From Polytrichum commune (taxonomy: Eukaryota > Streptophyta > Polytrichopsida > Polytrichales > Polytrichaceae): a stretch of DNA of 64,000 nt. A program made the translations under genes and the position numbers. The stretch lies in the NCBI GenBank assembly GCA_950295325.1, contig OX485804.1, positions 21,328,001 through 21,392,000 of the forward strand. Direction: 5' to 3'. Positions 1 to 64,000 of this stretch are shown here, piece after piece (positions within the stretch are counted from its first letter, which is position 1; each line of letters opens with the position of its first letter). The notes under the pieces were generated by a model. That model searched no databases. It was given only the letters and a program-made list of their open reading frames with translations, and had not been told where the DNA came from.

Positions 1-402
1 GCATTGTCATATTAGCCAACATGTTTAATATTCCGCAGTCGTCCAATGTCCTCCAATGTTTAATAGTCCACGGGTGTTCACCCATGGAGTGTAGGCACAA
101 TCCTTTTGTCTTCCTTGATGGGATCCTCCATATTACAATTGATTGTTTGCCCGGTTTCATTGGAACACTTGGTTTGTGGTCCCTAAAACCTCTACGGGTA
201 TTCTCTCGTACAAAAAAAGCAATCATTGCGTTCCCATCACGTTCCCCACATTAAAATGAGCGGACCATTTGTCTCATTTTAGTTAATATCCCCATATTCC
301 TTTTTCTTTTCTTTTTAGTAACTTAAAATGTTGGAGAGAATGGACATGGGCTTAAGTTAGCAGCTATTGGCACCTTAATTTCATTTTGAACCCTAATTTC
401 AA
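1..402. other. Intergenic, no supported feature
   Basis: AT-rich sequence with short T and A runs. No frame with convincing codon structure, no RNA gene and no repeat end were found before the hAT-like element that starts at 403. Confidence 0.5.
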
Positions 403-813
403 CACGGGTAGATCACTCCTTGTCAAATTGAACACCACGTGCGGACAAAGTTTGCTACCCCTATATTACATGCCATATATAATTTTAAAATTTATGATTT
501 TTTTTTCTACATATACATAACCATTGATAGTAACTTTTGAATAGTTTTCTGAAATTTTTAGTCATCTTTATTTTTTTTAGTAATTTTTTTAGTTCAATTC
601 TGTGTCATTCTAGTTAGAAACGGTATGTTTTATGAAAAAAACAAATCATCAAATTTCGTTATCATTTTTAAGTATGTCATAGGTACTGTGTATATCTACT
701 CATGAAAAAAAATTGATAAAATTTTGACCCATTTTGGTGGTGCAACTTACCAAAAGAAGATTTTTTTTGGTCGCACGTGATGTTCAACTTGACTATGGAG
801 TGATCTACCCGTG
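403..813. mobile_element. hAT-like non-autonomous element (MITE)
   Basis: The ends are inverted repeats beginning CACGGGTAGATCACTCC (17 bp perfect), and similarity continues to about 50 bp inwards. The element is flanked by a perfect 8-bp direct repeat AATTTCAA at 395-402 and 814-821. An 8-bp target duplication is typical of the hAT superfamily. The 411-bp length and AT-rich interior without a coding frame make it a non-autonomous element. It could instead belong to another superfamily with 8-bp duplications, since the terminus is CACGGG rather than the usual hAT CAGGG. Confidence 0.85.
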
Positions 814-1533
814 AATTTCAATTACATTTGGAAATGTGGTATACTTAGATAATGACATATTCTGAAAATACAAGACACTATATTAACCAATTTGACTAGA
901 ATGTAGTTCGAGAATAAAATGCATAATAATCAAACAATTATTGAACACATTATTATTTGGTTATGAAAAAGCAATTTACTTATTGATAGAATCATTTAGA
1001 AGGCACATTGTGATCAATAGTTTTGACTCACCACAACCTTGGTGGGCAGCTCTTGTACATGTACCTCTATTCGATAAAAATTCTGTTTTTAAAATGTCAT
1101 TATGTATCAATGTGTTTCACTAAATTGTGTTTGGAAGCCCACAATGGACCATGCCTGTGTGAGGAATAAGTGCTTTGTTTTCCACTTGAGTAGGTACTAC
1201 ACTAAATATGATATTTAGTGTCACCAATTCAAATTGTCTTGCGCAGTACCAATTGTAAGCCACAGTGTAGTGTCACCAACACGAAATGTTAACCCAACAT
1301 TGTTTGTCATTCCTTTAAAAAAAAATTGGGTGATTACAGATTTACAGTGTTGCCATTACTGCCACTTACCAAGTGGTTTTTCATCCAAATTTCAATCATC
1401 CGTGATAATGCTTCATCACAAGTTGTTGACATTAGAAGGTAGGATTTTTGCCAATGGATGAAGTCATCCATCATCCATGACAATATTTGTTCACTTATTC
1501 ATAAGAAGTGTCATTGGAAACGTTACCATATGA
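814..1533. other. Intergenic with a small palindrome
   Basis: No coding frame is supported. A short palindrome with 11-bp arms (ACACTAAATAT and its complement) around one base lies at 1199-1221. The motif ACACTAAATA recurs in the window near 30,213 and 35,964, so this is probably a piece of a dispersed repeat. Confidence 0.4.
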
Positions 1534-2653
1534 CACTAATGCCCCCTCCCCACCTGACTTCAACGAAGCCTAAAAGTTGGTTCTAAAAACACGGCCTCCA
1601 CACCATTGACATTATCTAGTGCCAAGCCTAGTTGGCAAATGATGTGGCATGGCTTAAAAGTGGAGGTTTTAAGCCCCAAGCACCGACTCTCCCATCAGTA
1701 CCTAGACATGAGGCAAGAATATAGGACTCTTAAAAGTGTCGCCTCCCGCCCTTGTGATTGGTTGCTTTTAGTCTTAGTTATGAGGGCACGAGGAGCTCCA
1801 TTAACAAAAAACCGATGATAAGATAGATGAGTAGTAAGGGATTTGGGGATGGGACCTAAACTATCCAACATTCATTACTTGGTAGATAAAACTATGAACA
1901 AGTTTGAAAGCTACTTAACTAACACCTACTTGAAAATCTCCAGAGCAAGTTCTTGTAGGTGCATTGGGATAGCTAGATGCCTCCCCTATAACTGAGGGAG
2001 CTTTATCCTGGTTTCAGGAGAGACTTTGATTATTTGGCAAAGTCAGGTGGGGAGGCATAATGCCCCCTCCCCACCTAACTTTACCAAATAACCAAAGTCT
2101 CTCCTGAAACCCGGGTATGATATTTATGCCCCCTCCCCACTTGACTTTAGCTAAGACTAAAAGATGGCTCGAACAACCCGGCCTTCACATCATCGACATT
2201 ATGTAGTGCCAAGCCTAGTTGGCAAATGATGTGGCATGGCTTAAAAGTGGAGGTTTTAAGCCTCAAGCACCGACCCTCCCATTGGTACCTAAACATGAGG
2301 CAAGAATATAGGAGCTTTAAAAGTGTCACCTCCCGCCCTTGTGATTGGTTGCTTTTTAGTCTTAGCTATGAGGGCACGAGGAGCTTCATTAACAAAAACC
2401 GATGGTAAGATAGGTGAGTAGTAAGGCATTTGGAGATGGGACAAAAACTACCCAACATTCATTGCTTGGTAGATAGAGCAATGAACATGTGTGAAAGCTA
2501 CTTAACTAACACCTACTTGAAAATCTCCGGAGCAAGTTCTTGTAGGTGCATTGGGATAGCCGGATGCCTCTGTTATTACCGAGGGAGCTTTACCCAATTT
2601 TTAGGAAATACTTTTGGTCTTAGCTAAAGTCAGGTGGGAAGGGGGCATTAGTG
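1534..2653. mobile_element. Composite CACTA-like non-autonomous elements
   Basis: The outer ends are inverted repeats: CACTAATGCCCCCTCCC at 1534 and its complement ending GGGGGCATTAGTG at 2653. The CACTA terminus is characteristic of the CACTA/EnSpm superfamily, and the flanks TGA and TAA are a near-match to a 3-bp duplication. Inside are two directly repeated copies of one body of about 520 bp (about 1534-2059 and 2126-2653). They are separated by a short inverted piece at 2060-2115 that repeats the right end of copy one. A third copy, inverted, forms the element at 40,778-42,100. The short frames here are shared between copies but have no coding character. Confidence 0.7.
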
Positions 2654-2945
2654 TAATATCTCCTCAGAGGTACATTCGAAGGTTGCATTGCATTCTACTC
2701 GAGTCATTAAACTATTCTAGAGGAATGCATCTTCTCTGATGTTTGACCATTATCAACTAGAACACAACCAAAATGGACACAAAGATGAGCTAAAGACTTA
2801 CGTATAATTAAGTGGACGTGATTGAACAATGCAGAGACTAATTTCAGTTTTTCCAAAAAATACTCAAACCTGTTGATTACATCATTGTTTCACTACGAGT
2901 GCTCTAGTCCACAACCTCTTGAGGATTCTGTTTGACATAGGTGAG

Positions 2946-5900
2946 AAGACAACTTTCCTTTTGATAAGTGGAAACTGGATGGTATGTCCAGGAAGAGGTC
3001 CAGGAGGAGGACTGGGCCAAAGAAGGTTCCAGGTGATGCAACATCTAGCAAGGCAACCTTCGCGACATGGGTGAAAGATGAAAGAAGTATGACTGATATC
3101 ACAAGACTCAATAAGCACATTAGTAGTGGTAGTTTGCAAGCGCTTTCACAGCTCAAAATAATCAACTAAGGGCATAGGGCAACTAGGAATTGACATTGAA
3201 GACAAGGCAAGAAGATGGAGGCATCAAGATATACGCACACCATCGTTTTTAGCTTCTCCTGCACATTGACTGCACAACTTGTCCATGCTTAAGCTTACAC
3301 ATATTAAAATCCTTGTTGGAAAATCAGACTTCCCCAAAGTACATTTGCATCCTGATTTGTCTGGTAAGCAAGATTGCAATGGCGATTGAGGCAGTTTGTT
3401 TTGAAGCAGAGATGCCTTAGTCTATTTTTCTGGCTTGATAGGGGCTCGAAAGCTAACTTAGTAATCTGTATTAGGGATGTATCACAAGCGAGGGTTGGTT
3501 GCATTAGCATTATTACCACTATTGGCATAATACACCACCTCACTCTCGCTGGTCCTTACAATCTCTAATGCAGACTAGTCAACCAAAGTCTTGCTTCAAC
3601 TCTAGCATACAATTGTCCATACATTCTTCATCAATCTCCACCAATATACAACCACCAGTACACTAGAGTCGTCTAGCCCATGAACCTCACAGACTAACAA
3701 CTGATAATGGTTTCTCACAATAAACTCCGTCACGACCACTGGGAGACTTGTAGCTTGCTCCATGTATGTTGTCGTCCAACCAAGAGCCGGACAGAATGGA
3801 GCATGCTTCAAGTTCTACACTTGTAAAAACTTGGAGAAAAGAAACTTACAAGAAAATCAGGCCAACCAACCCACACATCTATCGACACAGCAAGATGCCA
3901 ACGTTTAAACAGTAGACTAGAGTTGCACAAAATAGAGCATTGTTGCGTGACCACTGATTAAACTGAAGAGGCTTGCAATGGAGTTAAAGTCATTAACCAG
4001 CAGTAAACATCTCCATCGCAAGCAGAAGCTTATATCTATAATCCAACTGAAACCACATGAAGGAAATAAATTAGAGAGGCGAAAGGCCAGGGCGAAAGGC
4101 CATGAAGCACTCGAAATGTGAGCTTGGCATCGTCGAAAGAGCGTGACTCGGCAGCCTGTTGAGCTCTAGAGGAAACAGACAAGAACCTTATGCAGCACCC
4201 AAAATGCTATATCTTTATCATCACTTGCCATCTTCTTTCCCTGCTTATCCATTCTTGAAGCCACAGCCAAGATTGGTAGGTGGGGCAAGAAGTGGCAAGT
4301 GATGGTAAAGAAAGAGCAAGAGACAATCCTCTCAACTTGATGAGCTCGAATTGTGATAGAGGAAGACGTTGAGGAGTGGGAGTGAGGAGCACACTTAAGT
4401 AGGTCAAGAAGGGGGAGAAGAGGGAAATCACACGCTTCTGCCACTGCTACATGTGTCATTCGTTGCATATTCAACCAATTTCATTCTAATTTCTGAAGAA
4501 AAATGATAATTCAGTTAGGTGGTTGTGAGTCATAAGTTAGGTCTCGTCATACAAATTCAATAAAATCCATGGCTTCCGAGGCTAAGTGCCGAGAATTTGT
4601 GGTGGGTTATCGGATCACTGAGGTGGAGTTGAAGACCGAGTACATTCCTCAATAAGGAAAGAATAGTAAAAAACAAATATCAACTTGGGTAAAACTCATT
4701 AGAGCATTGGTGTGGTGGAAAGGAGCTTAAGTCTAGATTGATTACTTGTTCTTTACTCTTCAATGATGTATCAATTCACCACTTTGTTTCCCTACTTGAC
4801 GAATCAATCAAATGAACTCAACATTTCTACACCTCTTTCTAGGGCGGCTGCTTAGGAGCTCCCTTTGGCAGCACAATAGTGGAAATTGATAGTCATCCGT
4901 GGCCGTGAGACGCCCTTGAGGGCCCCGCCTCCCCTCCAAGTGGGTAGGTTGTTCATTGTTTAATTCTGTCTTGGCGTTGCCGATTGGCTTTCCGTCTTAT
5001 ATAAATAACAAATAACAAATAACAAATACATTGAAGGTCGTCGTCATATGGTGACACTCCCTTTTAGATGGTTGTTGAGGCTTAGCAGAATTTTAATTTT
5101 GAAGATTGCTAAGTTAACCTCATAAGCAAGTTGACCATATCAAGCGAGTTGCAGTATTTAATCTATTTCACAGTTCATCACTTCAACAGAAGCATGCTTG
5201 GTTTTGGGGGGTGGTAAATCCCTGGGTAATGGATGTCACTTCCCTAATAACAGTTCAACCTCTACAGCCTAGTATCAAAACAAATTGATAGAGGGAGGTT
5301 GTGATAAAAAGATGTGAATTCCTCTATAAAGCATCCCTGTATTTGTAAGGAAATCATACTGGACTGCCATGGCCATTGCGAAGCAAGGTGTACCAAAGCT
5401 ATTCCCTTCAATCAAGGAGAACCCTTTCCATTCATGATTTGTATGGGCTTTGTGCGCTCACCTGCGAATCTTTTGAGTGTGGAGTTACTTATTCACCCAT
5501 TGCAACGAAGATAAGGTGTGCAGATATCACAATATTATAGGTCTCAGCGAAAGTACATATTTACAATGGTCCTGAAGGATGTCATTGCAAAATATCTTGA
5601 TACGTAAGAGCCCAGTTTATATCCACCACGTTCATGCATGCAAAAAAGTTCTGCAACTGAACAGGCTCGCCATCCACGACAACTTCACCATGTTATATGC
5701 ATTCATCTGTTCAGAGATACTGCAGGTCGCGATTGCTCTTTCCTTGTCCACAATCTTTGATTATTTACTAAGTTCCAAAAATGGGCATTTGTTTGTAACA
5801 GGAGATTGCCAAGATGATGAATTTGGGTTCCTTGAGTGGTTGTTTACGATGAGACTGTACATCAGACCATTCTTGCGAAGTACCGATTAGAAGGAAATTC

Positions 5901-6152
5901 TGGTACCGCAATTCCTCTGCACCTGAATCTCCCAAGCAACCCTATCTCTTACGTTTCTCCAAGTAACTGACACTATTGATGCCCTCTCAAAACATATCAA
6001 AGCTTGCAGGCAGTCAATTCCAAGTCTTTTAAATGTCTAAGTCACAGATCCACGTTCACCAACAATTGAGGATTGAGTACCTGCCAGCTTGGGAGAGAGC
6101 ACACCTTTCTGCCTGGCTTCTGAAGAATTTCTGGAGGTTTCAGCCAAAGTGA
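2946..6152 (+). CDS. Candidate multi-exon gene, function unknown
   Basis: Several open exon-like stretches with GT-AG borders lie in series; the model is partial. Exon 2946-3128 is basic (SRKRSRRRTGPKK) and joins in phase to a stretch from 3187. An overlapping alternative exon 3253-3363 contains a Cys cluster (DCTTCPC) and a GTAAGC donor. 3442-3493 encodes NLVICIRDVSQA. The best run is 5350-5515, then 5541-5603 (RKYIFTMVLKDVIAKYLD, donor GTAAG), then a stretch from 5649 or 5664 into 5802-5890. Exon 6048-6152 ends the frame with WLLKNFWRFQPK and TGA. The first two of the 5.3-5.6 kb exons join in phase. The next intron would be only 45 or 60 nt depending on the acceptor, which is short for plants. 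The alternation of strand-like segments recalls OB-fold proteins, but that is a guess. Transcription and full extent are unproven. Confidence 0.4.
4840..5030 (+). repeat. Possible retroelement 3' end with AACAAAT tail
   Basis: A locally GC-rich stretch (about 4840-4960) is followed by an AT-rich stretch that ends in a short tandem repeat of AACAAAT units near 5004-5027. A unique 3' end with a simple-repeat tail is the form of a non-LTR retroelement. I could not find a convincing flanking duplication, so the assignment is weak. It lies in a probable intron or upstream part of the 2946-6152 gene model. Confidence 0.25.
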
Positions 6153-7698
6153 GCATGGCAGGGGGCACAAACTTGGGAAAATGATGAATGTATGCTGAAA
6201 CTCATTGGTCAAATGGTTTTATATATTTCTAAAGTACCTCTGATGAAAACATTGAAGTGGAAATCTGTTTGATTTCTGAATGTGGAAGACTCATATTCAT
6301 ATTCTCAAGCTACCTATTCAGATATATTGCTGAACAATGGGTATAATAGCTCTCTTGTGAATTACAAACCCGTACAAATAGTGCACGGTTTGCAACTCAG
6401 TTGAGTGTTGTACAGTTTGGCTCATGGATGTCTGTAACCTTGCAAGTGTTCCCTGCCATCGTTCCACAAGTGCTTGTAATGTTAAAACTTTGTCCAAGAA
6501 TGGGCCCACCTCTTAGTTTGCAGATGCAATTGACTTGTCACCTGTTATGGGAGTTGTGCTCAACTGCAATCAAATCAATCAATCAATGAAATCTCAGTCT
6601 CTTTGCACACTTCAAACTGAGGAACCATATGAATTTACATATTCCAATCACGTTTGAATGCATGTTCTTCTGACATGCATTCGTTATACTCAAGCCCTCC
6701 CCACTCCGTGAACAACTTTAATTTAAGCTCAGTAACAATCAGACAACTCTGAAAGGATGCATGTACCTGCTCAGTGAAGCCTATTCATGCATTTCTATCA
6801 TGGAGCTCGTTCATTACCTTCATCAAATGAGTATACATTTTCTGGACAACCAATCTAAGTGATGACTCCCATGATTTCATCGATTCAAAAGCCACTAAGA
6901 TATTTCTGCTTCTCAGAAGCTCACAAAATCCTGAAGCCTTGAAAGATCTTGGACATGTATGTAGGGTACTCTAAGTTCCACCGAATGTTCCCTAGTACAG
7001 CCTCATCTGTGCTGCAGAGTTCATGAGCAATTTCACACTACAAGGGTGAAAAAACTGCTTCTTATGCCTTAAAATGATTCTAAGGGAGGTAAAACTATAG
7101 TTGACAGGCTTAAGGTGCTTGACCATCATCACTGAAAGCTGGTTACATAAGACAAGAAAGCGACTATTCCTGTAAACTACATTGAATCTTTGACAAAAGC
7201 ATAAGATGGGTACAGCATAAGATGGGAAAAGATTTATGCCCTCCAAACCTTTCATCCATAAATCCCAACAAAATAACAATACAAATTTGAGAACTCCTTG
7301 CAGCAACACTATCTTGCATGTACAAAAACTCGAAGTGAGATCACAAAAGAAGTTCTGTTTATTTCAAGTGGGATTCAAAATAGTCCGACAAACAGGATCC
7401 ATTCAGTTTCATTGAACGGTTAGATACTCCACCACTACTCAGCCTAAGAGACACAATATAAGACGTAGTGAGGATTTCTTCGAGCCTAAATTCAGATCAA
7501 GCAGATATTCCACATTCTATGTGATGATTTCGGCAAGCGCATTAGTTGCAAAAGATAGCTCGGAGGAAGTAGACAGAGGACGCAAGAAGAGAGAACTTTC
7601 TGGCCAAGCCACCTCAGTAAAAGGCATTTGAAGCCATTACAGAAATATGAAGAACGAAACATGTACTTGACTATGGTGGCGGAGTAGAGGTTTGGCCT
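6153..7698. other. Intergenic, nothing supported
   Basis: The longest frames here are about 100 codons, overlap one another in several frames and lack splice-border support. No repeat ends or RNA genes were recognised. It may hold the 3' untranslated region of the upstream plus-strand candidate gene. Confidence 0.4.
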
Positions 7699-7887
7699 TT
7701 AACGCAAGTGTCCGTCTGGCTGGAGATACGACTTCAGGAATGCAATCTTTTTGGCCCGAATTTTTTGAGGAGTGCCAGGTTCCTCTTGTGATGGTCGTGG
7801 TGGAGATGGCCCCTCAGAGAGGTCACGCAGCAGGTCTCCAATAGTATGTATAGGGGCTCCAGGAGCACACCAGTCATTGCCTGCACT
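7699..7887 (-). CDS. Candidate terminal coding exon, function unknown
   Basis: On the minus strand, 62 codons are open after an acceptor (TTTAG) and end in TAA at 7699-7701. The composition is good for coding: an acidic GDLLRDLSEG stretch, a Pro/Ser/Glu-rich linker and a basic end with QKIRAKKIAFLKSYLQPDGH. The candidate exon upstream at 8258-8461 can be joined in phase if the acceptor is two bases further in (exon 7699-7885). I do not recognise the family. The model rests only on codon character and splice-like borders. Confidence 0.35.
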   Translation of the reverse strand, partial: SAGNDWCAPGAPIHTIGDLLRDLSEGPSPPRPSQEEPGTPQKIRAKKIAFLKSYLQPDGHLR

Positions 7888-8257
7888 CTAAAACATAATC
7901 ATCAATATAAGCCTTGCAAAGGATGAACTTTGATAGCTCAGGATTCGATGGCTGAAATACTATATAAAGGGTAGGACTCGAATGATTAATTAACCAAATC
8001 CTGCAAGTCAAGAGAATGATCTTACTAATATGAACCCACATGATGCTCCATCAGCGATCCTTAGGGTCAATATTAAATTGATCAGTGCAAATTATAACGC
8101 AGCACAAAGTAACCCCCAATCTATTTCACTCGTCTCCTTTGATAAGTTCATATTGCACCAAGAGCAGATCCTCTAGAAGAACGTACACTCAAACATAGGC
8201 ATCAAATATTAAAGAGACTATAAAGCAGATTGGAGAAGGACAGCAAGGTTGATACAC

Positions 8258-8461
8258 CGTTTGAAATTTCTCGAAGCATTCCTCGAACTCTTTCTTGACT
8301 TCCCTCCTGCACAAACTGCAGCAGCTAGCTCCTCGGTGTCAAGTTGTCTCTCGAGTCGTTTTTGTAACTTGGCGTTTTCTTCATCATTTGATTCTGTTGC
8401 ACCGCCATAGACAGTTTCCTTCTCTACACTTTCCTGTGACATGACTATTGTGTCCAAAAGG
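8258..8461 (-). CDS. Candidate coding exon upstream of 7699-7887
   Basis: This minus-strand stretch lies between an acceptor-like GTGTACAG and a donor-like GTGTAT. It encodes an acidic then basic, probably helical segment (ESNDEENAKLQKRLERQLD) followed by GGKSRKSSRNASRNFK. It ends just before the long foldback at 8478-9035, so the gene's 5' part would have to lie in or beyond the foldback. Alternatively these exons are the remnant of a gene whose 5' part was disrupted by the inverted duplication. Confidence 0.3.
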
Positions 8462-8477
8462 CTGTACACCAAAACTT

Positions 8478-9035
8478 AGGAAAAGTATTAGAGAGCCCGC
8501 TAGAACACAAAGACGGCACTTTGTATACTTATTTGCCATGGGATCTGCAATCCAATAATGCAAGTTTAGTTTCTCGGATGGTTGCCGCCAAGTTCCGACA
8601 CTGTCGAAGTGGAACCCTGCCTACTAGCTTTCTTGCTGTCGAACCGCTGGCCATCTATATTGCGCAAGGATGGCCGCCCACTTACTACTAATACCTTCCA
8701 CGAGCACTCACACAACATCGACAACTCGAAGACCACCGTCACATGCCGCATTACTAAGGCAAGAAACATATGACGGTTGTCTTCGAATCGCTGATGCACA
8801 TGAATGCTAGTGGGAAGTACTAATTGATAAGTGGACAACCATTCTTGAGCAACATAGATGGCCGGCGGTTGACGAAACCAGTGATGAGGGCATGAAACCG
8901 TGGCACCACTTCGGCGTGGTTGGGACTTGGAGGGAACCATCGGAGGGACTCTTGCAAATTATGGGATTGCAAATCCCAGAGCCATAAATATACAGGGTTG
9001 CGTCGTTGTGTTCCAACGGGGGTTCGAAAGACATC
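8478..9035. repeat. Long imperfect foldback (inverted duplication)
   Basis: The left arm runs from about 8478 to 8745 and the right arm from about 8767 to 9035, with a 21-nt spacer at 8746-8766. The arms can be aligned by eye over their whole length at roughly 70 percent identity. Well-matched blocks include GGCCATCTAT with its complement, the GACCACCGTCAC end next to the loop, and the outer GAACACAA block. A transcript of either strand would fold into a hairpin of about 250 bp. No terminal CACTA, hAT or Harbinger signature is seen at the outer ends, so an inverted duplication of local sequence fits better than a MITE. The frames of 120-130 codons in this stretch are probably not genes. Confidence 0.75.
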
Positions 9036-9463
9036 TCCACTTTCATGATCATCAGCGGCATTGCGTAATCCAATCCACTGGCATGCACGCAGTTGCTTCT
9101 GGATGTGTGCCGGCCTTGCGGAGCACCCCACGATCAACCAGCACAGATGCACCAAAACACTGCTCGCAGTCATGATGCTCACGAAAGAGAGGCTGCAAGA
9201 AACCCGCGCCACTTCCACGAATCTGCTCTTGAACTCCCAAAACTGTCAATGAATCAGAATCAACTCCGAAACTTGTAAAATCCGCTGCACTACAGAAACT
9301 GCTAGTCCAACTAATTGAGGTGCACACAACTATGGAAGTCGGGCTGTGAATCGTGACCAAGAGTGAGCCGCTTGCTGTGCTGATGGATTGGTGTGAGGTT
9401 GGTGGGTGAGTGTGTGCATCTTATAAGGAAGAGGAGCCTGAGGAGCTGGGCAGATGAAGGGGG
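9036..9463. other. Unassigned, with a TATA-like motif
   Basis: Open frames exist on both strands but none has clear borders. The palindromic motif CTTATAAG at about 9420 could serve as a TATA element in either direction. On the minus strand it would direct transcription into the foldback. No other promoter element is clear. Confidence 0.25.
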
Positions 9464-9491
9464 GGATGGATGGATGGATGGATGGATGGAT
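9464..9491. repeat. (GGAT)7 microsatellite
   Basis: Seven perfect tandem GGAT units, directly read from the sequence. Confidence 0.95.
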
Positions 9492-9714
9492 CCCAAGTGC
9501 ATAACTTAGGCTGTTTCATCCGATGCATGAGCTTCCCTGCAATGGTATAGGCTGGCAAAGAGACAAAGACCTCTCATTGTTTCCAGCTTCCATGGTGACT
9601 AGGAAAATGATGTGGAATTTATCAGAAATGATCCCTGCATAAGTGACATCTTATAAAAAATCCCCACATATAGAAGGATTTCCTTCAACTTTGATTGTTG
9701 TATGTTTCCTATCC

Positions 9715-9852
9715 ATTGTTTTTATGTAACTTCACGGAAATCTGCAAAGAGAATCGGCCTCATCTTCTATTAATGCAAGAATCATTGTTTTTGTGTAACT
9801 TCACGGAAATCTGCAAAGAGAATTGGCCTCATCTTCTATTACAGCAAGAATT
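9715..9852. repeat. Tandem duplication of a 69-bp unit
   Basis: Two adjacent 69-bp units begin at 9715 and 9784 and differ at only a few positions. The unit length is a multiple of three, and one plus-strand frame reads a repeated 23-residue segment (LFLCNFTEICKEN), but nothing else supports coding. Confidence 0.85.
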
Positions 9853-10814
9853 TATGTTTGTGAGGTGTGCGACAAATCTTCTCACTCAGTCGGATCAATG
9901 GCATGAGCGGTTGTGATTGGGCTAAGACTTCGTTGTCCTCCATTTACATGAGCTGGAGAATGTTTGTAGCCATCTAATGTATCATACATATTTTTAATGC
10001 ATACAGGTGCAAAATTCGAGTTGAGTTTCCAGTGCGATTGCAGATTTGAAATCTCAAAGTCACGTTCAAACATAAAATTGTGACAAAGTGGGTTGTAGCT
10101 GGAAAATACATACATAGTGGTTACTACAAAACATGCATTAAACACACCTGTGGCATACCTTCAGTCCCCAGGGCAGCAACATACCTTTCATTCTTGTTTA
10201 TTAGTCTTCTTCTTTCTCACAAATCTTATTCTCAAAGTGAATTTAATATTGTTGCAAAAGAGCTCAAAAAGACGAATGCAATAATGGATTTTCACAACAC
10301 CTTACCGAACAAGGATTTTACACCTAGCACAAATTGACAACTATGTGAAAGGCATCATGGGGTCTATCTCATTGAGAAACCCGTGACAACCCAATACTAT
10401 CAAAAATTACATTCGATGATCACAAGAAGGCTTCTCTTGCTATTCCATATCTAGGGGAAGAAAATACATTACATTCACCTCAAGGATATTCTCAAATACG
10501 GATGTGAATTGTACTAGAAGCAGCCATTGACACCACAACAATGCAAGATCATCGTTGCTAACTGCACCTTGAATTAAGGACTAGACATTGAAACTAGATG
10601 ATGTTCAACTATCCCTATCTCTAGAGATAATAGGTGATGTCACTTATCATAGTAGGTGATGTCACTTATCATAATCACTACTTGAGAATTTAGTATTAGG
10701 GAATCCCAAGTCTTTCTTTCAATTGGACCATAAACTCAATATTATACTATCCCATGGAGGCTACTGCACTCCACAACTCACTCTAGGGAATTAGCTAGTT
10801 TAACATCATTCTAA
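9853..10814. other. Intergenic with a 22-bp tandem pair
   Basis: No gene is supported. A direct repeat with period 22 bp (TAGGTGATGTCACTTATCAT) occurs at 10631 and 10653. The large duplicated block A begins at about 10,815. Confidence 0.5.
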
Positions 10815-13052
10815 TGTACTTTTAGTTGCATTATTAACCTTTTTAGACTCTAGAATTGATTTAATTCATTTCTATTCTATGGTATCTTATTTGACATAGT
10901 TGACCCATATATACCGCATCAAAATATTGATGTTATAAAAATATAAGGAAATTTGGTATGCACGGGGTATGGGATATAATAAGGATTTTCACATAGCTTA
11001 TTAAATCAAATTTATTTGATTTATTATACTATGTATAGCTTATTATATCTTATTAAACCATATTTTTATAAATAATACTTCTACTGTCATAGCACTTTCA
11101 TGCTTTATTATGACTTTATTATAGGTTGTTGGTCCTTAATTTTTTGATAGCCTCGGTCCTCACTCATCCCTGCATGCTAAGCAAAGATGACAACAATTTG
11201 TCATGGCGTGTTTTGAGGTAGGGTGTAGAATGTTAGTGAGAGCATTCTCTTCCTCTACAGTCAAGAGCTTGTATATTAAATAATATGTAGACACAATTCC
11301 AGTTCCCATGAGCTCCATAGTGTTACAAGGTTATTGTTATGCAATGGGCTTGCAACTCCTACATTCACTTAGTACGTTGTGCATGCCTAGTTTATATGAG
11401 GATAAATTCGTATGTCACTCTACTAAAGAAATGGGCCAATGCATTCATGAAGGGGACTTGAGTGTGTGCAAACAAATAACTTGTTGATTTGTCCCTTACA
11501 TCCCCGGGTGGTAACTCTCCATATTATAAACCACTATGTATACTGGTTGTAATATTTTGGAATACTAATCATATATGCAGGTTGTTTTAGTTTTAAATTT
11601 TTCTTGTAGGTGATTGGTAGAGCCTAGAGGTTTCCATAAATATAAATTTATACTATACTGATACATATTACAATACCATTATGCTTTTGTTTAAATTATT
11701 ATTTTTTGAAAGTTGAGCTACATGTATCCCAGCTTGGGCAAGCTCCTCCAGAAATTTCTTGTTTTATTGAAACTACTAAATGTTTTAAAATGATATTCAA
11801 TAAAATCATAATCAACTATATATATAATAATATTTTTATTTCTGTATGATAGGTTAAGGCCCATCCATGTCATATACCACTCAAACATAGGTGTCTAGTT
11901 AGGAAGAGTGACCACATGAGGCATGCGTGTCTTACGACCTATACATGAATTATGACCTTTTTATTTGATATTTTGAAACATTCCTTCCATACAATTTGTC
12001 TTAAAGTAAATTTGGAATACTCTAGGTTTTTAGAATCCTTATTATAGTTTGTTATTATGAAAAAATATTACCTAAACTTCTGAGGAGACCTACAAATAAT
12101 ACGGGAATTGATGCGCCATGCTTACATCAAGTAATATACATCTATTGTATATAGATTTCATTGTATGGTACATTATTGAAAGTGTCCTATCAGTGTAAGT
12201 CTAGTATGCGATTGTATTTATAGAGCATATGCTCATTACATACAACAACACGTAACTCAAGCAACATGACTTATGTATTATTAAACATATGCTATGAGAT
12301 ATGAACATTAGAAACACAATGATGTACACTCAACTTGACATACCTCAAGATTAAGTTGATTTATGGAGGTCACAATTGTCCCTTACACAAGAGGGACACC
12401 CAATGGTATGAATAGTCACAATTTAATATTTCAAATTTGTATCTACCATATTCTTATATACAACGAAAGACGTGATAGTGGTGGTGGTGAGGCGGTGGCT
12501 CCACTGTTCCCTAAATTTATCATTATGGTTGTCCTATCCCAATTCATACTCTTTCCAAAAAAAACAATTTGACATTGGCAAAGGTTTATGGGTCGCTCTG
12601 GTGGTGCACATGAGCGCATGCAAGGGGCTTGGGCGGTAGGCAAGGACTTGGGGACTAATAACATGTACATGTAAGTTCAATACACTGGTTATCCCATTTA
12701 GATCTGCATGTTACTATTCGGAGTTACACAACACTATAATTATGTGATGACGATGTAACCATTTTACCAAGCAAACTTGTCATTCATATATGACATTGTT
12801 CTATAATGTGCGAACAACCTATTGAACTTTTGTCAGTAGAAATTGAATTCCTGAGTAAGATGTTATTGCATTGCGTAAATTCAAATAGTAACACACACTA
12901 AATGGGATAATCAGTGCACTCACTATTCATGCTTCACTCCCATTTTTTGGAGTAAGTAAAAGATTATATAAATGGGTCGGTCAATGATTGGTAAACTAAC
13001 AAGACTTTTGCAATGACTTCAACCACATGTGTTCACAAGTGTGGACTGCTAA

Positions 13053-13631
13053 GGGGTTGTTTAGACCATGGACCATGAAGTCATCCCAAGGCCTTGTAAA
13101 ATATTTGCTTGGTTGTTGAACTTGTCCCGGGACCACTTCGGTTTACACCAAGGAAAAAAATGTCAAAGCGACCATGAAGTTCGAGGTCCCCAAAAGACAT
13201 GTTTTAAGGCCTACATTATCCACTAACATAGTCCAACGGATTTTGCGGTGGGAGAGGCAAAATAGGTGGTATAGTAGAGAAAAACAAGGACCAATGGCAG
13301 AGAAATGTTCTTATAAGAAATTTTGAAGGTATTTTTTTGGGGGGGGAAGAGAAGATGAAGACAAGAGAAGACAAAATAATGGTCAATCTTGATTTTTATT
13401 TTTTTTAAACTGCCTTTTCTAAGCATATGTTTAAATATCCATCACATTCAGTGTTTGGTGCATGGTCATTCCTTGTGGTCCACATTTGGTTTACACCTAG
13501 CGAAGAGCCCAAAGACTTTGTAAATTGATCTTTTAAGAAACCAGACCATGAAAGTTGGACCATGAAATCAAACCATGGAAAAATGCCATCTTCCATGGTC
13601 CGACTTCATGGTCCATAGTGTAAACCGGCCC
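13053..13631. mobile_element. PIF/Harbinger (Tourist-like) MITE, copy in block A
   Basis: The ends are GGGGTTGTTTA and its partner AAACCGGCCC in inverted order, and both arms share GGACCATGAAGTC close to the end. The flanks are TAA at 13050-13052 and TAA at 13632-13634, the three-base duplication typical of PIF/Harbinger. The orthologous copy in block B is at 42,491-43,064, so the insertion predates the block duplication. A partial third copy ends at 63,916. Confidence 0.85.
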
Positions 13632-13861
13632 TAAGTTGTTGGTTGCAAATTCTACCAAGGCTTGATGCATGATTGAAAATGGGTGGGTAATAGCCCAAAG
13701 GGAACTATAAGAAAGAAAATGCAGTTTACTAAGGAACTATATTTTCTCCACATGGCAAAATGATATAATTGCAGAACATCTGACTATCTCCTTTGCATCC
13801 ACAATTTATATTTATATTTATTATGCAGACTATATTTCCTTAAATGTCAAACATATTTGTT

Positions 13862-13946
13862 CATAACATCATTCAAATCCATTCCAGTGTTCAGTGGAAT
13901 ATTGTCAATCCCACAAAACATTGGAATGGATTTGAATAATGTTATG
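13862..13946. repeat. Hairpin with 30-bp arms
   Basis: Arms at 13862-13891 and 13917-13946 are complementary with two mismatches and enclose a 25-nt loop. The corresponding part of block B (about 43,295-43,440) keeps a related but rearranged hairpin. Confidence 0.8.
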
Positions 13947-14836
13947 TTCTATCATTCAATAGTGCACCCTTGAATCTGCACATAAATAACACTATATTCA
14001 GTATTTGGAGACTTTTTGTTGATTATGAGACTATATAAGGATGCACATTTCAAAATTGGACCAGTAATGACGACTAAAAATCCCATATGTATAATGGTAT
14101 GCTACTATTATTATACATAAAGGCATGGAAGTGAACAAAAATGTGAGGCATACATGAAAATAGTTGCGTATGAAATGACAACTCGTTATGAATGGAAGGG
14201 AAGATGCGAAGAATGAATGGAAGTTGAATGAATTAATTGGGATTGAAATACAATTATAATGGAAATACCATCAATGTCTTGAGTAACTTGGAATAGCATA
14301 GAAAGTAAGCACTTAAATATGTTCTACACCTAAGCCCATTTAGGGAGTCCGTCCCACTAGTACGCTTCTAGTCACACTAGTCCGACCCACTATTTTTTTT
14401 TGCGGCTAAGTCCTTTTTTTTGGCGGCCTCCATGGCTCTAAAAATCTCAGGCCCACGACTGTATCCTTGTGTGTTGCCTGGACAGGAATATGTCTCGTTC
14501 TTGCATGTTTCAGGACGCGCTCCCGAATTGTACGAGGTGGTATTATAAGTACAATACGAGGGCGTTTGCGAAAGGGAACGTCTTGCGCTTCTCCGGAGGG
14601 CCAGACAACGATCGGACTCGGAAGATGCGGCCTTGAGGGCGTGCCTATCCAAGGAGGACGTGGAGGAGGGCCGGGCACCAAGCGAGCGGGTAGCCACCTG
14701 CGAAACAACGTCATAGGAAGATAAGAATAGGAATGGAGTGGGGAGAATAATGAGGGCGGTTTGGGATGGGCGCTCGTAAAGAGAACGGCACGCAAACGGA
14801 AGACAAGGGAAGCAAAAGCGGGAAAGGGTTTAGGGT

Positions 14837-15349
14837 TTAGGAGGGCACCTTGGCTTTGGGGACGTCCATGCGGGGAACGGTGGGAACGAGGGGGGCGTCG
14901 ACGGGAGCATCCGGAGCCGATGGAACTATTGTATTGGTGAGTGGCGGGGGGGAGTCGAGGCGTGGAGGGCTCACGATGGCGGAGGACGTTGCGGGGGGAG
15001 GAACGGAGTCGGCGGGGGAGGTGTGGCAACGGGGGCCTTCCATGCGAAGACGCCGGCTCGGCCCGCGACGAGCGACGGTGTCGTCCTTAGAGGGCGAGAG
15101 GTGCCCCAAACGAACGAGTGTCCGTTTCTCCTTGGAGAGGGGGGAGGGAGACGGGGCGTAGGCGCGGGCGACAAGTGCGGGGGGCGGGCTGTTGACGACG
15201 CCGTCGTCGATGCCGACGTCGCGGGAGTAATCCACGGCCGAGGCCGCGTCGACCGCCGAGAACTGGTAGAGGGATGGCATTTGGAAGTCCGTGACGTCGC
15301 GGGAAGGGGAGGCAGGTGGCGAGAGGGGACGGGAAGGGCCGTCGACCAC
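14837..15349 (-). CDS. Ser/Pro-rich frame inside the 6.8-kb element
   Basis: A 170-residue open frame on the minus strand lies downstream of the FCP1-like exon. It is rich in Pro, Ser and Ala, and its nucleotide composition is strongly GC-rich. No domain is recognisable. Overlapping frames on both strands are also open here because of the GC content, so coding is uncertain. It could be a disordered exon of the same minus-strand transcription unit or simply a GC-rich captured fragment. A short CAA-type repeat lies just upstream at about 15,378-15,415. Confidence 0.3.
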   Translation of the reverse strand: MVDGPSRPLSPPASPSRDVTDFQMPSLYQFSAVDAASAVDYSRDVGIDDGVVNSPPPALVARAYAPSPSPLSKEKRTLVRLGHLSPSKDDTVARRGPSRRLRMEGPRCHTSPADSVPPPATSSAIVSPPRLDSPPPLTNTIVPSAPDAPVDAPLVPTVPRMDVPKAKVPS

Positions 15350-15485
15350 AGGGGCGTCGCATATGGGGGCAGACTATGGTCAACAACAATCACAACAACA
15401 ATCACAACAACAAAAGACATCCAAAAATGAAGCAAGCATTAGTAAATGTGAACCACATGATACAAAGCAAAGACATGGAGGCATT

Positions 15486-16253
15486 TCAAATCAATTTATT
15501 GAGTTTGGCGAGCCTCATGATGCTCTTGAATACATTATCACGGGGGCTTAAACCCACATTGCCTATGGGGTTGGACCTAACAAAAAATGGTATGCTACCG
15601 GCGTGGACAACAAGCCTTCTAAGGTAAGGCGCTAGCGTATCGACCAAAAACGTGTCGTTCCTATCGCCGGTCCAAGTGGCGGGGAAGATGACGTTCCCCG
15701 AGGGGTTCAAGACGCTTTTGGTGGGGCTGTCGTCGACGAGGACGGTGTTCTCGGGGGTCGGCCACCACCCGTGGGGTACCCCCTGCAACCGGGGGATGCC
15801 CCGCCACAGTCTTGACCTCAGGACCTTGAGGAATTGTTGTCCTCCGCCACGACCGCCGAACTTTGGAACCGGCAGACCCTTTTCGTCGAGCAATTCATCG
15901 CAATCCTCTTGGCCGAGGATGAGGCAAGGGCTCGGAAGATCGCGGAAGAGGAAGTCGACGATTGGCTTGGTGTTCTCCATGACCATGGAGCTCCACACAA
16001 TGACGTGAGCTACATCGAGCACCTCTCGAAGGAAGTCACGCAGGCCGGGACGGGCGCGGACAGCCTTGCGGTTAATGAGAGTGTCGAGCTCTCCGTCATA
16101 GTCCCTTTCGTCGGGGTGACGGAAGGGACGCGTGGGTACCCGGGGGATGTGTTCGGTGTGACACAACACCCTGTTCAGGTCGAACACGACGAACGGTTTG
16201 TTTCGGGTAAGACGTCCACTGGTCGAGGGTTTCCGACCTATCTCCGGGGGATC
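15486..16253 (-). CDS. FCP1/NIF-like phosphatase-domain protein
   Basis: The exon starts after an acceptor (AATCACAG) at 16253 and runs 255 codons to a stop at 15486. It has the FCP1-homology (HAD-fold) layout: KPFVVFDLNRVLCHT near residues 19-33, RPGLRDFLREV, VIVWSSM (strand with Ser), then ENTVLVDDSPTKSVLNPSGN. The family's phospho-acceptor motif is DxDxT. Here it reads DLNRV, so the first Asp is kept, the second is Asn and Thr is absent. The conserved DDSP motif is present. Many plant FCP1-like proteins have a similar DxN variant, and catalysis is doubtful. The C-terminal RSNPIG segment suggests the domain is complete at its end. There is no start codon in this exon, so an upstream exon is needed. 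It lies inside the 6.8-kb element. Confidence 0.7.
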   Translation of the reverse strand, partial: DPPEIGRKPSTSGRLTRNKPFVVFDLNRVLCHTEHIPRVPTRPFRHPDERDYDGELDTLINRKAVRARPGLRDFLREVLDVAHVIVWSSMVMENTKPIVDFLFRDLPSPCLILGQEDCDELLDEKGLPVPKFGGRGGGQQFLKVLRSRLWRGIPRLQGVPHGWWPTPENTVLVDDSPTKSVLNPSGNVIFPATWTGDRNDTFLVDTLAPYLRRLVVHAGSIPFFVRSNPIGNVGLSPRDNVFKSIMRLAKLNKLI

Positions 16254-16369
16254 CTGTGATTAACAACTCGACTAGTTTAATTCTATGATCCAATAAACAA
16301 CATTGCATTGAGGAAAAGACGATTATGCGAGGAAAATAGTGCAAGGAGAATGTGGTCAAGTGCAGACTT

Positions 16370-16467
16370 GCGAACGAGCGTTCGTGAATGAAGGCTGGGG
16401 TGGCGCATCATTTACGAACGCTCGTTCGTGAGCGCGGATAGAAGCACATGTACGAACGCTCGTTCGT
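16370..16467. repeat. Cluster of three 16-bp palindromes
   Basis: Copies of the palindromic motif ACGAACGNKCGTTCGT occur at 16370-16385 (first base G), 16414-16429 and 16452-16467. They lie in non-coding sequence between the FCP1-like exon and the acidic exon. Further single copies are at 16791, 16897, 17285, 18325 and 18425. I find no copy outside the 6.8-kb element. Confidence 0.9.
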
Positions 16468-16790
16468 GAAGGAGGGTGAAAGTGGGCGTGAAAGTGTAAT
16501 GATGCGCATGAACATACATAATACAAGATGCGATACGATACAATAAGTTTGGGAGATGCGACGCAGAGATCATCTGCTGATATATTAATTCCGTGAATAT
16601 TTACAATTTGTCTCACGTGATAATTTTTCACAGTTTCCTATGGCAAATACATGCCGTGTTCTACAAAATTTATCAGGCTAAGGGTCAAAATTTATCGGGC
16701 TAAGGGTCCACGTAGAGAAGGGTCCTCGCACGCCTCGTGATGCTGATGGACAAGAACCGCCAAGAACACAACGCGCATGGGTTAGTGGTT

Positions 16791-16806
16791 ACGAACGCGC
16801 GTTCGT
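16791..16806. repeat. 16-bp palindrome, copy 4
   Basis: ACGAACGCGCGTTCGT, a perfect palindrome, about 25 nt downstream of the predicted minus-strand donor at 16,837 and therefore in the presumed intron. Confidence 0.9.
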
Positions 16807-16837
16807 TAAATGAGTGGTATTCTCAAAGGAGAGTTAC

Positions 16838-17176
16838 CTCATCATCGGGGGGAGGGGCAGCGGCGCTGGACCGAGCAGTTCCCTCCTCTTCGATTAACGA
16901 ACGCGCGTTCGTAATCCCCATTGGGCCAGCCGCCTCTGTCTCCATGGCGTCTGTGGCACGCTCCGACTGTGACGCCTGGGTCTGCACAATGTGGTCCGCG
17001 TCGTCGTCTCCGCCCAGGTCGAGAGTGTCCATGCGGACATCCTCCATCTCCGCGGATGGATGTCGTCCCAGGTCAGGGCTCTCAACGTCCATTCCTTGGA
17101 CAACTGCCGCGTCATTGGGGCTCCCCTGCGTTTCCTCCACAATGACCATGTCAGTGTGTTGCGCAAATTCATCGCC
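16838..17176 (-). CDS. Acidic exon inside the 6.8-kb element
   Basis: On the minus strand, 113 codons lie between an acceptor (GTAG at 17177-17180) and a donor (GAG followed by GTAACT at 16832-16837). The product is acidic, with MDTLDLGGDDDAD and repeated Asp/Glu, and ends SSAAAPPPDDE. A 16-bp palindrome at 16897-16912 lies within the frame and is read as TNARS. The segment looks like a disordered linker of a larger protein. Its place between the coiled-coil frame and the FCP1-like exon suggests one spliced unit, which is unproven. Confidence 0.45.
16897..16912. repeat. 16-bp palindrome, copy 5
   Basis: ACGAACGCGCGTTCGT within the acidic exon, where it is read in frame as T-N-A-R-S on the minus strand. 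Confidence 0.9.
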
Positions 17177-17956
17177 CTACCTATGCACTACCCTCGGGAC
17201 GACTGTCAAAGAGGCGATGGCAGTGACTGAGGCCAGTCCTACCCTTGGAGGGGGAGGGGTTAGGACTGCCGGACCTGAAGATTCATGAACGCGCGTTCGT
17301 AAATCTTCGTCCTCGCGTATGGCAGCCCTTATCGCATCGTCCAAGTTGAAGGGGGTGGTAGTTAATTGAAGGGGCGGAGGACTCCCAGCTGGCGTTGGGT
17401 GTGGTGCTGATGGGTGCGAAGGTCCTCCAGGGAACAGGCCTGGAGGGGGGGTATGGGAGGGGTATCCTCCGGGGAAGGGGTAAGGCTGTTGTGCTGGCGC
17501 CGAGAAGCTCTGCATATTTCTGAGCATCTCAAATATGGCGTCCGTCTTTGCTGCGGACTCCCGCAGCGCCTCCTGCATGCGGGCCATATTTCTTGCACTC
17601 TCCTCTGCCGCAGCCGCCATTTCTTCCTTCATTTTTTGCTCTAGCTTGGCATTCAGCTCGGCAACGGTCAACGCCTCCTCCTTCACACGCTTGTTCTTGT
17701 CGTAATCCACCCCTAGCTCCGCCATGATGTCCATGTCCCCCTCGTCCTCGTCGGACACCTCGATGATTGCTCCCTCCGGCAATTCCACGTATGGCGTCTT
17801 CTTCATCCTCCTCCTCGTGTTCCGGAAGTGGTCCAATGATGGATGCGAGCGTTGGTCGAGGAGGTTGAGGGTCTCCATCCTCGGAACCACGACGGGCCTG
17901 GGAGACACTGACGTCGAACAGCCGCCAGGTGTGCCGAAGGGTTCCGCACCCGACAC
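17177..17956 (-). CDS. Coiled-coil and Pro-rich frame inside the 6.8-kb element
   Basis: A 259-codon minus-strand frame. It begins with a segment containing RRRMKKTPYVELPEGAIIEV and an acidic EDEGDMD run. Next comes a likely coiled coil at about residues 85-150 (repeated Ala, Glu, Lys, Met heptads, e.g. AKLEQKMKEEMAAAAEESA), then a Pro-rich stretch with PPPGLFPGGPSHPS. Its end (FNLDDAIRAAIREDEDL) runs into palindrome copy 6. The true 3' border is probably a donor near 17,240, giving a short intron to the acidic exon. No enzyme domain is visible; it looks like an oligomerisation or linker segment. Confidence 0.5.
   Translation of the reverse strand: MSGAEPFGTPGGCSTSVSPRPVVVPRMETLNLLDQRSHPSLDHFRNTRRRMKKTPYVELPEGAIIEVSDEDEGDMDIMAELGVDYDKNKRVKEEALTVAELNAKLEQKMKEEMAAAAEESARNMARMQEALRESAAKTDAIFEMLRNMQSFSAPAQQPYPFPGGYPSHTPPPGLFPGGPSHPSAPHPTPAGSPPPLQLTTTPFNLDDAIRAAIREDEDLRTRVHESSGPAVLTPPPPRVGLASVTAIASLTVVPRVVHR
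17285..17300. repeat. 16-bp palindrome, copy 6 (diverged)
   Basis: ATGAACGCGCGTTCGT, one end changed from the ACGAAC consensus. Confidence 0.85.
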
Positions 17957-17995
17957 TCTAGCGGGGAGGACATCCTGGGTTGTCCCAGCTGAGGA

Positions 17996-18352
17996 TCATG
18001 TATAGCCCCCCGGTGTCCCTTGGGGGTCAGAAGGGTGACCCGCTGGCGCTAACATCCGTAAAGGAGTGATGTTGAACGACTGCAAGATGGCGTCCACGTC
18101 CACGTCCACGGAGGGGGCGGGCTCGTCCTCGTCTGTCTCCAATCCCAGCATGCCTTCGTCGACGGGCATGCTGAAGTCCTCCCTGGGGACACACATGTCA
18201 TCGAGGTCCATTGTGGACGCTTTCACCCTGTGGACCTGGTATTCATCCTCGTCTTGGGCGTCAATGTAGTTATTGACGACCAACCCCAGCATTTGTACCA
18301 ACGTTTCCAAACATGTCAGCATATACGAACGTGCGTTCGTAAACATCAACAT
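17996..18352 (-). CDS. Acidic frame following the methyltransferase-like exon
   Basis: A minus-strand frame of 118 codons. The part after palindrome copy 7 reads LTCLETLVQMLGLVVNNYI and then an acidic tail (VDEGMLGLETDEDEPAPSVD). It follows the methyltransferase-like exon by about 140 bp and probably continues that protein. A canonical AG acceptor in front of LTCLETL is not obvious. The intervening stretch carries a palindrome near each end. The frame's own ATG lies just before the palindrome, so an independent start cannot be excluded. Confidence 0.4.
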   Translation of the reverse strand: MLMFTNARSYMLTCLETLVQMLGLVVNNYIDAQDEDEYQVHRVKASTMDLDDMCVPREDFSMPVDEGMLGLETDEDEPAPSVDVDVDAILQSFNITPLRMLAPAGHPSDPQGTPGGYT

Positions 18353-18440
18353 TGAGACAAGGCCATATCAACGCAAAGGGAAAAAAATGCCACAACTATT
18401 ATAACATTTGAATCAATGAAAAATACGAACGAGCGTTTGT
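18325..18440. repeat. Palindrome copies 7 and 8 bracketing an intron-like gap
   Basis: Copy 7 (ACGAACGTGCGTTCGT) is at 18325-18340 and copy 8 (ACGAACGAGCGTTTGT) at 18425-18440. Both lie in the gap between the methyltransferase-like exon, which ends in a GTAAGC donor at 18457-18462, and the next acidic frame. Confidence 0.9.
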
Positions 18441-18462
18441 AAATCGAAGAATGACAGCTTAC

Positions 18463-19449
18463 CATGGCCGCGTACATGAACTTACTGCCTCCAAAGATGT
18501 TGTATACAGTCTCTCCAGTGATTGCCAAGCTCTGCAACACTGACACGTAGAACTCCAACCTGAGCTCCAACGCGGGGAAAACCGTGTACAGTGTCTCCTG
18601 CAACAGTTCCTTGGGAGGGGGGTGAGGGATGCTGTATATCTTCTTGAAAGTACTGTTTGCCTTCACAGGCGCTCTCCCATTTCTGAGAGCATTGTACATT
18701 AAGAAGATCAAGCTGACAGTTCCCACTTGCTTGTTGCCCCTGGCCTCGTTGATGGCCACGATCCCTTCCGTTTTTGCGGGCACGTAGGTGCTGTGGTAGA
18801 TGTTGTATTCAAATTTGATGGTATTTTCGTACAGCTCCGTGACAATGGATAGCTTCTCCTTTTCCACTATCCAAAGCCATACGTGAGGCTCCCTCATTTC
18901 AGGCGATCTGTAGTCTTGAAACTTTGCCATGAAAGGGTTGTAGAAGGGAAAATCCTTTGTCCCTTGCCTCGCACCTCCTGGGATCCCCCTGAAATCAATC
19001 AGGGCAAATGGGCAACCCCTGCAGTCCTCCCTCACCTCGGCCCTGCTGATGGTGCCGTCCCACTTAGAAAAAGTGGTCCTCTCCAGCCCGGTGGTTACCA
19101 AACAAAATATGGCCACTCCCTCGAATGTGGCCCTCCGCTTCCTCTCCAAAAACTTTATATACAACTCCACCTCCTGGGGATCTGTCTCTGCTTTCTTGGT
19201 CCGCTTGTTCCCCTTCAGCTTCAAGACGGAGGCGTGTTCCTTAACTAGCCTACGCATGGAAGAGCCATTGATGTTATACCCGACCTTGAACTCCTTCCAT
19301 CCAGCCCAGTTGATGTCCCCGTCGGCCTGGAAGAGTTTGTACTCCGGGACTAGTGCGCCCAACTCCCTCATTGAGTTGGTCTTCAACTTGCGATGTTCGC
19401 ACCACTCCTTGATGGAGTACGTTCCGGGCCTGTGCTTTGGCCTCTTCAA
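18463..19449 (-). CDS. Methyltransferase-like protein in the 6.8-kb element
   Basis: A minus-strand exon of 329 codons starts at ATG (19449) and ends at a clean donor (ATG then GTAAGC). Residues 1-30 are basic (MKRPKHRPGTYSIKEW). The middle has CPFALIDFRGIPGG and then WLWIVEKEKLSIVTELYE. The end has SLAITGETVYNIFGGSKFMYAAM. The latter resembles motif I (F-x-G-S-G-x) of DNA amino-methyltransferases, and the order of a DPPW-like position before motif I is that of the beta class. The catalytic DPPW/Y is not intact (DFRG) and GSG reads GSK. It may be a divergent or inactive methylase fold, or unrelated. Read-through past the donor gives an implausible hydrophobic tail. It lies divergent to the 290-residue plus-strand gene only 83 bp away. 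Confidence 0.45.
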
Positions 19450-19532
19450 AAAAATCTTCGGGTAGGGGATTGTTCTCCCGACGGTGTTCCCAACAATTCT
19501 GATTCTTTATAAGGGATGATGGTCTCCCGGCC

Positions 19533-20405
19533 ATGCAATTTAAGCTTTTGTGCACATCTCCTAATTGGGGCCCGGATGATGGTATACTCGTATGGCGTCA
19601 AGACAATGATGGGAAATGTTTGCTCCCGGATGGGGATCCAAAGCCTTGTAAACCCGACCCCATGAGGAATGGGCCGGAAATCATCAAAGGCATATCCGGA
19701 TTCATTGAATATTGGAAAGAGTTGTGTGAGGAGGACATCACTAGACGTGTTAGAGATACTCATGAACCTTTGATTGCGTATTGGGATCGCATTCGCTTGG
19801 CCCTAATGACACTTGGTGGCGACACCCGTACAACTTTAACACAAGGATTTTGGCCACAAAGCCGTTTAATGGTTGTCGAGTCCGACACCATGTTTTTTAG
19901 CAATGGAGACGTTCGTGAAGAGTTCGCAATGGACGAGCATTACGTTGGCCCTGTCCGAGATCGACCGGCACCGTTGTTTCGTGTAGGTGTTGATTGCCAT
20001 GAAGGTTATTTGGTCCTCGTACGAGCAGGGGATGAGGAGCATCCCAAGCCAATTTGGTTGGTGAAAGCATTGTCTTCACCCAATTTTGTTCGAATTAGCC
20101 CCAACTTTTGTCAAATTGAGGTGGAATATTGTCGTCCAAGCACTAAAGACCAAAACGTGCTACGCACTTATTTAGGTTGGGACACCAAAAAGAATTTTAA
20201 ATGGACAGTGGACTCAGCGTACACACCGGTTTGGATAAACACGGATATTATACTTTGTGCTTGGAAGCCGCGCAAAGGTTCCAAAACAGAAACAATGACC
20301 ATCCCCCAAAAACATATAGATTTTGCCAAAGACAACTTGACACGTATTGCAGCTGCGGTGAATGACGCCGAGAATGGATATGAAGCGGAAGATGGAGATG
20401 TGTAA
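19533..20405 (+). CDS. 290-residue protein in the 6.8-kb element
   Basis: A plus-strand frame from ATG at 19533 to TAA at 20403-20405. Residues about 1-90 are charged (GFIEYWKELCEEDITRR). A central part has QGFWPQSRLMVVESD. The C-terminal third reads YLVLVRAGDEEHPKPIWLVKALS, then FCQIEVEYCRPSTK, TYLGWD and INTDIILCAWKPR. That series of beta-rich segments is like the chromo/BAH-like tails of transposon-associated proteins in lower plants (recalled pattern, not searched). It is the element's only sizeable plus-strand gene and ends about 400 bp before the right terminus. It could be the C-terminal exon of a longer protein. A transposase catalytic core is not visible. Minus-strand frames over the same bases are shadows. 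Confidence 0.55.
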   Translation: MQFKLLCTSPNWGPDDGILVWRQDNDGKCLLPDGDPKPCKPDPMRNGPEIIKGISGFIEYWKELCEEDITRRVRDTHEPLIAYWDRIRLALMTLGGDTRTTLTQGFWPQSRLMVVESDTMFFSNGDVREEFAMDEHYVGPVRDRPAPLFRVGVDCHEGYLVLVRAGDEEHPKPIWLVKALSSPNFVRISPNFCQIEVEYCRPSTKDQNVLRTYLGWDTKKNFKWTVDSAYTPVWINTDIILCAWKPRKGSKTETMTIPQKHIDFAKDNLTRIAAAVNDAENGYEAEDGDV

Positions 20406-20811
20406 ACATAACATATTAGGTGGGAGTTAATGGCGAAAAACATGGGCGCTTAGTAGACTTGGTTTTTATTAGACTTAGTGGACTTGTCACACTCCATTGT
20501 TGTATACGTTTGGGATGTGCCATCCAAATTCATAAGAGCCTTACTTATGGGATGCGCACCCCAAACTCTATAATGACATAAACCAATTGTTTTTTTAGAG
20601 TTGATTGTTATTTTCCACAAAGAGCTCACGTTTTCATTTTAATTGAAATTCTCTATTTTTAGTAATAAGAATATGCTTTATGTGCAAAATTTTAAATCGT
20701 CATGTTCTTGATGTTCCCAATATTCCGTATGCCCACAATATTGGCATCCCAAACCATGGGCATATTTTATTTTGAGACTTTCAAAAGTCTCCGATTAACG
20801 AATATAGTGTT

Positions 20812-22098
20812 AAATGTAGAAAATTCAATTTGGGGGCACTTGTAATGACTGGCTGCAAAATCTACATTATTATTTCTCAAAATTTCTTAAAATTATTTTG
20901 ATTGAAAATAGTTTGCATTTGAAGACCTCCAACCTAGGGTTACATTAGCCTTTAAACCATGATACCAATTTGTAAGCCATATAGATAGGTGTGACAAACC
21001 CAATGGCATGGGCCAAAGCAAGGAGAATTGGGCGAGGATGGGGTTAGACATGTAGGGGGCGTAAGGTGTTTGAATTAAAAAGGGGGGGAAAGAGAGGAAA
21101 AGAAAGAAGGGTGAAAATACAGTAAAGCGGAGCTCTTGATCCTTGCACAAGTTTAAGCGAAAGTGATTCAAAACTAGACACTAACTTTGAATTTTGTGAA
21201 TTTTTATTTTACGAAAATTTTAAAAAGTATTATTGATATAGGAAGCCAAGTAATTTATGTTGACCAAAACAATCTTCAAAAATTCAACAAATTTCAGAAG
21301 ATAGTGTAGGTGATGTGCAAGTGCTGATATTGAACAAGTGTCAAAATTTTGTTTAAAATACAATGAAATTTTTTGTACTAATTATTTTCTATAAAATAAA
21401 TTTTGATCATGACCTCAAATTTATAATGACTTATAGGAATGAGAAAATGAAAATCAAGTCCAAAATACTTAAGTTCATAAAATTTACATTTAAACCAAAT
21501 CTAGCCATTTGATGTTGAGCAACACTACTTTTGATGATAAATTTTGTAGATCTCATCTTGGTATTTTAAATTTGAGTACTTATAACAACAATAAAGATCA
21601 TAATTATGAAAAATATTCAATGTAAAGAAAACGTTTTTACTATTTTTAGGTGTCAGACCACCAACAACTATGGTTTTACAATATTGAACAATTTTTTTGG
21701 TCTACTTTAACATGGTTGCACCTAGAAAAGATAAGAAACACCCTTATGGATCCTTCTTGATTTTAAATCATTTTGTAGGAGCGCTATGGCAAGGACGGGA
21801 TGGGTCCAAGCTGGTCAATATGTATTGGAAATATTAATAAAATTTTAACATAGAAACCTCTTATTGTTAAAAAAATTATAATTCAGTTACATCCAACAAG
21901 TGAGAAATATTCAACACATTCAATAATTTATAAAAGATAGATCTTCATAAAACCACTTATCAAATTTTGATCATAAAGTAGATATGTCACATGTCACCTA
22001 TTACCATAATATTGATCAAGAGAGATGATTTCATTTGCAACCCCATTTGTAACCCTTCCTAAACTTCTCATTTGGCCTAAAACATTCTTGTGGAACAA
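20812..22098. other. Repeat DNA of block A, no gene
   Basis: Collinear with block B 43,471-44,750 and AT-rich. The first 950 bp belong to a diverged repeat present four times in the window (about 20,830-21,760, 30,500-30,960, 43,480-44,480 and 53,350-53,790), recognisable by shared phrases such as GATGTGCAAGTG and CTCATCTTGGTATT. Confidence 0.6.
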
Positions 22099-22437
22099 CT
22101 CGGGGGGGGGGGGTAGTCATTGGTTGGAGTAGCAATATACATGCGAACAAATGATAGGGTATTTTAAAAACATGGGGGCACAGAATTATAAATGGACTTA
22201 AGAGTAATATAGGGTATCAAAAATGGCACTGGACATCTTTAAAGTACTATAGGGTATGGAATAATAAGTAATTTGGAATTATAAGTAATGCAAACCATTT
22301 TTCTATTAACCCAAAGTAGAAAATTACATAATGATGGCATGTGAAAAAAAGAAGAGAATTGAAAGTAATACCCCCCTATAAAATAGTGGTTGTTCGCACC
22401 TATATCCTTAACTTTTTAACACACTGACCCCCCCGAG
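22099..22437. mobile_element. hAT-like MITE, family CTCGGGGGG
   Basis: Starts CTCGGGGGGG and ends CCCCCCCGAG. Flanked by a perfect 8-bp direct repeat TGGAACAA at 22091-22098 and 22438-22445. Block B has the empty site (TGGAACAG then TGGGGG, 44,743-44,756). A longer member with the same terminal bases is at 39,051-39,840. The 339-bp interior has no gene. The poly-G run next to the end is 11-12 bases. Confidence 0.85.
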
Positions 22438-22929
22438 TGGAACAATGGGGGTTAACCCCTAAATAGTCAAGCCTTCGCACTAGATTTTGAGGCATTTCCA
22501 ACACCAATGTTGAACTTTTCCGTTCTACTTTTCTCTTATGTAGCATAATTGACTTTATTATCTTCAAATCCAAGTGTATGGATGTGAACCAAATTGGGCA
22601 TCGTATGTGAAACATATTGGCTCTTGTATTCTGTTCCTACATTAGGGCAACACATGGAACCGCCTCCTAAAACAAATAATGCCTCTCCAACAAAAAATCC
22701 GACACGCTTGAAGTGTGAGATTTTTATGTGTTATTTTGATCCACATGGTAGTGGGCACCACCCTACACCAATAGATGCCTTCCATTCACCTAGTTGGTCA
22801 CAAACCCATTGGAATATAAGGTGGCAACCCATTTTAGGTTGCATGAGCATTTAAGTATTAAGTGTGACCATGCTCGTTGTCCATTGTGCTTCCACAATCA
22901 TAACAATCGGTTGGATGTCTGTCAATTTT
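22438..22929. other. Repeat DNA, no gene
   Basis: Collinear with block B, but near 22,590 block A lacks about 400 bp that B has at about 44,892-45,287. No supported gene. Confidence 0.4.
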
Positions 22930-24290
22930 TCCAAGTGGCAAGGGTGGAACTAGAATTTCCGACTTGGATGAGCATGAGGTGGCTCGTCTGCCAGCCAAGC
23001 TGTGAAGATGATCCAGATCTAAAACTCCAGCCCCATCCTCATTGAATGGAGCACACTTTGGAGCCTCCGGCTTGGGTTTGTGTGGCAAAAGATTTGTAAA
23101 ATCACTAGAGCAGTAAGTCTGCAGCAACAAATTCCTTCATATGTGTGTTTGGTTGTGGACTAAATTGGTGCAAGTTGAGTATTATGAACACAAAACCTAC
23201 AAGTCCCAGGAGTTGCTGAAGCTGTGTTTAATTTCCACCTGAAGAATCCATATTGTCAATGGATGCCATGGCAAGCCTTGATTTTTTGAGAATATTCTAC
23301 TTTCTGGTAGAAAATTTGAGGAGAGCAATTCAAAGTTTATTCTGGAAGTCACAAGAAGCAAATGTATGTGGATCACATTAGTCAGCAATATTGGCAAACA
23401 TTCATATACTCAAGTTTTGGAATGTTTGAGGAATATAAATTTTTATTGAATTGCACGGTTTGGTTCAATTATAATCTGTAAGAAAGAACAATCATCCTAG
23501 ATTTCACCAAAATGAAGTAATCCAGGACCTTTAAAAGCCTAGTATCAAGTGACCTCCAACATCTGTTTTATTTCCCTTCAACAAGTTTGCTGGACTTATC
23601 TCTCAAGCAAGAAGAATTGCAAAGACACTCCATATCTTAACATGCTTCAAGAGTGCAGAAGGATGTCATATACCTTTGCATGTAGAAAGTAAATGTCAAA
23701 CCTCAAAGTCTTCTTGAGCCAACCTTCGATATGACCAGGCTTGGTATGAAATGTGCTTCGCCAGTTGTGTGAATTGGTTGGTTGCTTGTTCGATTTTCTT
23801 CAAGTGGTAGAGAATGGGAAATAGTCCTATCCTAGATCATCATGAGGAAGCTTGTAGGCAAGCTGCTTTCCAGACGATTTTGGATGGGAGATCCCTCCCC
23901 CATCCTCTACTAAATGTAAGCATCTCAATCAATGTAATTCAGGTTGAGAGTACCCAGGGATTGATTGGGTAGATGTCCGTCGATGGAGTCAAGTTTCAAG
24001 TGGTGAAGGATGGGGCCAAAAATTCCGACTCAGATCATCAAGAATTGACTAGGCCAGCCAAGCTCTAATAATCTGATTCGGAATTTCCAGCCCCGTCCTT
24101 GACTAAATGTGAGAATCCGCAAGATGTCCGTCAACATTTATGACATTTCAAGTGGTGGAGGAAGGGGCTAGAATTTTCGACTTGGATCACCATGAATAAC
24201 TTTGGGAGACAACCAAGCTCTAGATGATCATAATCGAAAATTCCATCCCCACCCTCTACTAAATGGGAGCAGGTCTTGAAGCCCTTGACT
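22930..24290. repeat. Four imperfect hairpin units in tandem
   Basis: Units lie at about 22,930-23,040, 23,800-23,920, 23,988-24,115 and 24,150-24,290. Each has a left arm containing a purine-rich GGGGCCAAAAATTCCGA-type motif and a right arm with its near-complement (TCGGAATTTCCAGCCCC type). The third unit pairs over roughly 40 bp with few mismatches. Block B keeps fewer units (45,630-45,710, about 45,850-45,970 and a remnant to 46,030), so the copy number has changed since duplication. Confidence 0.7.
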
Positions 24291-25642
24291 TGGAAAATGT
24301 AGTAGACTTCATTGCACAGGACCTACATAATGCAAACACAAAGAGATGAGTCAGTTTGCAAAATCAGGTACTCATAAGCTACACATTTCCAAGTTGGAGA
24401 ATCAATGGGATACTCTTGCAGTATTAGAAATCGTGTCTCACATTTAATTGTTAGCCGATTAGACCTGGCATGAGCCATGGCACTCACTGAGGCATGAGGA
24501 ACTTATCTTGTGATTGGCATGCATCAATTTTAAACAGGTGAGTATTATCCTTAGGATTCTATTCAATGGACTTGGATATTTGAGAAACATATTGGACCCA
24601 ACTATGCTTTCCAAATGACCCAGGTAATTTATATGGGAAAATCACAAGGACTTCTGATTGTGCTCGATCTAAAACAAACGTTGTTGGACAGCTTTATCTT
24701 GAGGCTAGTAGATCCTTTACCATTGCAGAGTGTCCTACTTAAGGTGGTCTAGTGTAAATTCATCCCAAAATATATGTGGCCTAGTCATGAAATAGCGTTG
24801 CACAAGCCACGATTATTTCTTAATATTCTCCTAGTGCCATCACATCCGCTGTGACACTAGAAGTGTCATCAAAGGTTTTGAGACTTGATACAAAACATAC
24901 CTGCTTAGAAGTCGATGTAAGCACAAAGCCCATTCAAGTGAAGTGGTATATCCATGCCCACCAGAAATTTACTAGAAGATGATACACTTGGTGGTGGTCA
25001 CCAGACCTCATTTGTCCAATACTCACATTCACGAATATCCCACACAAATCCCAGTTAAAAATTGTTAAAGTGAGTGCACACAAAACATAAATTGCTAACA
25101 CAAATCAAACACGAGATGAATGGAAGGCCCAAGGAACCACACTACATCTCCCAATATGCAGTTCCGCTACTACACAACCACTTTCTAAAGTTAAATTTTA
25201 GGAAACCAATCAACTCTCATGGCAACTTGGAGTATAGCATATTACATTCCCATGTTGTGCTATTGTACTAATGGACACATATTAAGACTAATGACTCAGA
25301 GACAGAATAACCAGGATGACAGCTCCATATAACTGAAAACTTGCATGTGCACCAAATCACACTTTGTGGCCAAGATTGAGACATCGTCAGGATGAACATT
25401 GGAGAATGAATTAGCAGATCCCACGAGAAATCAATGCAAGGAGCTGCAATCAGGAGTTTAGTTTCACATAAACTTACACAAAGGCTGCTAGTGGGAAGCC
25501 ATGGCCGGGAGATCCAGAAAGACAACCCCTTGCAACTCTCAGATTGGGAGATGATATGTACTAGTAGACATGATGCACAAACAAAGAAAGCCCTCCAATT
25601 ACATGGCATGCATAAGTTTTGCTGATAGGGCTCAAAACTTAC
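24291..25642. other. Repeat DNA of block A
   Basis: Collinear with block B 46,030-47,405. A frame of 139 codons at 25,268-25,687 on the minus strand extends from the exon below through its donor and is not a gene on its own. Confidence 0.5.
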
Positions 25643-26723
25643 CAAATTGAAGACATCCAATTGAAGTGAAGTGGGAGATGCAAGCATCCTATAGCCATTA
25701 GCAATAGGTACATCAACCCAACACCAACCAGCTTCAACAGGAAACCTGAAAAATCGAACTCCAACTACTGAAAATTCTAAAAGATCACCTGCACACTAAA
25801 ACTTGAATGCCCTCTACAATCTGCACAACCCATATCCAAGCTTTTCCTTCATAGATGTGTGATATAAAATTTTCCAAATTTGCCAATCTTAAACTTACAA
25901 ATTGCACAACTTCAAGCCATGACTCCATTTTGGTGCTTGCAGGGTTAGTATTGATGTTAACCTTCACCATCAAGCTATCTTCTTCATGTGCACTTGTAAA
26001 CACAAGCTCTACCGGGATCTCAAAGGTTGCCATGGGCCGGATGGCAACAGTAGTGAGAGCATTTTTCGAAAAGCTTTTTCAGCTCTCACCATTTGAGCTC
26101 TTGATCAAGGACTCGTCCACCAGTTGCTAAGCTTCCACTGCAAACATGGCAATCTTCATAAACAGCATGTCATCACCCAACATGCTCTAACTTTTGCCAC
26201 TTGATAGAATTACACCAATATCACAATCGTGACGTGAAACCTTGCGATTGATTGCGTTTGAACTAATGGCAATGCGCGCGCATGTCAGGATGGTTTTGGT
26301 GTCATCCTACCAAGTGGCAATGTTAGAGAATGGTGGGCAATGGAAGGTCGTGGGCACACCTGAAACTGAGATGAAGACCTGGAGCAAGTCCTGCTTCCAA
26401 CTAGGCTTGGCAACCTTCAAGGCATGAGCAAATGCAAGAGCTACACCTGTGGCACTCACTAACTGTTAGACCTCAGAACTTGCCACACAAATCGGCGATA
26501 CAATGCAAATTTCTTCTGGGTGTGCTTTCTTAAAGGATATGGCCCTAGCACGAAAAGGCTGTGTCCAAAACATTGAGGGTTGCAGGCAATTATCGTCGTG
26601 CATGTACCTTATGCTCAGGTCAGCTGAGGCCTGAATCAACTGTTTCTTCGGCTGGTAGAACTTCTGGAGAATTTTGAGGCTTGTTTGGAAAGACCTCATC
26701 TGTCCCCTGCCACTCACATTCAC
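25643..26723 (-). pseudogene. Decayed multi-exon gene, block A copy
   Basis: On the minus strand the 3'-most exon (25643-25745) has a strong acceptor (TTTTTCAG) and donor (GTAAGTTTT). It encodes VEAGWCWVDVPIANG and ends in LQLDVFNL. Upstream, one frame carries PVELVFTSAHEEDSLMVKVN and MESWLEVVQF with a GTAAGT donor at 25893-25898. The same frame continues back through an in-frame TGA and TAG to GDDMLFMKIAMFAVEA. A further block (26,240-26,723) encodes SMFWTQPFRARAISFKKAHPE and VALAFAHALKVAKPSWKQD, with a TAA between. I do not recognise the parent gene. Intact splice borders with internal stops indicate a genomic copy that decayed. Related copies are at 26,990-27,500 and 47,405-48,480. Confidence 0.65.
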
Positions 26724-26989
26724 AAATTTTCACCTTGTCTCAGCTACAAAATGTTGAAGTGAGTGCACACAAAACAGAAATTGCCAACACAATTTAACCA
26801 CAAGCTGGTTATTCAACCACATTTGTGAATGGAGAGCCCAAGGAACCACAATATATTTCCCAATGTGCAGTTCCACTTGCCAGACACCCACTTTCTAAAG
26901 TTGAATTTCAGGAAAGCAATCAACTCTCATGGTCACTTGAAGTATAGCATACTACATTCCAGTGTTGTGCTATCAAACTAATGCACACA

Positions 26990-27500
26990 TATTAAGACTA
27001 GTGCACACAACATTCATCTGGCTTCTTGATTTGCACATGTACACACAAGCTCTACCAGGATCTCAAAGGACACCATGTGCCAGATCGCAACAAAAGTGAA
27101 AGCATTTGCTGAAAATGGTAGTCAGCTCTCACCATTTGAGCTCTTGATCAAGAACTGCTCCGCCTGTCGTTGCTTCCACCTTAAGCATGGAAATCTTCAT
27201 AAACAACATGTCATCACCCAACATGCTCTAACTATTGCAACTTGGTAGAATTACATCAATATCACAATCATGAGGTGAACCCCTGCGATTGATTGCATTT
27301 GCACTAATCACAGCGCTTGTCGCGATGGTCTTGGTGTCATCCTACCAAGTGGCAATGTTAGAGAATAGTGGGCAACGGAAGGTCGTGGGCACACACTGGA
27401 AAATGAGATGAGGACCTGGAGCACATTCTGCTTCCAACTAGGCTTGGCAACCTTCAAGGCATGAGCAAATGCAAGAGCTAGACTTGTGGCACTCACTAAC
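26990..27500 (-). pseudogene. Partial tandem copy of the decayed gene
   Basis: It repeats two parts of the pseudogene at 25,643-26,723: a diverged FEILVELV segment with the shared TGA, and the LALAFAHALKVAKPSWKQ segment at 27,308-27,496. It lies directly upstream of that copy on the same strand, so it arose by tandem duplication. Confidence 0.6.
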
Positions 27501-29130
27501 TGTTAGACCTCAGAACTTCCCCACACAAATGAGCGACACAATGCCAATGTCTCCTGCTCATTCTTTCTTATAGGGCATGACCCAAGTACGGCAAGGCTGT
27601 GTCCGGAACCTTCAGGGTTGCAAGCAATTACAGTATATCATGGCATGGGCATGTACATTACACTCGCGTCATATGAGGTGTAAATCAACTGTTTCCTTCA
27701 GCTGGGAGAATTTTGGGGAGTTTTGAGGGCTTGGTTTAAGAAAGTTGAAAGGAAAGGTGCTTAAACCAACACTTTAAGCTATTGCACATACATACGGCTA
27801 TGTGGTTGATATAAAAAGATGCATTCTTATATTAGCCTTTGGGCTAAACATAGGTATAAAGAAGAAGAAGATAATAGCCTCAATTGAATATTAGATAAAT
27901 ATTCAAAGTCAAAACCACTACCCTTCTCAAACTAATCCCTCACTGCTTCTTCTTTTCTTGGGAAAGAATTAAATTAATCCATAAAACCAAAGAGGGGTTC
28001 AACTTATCTAGGAAAGGCAACTTTTGATGGTTGGGAAAAAAAAGGAGAGGATAACTTTCATTGAAGGTGTGAGAAGTCATCCTTACAATACACCTCAATG
28101 GTGCATCAGATACACATTCAAATACCTAAGTGCCGATCAAAAGACCGTTTGTAGTGTATTTTTTTTCATAGCCCTTCACAGAACCAACTTCTAATTCTAT
28201 AGTTCCTTTTCAAATGTGCTATAGAAGCTTTTTGAAAGACATACCTTATTCAAAGCTAACAAGCATGCTCATGTAACCAACAATTTTCTCTTAGGAGATC
28301 TTTCTTGTTAGTTGCCATTGGGACAATCTTGTAAAATACCTTGTATAACTTTGTGAGAGGCTCCAAAAGAAAAAAAAGGCACCCTCCTTTGACAACCAAA
28401 TTCGGAGTTGCCAACCCCATGCCACCCAATGAGGTCTAAAGAATATAGTATGACTCACCCCTTCAACTAGGTTATAAATAAATCTAGACTTACGCATGAA
28501 TTTTGGACATAATTATGACATTTATAGAAACTAGTGCTAGACATGGACTCAATGTCTTGTTGAAACATATTTTAATTGCATGCACACTAATGTGTTATTA
28601 GCAAAACAAATACACATCTAGAGTGATTATTTGATCCCATTGATTCTCAAAGCCTTATGTATAATGTTGAGTTTCTAATCTCATTTCCCAAATAATTTGA
28701 CCTTTCCATGTAAACATTTTCCCAACAATAAAATAAAATAAAACGATTTCGAAAATAATATGACATTTCCATGACGTAAATAAATAACTCAAATAGCCCC
28801 TTTCTATGTTCTTGGTTGAAGTTCTCTACATGTCATTTATTACCACAAAAAGCCTAGAAGAAATGAATTTTATTTGCATCCCCAATGTCCTTTCCAAATT
28901 TTCCATATATTCATTCCTACACAGAAACAATCACTAAAAATGTAACAAATCCATAATGAGGGCCTAAAAATGACAAATGTACATCAAATTGACATGAATC
29001 TTGGAAAGAAGTGCACTTCCACCCAAAACAAAATTTTAATCTATGCGTTGAAAATAAGACAGACAAATATAGTGGATAGAAGTGAGATTGACTAACTTAT
29101 AATTTTGGAAAATATTTCTCCACATGCAAG

Positions 29131-29200
29131 AAATTGGCCTAGTGGTGTAATCTGAGTTCCCTCTTGAGTCCAAGTTCCAAGTCCCCACCATGGCAATATA
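29131..29200 (+). repeat. tRNA-like SINE head (fragment)
   Basis: Contains an A-box-like TGGCCTAGTGGTG followed about 40 bp later by a B-box-like AGTTCCAAGTCC and ACCATGGCA. The spacing is that of a tRNA-derived Pol III promoter. No tail or duplication was resolved. The same sequence is in block B near 50,448-50,517, inverted. Confidence 0.45.
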
Positions 29201-29495
29201 TTATTTTTAGGAGCCAATGGCAATTTGATAGATTGCGATCACCCCTAGTTTTGCGTTAGACCTACCAATTTTTGATGGGCTCAACACAATATCCAGTAGA
29301 CCATGAAACATTATCTACTTGATGTCATGTAGGATGCCATGCAGAGTTTTCATCCCAATTTAAAGTTTGGTAAACTTTTCATCCAAGTGAGCTTGGACCT
29401 ACTCTAGCTTCTCGACCAATCACATAATTTGTATAACATGGGTCAAGGGCCCTTAAGGTCTACTATAAAGTGACCCCCCAAGAGATACACTGTGA

Positions 29496-29695
29496 TCACC
29501 TATTAATGTGGTTTATCATTTGGAGTTAAGTGATGCTATATATGTTATTGATAGTATCTTGATTTACCTAAATAACACAATAGCTATTATGGGCTTTAAG
29601 GAGCATGATATACATTATGTGATTAAAGATGATGTGCTTAGCTAAAAAGTTCCAATAACATATAACTCCAAATGTTAAACAACTGTAATAGGTGA
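29496..29695. repeat. 200-bp inverted-repeat element
   Basis: Both ends read TCACCTATTA inwards, and the arms continue to pair (CATTTGGAGTTA in each) for about 33 bp. A short MITE is likely, but a flanking duplication is not clear. Its counterpart in block B is at about 49,950-50,150. Confidence 0.6.
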
Positions 29696-31114
29696 TATTG
29701 TTGTACATTGTTCATGGTATTTAGTGTCATGTACACTATTTGCGAAGGGCCTATACTAGATGCCTAGAGGTCTCAAAGTGTTGTGAATTAGATATTATTT
29801 TTCAACATAAGTAACTTTTCAAAGTAAACAATCATTTAAATTATGACATTTATCGTAGCACATTTGGATACTTGAGATGATGATTTTGCATTTTAGTATG
29901 CAGGGGCAAGATATTATTGAGCATACTAAATGACAAGGGTCATGTGTTTATATTTTAGAATGCAAGAGGAAGATATTGTTGAGCATAAGTCTAATGCTAA
30001 GCGTCATTTGTGTACACTTTAGTGATCTTGTAGATCATGTGTGTAACATAGGCATACAGTGACCTCATAACACTATTGAACATACTCATGCCAAATAATT
30101 AGTAAGCACACTTGAACGCCAGGTGCCATGAGGTCGCACTAGTGATGAAGTTGTTCTTCATTATTGTAGTCTAATGTATGCCTCACATTAGGGTAAGTGA
30201 CATTATTCTGCATGTGACACTAAATACAATAAATGGTGTAGTAATATGCATTCATTGGCTATCTCCTCTCGCAAATGTTGGGAGAGAATTGCATTATCAA
30301 GTTGAGTCCCTATAAGGTAGAGGGTGCTAAAACCAACACCCCACCCAAAACCAACACTCTGTAAATGCCTCCCAATCGCCAACACTCTAGTACTTTGAAT
30401 TGTTCCCCATGGTGTAGGAGTGGCCAAGCCTCGTTTGTGTAGTCATTAGTGTAATCAAGTATATGTTAATTTCATAGTAATCCACACACATCATTTAGGT
30501 TTCCAATGAAGAGTTCACCCCCGGGCTATTTACAAACTTTGAAATTTGTGAAAAGAAATTCATAAATATTTAGAAAACATTATGACCTACCTAGCCAAGA
30601 AATTCATTTTGATAGTAAAAATATCTCAAGAAACATCTCAAGAAACGTCTACATATAGAAGACGGTGCAAGTGGTGTGCAAGTGGTGAAAATGAACAAGT
30701 GATTGACAAAATTTTGGTTAAAATACAATAAAATTACATTGATTTGAAGATATTTTACAAAATTATTTGACAATGACCTTAAGTTCAAAATCAATTCAAG
30801 GAATATGAAGAGAAAAAGTCCGGTTCAAAATAGTTAAGGTCATGAAATTTATGTCCAAAACCAGATTTAGCCATTCGTTTTTGTGCATTTCTTTTAAATG
30901 ATGAATTTTGAAGACCTCATCTTGGTATTCTACATTTGAGTGCATTTGAAAAAAACTATTCACAACATTTTATGATTGAAAGCTTTTTGGAAGTGCCATG
31001 CAATTTCAATAGCAACCTGTGGGAACCAAATCACTACTAAAATTGTCTATCCATGTAGAGTTGAGTTTAGGGCTTCATGGGTTTGAACTTTCACCTTCAA
31101 CTCTCACCATCTGG

Positions 31115-32330
31115 GTAATGTCCACCCTCTGAACATATGATATAGGTGATGGTTTTAGATTGCCTACAAGTGTAACTTCCAACCCTCGTAACTTTTGCAT
31201 ACAATATCCAAACGATGTGTTTTTTTAGGACATTAGAATTCTCTTGCTCTTGCAGACCAGAAACTACATAAATCCAACAATTTATCACAGTGGAAACTAC
31301 GCTCAGCGCTCATTATGTCCGTTGGGGACTACATGCCATATTGATAAGGCCGGAGTCAGAGTGCATTATGTGGGCTGTGTACAGGTCTTCCTGGTGGCAT
31401 GACGCGTGGAGCGTTGGGCAGTGGGCACGTGATTGCTGTTGCAGTTCTGGTACTGCCCGTGACTGCACTGCAGTACGTGTGCATGGCTGACACAGTCTGA
31501 GTCATGCTGGTGCATACTTAGTTGTCCGTTAATGGGCTGATAAGCAATCCAGTACTCATGACCAAGCTGGTCCTTGACATATCAACTCAGACTCTTTTGT
31601 CATTACTCTTAACTGCAGATAACTTAACTGCGTAGTAATTACTGCAAGATTAGCGCCGTTAGTCCATCCCTGCATTAATATTTGAACCTTGTTCTTCTAT
31701 GCACCCACCAATCAATGACCATGCATGGTGTGAGCGATCTACGCCCTCCTAATTGACTGCAGTAACTTACTCCAGGCTCTTAATTACCTCCACTGGCAGC
31801 TATACATATATATATATGTATATATATGACTATTAGAATAATATGCAGGCCAAAAAAAAGTGCGATGCACATGCTGCAAGCCCAATAATTACTTCAGTCA
31901 TATAACATACTTGAGTTATTCAGCCACAGAGCTAGCAAGCATTCCTGACTCCTGCAGGGTGAATGTTCCCGAGGAATGTGAAAATTCCTGCGTGATAAGT
32001 TATAACACAGAGACTTGTTGTCTGCAGCGCCAGTAACTTAACTATGCCGCAGTACCTCCTTCCTCCTCAACAATATCTCTGGCCCTTTCAAAGCCCTGAC
32101 GCATGAGGACACACCTGGTCGCCCTCTATCATGCTGGCTGCATTAATAAGCTAACGCGGCTTTGCAGGGACAAGCTGACGCTGGCAGCAATGTCAACTTC
32201 GGCAGAGTCCACACTCGTGTGTGCATGTACACTCGTGTATGCATGTACACTCTTGTTCAGTACATTGCCAACACGTGAATATCTACATTCTATGTAATAT
32301 TTGTTAGTGTCACTTGCTCTTCAGAATTAC
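31115..32330. repeat. Repeat unit R, copy 1 (block A)
   Basis: This stretch occurs three times: here, at 32,980-35,860 (interrupted by a CACTA element) and at 53,945-55,250. Shared landmarks are CAGTGGAAACT, a CAGTGGGCACGTGATTGCT block and the exon-like fragment near the right end. Copies 1 and 2 are in tandem. It also holds an AT microsatellite at about 31,803-31,828 and three 18-bp-type units (ACACTCGTGTATGCATGT) near 32,212-32,255. Confidence 0.85.
32056..32137 (-). pseudogene. Exon-like fragment, copy 1 (deleted)
   Basis: Minus-strand sequence between a TAATGCAG acceptor and a GTACTG donor. Compared with the other two copies (35,579-35,669 and 55,035-55,121) it lacks bases within the GDQFRCVL part and so is out of frame. 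Confidence 0.55.
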
Positions 32331-32979
32331 ACCATGCTACATCTAGAAAGCATTGTTCAACTTGGTATTATTCACTAAAAATTACTATTCATTGTAGCAT
32401 TATTTACTGTCAAGCATGTGTTTGCATATAATTTTCTTCTTTCACTCTAAAAGCATCTTAGAACACGAATTGATTTTCTTAAAATGTATGGTAAATGGGC
32501 ATGCATTCGTGAATTAAGTATCACTCAATAGAGATTTCAACCCTCACTACTTTCGAGACATGACAAACTAATGTATCATGTATGTTTTGAGAATTAGTAC
32601 CACACGCACTAATTCGGATAATCAATGTACTAAGCATTTGGGGTAAATTTGCTGGGCCAAGCTGCTAGTGGAATTTAATGGAAACTCAATGATTTCACCC
32701 ACATTGATTTTCTAGAAACTCAATTACTATAGCTAACACTAATTTTGTACTAAAAATATTACATGGGTTGTAAATTAATGTGGCCCACATGAATTCTCAT
32801 TATGAAAATTAGTGTGGGCTCTAGAAAATTATTATGGCTTACAGTATTAAGACTATTTAGCATACTTGTTGGAGGAAGTAAGAAAGTGTATTGGTAACAT
32901 GAGCTATGTACACCAAAACCAACAACTAACCTAAAACCAACACCTAAATATCTTGCATAATAATTCAATGTAATGTAGA
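32331..32979. other. Spacer between repeat units R1 and R2
   Basis: AT-rich sequence without a supported gene; not matched elsewhere in the window as far as I could see. Confidence 0.4.
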
Positions 32980-33577
32980 GGATGTCCACCCTCTAAAAAC
33001 ATGATATAGGTGATGGTTTTAGATCACTTAAAAATGTAACTTCGAACCCTCGTAACTTTTGCATACAATATCCAAACAATGTGTTCTTTAGGACATTAAT
33101 TAGAATCCTCTTGCTCTTGCATGCTGACAAGAAACTACATAAACCCAACAATTAATCACAGTGGAAACTGTGCTCAGCGCTTGTTATGTCGGTTAGGGAC
33201 TACCACTAGAAGGAAACAGGGTTCTTTCGAACACGAAAAGGACAGTGTTTTAACAGTATTAAGTGACCAGCACACATGTCATTGAATTTGCAGCCAGTGT
33301 GGACAAGCTGTCATCCTGGACCTGTGCTATTTTTCCGAAATGAGTGTCAGAAATGTGTCGTGGTTAAAGGCCTTTGACTGCGACAGTAATTAATGATTTT
33401 GACGGCCGTGGTAATTAATGATCTCGATCGCCGTGATAATTTATGATAATGGGAGAATTCCAGAGGTACATTAATTTAATCTCACATAATATATCTCCTT
33501 AAAAGAAATGTCCATTAGAAGTCCACTCCTCACCTCCCAAGCCTAGGTATCTACAAGAACCTACTCCCAAATGCCTA

Positions 33578-33690
33578 GCCACCTACCTACCAAGGTGGGC
33601 TAAGCCAAGGGTGGGGGCCAACGGGTTTGATCCTTGAACCTCTTGGCTCCCGCATAGAGGCCTTAGCCACTAAGCCACCACTCCTCATAT
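33578..33690 (-). repeat. tRNA-derived SINE head inside the CACTA element
   Basis: On the minus strand an A-box-like TGGCTTAGTGGCTAAGG is followed by a B-box-like GGTTCAAGG. The stretch starts GGAGTGGTGGCTTAG, as a degraded tRNA 5' end would. It cannot form a complete tRNA. The length and tail of the SINE are unclear. Confidence 0.5.
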
Positions 33691-33829
33691 GATATATGGC
33701 AAGTATTTAAAGTATTTGTATATAGAGGCCCCAAGTTACTCTTTAGCTTCTATATACTGTATATAATATATTATCTACTATATACGGTATAGTATTTACT
33801 ATGTATAGTTTACTATCTTCTATCTACGA

Positions 33830-34110
33830 CATACTATTTACTGTTTTATTTAATGTTTTATTTACTATTTTTACTTACTGTTTTTATAAACTGTTTTTAC
33901 TTACCGTTTGTGTTAACCGTTTTTATTTACTGTTTTTATTTACTGTTTTTACTTCCTTTTTTTAACTTACTTTTTAACTATTTTTTAACTATTTTTTTTT
34001 ACTGTTTTGACTTACTGTTTTGACTTACTGTTTTTATATACTGTTTTTATTTACGGTTTGTATTAACTGTTTTTACTTACTGTTTTTATTTATTGTTTAC
34101 TTTTGTAGAT
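33830..34110. repeat. Degenerate T-rich minisatellite (TACTGTTTTTATT)
   Basis: Many imperfect units of about 10-17 bp of the form TTTACTGTTTTTA are repeated through the stretch, inside the CACTA element. Confidence 0.85.
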
Positions 34111-34260
34111 CTTCTAGCTAGATCTAGATCAAGAAGGAAGTCACCTACCTAATTAAAGATAGAACATTCTTTCACGGACTTCCTTGCCATTGAGTATTTG
34201 CTATTTTAGTGCATTTATGTTGGATGAATGCATGTAATGTCTCTCTTCTACCTTAATTAG

Positions 34261-34484
34261 TACTCCCTCTGTTTCAAAATAAAATTGTGGTTTCTATTTC
34301 AGTGCGGGATTAAGAACAGTGACCGGATTTGAACCACAATGCGCTTTTTAACCAAAATTGGGAGCTGCCGAAAAGTTGCCGACGTCTCTGTCATGCCCGG
34401 AGGAGGTCCGTAACGAAACCATGGTTTTATTCTGGCACGGAGTTTATGCAGAAACCATGGTTTTATTGTGAAACAGAGGGAGTA
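34261..34484. mobile_element. Stowaway-like MITE
   Basis: Ends CTCCCTCTGTTTC and GAAACAGAGGGAG with TA on both sides (34261-34262, 34483-34484). This is the terminal sequence and TA duplication of Stowaway (Tc1/mariner) MITEs in plants. The inner arms share AAACCATGGTTTTAT-type sequence. The element is nested within the CACTA element. It is bracketed by a direct repeat of about 70 bp (34,110-34,177 and 34,507-34,577). Confidence 0.9.
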
Positions 34485-34599
34485 GTTAATTAGGTAGGTG
34501 ACTCCCTTCTAGCTAGATCTAGACCTTGAAGGAAGTCACCTACCTAATTAAAGATAGAACATTCTTTCACGGACTTGTTGCATGACATTAAAGTTACAC

Positions 34600-34724
34600 A
34601 ACTCTTACACATATGTGTAAGAGTTTTAAGCTTTTGCTCGATTTTTGAGCTCCTCAACACAATTCTTACGTGCATGTAAGAATTGTGTTGCGGAGCTCAA
34701 AAATCGAGCAAAAGCTTAAAACTC
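34600..34724. repeat. Perfect palindrome and 49-bp-arm hairpin
   Basis: 34600-34625 is a perfect 26-bp palindrome (13-bp arms, AACTCTTACACAT). It overlaps a hairpin with arms at 34621-34669 and 34676-34724, complementary at 48 of 49 positions, and a 6-nt loop. It lies near the right end of the CACTA element. Confidence 0.95.
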
Positions 34725-34784
34725 CCACACAAAAGCTTTTTGTGTCAAAACTTCGTGTCGAAGAGACCCTGTTTCCTTCTAGTG

Positions 34785-35870
34785 TACATGTCATATTGGA
34801 TGATAAGGCCATGGACCATCAGAGTGCATTGTGTAGTGGGCTGTGTACTGTGTTCCTGGTGACATGAAGCGTGGAGCGTTGGGCAGTGGGCACGTGATTG
34901 CTCTTGCAGCTCTAGTACTGCCCGTGACTGCACTGCAGTACGTGTGCATGGCTGACACAGTCTGCGTCATGTTGGCGGTGCACATGTACAGCCAGTCGTC
35001 AGTTAACTTTAATGCAATAATTAATGCAGTCCATTAACGTTAATGGGCTCATAAGCAATCAAGTACTCATGAGCAACCTGGTCCTTTACAGGTTAATTAA
35101 CTCAGACTCTTTTGTCATTACTCTTGACTGCAAATAACTTAACTGCAAGATTAGTGTCGTTAATTAGTCCATCCCTGCAGTACTAGTTAAGTTAGGCCTT
35201 GTTCTTCCAGGTACGCACCAACCAATGACCATGCATGCATGGTGAGAGCAATCCACGCCCTCCTAGTTGCCTACAGTAACTTACTCCAGGCGCTTAATTA
35301 CCTCCTCTGGCAGCGATATATAACATATATACGACTATAATACAATAACATGCAGGCCCAAAAACAGTGCCATGTATGCAGCAGGCCCAATAATTACTTC
35401 AGTCATATATATAACATACTTCAATTACTCAGCCACGCACAGAGCTAGCAAGCATTCCTGGCTCCTGCAGGGTGAATGTTCCCAAGGAATGTCAAAATTC
35501 CGGCGTGATAAGTTATAACGCCGAGACTTATTTGTAATCTGCAGCGCCAGTAGTAACTTAACTGTGCCGCAGTAGTACCTCCTTCCTCCTCAACAATATC
35601 TCTGGCCCTTTCAAAGCCCTGACGCCTGAGGACACACCTGAACTGGTCGCCCTCTATCATGCATGCTGGCTGCATTAAAAAGCTAACGCGGCTTTGCAAG
35701 GACAAGTCCGGCGTTGGCAGCCACGTCAATTTCGTCAGAGCCCACACTCGTGTGGGCATGTACACTCCTGTCCAGTACACTGCCAACACGTGAATATCTA
35801 CACTCTATGTAATATTCATTAATTAGAGCCACTTGCTCTTCAAAGTTAAGTTACACCATGCTATTATCTT
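34785..35870. repeat. Repeat unit R, copy 2, right part
   Basis: Continues copy 2 after the CACTA insertion and is collinear with copies 1 and 3. An exon-like fragment lies at 35,579-35,669. The site where the pogo-like element of block B inserted is here intact (TA at 35799-35800). Confidence 0.85.
35579..35669 (-). pseudogene. Exon-like fragment, copy 2
   Basis: Minus-strand stretch between TTTTTAATGCAG and GTACTACTG. Open in the frame MIEGDQFRCVLRRQ then GFERARDIVEEEG. The sense and borders look like one internal exon of a host gene carried in a repeat. The parent gene is not recognised. No neighbouring exon is convincing, so a captured fragment is more likely than a live gene. Confidence 0.5.
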
Positions 35871-36412
35871 TATACTACAATACACTCATCCTTCCCAATT
35901 AGTGCGTGTTGTGAGTCGGAGTTACGCAGTGCAACAACATCTTACTCAAGCATACAAATAGTAAGTGACACTAAATACAATACTTAGTGTAGTTCTCATT
36001 AGTGTCGTTACATGCCCGCCAATTTTTGCAACCCATTCCTAGCCACCTAAATCCACATTCTATGAGAGATATGTGATCTTTAATGACTACTTGAAAGTTA
36101 GGGTACTAAAACATGATGAAAAAAATCAAACATATATATATATATATTTATATTTATATAGATGGATGTTGAATAGTGGAAATACAATCAAAACAATTCC
36201 TAGAATATTATCATAATGGACTATGCACATTGTATGAAAGAATCTTATAATACAATCTTATCGTAGGATGTTTTGATCAAATCTAGCATGTTATAATTAT
36301 TGACTTGCATTTAGTCCAATTTTTCTTTACTAATAAATATATCCAATATAAAAACCTGACCATCTATAAGTTTGTAGCCGATCCATCTCAAATGACTTGG
36401 ACTAGACTTGTT

Positions 36413-38128
36413 TGGGCCTTTAAAATTAATTCCAGTATCAAATAAACCATTAGCAACAACTTTTCATTTATATACAATTAAAATTGAGGTCTAGAAAGCT
36501 AAGACTTTAGATGATCTAATGAATACACAATAAGCTCCAAGAATTGAAGTGCTATATTCGCTTGTCTGGACCCCCGAGATCATTGGATGATGGTCACCAA
36601 GGCTACCTCCACATCACTACATTTATTTATTTCTTATTATAGTCTCCATGAGATAAGATGAATGTACTAAACAAAATCGCAAACCCATGAATATAAAGAG
36701 TTTGATTTGTAAGATTGGTTGAAGATTCGTACACTTGTGTATATAGGGCATACATTGAGCCCTTTAGAGGCTTGGGATACGTTGTGGATGAAGAGGTTCC
36801 AATATAAAAAAACACCCGACAAGATTAAGGGTTAATTCATTCCAATTCGACACCAATAGACTACCTCGGGTCTCTAACACTACTTTTGAAATAAAAATTT
36901 CTAAACATTGTCATTCACAAGTTCCAATATACTTTATTGAATGTTCACCTCCACAATGGATGAGTTAATGTAGGCACCACAAATCCCTAGCCACCCTTAG
37001 TTCATCAAGGGTGAACATATGAGACACAACTGAAAGTTGAGATGATTGCGACTAAGATTTTGATGAATGTACAAGAGGTTAGATAAACCAATGATTATTT
37101 AAAATAAACATGTTTATAAAAGATAAAAGATAAAAAAATATATAAATTGATTTTTTTTAAATGAATTATACATACACAATTGATAATTATGTGGGAATTA
37201 GGATAAACATGTTGTTCTTTGCAATATATGTATAATATATAAGAAGATTATGAATGATGTAAGAAATAATATAATATAAATTTTTATAAATTTTGAAATA
37301 TACATGTATAAAATGTAGCAATATGTAAAAAATATAAGAAACCTATTGCTATTTGAAATGAAAATATATGTCGGAATAATATAGGAACATTATAAACTCA
37401 CATCTTTTTAAAATTATATAGTAAATTTTTGTAGACACTTATAGTAAATTTTTGGAGAGAACAGTGACAACTACTTATTTACAAGGGGGGTACTATCTTT
37501 GAGAATTAGAATATGAGGAGTTCTTAAAGTAGAAAATATCTATTGAGCGTAAAATTTTAATATCCTATTATTAATTAAAAAATAGAATGCATTAAATATT
37601 AAATACCTTATTTTTCTTACAATTTTTTGATAGCCTTTAAATTTTAGCCAAGGGGGGGGGATGCATTGTGAATTGGCATTTAAACAACATGATAACATGA
37701 TGCATTGTTGTGGTATGCCAAGAAGAAAACACAATAGAAATTAATCACACCACGAAGATTGTAATAGAGAATGCAAGTAGAGTGCAACCTAAACATTTAG
37801 TGTGTTAAGAAACACAACTCTCCAACATTTGCAAGATAGCAAGAGTTCGTACAACATTTGCAAAAGAATTTCAAACTTTAATGATTGTCTCAAATACACC
37901 CCTTCCTATCGACATTTAAACAATATCGACATTTTTGTTATAATTGATTTACATTAATTTGCGCCTTATATTTTATATAGAATTCTTTAAAATTTTACCT
38001 CAAATGAATATATACTACCCTATATTTTATCGCTTTTAACATACCGTTTGTGCCCCCCCAGGGTTTTGAATTTTGTGAGAAAAAACTTATAGATATTTGG
38101 AGTGAGTAACCTACTTTGGGAATCAATT
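36413..38128. other. Spacer between blocks A and B
   Basis: Very AT-rich, with no gene. The part at about 37,775-38,060 matches 52,590-52,940 (shared AACATTTGCAAGATAGCAAG), so a dispersed repeat lies here. Homopolymer G runs are at 37,482 and 37,651. Confidence 0.55.
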
Positions 38129-39050
38129 TAATGTACTCTTAGTTGCATTATTAACCTTTTAAGACTCTAAAATCGATTTCATTCATTTCTTTTTTGTGGT
38201 ATCTTATTCGATATAGTTGAACTCCGTATATACCGTAGCAAAATATTGATGTTAAGAGAAGATAAGGAAATTTGGTATGCATGGGGTATGGGATATAATA
38301 AGGGTTTTCACATAGCTTATTAAATGATTTTAATTTTATTGTATGTGTAGTATTATACCTTATTATACCTTATTTTAATAAATAATACTTCTACTATCAT
38401 AGCACTTTCATGCTTTAATTTATTATGACTTTATTATAGGTTGTTGGTCCTTATTTTTCTGATAACCTCGGTCCTCACTCATCCCTACATGCTAAGCAAA
38501 GATGACAACAATTTGTCATGGCGTGTTTTGAGGTAGGGTGTAGAATGTTAGAGAGGGCATTCTCTTCCTCTACAGTCAAGAGCCTGCATAAGTAATTTGT
38601 AGACACAATTTCAGTTCCCATGAGCTCCATAGTGTTACAAAGTCATTGTTATGCAATCATGGGCTTGCAACTCCTACATTCACTTAGTACGTTGTGCATG
38701 CCTAGTTTATATGAGGATAAATTTGTATGTCACTCTACTAAAGGAATGGGCCAATGCATTCATGAAGGGAACATGAGTGTGTGCAAACATATAACTTGTC
38801 GATCTGTTCGTTACATCCCCCAGTTGATAACTCTCCATATTATAAACCTCTATGTATATTGTTTGTAATATTCTAGAAAATTAGTCATGTATGCAAGTTG
38901 TTTTATTTTTATATTGTTCTTGTAGGTGATAGACAGAGCTTAGAGGTTTCCACAAATATAAATGTATATTATACTAACACTTATTACAATTCCATCATTA
39001 TTATTTTAAACTTTTTTTTGAAAGTTGAACTACATGTATCCTAGCTTGGG

Positions 39051-39840
39051 CTCGGGGGGTGCACCTTTCATTAAAACCTAGAATCACGTGCGTTCACTAC
39101 ATACTCTAAAAACCCCCTATATACAAGTTATTTTTTGTGAAATGAAGTAATACACATACAATTGCAACAATAAATATACAAGTGACAATATGTATACACA
39201 AAAAAACATCCATTCATATATAGTCATTAACATAAGTATACAAATATACTTTTGAACAATAATAAACCCCTATAATATGTATAACAAAATATCCTAGCTT
39301 TCAACAACAAAGTCGTTGAAAACTTTTTCATCTCCCGGATGTAACTCATAAACATTTGATTCACCAATATATGTCATTGCATTGTAGCCAATGCAAATAT
39401 TGTCTTTAAGTCTACCATCAAATGATCAGTAAGATAATATGTCCACTTGTTGTTAGCCCCTTTTTGATACCAACATAAACCAATCTCCTTGTTACTTTGA
39501 GCTGAACGAATCATTTCAAAACCCTAATACTGCCTCTTTCCCCGATATTACCTTGACACCTTGTACATGGTTCATACTACCCTATAAGGTTGCTAATGAA
39601 AATCGTTAATCCTAGTTAATCATAATTTCATCCAATATGAAAACTTATGATATGTAGTATAGTAACAGTACCATACAAGTACAATTATTGTATACTTTTT
39701 AAAGGCCTTCCATATATGTATGTAACTATAAATTATAACATGTATACCATATGTATACGTAATACGGCAAGGTCCAAATCAATACCCCTCCTGTGCACTC
39801 ACGTATACTCGTACATGTTTAGTACAGTGCACCCCCCGAG
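39051..39840. mobile_element. hAT-like element, family CTCGGGGGG, long member
   Basis: 14-bp terminal inverted repeats CTCGGGGGGTGCAC. A perfect 8-bp duplication AGCTTGGG lies at 39043-39050 and 39841-39848. Block A has the single-copy empty site at 11731-11738. The 790-bp interior holds a minus-strand stretch with coding-like phrases (IGYNAMTYIGESNVYELHPG, interrupted upstream) but no transposase motif. That stretch could be a captured gene fragment. Confidence 0.92.
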
Positions 39841-40777
39841 AGCTTGGGCAAGCTCCTCCAAAATTTTCTTGTATTACTGTAACTACTAAATGTTTAAAAA
39901 TGATATTCAATAAAACCATATTCACCTATATATATAGTAATATTTTTATAAGAGTATGAAAGGTTAAGGTCCATCTAGGTCGTATATCATTCAAACATAG
40001 GTGTCCAATTAGGAAGAGTGACCACATGAGACACACATGTCTTATAACATGTACATGAATTATGACCTTTTTATTTGATATTTTGAAACGTTCCTTCTAT
40101 ACAATCTGTTTTGAAGAGATCGTGGAAAACTCTAGGTTTCTAGAATCTTTATTATAATGTGTTATTATGAGAAGAAATAACCTAAACTTCTGAGGAGACC
40201 TATGAATAATACGGAAATTGATGCGCCATGCTTACATCAAGTAATATACATCTATTGTATATGAATTTCATTGTATGGTACATTATTGAAAGTGTCCTAT
40301 TAGTGTAAGTCTAGTATGCGACTGCATGTATAGTGCATATGCTCATTAAATACAACAACATGTAACTCAAACAACATCACTTATGAATTTATTAAACATA
40401 TGCTATGAGATAGTGCCATCAGAAACACAATAACACACAGTTGTACACTCAACTTGACATACCTCAAGATTAAATCAATCTATGGATCTCGGAATTGTCT
40501 CTTATACAAGAGGGGCACCCAATGGTATGAATAGTCACAATTTAATATTTCAAATATGCATCTACCATATTCCCATATACAATGGAAGACATGATAGTGG
40601 TGATGGTGAGGCGGTGGCTCCAATGTTCCCTAAATTTATCATTATGGTGGTCCCATCCTAATTAATACTCTTTCCAAAAAAAAAAACAATTTGACATTGG
40701 CAAAGGTTTATGGGTCGCTCTGGTGGTGCATGTGGACGCATGCTAGGGTCTTGGGTGGTACACACGGATTTGGGGAC

Positions 40778-42100
40778 CACTGGAGGGATTAGAAAGTTAT
40801 GCCCCCTCCCCACTTGACATTAGCAAATAACCAAAGACTTCCCTAAAACCCGGGTAAAGCTCCCTCGGTTATAGTGGACACGTCCGGCTATCCCAATGCA
40901 CCTACAAGAACTTGCTCCGGAGATTTCCAAGTAGGTTTTAGTTAAGTAGCTTTCACACATGCTCATTGTTTTATCTACCAACCAATGAATGTTGGATAGT
41001 TTTTGTCCCATCCTCAAATGCCTTAATACCAGGGTTGTCTATCGCGACGTCCTGCCACCGTCATGACGTCATGACGTGTCGTGTCGGGGCGGACCCCTCC
41101 GTCACGACATAATAGGGTCCACGTAGGGTCATACTAGGGGAAAGCTAATAGGGTGGGTAAAATACTTACCTTCTTGCCAAGGTGGCATCCAATGTGGCAG
41201 AAAAATCCGATGTGGATGTGCATATTTCCCTTGCCAAGTAAATCATTTTGCCTTTGTGTTAATCATTATGTTAAAATCAAAGTAGTAAAATATGACAAAT
41301 GAGGGTGTGGGGGGGAGGGGAACGGAGCGGACGGGGACGGGAACGGGGGCGGGAACGGATGCGGACGGGGGGAACGTCGGATGGAGGGCCGGATGGGGGC
41401 CGGATGGAGGCCATATGGGGTACGGATGGGGGCCGGATTGGGGGGGAAGGGGGTTCGGATTAGGGGGGGGGGGGCGGATGGGGGCCGGATGGGGTGCCGG
41501 ATGGGGGAGGGGAACGTAGGGAGCGGGGGGAACGGGGGGGGGGGGGGGGGGACGGGCGCTAGTATTTTTTTTTCCCACTTTACCTCTACTTTGCTGACAT
41601 GGCACCATACGTGGACATCGTAAATCCTACGTGTCCTGATTGGGGTAATGTAATTACACAAAAAAATACGGTAAAATTCAAGTTCGTCAGGATAAAGACA
41701 GCATCCGGCATAATGTCGTGACAGATACGTGTCGTGACGCCACGACATTATGTCGGGATTAGCCTCCGTCACGACACAATAGACAACCCTGCTTAATACT
41801 TACCATCGGTTTTTGTTAATGGAGCTCCTCGTGCCCTCATAGCTAAGACTAAAAGCAACCAATCACAAAAGCGGGAGGCAACACTTTTAGAGGTCCTACA
41901 TTCTTGCCTCATGTCTAGGTACTGATGGGAGGGTCGGTATTTTTAGCTTAAAACCTCCACTTTTAAGCCATGCCACATCATTTGCCAACTAGGCTCGGCA
42001 CTAGATAATGTTCATGGTGTGAACACTCATTTTTAAGAACCCACTTTTAGGCTTAGCTAATGTCAAGTGGGGAGGGGGCATTAGTCATATTTGTATAGTG
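40778..42100. mobile_element. CACTA-like element of the ATGCCCCCTCCCC family
   Basis: Starts CACTGGAGGG and ends TATAGTG. Within both arms ATGCCCCCTCCCCACTTGAC appears in inverted order. Its body is the inverse of the two bodies at 1534-2653. Block A lacks the insertion (GGGGACTAATAACATG at about 12,653). A 3-bp duplication is not clean, so the outermost boundaries are less certain than the inner repeats. It contains the nested element at 41,030-41,791. Confidence 0.75.
41030..41791. mobile_element. Nested hAT-like element with G-rich core
   Basis: Terminal inverted repeats CAGGGTTGTCTAT, a typical hAT end. A perfect 8-bp duplication CTTAATAC lies at 41022-41029 and 41792-41799. Just inside both ends the motif CGTCACGACA and its complement recur several times, as hAT subterminal repeats do. 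The core at about 41,295-41,560 is a strand-biased G-rich run of GGGGGCCGGAT-like units. Proline-rich frames on the other strand here are a by-product of that composition. Confidence 0.92.
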
Positions 42101-42490
42101 GTATTAACATGCACATGTAAGCTCAATACACTGATTATCCGATTTAGACTTGCGTGTTACTATTCGGAGTTACACAACGCTATAATTATGTCATGACAAT
42201 GTATCCATTTTACCAAGCAAACTTGTCATTCGTATATGTTCTACAATGTGCGAACAACCGATTGAACTTTTGTCAGTAGAATTGAACTCTTGAGTAAGAT
42301 GTTATTGCATTGCGTAATTACAAATAGTAACTCACACTAAATGGGCTAATTGGTGCACTCATTGTTCATGCACACTCCCATTTTTTGGAGTAAGTAAAAG
42401 ATTACATAAATGGGTCAGTTGGTGATTGGTAAATTGACAAGACTTTTGCAATGAGTTCAACCACATGTGTTCACAAGTGTGGACTGCTAA

Positions 42491-43064
42491 GGGGATGTTT
42501 ACACCATGGACCATGAAGTTGTCCCAAGGCCTTGTAAAATATTTGCTTGGTTGTTGAACTCGTCCCGAGACCACTTCGGTTTACACCAAGGGAAAAATGT
42601 TAAATTGACCATGGAGTTTGAGGTCCCAAAAGACATATTGTAAGGCCTACATTATTCACTAACATGGTCCAATAGGTTTTGTGGTGGGAGAGGCAAAAGC
42701 GGTGGCCTAGTAGGAAAAAGCAAGGGCCCATGGTAGAGAAAAGTTGTTATAATGAATTTTGAATGAAGTTTTCTTTTGGGAAGAGAAGATGAAGATAAGA
42801 GATGACAAGGGAATGGTCAAACTTAATTTAATTTTTTTTAAACTGCCTTTTCTAGGCATATGTTTAAATATCCATCACATTCACTTCTTGGTGCATGGTC
42901 ATTCCTCTTGGTCCACATTTGGTTTACACTTAGCAAAGGGCCCAAAGGCTTTGTAAATTGATCTTTTAAGAAATCAAACCATGAAAGCTGGACCACGAAA
43001 TCAAACCATGGAAAAATGCCATCTTCCATAGTCCGACTTCATGGTCCATGGTGTAAACCGGTCC
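42491..43064. mobile_element. PIF/Harbinger (Tourist-like) MITE, copy in block B
   Basis: Block B counterpart of 13,053-13,631, with TAA on both sides (42488-42490, 43065-43067) and the GGACCATGAAGT motif in both arms. Confidence 0.85.
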
Positions 43065-45073
43065 TAACTTGTTGGTTGGAAATTCTGCCAAGGCTTGATG
43101 GATGGATTGAAAATGGGTGGGTAATAACCCAAAGGGAACTATAAAAAAGAAAATGAAATTTAGTAAGGAAGTGTATTTTCTTCACATGGCAAAAAGATAT
43201 AATTGCAGAACATTTGAGTATCTCCTTGACTCCACAATTTTTATTTTTATTTATTAAGCATATTATATCTTCTTAAATGTCAGACATATCAATTCATAAT
43301 ATTATTCAGGTCCATAATAGTGTTATGTAGGACTGACAATATTACATGGAATATTCGCCATATATTCCCCATTGTATGTGGGGAATATTGTCAGTCCCAT
43401 AGAACATTTTTATGGATATGTATACTATTATGTTCCATCATTCAACAATGCACCCTTGAATCTACACATAAATGTAGAAAGTTCAATTTGGGGGCACTTG
43501 TAATGAGTTATTGGTTGCAAAATCTTCATTTTTATTTCTCAAAATTTCTTAAATTTATTTTGATTGAAAATAGTTTGCATTTGAAAGACCTCCAACCTAG
43601 GGTTACATTAGCTTTTAAAACTTGATACCAATTCGTAAGTCATATGGATAGGTGTGACAAACCAGATGGCATGGGCCAAAGCAAGGAGAATTGGGCAAGG
43701 ATGGGGTTCGACATGTAGGGGGCGTAAGGTGTTTGAATTAGAGAGGGGGGAAGTCAGAGGAAAAGAAAAGAAGTGTGAAAGTACAGTAAAGTGGAGTTCT
43801 TGATCCTCACACAACTTTTAAGTGAAAGTGATTCAAAACTATATACTAACTTTGAATTTTCTGAAGAAAAAAAGTTTATGAGATGTTAAAAAAATATTAT
43901 CGATATAAAAATCTAAGCAATTTATGCTGACCAAAAAAATCTCCAAAAAGTCTACATTTTTCATAAGATGTTGCACGTGATATGCAAGTGCTGATATTGA
44001 ACGAGTAATTGTCAAAAAAATTTAAAATACAATGAAAACAATTCTTTCCTAAATTTTTTTTTGATGATGACCTCAAATTTATTATGACTTCAAGGAATGA
44101 GAACATGAAAAACAAGTCCAAAATAGTTAAGTTCATAAAATTTACATCCAAACTAGATCTAGCCATTTGATGTTGAACAACACTACTTTTGATGATAAGT
44201 TCTGTAGATCTCATCTTGGTATTCTACATTTGAGTACTTAGAACAATAATAGAGATTATTGTGAAAAATATTCAATTTAAAGAACATATTTCTACTATTT
44301 TTAGGTGTCAAACCACATAAAAACTATGGTTTTACAATACGGGAGCATTTTTTTGGTCCACTTTAACATCCTTACACCTAGAAAAGATAAGAAACACCAG
44401 TATGGATCCTTCCTGATTCCAAATCGTTTTGTAAAAGCGCTAAGGCAAGGACAGGATGGGTTCAAGCTGGTCGATATGTTTTAGAAATATTATTAAAATC
44501 TGAACATAGAAACCTCTTATTGTTTAAAAATTATGATTCAGTTACATCCAACAAGTGACAAATGTTTAGCATATTCAATTTATAAAAGACAGATCTTCAT
44601 AAAACCACTTATCAAATTTTGATCATAAAGTAGATATGTCGCATGTCACCTATTACCATAATATTGATCAAGAGAGATGATTTCATTTGCAACCCCATTT
44701 GTGACCCTTCCTACATTTTTCATTTGGCCTAAAACATTCTTGTGGAACAGTGGGGGTAAACCTCTAAATGCTCAAGCCTTTACACTAGATTTTGAGGCAT
44801 TTCCAGCACCAATGCTGAACTTTTATGTTATGTAACATAATAGAATTCATTATCTTAAAACCCGATTGCATGGATGTGAACTAAAATACCATACATTCTT
44901 TTTAGTGAAAACTTCAAGTCAATCTAACCATATTTTCTATGTGAGAATGACATATGAACATGGTTTTCGTCTAGGGGCATCTACAAAAACTCTGAGTTTT
45001 TTTAATTCATGATCATTTTTGTTATGCCACAAGTTCTAGAGAGTTGGCAATTTTGCCATAATATGTTATTAAG
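43065..45073. other. Repeat DNA of block B
   Basis: Collinear with block A. It contains the empty sites for the 6.8-kb element (43,470-43,473) and for the 22,099 MITE (44,743-44,750). No gene is supported. Confidence 0.6.
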
Positions 45074-45322
45074 ATGAAAATTGAGCTATTCCCCAAAAAA
45101 GTGGGATTTGTTGAGCAAATTTATATGAAATCCGTTATCCTCAAAGTGGAGGGGCCACATCAGGTCATTTTGGGAGATTTCCCCATTTTCATGGAGCCAA
45201 CAACATATGCACTAGTGTTTTCCAAATCCATCCGGTCAGGTTGTCCACAACCGTCACCTTGTCTTGAGGGAAATAAACCCCATCCAAATTGCAAATCATA
45301 TGTGAAACATATTGGCTCTTGA
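45074..45322 (+). CDS. Uncertain 82-codon frame in a block-B-only stretch
   Basis: An open frame with fair coding character (MKIELFPKKVGFVEQIYMKS, then FPIFMEPTTYALVF) lies mostly in about 400 bp present in B but missing from A. The junction in A shares the short sequence CCAAATT, as expected for a deletion there. No splice borders or known family. It may be a gene fragment or chance. Confidence 0.2.
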   Translation: MKIELFPKKVGFVEQIYMKSVILKVEGPHQVILGDFPIFMEPTTYALVFSKSIRSGCPQPSPCLEGNKPHPNCKSYVKHIGS

Positions 45323-47404
45323 ATTCAGTTCCTATATTTGGGCAACACATGGAACCGCCTCCCAAAACAAATAATGCCTCTCCAACGAAAAATCTGACAT
45401 ACTTGAAGTAAGAAATTTTAATGTGTTTTTTTGGTCCACATTGTAGTGGGCACCACCCTACACCAATAGATACCTTACATCCACGTAGCCTGCCACCTTG
45501 TAGGTCGCAAACTCATTAAAATATAAGGTGGTAACCCATTTTAGGTTGCATGAGCATTTAAGTATTAAGTGTGACCATGCTCATTGTCCATTGTGCTTCC
45601 ACATTCATAACAATCGGTTGGTTGTCTGTCAATTTTTCCAAGTGGCAAGGGTGGAACTAGAATTTCCCGACTTGGATGAGCATAAGGTGGCTCGTCTGCC
45701 AGCCAAGCTGTGAAGCTGTGAAGTTTGTTCATCCTCATCTGTATACATTCATCCTAACAAACTATCCTTCCAGAAAGTTCTACACCTAGAGAGTTCTATA
45801 ACTAGTAACTACGTTCTTCTACAATGTAATCTATCTAAACTAACAATAAGTTTCAAGTGGTGAAGGATGGGGCCAAAAATTCCGACTCAGATCATCAAGA
45901 ATTGACTAGGCTAGCCAAGCTCTAATAATCTGATTCGGAATTTCCAGCCCCGTCCTTGACTAAATGTGAGAATCCACAAGATGTCCGAAAATTCCATCCC
46001 CACCCTCTACTAAATGGAAGCACATCTTGGAGCCCTTGACTTGGAAAATGTAGTCTACTTCATTGCACATGACCTACATAATGCAAACACAAAGAGATGA
46101 GTCAGTTTGCAAAATCAGGTACTCATAAGCTACACATTTCCAAGTTGGAGAATCAATGGGATACTCTTGCAGTATTAGAAATCGTGTCTCACATTTAATT
46201 GTTAGCCGATTAGACCTGGCATGATCCATGGCACTCACTGAGGCATGAGGAACTTATCTTGTGATTGGCATGCATCAATTTTAAACAGGTGAGTATTATC
46301 CTTAAGATTCTATTCAATGGACTTGGATACCATGTGTTGATTAATTTTCTATCTGAGAAACTTATTGGACCCAACTATGCTTTCCAAATGACGCAGGTAA
46401 TTTATATGGGAAAATCACAAAGGACTTCTGATTGTGCTTGATCTAGAACAAGCGTTGTTGGACAGCTTTATCTTGAGGCCAGTAGATCCTTTACCATTGC
46501 AGAGTGTCCTACTTAAGGTGGTCTAGTATAAATTCATCCCAAAATATATGTGGCCTAGTCATGAAATAGTGTTGCATAAGCCATGATTATTTCTTAATAT
46601 TCTCCTGGTGCCATCACATCCGCTGTGACACTAGAAGTGTCATCAAAGGTTTTGAGACTTGATATAAAACATACCTCCTTAGAAGTCAATGTAAGCACAA
46701 AACCCATTCAAGTGAAGTGGTATATCCATGCCCCACCATAAATTTACCAGAAGATGATGATGCACTTGGTGGTGGTCACCAGACCTCATCTGTCCAATAC
46801 TCACATTCACGAATATCCCACACAAATCCCAGTTACAAATTGTTAAATGAGTGCACACAAAACATAAATTGCTAACACAAATCAAATACGAGATGAATGG
46901 AAGGCCCAAGGAACCACACACCATCTCCCAATATGCAGTTTCACTGCCACACAACCAATCCTGAAATCAATCAACTCTCATGACCACTTGAAGCATAGCG
47001 TATTACATTCCTGTCTTGTGTTAATATACTAATGCACACATGTGAAGACTACTGACTTAGAGACAGAGTAACCAGGATTGCAGGGCTACACAAAACTGAA
47101 AAAACTTGCATGTGCACCAAATCACACTTTGTGACCAAGATTGAGACATCGTCAGGATGAATATTGGAGAATGAATTGGCAGATCCCAGGAGAAATCATC
47201 GCAAGGACCTGCAATCAGGAAGTTAGTTACACATACACTTGGAGAAAGGCTGCTACTGGGAGGACATGGCCAGGAGATCCAGAAAGACAACCCTCTTGTA
47301 CCTCTCAGATTGGAACATGATATGTACTAGTACACATGATGCACAAACAAAGAAAGCCCTCCAATTACAAGACATGCATAAATTTTCTTGAGGCCCCAAA
47401 AACT
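45323..47404. other. Repeat DNA of block B
   Basis: Collinear with block A 22,600-25,640, with fewer hairpin units than A. No gene is supported. Confidence 0.5.
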
Positions 47405-48480
47405 TACCAAATTGAAGACCTCCAATTGAAGTGAAGTGGGGGAAGCAAGCATCCAATAGCCATTAGCAATAGGTAGGTGAACCCAACACCAACCAGCTTC
47501 AACAGAAAACATGAAAAATCTTTGTTCTTGTCAGATAAATAACCTTATAACTTGGCTAGCCACTAAAGTCCTACCACATACTCTAAGTTACAAGGTGCAT
47601 GCATTCATTGAAGGAAACTCAGGATCTCCAGCAACTTAAAATTCTAAAAGATCACCAGCACACAAAAACTTGAATGCTCTCTACAATTTGCACAACACAT
47701 ATCCAAGCATCTCCTTCTTAGATGTGTGATATATAATAATCCAAATTTGCCAATCTTAAACTAAAAAATTGCACAACTTCAAGCCATGACTCCATTTTGG
47801 TGCTTGCAGGGTTAGTATTGATGCTAACCTTCACCATCAAGCTAGCTTCTTCATGTGCACTTGTAAACACAAGCTCTACCGGGATCTCAAAGGTTGCCAT
47901 GTGCCGGATGGCAACAGTAGTGAGAGCATTTTTCGAAAAGCTTTGTCAGCTCTCACCATTTGAGCTCTTGATCAAGGACTGGTCCACCGGTTGCTAAGCT
48001 TCCACTGCAAACATGGCAATCTTCATAAACAGCATGTCATCACCCAACATGCTCTAACTATTGCCACTTGATAGAATTACACCAATATCACAATCGTGAC
48101 GTGAAACCTTGCAATTGATTGCGTTTGAACTAATGGCAATGCGCGCGCATGTCAGGATGGTTTTGGTGTCATCCTACCAAGTGGCAATGTTAGAGAATGG
48201 TGGGCAATGGAAGGTCGTGGGCGCGGATCTGAAACTACTGTGATGAGGACCTGGAGCAGATCCTGCTTCCAAATAGGCTTGGCATCCTTCCAGGCATGAG
48301 CAAATGCAAGAGCTACACTGGTGGCACTCACTAACTGTTGGACCTCACAACTTGCCACACAAATCAGCAATACAATGCAAATGCTTTCTGCTCGTGCTTT
48401 CTTAAAGGGTATGGCCCAAGTACGGAAAGGCTGTGTCCAGAACCTTCAGGGTTGCAGGCAATTATATCATGATATGGGCA
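47405..48480 (-). pseudogene. Decayed multi-exon gene, block B copy
   Basis: Counterpart of 25,643-26,723. It keeps FEIPVELVFTSAHEEASLMVKV and the same in-frame TGA and TAG upstream. The GTAAGT donor after VVQF has become TTTAGT, and the AG before the VEAGWCW exon is lost. In contrast, the codon that is TAA in A within SSEV/QLVSAT is CAA here, so that stop arose in A only. The parent gene is not recognised. Confidence 0.65.
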
Positions 48481-48776
48481 TGTACCTTACGCTCGCGTCA
48501 GATGAGGCATAAATCAACTATTTCCTTTGGCTGGTAGAATTTTGGGGAATTTTGAGGGCTTGGTTTAAGAAAGATCTAAGGAAAGGTGCTTAAACCAACA
48601 CTTTAAGCTATTGCACATGGATATGGCAATGTGGTTAATATAAAATATGTGTATTTTTATATTAGCCTTTGGGCTAAACATAGGTATAAAGAAGAAGAAG
48701 TAAATAGTCTCAATTGAAATTTTTTGATAAATATTCAAAATCAAAACCACTAGCTTTCTTAGACCAATTCCTAGGC

Positions 48777-49225
48777 CTCGTGTATGACGCCCTTGCAAAT
48801 GATGAGGACTCCCACCTTCATTGCCTGCAACCAACACAACATAGTTGGGTGTGAGATCCAAGCTAGATCAAAGGCTAACTAGTAACGATGCACAAAGTCA
48901 CATGGCCACCTCCATGATCCCACCTTGTTTGGTTGCAAAACCATCACCTTGCATCCTGGATACCAACTCCCTTTATGGCTAGAACCGACCCACATTGTGC
49001 CTTGTGAGCCTACCTCCTTCGCTTTGTGAATAGAATGACTAGAATCTCGTCCTTCCCCCATGAATAGAATGGCTAGAATAGGCACCGACAAGCCACCCTA
49101 AAGTCACCTTGAACCAACCAAAAATAGAGTGGAGTCCGTTACCTACCCTATATGAAGGTAATGAAGGTTGATATAAGGTGGCGCCACTAATGGCACATAA
49201 AACCGTCAGATTGTGGGCCTATGCA
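48777..49225. other. Block-B-only stretch left of the inversion
   Basis: Not present at the corresponding place in A. Minus-strand frames have some coding-like phrases (VVLVAGNEGG, KEVGSQGTMWVG), but no borders or family are recognisable. Confidence 0.3.
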
Positions 49226-51783
49226 CTCCTACATCATGGGGAACGGTTCAAGGTAATAGAGTGTTGGCGATTGGGAGGCATTTATAAAGTGTTGGTTTTT
49301 AGTGGGGTGTTGGTTTTAGCATCCTCTACCTATAGGGACTCAACTTGATAATGCAATTCTCTACCAAGGCTTGTGAGAGGAGATTGTCAATGAATGTTGA
49401 TTACTCCACCATTTATGTATTTAGTGTCACATCATGAATAGTGTCAGTTACCCTAATTTGAGGCATATATTAGACTACACTTATGACCAACAACCTCATC
49501 ATTATTAGTGTGACCTCATTACACTTGGCGTTTAAGTGCACTTATTAATTATTTGGCATGAGACTGTATGTTCAATAGTGTTATGAGGTGTATGCCTATG
49601 TTACACACATGATCTACAAGATCACTAAAGTGTACACAAATGACGCTTAGCATTAGACTTATGCTCAACAATATCTTCCTCTTGCATTCTAAAATATAAA
49701 CAAATGACACTGCCATTTAGTATGCTCAATAATATCCTACCCCTACATACTAAAATGCAAAATCACTATCTCAAGTATCCCAATGTGCTATGATAAATGT
49801 CATAATTTAAATAATTGTTCACTTTGAAAAGTTACTTATGTTGACAAATAATATCTAATTCACAACACTTTGAGACCTCTAGGCATCTAGTATAGGCCCT
49901 TCGCAAATAATGCACATGACACTAAATACCATGAACAATGTACAACAATATCACCTATTACGGTGGTTTAACATTTGGAGTTATGTGTTATTGGAACTTT
50001 TTAGCTAAGCACATCATCTTTAATCACATAATGTATATCATGCTCCTTAAAGCCCACAATAGCTATTGTGTTATTTAGGTAAATCAAAATACTATCAATA
50101 ACATATATAGCATCACTTAACTCCAAATGATAAACCACATTACTAGGTGATCGCAGTGTATCTCTTGGGGGTCACTTTATAGTAGACCTTAAGGGCCCTT
50201 GACCCATGTTATACAAATTATGTGATTGGTCGAGAAGCTGGAGTAGGTCCAAGCTCACTTGGATGAAAAGTCTACCAAACTTTAATGTGGGATGAAAACT
50301 CTACATGGCATCCTACATGACATCAAGTAGATAAAGTTTCATGATCTACTGGATATTGTGTTGAGCCCATCAAAAATTGGTAGGTCTAACGCAAAACTAG
50401 GGATGATCGCAATCTATCAAATTGTCATTGGCTCCTAAAAATAATATATTGCCATGGTTGGGACTTGGAACTTGGACTCAAGAGAGAACTTGGATTACAC
50501 CACTAGGCCAATTTCTTGCATGTGGAGAAATATTATCCATTAATATAGTTAAAACAAAGTTAGTCAATCTCACTTAGGTTCACTATATTTGTCTGTCTTG
50601 TTTTCAACACATACTAGTTTAAAATTTTGTTTTGGGTGGAAGTGTATATAGTTTCAAGGTTCATGTTAATTTGATGTACATTTTTCATTTTTAGGCCCTT
50701 GTTATGGATTTATTACATTTTCAGTGTTTGTTTCTAGGTAGGAATGAATATATGGACTAGCCCTCAATGTCCCTTAGCAGAGTTAAAACTAAGGAAGGAA
50801 AAATGGGGATGCAAATAAATTCATTTTTAAAGACTTTTTGTGGTAATAAATGGCACCTAGAAATGCTAGTGAGAGAAATTCAACCAAAAACATAGCAAGG
50901 GGCTATTTTTGTTATTTAGTTATGTCATGGAAAGGTCAAATTATTTTCCAAATAATTTTATTTTATTTAATGGTTGAGAAAAAGTTTACGTGGAAAGGTC
51001 AAATTATTTGGGAAACGAGATTAGAAATTCAACATTATACATAGTACTTTGAGAATCAATGGGATCAAATATTTACTCTAGATGTGTATTTTTTGCAAAT
51101 AACACATTAGTGTGCATGCAAAAACAATCCTCTATAACAAGACATTGAGTGCATGTCTAGTACTAGTTTTCTTAAATTTCCTAATTATGTCCAAAATTCA
51201 TGCATAACTCTAGATAACTTAGTTGAGGGGGTGAGTCATACTATATTCTTTAGGCCTCATTGAGTGGCAAGGGGTTGGCAACTACGAGTTTGGTTGTCAA
51301 AGGAGGGTATTTTTTTCTTTTCTTTTGGAGCCTGTCACAAAGTTATACAAGGTATCTGCAAGACTATCCCATTGCAACTAACAAGAAAAATGTCCTTCAT
51401 TATTTTACCTACGAGAAAATTGTTGCTTACATGAGCATGCTTGTCAACTTTGAATAAAGTATTTCCATCAAAAAGCTTCTATAGCACATTTGACCTGGAA
51501 CTATAGAATTAGAAGTTGGTTTTGTGAAGGGCTATGAAAAGAAGTAGTGAAGTTTCACTAAAAGTGGTCTTTTGGTCGGCATTTGGAGTATTTGAGTGTG
51601 TATTTGGTGCACCATTGAGGTGTATTGTAAGGGTGACTTCTCTCACCTTCAATGGAAGTTATCCCCTCCTTTTTTTCCCCCAACCATGAAAGGTTCATTT
51701 TTGTGGAAACTAGATAAGTTGAAGCCCTCTCTGGTTTTATGGATTCAATACAATTCTTTACCCAAAAAAGAAGAAGCAGTGAA
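49226..51783. repeat. 2.5-kb segment inverted relative to block A
   Basis: Reverse-complement counterpart of 27,945-30,422. The outer borders read CACTCCTAC at the left and GAAGCAGTG at the right. Confidence 0.85.
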
Positions 51784-53310
51784 GTGCATTCTTAATGGTA
51801 CCCATCAGTTTGAATGCATGGATGGACTTCAACCTTAAACATTGGTGGTGAGGCACTGCCATGGTTGGGAGGCAAGTCTCCATACAATTTTGCAAGCCCA
51901 TATTCATTGAAATGATCCCCTCATGTGAATCCCGTCCCAACACTAGTAGAATATGGTAATTGTATGACACAACCATCTAACACAAAAAGACCAACATGAT
52001 AGGTGAAGGTGTCATCATGGTCATTTTGTGTGAGATGATCATACCATGCAATTACCACACTTCTCAAACTTACAAGTTCCAATAAATGTGGAACCAATTT
52101 TATTGCACAAGATGTAGACCACACACCCACCGTTTTCTAGTGGAAACGTACTTGCCACCATGTGGAATCTACATTTCCACTAGAACCTAGTGGATGGGTG
52201 GCCTACATAGAAAATAAGTTGTGTGTTTGTTTGAAGAAGCCCATTTTGTAGGAGAATACACTTCATGTGGATTCAACCAAGTTGGCACCTACAATAGCAT
52301 ATTCAAGGTCTTATTCTTTGATGTAGGAGGCAAAATATGTATAATATGAGAGGGTTGAGTCAATGGCCATATTTGAGAGATGATTATTCCCACCAAGTTA
52401 TGGGAGCCATTTTGGTGCCCCAAACCCCCCTCATGTGGGTCCAATAGTCCAAAGTCTAGGGAGATTTTGGGCAAAATCAGTTGAGATCAAAGTGTTTCCA
52501 AACCCCACTGGTGACATGTTGATATCTTTCGGTTTTTCTTAATATTAATTTGAGGTATGTTCTATAGGTTGTTTTAATGGGTGCAAAACCCAATAGAGTG
52601 CAACCCTAAAATTTAGTGTGTTAAGAAACACAATTGTCCAACATTTGCAAGATAGCAAGAGTTTGTACAACATTTGAAAAAGAATTTCAAACATCAAATA
52701 TTGTCTCAAATATACCCCTTTGTGTCAATGTTTAAATATTTTGGACTTCAAAGTATTCTTAATGAAGCGAAACCTTCATGAAATAGCTTTGAGCCCTCCA
52801 TCTTCTTTAATGAAACAAAATGTCGTCCCTTACACATGTTATATTGCATGGTAATTTTTTTAATAATTCGATTCGAACATTAATTCGCCCCCTATATTTT
52901 ATCGCACGTCGTTTCTAAAATACCACTAGCCCCCCCCCCCCGGGACCCCAAAGGGTGAACTCTCATACCACATATAAACTAATGTTATAAGAAGGGGTAT
53001 TATTTGAGGCATTAGCTGACATAACATACTTAGTGGAAATGTACTACTTTTCTCTAGTGTGTACATTTAAAAAGGCTATTAAGAACTATGATGTAAAGGT
53101 AGATATACAAAAGGGGGCCCTAAGGTTTTGAGGAAACTTGATGATAGATGTGTTTTCATCTATTGTTGTCATATGGTAATAGTCCATGTACATGTAGTGA
53201 AGGCATCTATTACATCAAAGTGAAAAGCTTAGTGTAAATACATGAATTCATTTTCTAGCCTCCAGTTAGTACATGTATGTTGGTGTTTCTCTATAGACTT
53301 CTCGTATATT
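51784..53310. other. Block-B-only stretch right of the inversion
   Basis: No gene. It includes a small hairpin near 52,128-52,200 (TTTCTAGTGGAAA type), a copy of the dispersed repeat also at 37,775 (here 52,590-52,940, ending in a long C run at about 52,930) and a copy of another repeat (52,960-53,200) that recurs at 58,300-58,530. Confidence 0.55.
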
Positions 53311-53944
53311 GGGGGTTTAATTTCATAGTAATCCACACAAGTCATTTAGGTTTCCAATGAAGAGTTCACCCCTTGAACTATATACAAGCTTTGCAATTTG
53401 TGAAAAATAATTCATAAATATTTAGAAAAAAAAGTATGATCTACCTAGCCATGTAATTTATGTTGATAAAAACAAAATCTCGAGACGGTGCAAGTGATGT
53501 GCAAGTGGTGAAATAAATGAGTGATTGACAAAATTTTGTTTAAAATACAATTAAATTACATTGATTTGAAGATATTTTACAAAATTATTTGACAATGACC
53601 TTAAGATCAAAATAAATTCAATGAATATGAAGAGAGAAAAATCTGGTTCAAAATAGTTAAGGTCATGAAATTTACGTCCAAAACCAGATCTAGCCATTCG
53701 TTTTTGTGCATTTCTTTTGAATGATGAATTTTGAAGACCTCATCTTGGTATTCTACATTTGAGTACATTTGAAAAAAAAACTATTCACAACATTTTATGA
53801 TTGAAAGCTTTTTGGAAGTGCCATGCAATTTCAATAGCAACCTGTGGGAACCAAATCACTACTAAAATTGTCTATCCATGTAGAGTTGAGTTTAGGGCTT
53901 CACAGGTTTGAACTTTCACCTTCAACTCTCACCATATGGGTAAT

Positions 53945-55250
53945 GTCCACCCTCTGAACATATGATATAGGTGATGGTTTTAGATTGCCAAGTGTAACTT
54001 CCAACCCTCGTAACTTTTGCATACAATATCCAAACTATGTGTTTTTTAGGACATTAGAATTCTCTTGCTCTTGCAGACCAGAAACTACATAAATCCAACA
54101 ATTTATCACAGTGGAAACTACGCTCAGCGCTCATTATGTCCGTTGGGGACTACATGCCATATTGATAAGGCCGGAGTCAGAGTGCATTATGTGGGCTGTG
54201 TACTGTCTTCCTGGTGACATGAAGCGTGGAGCGTTGGGCAGTGGGCACGTGATTGCTGTTGCAGTTCTGGTACTGCCCGTGACTGCACTGCAGTACGTGT
54301 GCATGGCTGACACACTCTGCGTCATGGTCGTGCAGACTCAGTTGGCACTTGCTTAATGGGTTGATAAGCAATCCACTACTCATGAGTCATGAGCTGATCA
54401 TGAGTCATGAGCAAGCTGGTCCTTGACATATCAACTCACACTCTTTTGTCATTACTCTTGACTGCACATAACTTAACTGCATAGTCATTACTGCAAGATC
54501 AGCTGCATTAATTAGTCCATATCCCTGCAGTTAGACCTTGTTCTTCGAGGTACGCACCCACCATTGACAATGCATTAATTAATGCATTAATTAGTTATTA
54601 CTGCAAGATTAGCGCCGTTAATTAGTCCATCCCTGCATTTGAACCTTGTTCTTCTATGCACCCACCAATCAATGACCATGCATGGTGAGAGCGATCCACA
54701 CCCTCCTAGTTGCCTACAACAACTTACTCCAGGCGCTTAATTACCTCCACTGGCAGCTACATATACTGTAGCAGATATATATGACTATGTATAATACAAT
54801 AATATGCAGGCCCAAAAACAGTGCCATGCATGCAGCAGGCCAGGCCCAACAATTACTTCAGTCATATATATAACATACTTCAGTTACTCAGCCACACACA
54901 GAGCTAGCAAGCATTCCTGGCTCCTGCAGGGTGAATGTTCCCGAGGAATGTCAAAATTCCGGCGTGATAAGTTATAACGCCGAGACTTGTTTGTAATCTG
55001 CAGCGCCAGTAGTAACTTAACTGTGCCGCAGTACCTCCTTCCTCCTCAACAATATCTCTGGCCCTTTCAAAGCCCTGACGCCTGAGGACACACCTGAACT
55101 GGTCGCCCTCTATCATGCTGGCTGCATTAAAAAGCTAACGCGGCTTTGCAAGGACAAGTCCGGCGTTGGCAGCCACGTCAACTTCGTCAGAGCCCACACT
55201 CGTGTGGGCATGTACACTCCTGTCCAGTACACTGCCAACACTTGAATATC
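53945..55250. repeat. Repeat unit R, copy 3 (block B, mosaic)
   Basis: The left part (to about 54,340) is most like copy 1; the right part (from about 54,780) is most like copy 2. Near 54,480-54,700 a stretch of about 150 bp is present twice, once resembling each. This is the pattern left by unequal exchange between two tandem copies. Confidence 0.7.
55035..55121 (-). pseudogene. Exon-like fragment, copy 3
   Basis: Same frame and borders as 35,579-35,669 (MIEGDQFRCVLRRQ), with an intact reading frame between a TAATGCAG acceptor and a GTACTG donor. Confidence 0.5.
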
Positions 55251-55252
55251 TA

Positions 55253-56381
55253 CTGTTCTCCCTCTTTTTAGTATGACATGTTTGGGAAACACAAAAAATG
55301 TCGTATTATCGAGGTATCGTCATTTCCTCGATATGACCAATGCCGTAAAATTGTCATACTATCGAGGGAATACAAAAACATAAGCAATATGAGCTTAAAA
55401 ATATATACAACGAGTTTAAGGAATATAGATTGTATGAAATAATAACTTATAAGTCCAAACAAATTCAAATATTCTCAAGAACTCTTGAAATATGAGTTCA
55501 AAGATCTTTGGTGGTGCCTACCCAACTTAGCAATTGTCATTTTATCTAAATTTCATACTAGCTTTTGAAAATTAATAATTTCATTAACACCAAAATGTAA
55601 AGAGTTGTTTAATAAGAAATTAGAAAATAATGATGCACAACGTTTAACATCACTAAGCTAGATTTCATGTGGAGCAACATCATGCACATCTACTAAATGT
55701 AGATCAATATTAAGATCACCTTTTGATTTTGGCCTTTGAAATGATTGTTGAGCTGCAAAATCCAAGCTTCAAATATATCCCCCTTTATCCAAGTTGTTTT
55801 ATTTTAGTGCCAGCAAACATACTCATGAGGTTGCCACCTTCCAAAACATTGTGGTTGCTTAGACATATAAATCACAAGCAACTTCAACTTATTAGTCCTA
55901 GTTCAACTAACAACAAGAGCAAGTGTTGCACACTCCTTTTGTAACTTCCGACCCTCACCTTCCCTTGTGCTAATGTTTTATTAGAATGTGCTTTCAAATA
56001 CAATCCAGTCTCATCCATGTTGTAAACATCTTCAGGCTCATAAACTGACAAAAGAATAAGAAGGAGGCCACTCTAACCCTAACCAAGTTCATTATACACT
56101 AGTAAACCTAATGATCATTGAGTCCCCAATGATAAGTGAAGTTCCGAAGTAGTTCCCAAGTGAAAATGGATGTAATTTAGATGTACATAACATAGATGAG
56201 GGGAATTTTAGCATTAATTACCTCTTTAATATGACAAAATGGAGATTCTAAATGTCGTATTATCGAGTGTCGTAGTCATATAAAAGAAGGAGTTTTGAAC
56301 TTAAAAATTTGGTCGCGCAAAAATGTTTCATAATATTGAGGGTGTCATATAAACAAGTGCCGTATTAACAAGGTTAGACTG
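55253..56381. mobile_element. Degenerate pogo-like (Tc1/mariner) element
   Basis: Flanked by TA at 55251-55252 and 56382-56383. Block A has the undivided site (ATCTACACTCTATG at 35,796). The right end read inwards is CAGTCTAACCTTGTTAATAC, the style of pogo/Tigger/Lemi ends. Several internal copies of TGTCGTATTATCGAG surround both ends. The interior contains a transposase remnant. At 1,129 bp it is too short for an intact gene. Confidence 0.85.
55955..56046 (-). pseudogene. Pogo-like DDE transposase remnant
   Basis: The minus-strand frame reads EPEDVYNMDETGLYLKAHSN and then KTLAQGKVRVGSYKRS. The YNMDETGL phrase is the conserved block around a catalytic Asp of pogo/Tigger transposases, and AQGKVRG-like sequence normally follows it. 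The rest of the domain is broken by frame changes, so it is not functional. Confidence 0.75.
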
Positions 56382-56735
56382 TACACTCTATTGTCATATT
56401 TATTAGGATCACTTGCTCTTCAGAGTTACACCATACTACATTTTTAACATCTATTTTTAAATGTTAAATTTATATATTAAATGGATGTTGAATAATGGAA
56501 ATACAATCAAAACAATTCCTAGAATATTATCATAATGGACTTTGCACATTATATCAAAGAATCTTACAATACAATCCTAACGTATGATCTTATGATAGAA
56601 TTTAGCATGTTATAGTAATGTACTTGGATTTAGTCCAATTTTACTTAATCATTAAATATATATCCCATATGTAAACCCAACCATCTAGAAGTTTGTGGCC
56701 GATCCATCTCAAATGACTTGGATTAGACTGGTTTG

Positions 56736-58600
56736 AGCCACGAGTTTGTCACAAGAAAGGAACAGGAACAGAAGGCAACATCACATAGTCGGCACGCACT
56801 TTCAGTTGGGTGGGCTACGAAATTCTAGGAGTATAATTGCAACATCTTGCAAATTTTGATTTTTCATGCTACGAGGTCAACCTAATGATGTAGGAAGATC
56901 CTTACTCTGCTAAGTAATAATATGAGCCCTTGCTAGGGCAAATCATAGTTGATGGGATCCTTGCTTAGACAGTGAGCTGGTTGGATGATGGGTCACTCTT
57001 CTTATCATACACCTTTATTTTAGTGGTACATGGAAGATTTTAGCAAAGAATGGGCACGTGACATGTGTTATGATGGGATTTGACTATGCGATCAAATATA
57101 TTAACTATTTCATGTTTGATTGGGAGGGGCTATATGATCACTTGAACAAAAGGATAGCTTCCACTTTGAAGTTTGAACATTCGTAAATGTTACCGTCTCG
57201 AAACTTGAAATGATAATTTGCATGATTCACAATTGCCAACTAGACGAGACAATTCCTGATTCATTCTAAATTTGATTGAAGTGTTATCGGTGGTGTTGGA
57301 AGTGCCCACATGAGGTTCAATTATTTTAAAGTAATACAAAATTGTTCACTCCTACAATTTTTTGAACATAGAAAAGAGATTGGAGTTAAGGTATATGGCA
57401 TATTGTGGGCGCTTCCAAATCCACCAATATTTACAGCCATTGGAACAAACCCCCCCCCCACCCCCACTGCCTCATCTACTTAGCAAATGCAAATCATGAA
57501 GATTTTCATTTAGGTTTTAGAATTGAATAGAAGGTTTCAAGTTAAATTTTACCCCAAAGTGATGTTCCTATTACTACATTCAAATGATCACGTAAGCCCT
57601 CCCAATTCTTCACTTAAAATTGGCACATTGTCCATGTTATGGATCTAATCTTACCATAACAAATGCTAATTTGGTGTTTGTTCCAAATTGCTAGCCTTGC
57701 CATATACCACTCAAAATATGGGACACCGGTTGAGAATTAAAGTGGCCAAATAAGGCACACATAGGTTATTCAATATAAAAATTGTTATTCCAATGTTTAA
57801 AATAAACATAGAATGTCTCACAAATGTGGTCTTGCCATCTCACTCTTAAAATTTTGAATCAGCAATGTCAATCATAAGTCCAAGGAACGCACTCTCTATA
57901 AGATATTGAAAATCACATGTACAAAAAATAGGGTGGAATATTTTAAATAAAAATGTATGTACAGGTACCTGTAAATCACTGCTATTAAAGTTAAAAATTT
58001 GATATAAAGTGTGTAAATGTGTAATTAATTGGATAAATTTACCACTATACATATATATATAGATATATATAGACACACACATACATGGTACAAAATCAAT
58101 ATTTATTAAAGTGGAAGTATAAGTACAAAATTTACAAAGGTATGAACTATGAAAATCCCACTAGTATTTTGTATAAAATCACATAATAATTCAGAGATAC
58201 TTGGAAAATCCCGCCCAATCCATATTAGGTACCCTATATCATAATCCAATGCCCCTTCTATCATGTCACGTCATGGGGGGTGTTCGGGAGGTGGACTAAT
58301 GTACAGACTAATATGAGTGTAAGAAGGGTTATTATTTGAGGCATTAGTGTACATAGTATACACAATGAAGATATTTAATTTTTCTTTAGTGTGTACATTT
58401 CCAATGGCTATTAACAATTTTAAAATTACAGGTAGAAGTGCAAAAAAGGGCTCTAAAGTTTAGAGCATGTTTTTGAGAATAAATGTGTTAGTTTCATTCA
58501 ATTCACATTTTCATTCATTGTTGTCACAAAGTAATAGTCCTAATGACTCTTTGTCCATTTTTTCTAGGTTTCCCAAAAGATATTTTAACTTAACCCGTGA
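56736..58600. other. Intergenic, repeats only
   Basis: No gene. A C run lies near 57,450 and an AT/AC microsatellite at about 58,048-58,085. The stretch 58,300-58,530 is a copy of the repeat at 52,960-53,200 (shared TTATTTGAGGCATTAG). Confidence 0.5.
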
Positions 58601-61030
58601 CCCTCTCAAGTTTTCTTAGGCTCATCAGATCAATTGTTTTCCGATGTGCACATGCAGTGGCAACATATAAAACATATGGATGATCACCTGCATTTTTGTA
58701 TATCTTTCTTTCATCACCTCATGGACCGGTTATGTTCATTGTACCAAATCTGCATAAGCAGGCCAGAATATGTTTTGTGTTAACTATTTAACTTTCTTGA
58801 GCTTTCATTGCACCACTATCAACTGTATTTCATATCAGCCTGCAGTGGCCATTCAGAAAATATTTCACTCAAATCTTGTGACTCTTTCTGCTATTCTTTT
58901 CTTCACATCAAATGTTTTATGGATTCAACCTGCAATAGCAGCTGATAAAATATATGGAAAATCAGAGATCTTTGTGAATCTTACTTTTTATCACATCAAG
59001 TGATTTCCTTCATCATACCAAATCTGCAGTGGCAGCTGACAAAATGTATGGAAAATCACAGAACTTTGTGAATCTTTCTTTGTATCGCATCAACTGGTTT
59101 CCTTCATCATACCAATCTGCAGTGGCAGCCCAGAAGATTTGTTAATGTAAACTCATAACTTGCTTGAGCTTTCTTTTCATCACAATCAACTGATTTCCTT
59201 CATCATACCAATCTGCAGTGGCAGCCCAGAAGATTTTTCTAATATAAACTCATAACTTGCTCAAGCTTTCTATTCATAACAATCAACTGATTTCCTTCAT
59301 CATACCAATATGAAGTGGCAGCTCAGAAGATTTTTGTAGTATAAACTCATAACTTGCTCGAGCTTTCTTTTCATCACAATCAACTGATTTCCTTCATCAT
59401 ACCAATCTGCAGTGGCAGCCCAGAAGATTTTTCTAATATAAATTCATAACTTGCTCGAGCTTTCTTTTCATCACAATCCACTGATTTCCTTCATCATACC
59501 AATCTGCAGTGGCAGCCCAGAAGATTTTTCTAATATAAATTCATAACTTGCTCGAGCTTTCTATTCATCACAATCAACTGATTTCCTTCATCATACCAAT
59601 CTGCAGTGGCAGCTCAGAAGATTTTTCTAATATGAACTCATAACTTGCTCGAGCTTTCTTCTCATCACAATCCACCGTTTTGCAAATCAATTTCCAATGG
59701 CAACCTCAGGTTATCTGTTTGCAACATCAACTGTTTTCCTTCATTACACTAATTAAATCTGCAGTGGTAGGCCAGAAAATCTTCATGTAAACCCATGACT
59801 GAGTCATGAGCTTTCTTCTCCTCACGATCAACTGTATTCAAATCAGCCTGCATTGGCACCTCAGAATTTTTTTGTATGATTCATGTGACTCTTCCAAGTT
59901 TTCTTCTCATCACAGCAGCTGTTCTTGTATTCCAACCTGCAAGTGGCAGCGTACAAAATATATGGAAGATCACACAACTCTGTGAAACTTTCTTTTCATC
60001 ACATCAACTGGTTTCTTTGTACCAAATTTGGAGTAGTGGGCTGTAGTGGCAGTCCAGAAAATATTGTGTAAATCTCATTGCTATCTGAGCACCCTCTCTT
60101 GTCATCAGATGGACTGTTTTTTTTTCCCCAATATCTGCCTGCAATAGTATCCTACAGAATATATGGAAATCTATACGATTTTGAGAAATCTTTGTTTTCA
60201 TCACATGAACTGGTTTCCTTGTACCAAATTTGCAGTAATGGCAGCCCAGAAAAGATTTTGTGCAAGTCCCATTGCTTTCTCAAGCTTTCTTTTCATCAAG
60301 AGGACTGATATTTTTTTTTCATATCTGCCTGCTGTAGTATCCTACAGAATATATGGAAATCCATAGGAATTTGTGGTTCTTTCTGAACATCACATCAACT
60401 GGTTTCTTCAAACCAAATTTGCAGCAGTGGTGGCCCATGAAATAATTGTGTGAATTGCACGGTTTTCTCAGGGCCACTTCACACACGAGACTGAGGGCCC
60501 GTGACCATTGCACTTCAAGCACTCTCATTCGTGGACAAGGCTGACCCGATTGTATCGCTTCACACTACACTTGAGGGACCAATGGAGTATGTGAATGCAA
60601 GATGGATGTAAAGTTTTCACGGATTCCTGCATGGTATAAATGGATCATGTTTCATGGTCACTTGGGCTATTGTCAAAAACCACCACTTGGAGGTAGGCCT
60701 TACACAAAACTAGGCAACCATAGCACTCCAAAATCTCACAACCATAGATTTAATATATTTTATCTTGTGTGAGGACCCGCATGAATAGAAATTTATTGAA
60801 ATAACATTTTGGTTGAGGACCCGGTCACATACGACTTCACACTACACTTGAGGGCCCACACAATACATGAATTTGGAAGTGTCTAGGGACGGCCTTTAAA
60901 CACTTTTTTTGGGCTCTCACAATTTCAAGGTCCCTGCTCTTTGGCTCGTGTGCAAAGTGGCCCTCAAGCTCTCTTTTCTTCACATCCAATGGGTTTGCAT
61001 GTCTACATGTAGTGGCAATCCATGCTAAGT
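58600..61030. repeat. Tandem array of about 96-bp units
   Basis: Units begin CTGCAGTGGCAGC and include TTTCCTTCATCATACCAAT. Clear starts are at 59,024, 59,117, 59,213, 59,310, 59,407, 59,504 and 59,601, so the period is 96-97 bp. Units outside 59,020-59,690 are progressively diverged but traceable from about 58,640 to 61,010. A MITE (60,471-60,963) has inserted into one unit. Mixed 96 and 97-bp spacing rules out a conserved reading frame. Confidence 0.92.
60471..60963. mobile_element. Harbinger-like MITE inside the tandem array
   Basis: Starts GGGCCACTTCACACACGAG and ends with the near-complement CTCGTGTGCAAAGTGGCCC. TCA repeats on both sides (60468-60470, 60964-60966). The unit of the array it interrupts reads TTTTCTCAAGCT elsewhere, which confirms the boundary. 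A GGGCC end with a 3-bp duplication is compatible with PIF/Harbinger, although TCA is not the usual TWA. Inside, GACTTCACACTACACTTGAG-type sequence occurs twice. Confidence 0.8.
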
Positions 61031-62430
61031 TAGAAGACATATAGGATATTGATTTTGGTAGAGTGGAAAGAAATGGGTGACTACGTGCACTGGCATACGT
61101 GTGATGACTCACCTTATTTAAGCTATTGTGATAGATTGTAGAGGACCATAAGTGATAGAATCTATTATAGCACAGACAATGTCGTCGTCGTGGTTGTTGC
61201 CCCATTGTTCCCCATCTTCGTAGAAAGGTGAGGGGACCGGTTATTCGAAGGGGAGGAGTATATGGTCTTGGGAATGGCATCCATACATATGTTGGGTACA
61301 CATGGACATGGAGGGCATATGGTTGCATGGGCTTAGGGGCTTGGGGTGGCCCCAAATTTCAATTCATTTGCAAAGATGCAATAGACATATCATCAAGGTC
61401 CAAGCTAGACTATACACAACGGAAAACATGGTAGTGGTGAGGAGATGATCGTCCCACCACCGTTCTTGCTATAACTATTATTTATTTATTTTAAATCCAC
61501 ATGCCACCCAAACACAAACAAAAAATTTAAAAAAATTTAAAAAAACAATGCCATGGAGGCCGGAGTGTCAAATCAATCAACCCCACAACCGCATGGAATA
61601 AGATGGGGCAAGGTATGGGAGTAGGCCAAAGCATAGGTAGCGCGGGGGGGGGGGGGGGGCTTTGCCTAGGGATTAAGGGAGGGATGGTGTGTGCTAGGGA
61701 GAAAAGGGATAGTGGTTGGACTGATTTTTTTTAGCTACTTGTTTATTCTATCTATGAAAATTTTCTTTTATGTATATTCCCTTCTAAATATAAATTTTAA
61801 AATATTTATTTGGATGCAAATTTAAGAGTAAGTGGTCTAGTATTTTTTGAACACATCTCTTTTTGCCATTTGGATATCCAAATTTGAAACAAGCATGTTG
61901 GGGTCAAAGCAAATTTCATTCTTTACAATTTATCATTTGTATGCAAGGGTCCAAGCTAATTTCATTCACTACACAAAATTTTCTTGTGTCTTATTTTCAA
62001 ACAATTAGATTTCCACATGGGAGATGTAAAGGTATTCTCAACTCAAAAGGGGCGTTTTGCATTGGGGTCCAAAATCAATTATGCTAATATAACCTACCAA
62101 AGGGATCTAGAAAAAACCACAATGCCAAAACATGGGAGAGGAAGCGTTGTAGGAGGGAAATGGTGTTAGATAACTTTACTTTAATATGATATTTAGTTTA
62201 AACTAGACCAAGGCCCAATTTAGAATTATAACGTGTTGAATTATATGGGATGATCCTCTAATAAAATTGTGTGCTAGGATCCCCTAATAGAATATGTAGA
62301 GATGACTATGATAATATTAAGAACATTATTTTGATAAGTTTCTTTATTAATTATCAATCAGTCATCTTGAGTTAACAATAATAAATAGTGCAAGGATTTT
62401 GTATCATATTTCAATATAATTATAACATTC
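61031..62430. other. Intergenic, no supported gene
   Basis: A G run of about 15 lies near 61,643. The short frames here have no borders or recognisable family. The large minus-strand frame at 60,837-61,355 runs partly through the MITE and array and is rejected. Confidence 0.5.
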
Positions 62431-62433
62431 AAA

Positions 62434-62695
62434 TCATCATTGTAGCAACTTGTATAGTATTGCACAATTTGTGCATTGTAAACAATGAAGGGATTGAAGA
62501 TGAATAAATTGTTGAAGCATAAAATAAATTAGCTAAAGAAGTTAGTGAGGAAGAAATATGAGAGGACAATGAATTACGGGGAGAAAGAGGTTGACTTGCT
62601 GAAATGAAAATGAAGATTCTAGTTAAGAAAGATGCTCCAATTGCAAATGAAGTAAATATTGTATATGAAAGCATTATGAGTAGGTAGGACGGAAA
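62434..62695 (+). pseudogene. PIF/Harbinger transposase remnant (C-terminal)
   Basis: One plus-strand frame reads IIIVATCIVLHNLCIVNNEG, then IEDE, a stop, IVEA, a stop, NKLAKEVSEEE, and later LAEMKMKILVK, with four in-frame stops in all. VATCIVLHNLC followed by an acidic stretch is the usual C-terminal end of plant Harbinger-type DDE_4 transposases. The catalytic part is missing upstream. It is convergent with the Myb/SANT-like remnant at 62,880-63,156, as the two genes of PIF/Harbinger elements often are. Confidence 0.7.
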
Positions 62696-62879
62696 ACATG
62701 AGATGGGTTAGTATTTAGAGGAAGTAGAAAAACTTTATACGGAAGAAAAGAGAATTTAAATTCTCTTGGGGATGAAAGAAATTTAATACACCAACCAAAT
62801 TCGAAACCCATGCAGCAACGACTACTTGCATTTAGGAGGGAGGGGGGACATAGGGGCTTACAATTAAAGGCAAAGGCCT

Positions 62880-63156
62880 TCCAACATTCACTTTTTGTAA
62901 AAAAAATTGAGTCATCTTTCAAAATTAATCTTATTATCTTATGTTTCCGCAAATTTCTTGTCCATCTTGCCTCGAATAGCAATTAGATGATCCATTTTTA
63001 AAAAATCCACTTGATTCTTGCCATGTCCTCTTCTTAATCAGATTTGCCAATTTCAACCACATCCTTCTTGTCGGGTTTTTTTTCATCTTCTTCATTCTTC
63101 CTTTTGTTTGATGGTTTTTTTCTCTTTCTAGAAAGTTGTTTCTTTGTTGCTGCCAT
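62880..63156 (-). pseudogene. Myb/SANT-like protein remnant of a Harbinger element
   Basis: On the minus strand ATG at 63154-63156 opens MAATKKQLSRKRKKPSNKRK, a Lys-rich start, and then DKKDVVEIGKSD before a stop. Further in the same region MDHLIAIRGKMDKKFAET follows, with more stops after it. The LI-x-RG-x-MD-x-x-F pattern is that of the trihelix/Myb-like DNA-binding partner encoded beside plant PIF/Harbinger transposases (recalled pattern). The gene is clearly broken. Confidence 0.55.
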
Positions 63157-63668
63157 TTCTTCTTTTTCTTGTAAGGTTCCAACTCCAACAATTGAAGGAT
63201 GATTCTCTAATTATCCTTATTGCCAAAAATTGAATATGAGTGTAACTGGAAGAAGGTAAAATGTACTACAAAGTGAGGAGAAAAGGAGGAAAACGGATCA
63301 TGACCATGTAGCATTTGAGGAATCACTGTTTGGTTACTCTTGAAAATTGAAGTTTTTCTTTCTTACACCTATTGTAAATTTTGTGATCATTATCCTCAAT
63401 TCTCTACGTGATTCCTTATCAGCAGTATTGCCAGTATATCCCTCTATATTTTAAAACAAAAAAGAACAATCCATTACTCAAATCATTCTAAAACAAAGAT
63501 GCAAGATAAATGAAATAATGCTACAACAACCTTTTATACTATGGTTTAAAAGTATAATATTAGTATGTAAAAAAAGAATTGTCATTATATATGTAGCCCC
63601 CCCCCCCAAAATAAATAAATAATATGTTATATATATATATATATGTATAAATATTAATAATAGCACTT
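63157..63668. other. Intergenic, no supported feature
   Basis: AT-rich with a C run at about 63,598-63,607 and a TA microsatellite at about 63,628-63,645. No gene. Confidence 0.5.
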
Positions 63669-63916
63669 ATTTGCCATGGGCGACCTTTTTCTACCATAGC
63701 ACCCTCTTTTGTCTCTCCCATTACAATACTTGTTGGACCATGTTAGTGGATAATGTAGGCCTTAAAAAAATATGTCTTTTGGGGACCCCAAACTTCATTG
63801 TCATTTTGACATTTCTCCTTAGTGTAAACCGAAATGCTCTTGGGACAAGTCAACAACCAATAACAAAGTTTACAAGGCCTTGGGACAACTTCATGGTTCA
63901 TGGTGTAAACAACCCC
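63669..63916. mobile_element. Partial Tourist-like MITE, inverted third copy
   Basis: Reverse-complement match to about 13,053-13,290 and 42,491-42,720, ending GTGTAAACAACCCC followed by TTA, which is the family's TAA duplication on the other strand. The other half of the element is missing. Confidence 0.75.
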
Positions 63917-64000
63917 TTAGATTGGGGTGGGTCTAATTACCCCCATCGAGCGTGGCTCGGAGGCCAGGTTCGGTGGGGTTCATTTTTCTGGCCCTCCCCG

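Follow-up and report, generated by a model that had tools for sequence, protein, structure and literature searches.

DUF7869-encoding DNA transposons of Polytrichum commune carry an FCP1-like gene and palindromes private to each family

Introduction

As described in PMC5735166, the VANDAL21/VANC system comprises Mutator-like transposons of Arabidopsis with a helper gene beside the transposase, and short family-specific motifs have accumulated in tandem within introns and in upstream regions, a related family having a different motif. According to PMC12730594, the fungal DNA transposons KDZ, hAT7, ESTA and Plavaka carry a gene for a TET/JBP enzyme, thought to affect silencing, and the target-site duplication (TSD) of Zisupton is 8 bp.

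The element considered here lies in a 64-kb window (the whole stretch of P. commune DNA analyzed). Like VANDAL21/VANC, it belongs to a lineage with a putative helper gene beside the presumed transposase and a motif private to each family; unlike that system, it has CpG-containing palindromes of 16-22 bp and 4-bp TSDs, and no Mutator profile was found. With the fungal elements it shares the carriage of an enzyme gene by a DNA transposon, but the host is a plant, the cargo consists of an FCP1-like gene and a GQH/GGSK protein, and no TET/JBP profile occurs in the element frames scanned with Pfam. We consider it highly probable (about 0.88) that a high-copy DNA transposon of about 16 kb, with a gene set combining a DUF7869 protein, a partner protein with its palindromes, and an FCP1-like gene, is represented in the window by an internally deleted copy.

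Results

The window copy and its internal deletion

The whole element, assigned to the family fam1, occupies positions 13988-20811 (plus strand). The sequence AACACTATATTC is found without mismatch at just two sites in the window, 13988-13999 (plus) and 20800-20811 (minus), within the left (13988-14016, plus) and right (20783-20811, minus) terminal inverted repeats, which form an inverted pair of 30 nt with 87% identity. The element is flanked by AAAT on the left (13984-13987) and on the right (20812-20815), and its joined flanks yield one match through the junction, in the paralogous block B (43382-43773, 89% over 393 columns with 5 gap openings), where a single AAAT (43470-43473) marks the empty target site. 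The matched ends, flanking repeats and empty site recognized in the initial annotation are thus borne out. The observed/expected CpG ratio is 0.93 in the element versus 0.40 in the rest of the window, which fits an escape from methylation and, equally, youth combined with GC-rich coding content. The window also contains the right end of a neighbouring DUF7869 element of the family fam3 (1-295, plus), whose other genes are upstream of the window.

Compared with the copy at C4:36939569-36956120, the window copy is 97.1% identical in element positions 1-5506 and 98.7% identical in positions 5504-6824, both ends being present and a single large collinear gap separating the two segments. The deletion junction lies at 19491-19493, with an overlap of three bases (CAA), and approximately 9.7 kb is missing relative to copy L005/L006; full-length fam1 copies are about 16 kb long. 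The window element is therefore a defective, non-autonomous, internally deleted copy of the high-copy fam1 transposon. The frame at 19494-20405 (plus) covers the C-terminal third of the DUF7869 protein and is 92% identical to residues 736-1049 of copy L009, with the DUF7869 domain deleted. Neither the loss at 19491-19493 nor this C-terminal third had been noticed before.

These observations modify several earlier statements. The 290-residue plus-strand protein is indeed an open frame, but it is the C-terminal end of the DUF7869 protein rather than a separate protein. The window copy has no recognizable transposase because the internal deletion took the DUF7869 domain, while fuller copies encode it. 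The suggestion that the genes were recently functional suits fam1 as a family but not the window copy, which is itself defective.

Copy number, gene order and related families

The fam1 termini recur across the genome, more than chance would produce (40 scored of 430 candidates; in a second search, 41 matches, with 40 scored of 763). A perfect 4-bp TSD is present in 16 of 20 sampled fam1 copies, with no obvious target motif in the duplications of this family, and the TSD or one end is missing in the other four. Inverted ends with 4-bp duplications are seen also in one copy of the family fam2 (TCAT) and one copy of fam3 (TACC), so that, together with the window copy, they span all three families of the DUF7869 lineage. 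No ends were found for the L080 lineage, and no left end for fam3 copy A. The genome also includes a plastid contig with an intact rbcL gene, evidence of a photosynthetic eukaryote, and the encoded protein would be that of a land plant.

FCP1-like frames occur at no fewer than 148 scored places in the genome, and 141 of these 148 have no stop, as is also the case for 107 of 135 scored C-terminal frames of the DUF7869 protein. At 96 of the 148 places, the two lie no more than 60 kb apart in the expected order and orientation, and 69 of the 96 pairs are spaced as for an element of 15-18 kb. The gene order was read directly in two full fam1 copies, where the DUF7869 gene is on the right, and the other strand carries, on the left, the partner, its acidic tail and the FCP1-like gene.

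Fam2 (16.6 kb) and fam3 (25.0 kb; 24986 bp) have the same order: FCP1-like gene, acidic frame, large protein with (D)GQH and GG(S/N)K motifs, intergenic stretch, and DUF7869 gene. Between fam1 and fam2, protein identity is 64% in exon 2 of the DUF7869 protein, 42% in the DGQH part, 37-38% in the GGSK part and 44% in FCP1; fam3 retains FCP1 (36%), the acidic frame, GGNK and GQH (21-26%, E from 1e-17 to 2e-8) and DUF7869. Since the same gene set is present in relatives of 16 to 25 kb, the apparent captured cargo is standard equipment of the lineage. Of the two explanations initially proposed, a transposon lineage with these domains as its normal cargo is the one upheld, and the genome search with termini and proteins recommended for checking it did show recurrent termini, 4-bp TSDs and a shared gene order.

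The partner protein

The long minus-strand frames of the window are open, as annotated. The acidic frames (16823-18367, minus; fam2 homologue 27-31%) are probably the C-terminal part of the partner gene, and the FGGSK exon (18463-19491, minus), followed by a donor-like GTAAGC site, is a part of the same large partner protein; splice sites and exon and gene borders of the elements were inferred from sequence. The dN/dS ratio of the DGQH exon between L005 and L010 is 0.12.

The GQH motif might be read as ParB-like and FGGSK as methyltransferase-like. The initial annotation of the FGGSK exon as methyltransferase-like has no support beyond a motif, and no methyltransferase profile from Pfam, NCBIfam or PHROGs reaches the exon or its relatives, the PHROGs search giving nothing below E 0.04. 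In particular, the partner frames have neither a profile match to N6/N4 beta-class methyltransferases nor a DPPY-type motif; IDFR, found at the candidate catalytic place in fam1 and fam2 and not kept in fam3, might correspond to such a motif. No relevant match in PDB came from sequence and profile searches with the GGSK and DGQH exons, and tblastn against phages yielded 24 weak unrelated records for GGSK (E 0.6 among the matches listed) and none for DGQH. In profile-profile comparison (hhalign) of the partner with two sets of phage methyltransferases (81 rows each, one set with a ParB_N domain), the best probability is 8.2%, versus 0.1-0.3% for the controls (DUF7869 protein and FCP1), and this weak match aligns the motif region expected for a methyltransferase. 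For the ParB/DGQHR superfamily, the partner has the (D)GQH motif in common, with no Pfam or NCBIfam match and hhalign probabilities of 0.1-2.0%.

Family-private palindromes

The fam1 palindrome ACGAACGNNCGTTCGT is present nine times in the window (at most two mismatches), with eight sites at 16370-18440 and the ninth, with two mismatches, at 15110. Counts of the three palindromes in fam1/fam2/fam3 are 38/0/0, 0/39/0 and 1/0/21, and exact fam1 palindromes number 5,602 in the genome, compared to 4 for the reversed control. With gene borders as inferred, the family-specific arrays lie mainly outside coding parts, as for VANC-type motifs, although some palindromes are inside the acidic frame.

The partner would bind the palindromes private to its own family, and the two together most likely would form a module for transpososome assembly or for anti-silencing, the latter by analogy with VANC of Arabidopsis VANDAL elements, of which it would be a rough counterpart. 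Transposase-binding repeats, on the other hand, are known from Spm (TnpA), and the arrays might have this role rather than a regulatory or anti-silencing one. Their density and family specificity agree with it, and in fam3 some of the sites lie close to an end (242 and 24761 of 24986). The leftmost sites in the examined copies of fam1 and fam2, however, are 1.1 and 2.8 kb in from the left end, and the last ones fall 3.7-3.8 kb short of the right end, with most sites grouped close to the exon borders as inferred and in the space separating the divergent genes. We regard transposase-binding repeats as a rather unlikely explanation, yet the strongest competitor of the partner-palindrome module.

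The DUF7869 protein as a presumed transposase

DUF7869 (PF25273), a domain also encoded in the fuller element copies, has unknown function according to Pfam, and no mention of it by name was found in the literature searched; in these elements it goes together with inverted ends and 4-bp TSDs. The Pfam matches in fuller copies have E values of 9.9e-40, 1.4e-43 and 2.4e-46, the first being within the stretch that the window copy has lost. All four of the examined DUF7869 lineages have the motifs DKMD/DGMD, DN and HTH(D/E)D, and the last two acidic positions are 39 apart (38 residues between), giving the pattern D...D-(38)-D/E. The profile search for a hidden DDE domain, recommended earlier, led to DUF7869 in fuller copies, and no known transposase profile is among the Pfam matches of the protein. 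Sequence and profile comparisons with PDB gave no solved structure, with one unrelated chaperone-like chain at E 2, and AlphaFold models of two window proteins failed (pLDDT 30 and 35), so that the case for a catalytic role comes from the motifs, the position and the conservation of the protein. On these grounds, the DUF7869 protein is presumed to be a DDE/D transposase, which would most likely cut and paste the element DNA with the help of the palindrome-binding partner.

The termini might also suggest an unusual CACTA/CMC element (e.g. Chapaev-like) with extra genes, as CACTA is present inside the end (AACACTA), and the 4-bp TSD agrees with Chapaev, which makes 4-bp duplications. CACTA/EnSpm (CMC) ends begin with CACTA, and the TSD is 2-3 bp, while here the TSD is 4 bp, the termini are AACACT or ATGGGG, and the fam3 ends have no CACTA. 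Moreover, DUF7869 is the sole transposase-like Pfam match, and no CACTA-type transposase domain was seen. The CACTA/CMC assignment proposed initially is therefore unsupported, and we judge it improbable.

The FCP1-like gene

The FCP1-like domain of the initial annotation is confirmed by Pfam (NIF, E 3e-16) in the FCP1/SCP-like HAD-phosphatase-like frame at 15486-16259 (minus). The adjoining Ser/Pro-rich frame (14837-15373, minus; 35% to fam2, E 1e-13) is perhaps its C-terminal exon. The catalytic motif of FCP1/SCP (NIF) phosphatases is DxDx(T/V). Alignment of the window frame to a CTD small phosphatase places the motif at DLNR, and the second catalytic Asp is replaced by Asn, departing from DxDx(T/V), in all 16 element copies looked at (10/10 loci L068-L077, L059, L005, L010, the window copy and two fam3 copies). 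The dN/dS ratio between subfamilies is 0.10-0.14; for the window copy against subfamily-B L074 and L075, dN is 0.05 and dS 0.41-0.49 (ratio 0.10-0.12), and one fam2 pair has dS 0 with dN 0.016. The gene is under purifying selection between subfamilies in the pairs tested.

Among the matches listed, element copies far outnumber host NIF genes. Host genes L060 and L061 (DVNG) belong to the same Pfam family and also have Asn in the second motif position, unlike L062 (DVDG), and identity of element FCP1s to the host's own NIF genes is 27-33% (E from 1e-16 to 1e-24). A plant NIF gene may be their remote origin. This resemblance, the absence of the DUF7869 domain from the window copy and its GC-rich gene pieces would agree with a Pack-type element, i.e. 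a non-autonomous transposon that recently captured pieces of FCP1 and other host genes between ordinary ends. When fam3 is left out of the tree, a single branch (support 82/80) separates the FCP1s of the elements from the host NIFs, which speaks against such capture; in the tree with fam3, element FCP1s form one group in just 22% of bootstrap trees, which is compatible with a single capture as well as with several. The gene order implied in the 69 pairs and read in the two full fam1 copies recurs in fam2 and fam3, so the genes are not particular to one element. Pack-type capture by the window element, the other explanation initially offered, is rejected, since the genes are family-wide and FCP1 has the low dN/dS between subfamilies given above, and we assign it a very low probability.

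A virus-like life style (Maverick-like or an endogenised DNA virus) served by the helper genes, instead of regulation of transposition, is just as improbable, as Pfam, NCBIfam and PHROGs revealed neither a polymerase nor a capsid or packaging gene in the frames scanned, which lie outside the intergenic stretch between the divergent genes, despite the size of 16-25 kb and the several genes.

In the transposon-lineage reading, the FCP1-like protein, whose second catalytic Asp is replaced by Asn, might bind phospho-CTD or act as an altered phosphatase, favouring transcription of the element.

Discussion

A broader proposal, to which we give somewhat less than even odds, is that an undescribed superfamily of giant eukaryotic DNA transposons of 16-25 kb has DUF7869 as its catalytic domain, along with an altered-site FCP1 and a palindrome-recognizing partner, where partner and palindrome would have been swapped together between families, their places being kept, and would serve anti-silencing or self-recognition independently of VANC.

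Annotators should be aware that a single transposon family accounts for at least 141 of the open frames in this genome that look like a 'NIF phosphatase'. DUF7869, a domain of unknown function, gains a probable job as a transposase. One transposon lineage keeps phosphatase-like and presumed DNA-recognition genes across three families of quite different sequence. With a separate palindrome for each family in equivalent positions, the predicted reading of that palindrome by the partner can be tested directly, and this bears on the wider question of whether transposons other than VANDAL have sequence-specific means of escape from silencing.

Structure, deletion and genomic distribution of the element

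The window lies at C2:21328001-21392000 of a genome whose plastid contig carries an intact rbcL, which we take to be that of a land plant. The inverted ends of the element (30 nt, 87% identity) are flanked on the left and right by AAAT, and the corresponding empty site lies in the paralogous block B (43382-43773). The bounds 13988-20811 given by the initial annotation are exact, and the matched ends, AAAT repeats and empty site described there were all found. In the alignment with the copy at C4:36939569-36956120 (loci L005 and L006), element positions 1-5506 are 97.1% identical and positions 5504-6824 are 98.7% identical, with one gap of 9.7 kb in the window copy and CAA common to both sides of the junction. 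One large gap with such a junction typically reflects an internal deletion, and the window copy is a shortened one; at 6.8 kb it is the shortest among the 96 paired copies (see below). The observed/expected CpG ratio is 0.93 in the element and 0.40 in the remaining window; in fuller copies it is 0.87-0.96 (the fam1 family, to which the element belongs), 0.77 (fam2) and 0.60 (fam3). Elsewhere in the window, self-comparison revealed a direct tandem repeat with spacing of about 95-97 bp (58927-59675).

The genome search with termini and proteins, proposed in the initial annotation, showed that the ends and searched genes recur throughout the 408 Mb searched, all match counts being lower bounds: at least 40 left ends (scored of 430 candidates), at least 41 right ends (40 scored of 763 candidates), at least 135 C-terminal plus-strand frames (scored of 1,529) and at least 148 FCP1-like frames (scored of 1,259). 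Among the 148 scored FCP1-like matches, 96 pair with a C-terminal plus-frame match in the correct order and orientation within 60 kb, and 52 have no such match; in 69 of the 96 pairs, the spacing between the two matches points to an element 15-18 kb long. The 4-bp duplications expected at further copies were sought at both ends of 20 plus-oriented copies picked from the paired list, and 16 of them have perfect ones (CCGG, TCAA, TAGT, ACAT, TTAT, TCAT, TAAT, ATAC, CACT, CTCT, ATGT, CAAG, AAGA, TCCA, ATCT, CAAC), with no visible target motif among the 16. In three copies (L019/L039, L023/L043, L024/L044) the duplication is absent, and no left end was found for L029 within the fetched stretch. 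The analysis establishes fam1 as a family of high copy number that has inverted ends and makes 4-bp duplications, and whose genes are conserved and palindromes its own (see below).

The presumed transposase

The 9.7 kb missing from the window copy encode a DUF7869 domain (profile match, E 9.9e-40), and the lack of a recognisable transposase reported by the initial annotation is explained by the deletion of this domain of the presumed transposase. The 290-residue plus-strand protein noted there is the C-terminal part of the DUF7869 protein, which in copy L009 is complete, encoded by a single 1049-residue open frame; the window piece matches its residues 736-1049 at 92% identity. Of the scored C-terminal frames, 107 of 135 are stop-free, and the domain was scored at no fewer than 150 places in the host genome (of 1,490 candidates). 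None of 14 control genomes matches it, the named controls being prokaryotes, so that this says little about eukaryotes. Pfam assigns no function to DUF7869, and the literature searched names it nowhere.

The motifs (D/G)(K/G)MD, DNC and GHTH(D/E)D are kept in four lineages (fam1, fam2, fam3 and L080), and in all four the last two acidic positions are 39 apart, with 38 residues between them. These motifs look like a DDE/D triad. Judging from the sequence, the DUF7869 protein is very probably the transposase (probability about 85%), and the window copy, with its core gone, would be mobile only in trans. The fourth lineage, L080 (C6:41934001-41944000) and L081 (C2:52986001-52996000), is more diverged and contains stops; L081 has a frame with DGQH on the strand opposite to DUF7869. 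No ends were found for it. The DUF7869 lineage may already be named in Repbase or Dfam.

Diverged families with the same genes

The fam2 copy at C5:934623-951221 (16,599 bp, duplication TCAT) has end sequence and gene order identical to those of fam1. Its identity to fam1 is 64% in exon 2 of the DUF7869 protein, 42% in the DGQH exon and 37-38% in the GGSK exon of the large leftward partner protein, 44% in FCP1 and 35% in a Ser/Pro-rich frame. When 40 fam2-type FCP1 frames taken from the matches listed were compared with 74 DUF7869 matches selected from the 150 scored, 15 of the frames had one of the latter within 25 kb.

The fam3 copy at C2:4153720-4178705 (24,986 bp, ends ATGGGGATATTAACTAAAATGAG, duplication TACC) has the same order, that is, FCP1, acidic frame, GGNK exon, GQH exon and DUF7869. 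Its FCP1 is 36% identical to that of fam1 and 31% to that of fam2; for the GGNK exon, identity with fam2 is 21% (E 1e-17), and for the GQH exon, identity with fam1 is 26% (E 8e-9). Stops interrupt the partner frames of the copy read. Window positions 1-295 are the right end of a neighbouring fam3 element, whose presumed transposase frame (L056:6807-8882) is 1.1 kb upstream of the window start. Window segment 22107-22434 is 91% identical to the interior of a fam3 copy (L057:4879-5211), perhaps being a further repeat inserted in both.

The FCP1-like protein

Stop-free frames make up 141 of the 148 scored. Comparison of the window frame with subfamily-B copies L074 and L075 yields dN 0.05 and dS 0.41-0.49 (ratio 0.10-0.12, NG86); with close copies the ratio is 0.23-0.37, the changes being few, and one fam2 pair has dN 0.016 and dS 0. 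Asn replaces the second Asp of the FCP1 motif in all 16 element copies examined. The motif is DLNR in the window copy (frame 15486-16259), with Arg for Gly besides Asn, and DLNG, or once DLNE (L071), in the other fam1 and fam2 copies examined. With the second Asp lost, this protein probably does not act as a normal phosphatase; our guess is that it might bind phosphorylated Pol II tails.

About eight or nine NIF matches among those listed (150 scored of 965 candidates) are unlike the element frames. Three related host NIF genes carry DVNG (two) or DVDG (one), and host and element FCP1 are 27-35% identical. A tree built from fam1, fam2 and host sequences separates host from element at a branch (82/80) and carries a long-branch warning. 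Once fam3 is included, the element sequences group together in just 22% of bootstrap trees, and thus the tree does not establish a single capture. In the literature searched, no paper brings together FCP1, phosphatase, capture and a DNA transposon.

The partner protein and family-specific palindromes

The exon initially called methyltransferase-like belongs to the partner protein and lacks profile support. The best profile-profile match to phage methyltransferases is weak (8.2%, P 0.004), aligning FP...GETVYNIFGGSK with FP...VLDPFGGSG, and drops to 3.3% when fam3 is added; if the protein did descend from methyltransferases, it has lost the catalytic motif. We take its (D)GQH motif to resemble ParB/DGQHR, and the profile test against that family gave no match.

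Each family has its own palindrome, counted in the one copy per family from which the motif was picked: 38 sites of ACGAACGNNCGTTCGT in fam1 (at most 2 mismatches), 39 of GTTTGGGTCGATCGACCCAAAC in fam2 (at most 4) and 21 of CACGGGTGNNCACCCGTG in fam3 (at most 3). Each is missing from the other two copies, except for one fam3-type match in fam1. As a control, the left half of the fam1 element was shuffled 20 times by single bases, giving no palindrome. Exact fam1 palindromes number 5,602 genome-wide, versus 4 for the reversed pattern. A region outside the paired copies, C1:640647-646096 (G000), is dense in fam1 palindromes, many with GG centres, and is perhaps a further subfamily.

The sites are at about 1.1, 2.4-2.9, 3.3, 4.3-4.4, 5.8-5.9, 7.3-7.9 and 11.3-12.9 kb in fam1, and at 2.8-3.2, 4.4, 5.9-6.1, 7.5-8.3 and 11.5-12.8 kb in fam2, that is, in corresponding places with wholly different sequence. 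Most are close to the inferred exon borders in the leftward genes or lie in the stretch separating the two divergent genes, and some are within the acidic frame.

DNA transposons with additional anti-silencing genes are already known (PMC5735166, PMC12730594); according to the former, VANC counters silencing via short motifs that lie within introns and in upstream repeats. The partner protein of the moss families could plausibly read their palindromes, and a more tentative possibility, by analogy with VANC, is that such reading would serve to counter silencing.
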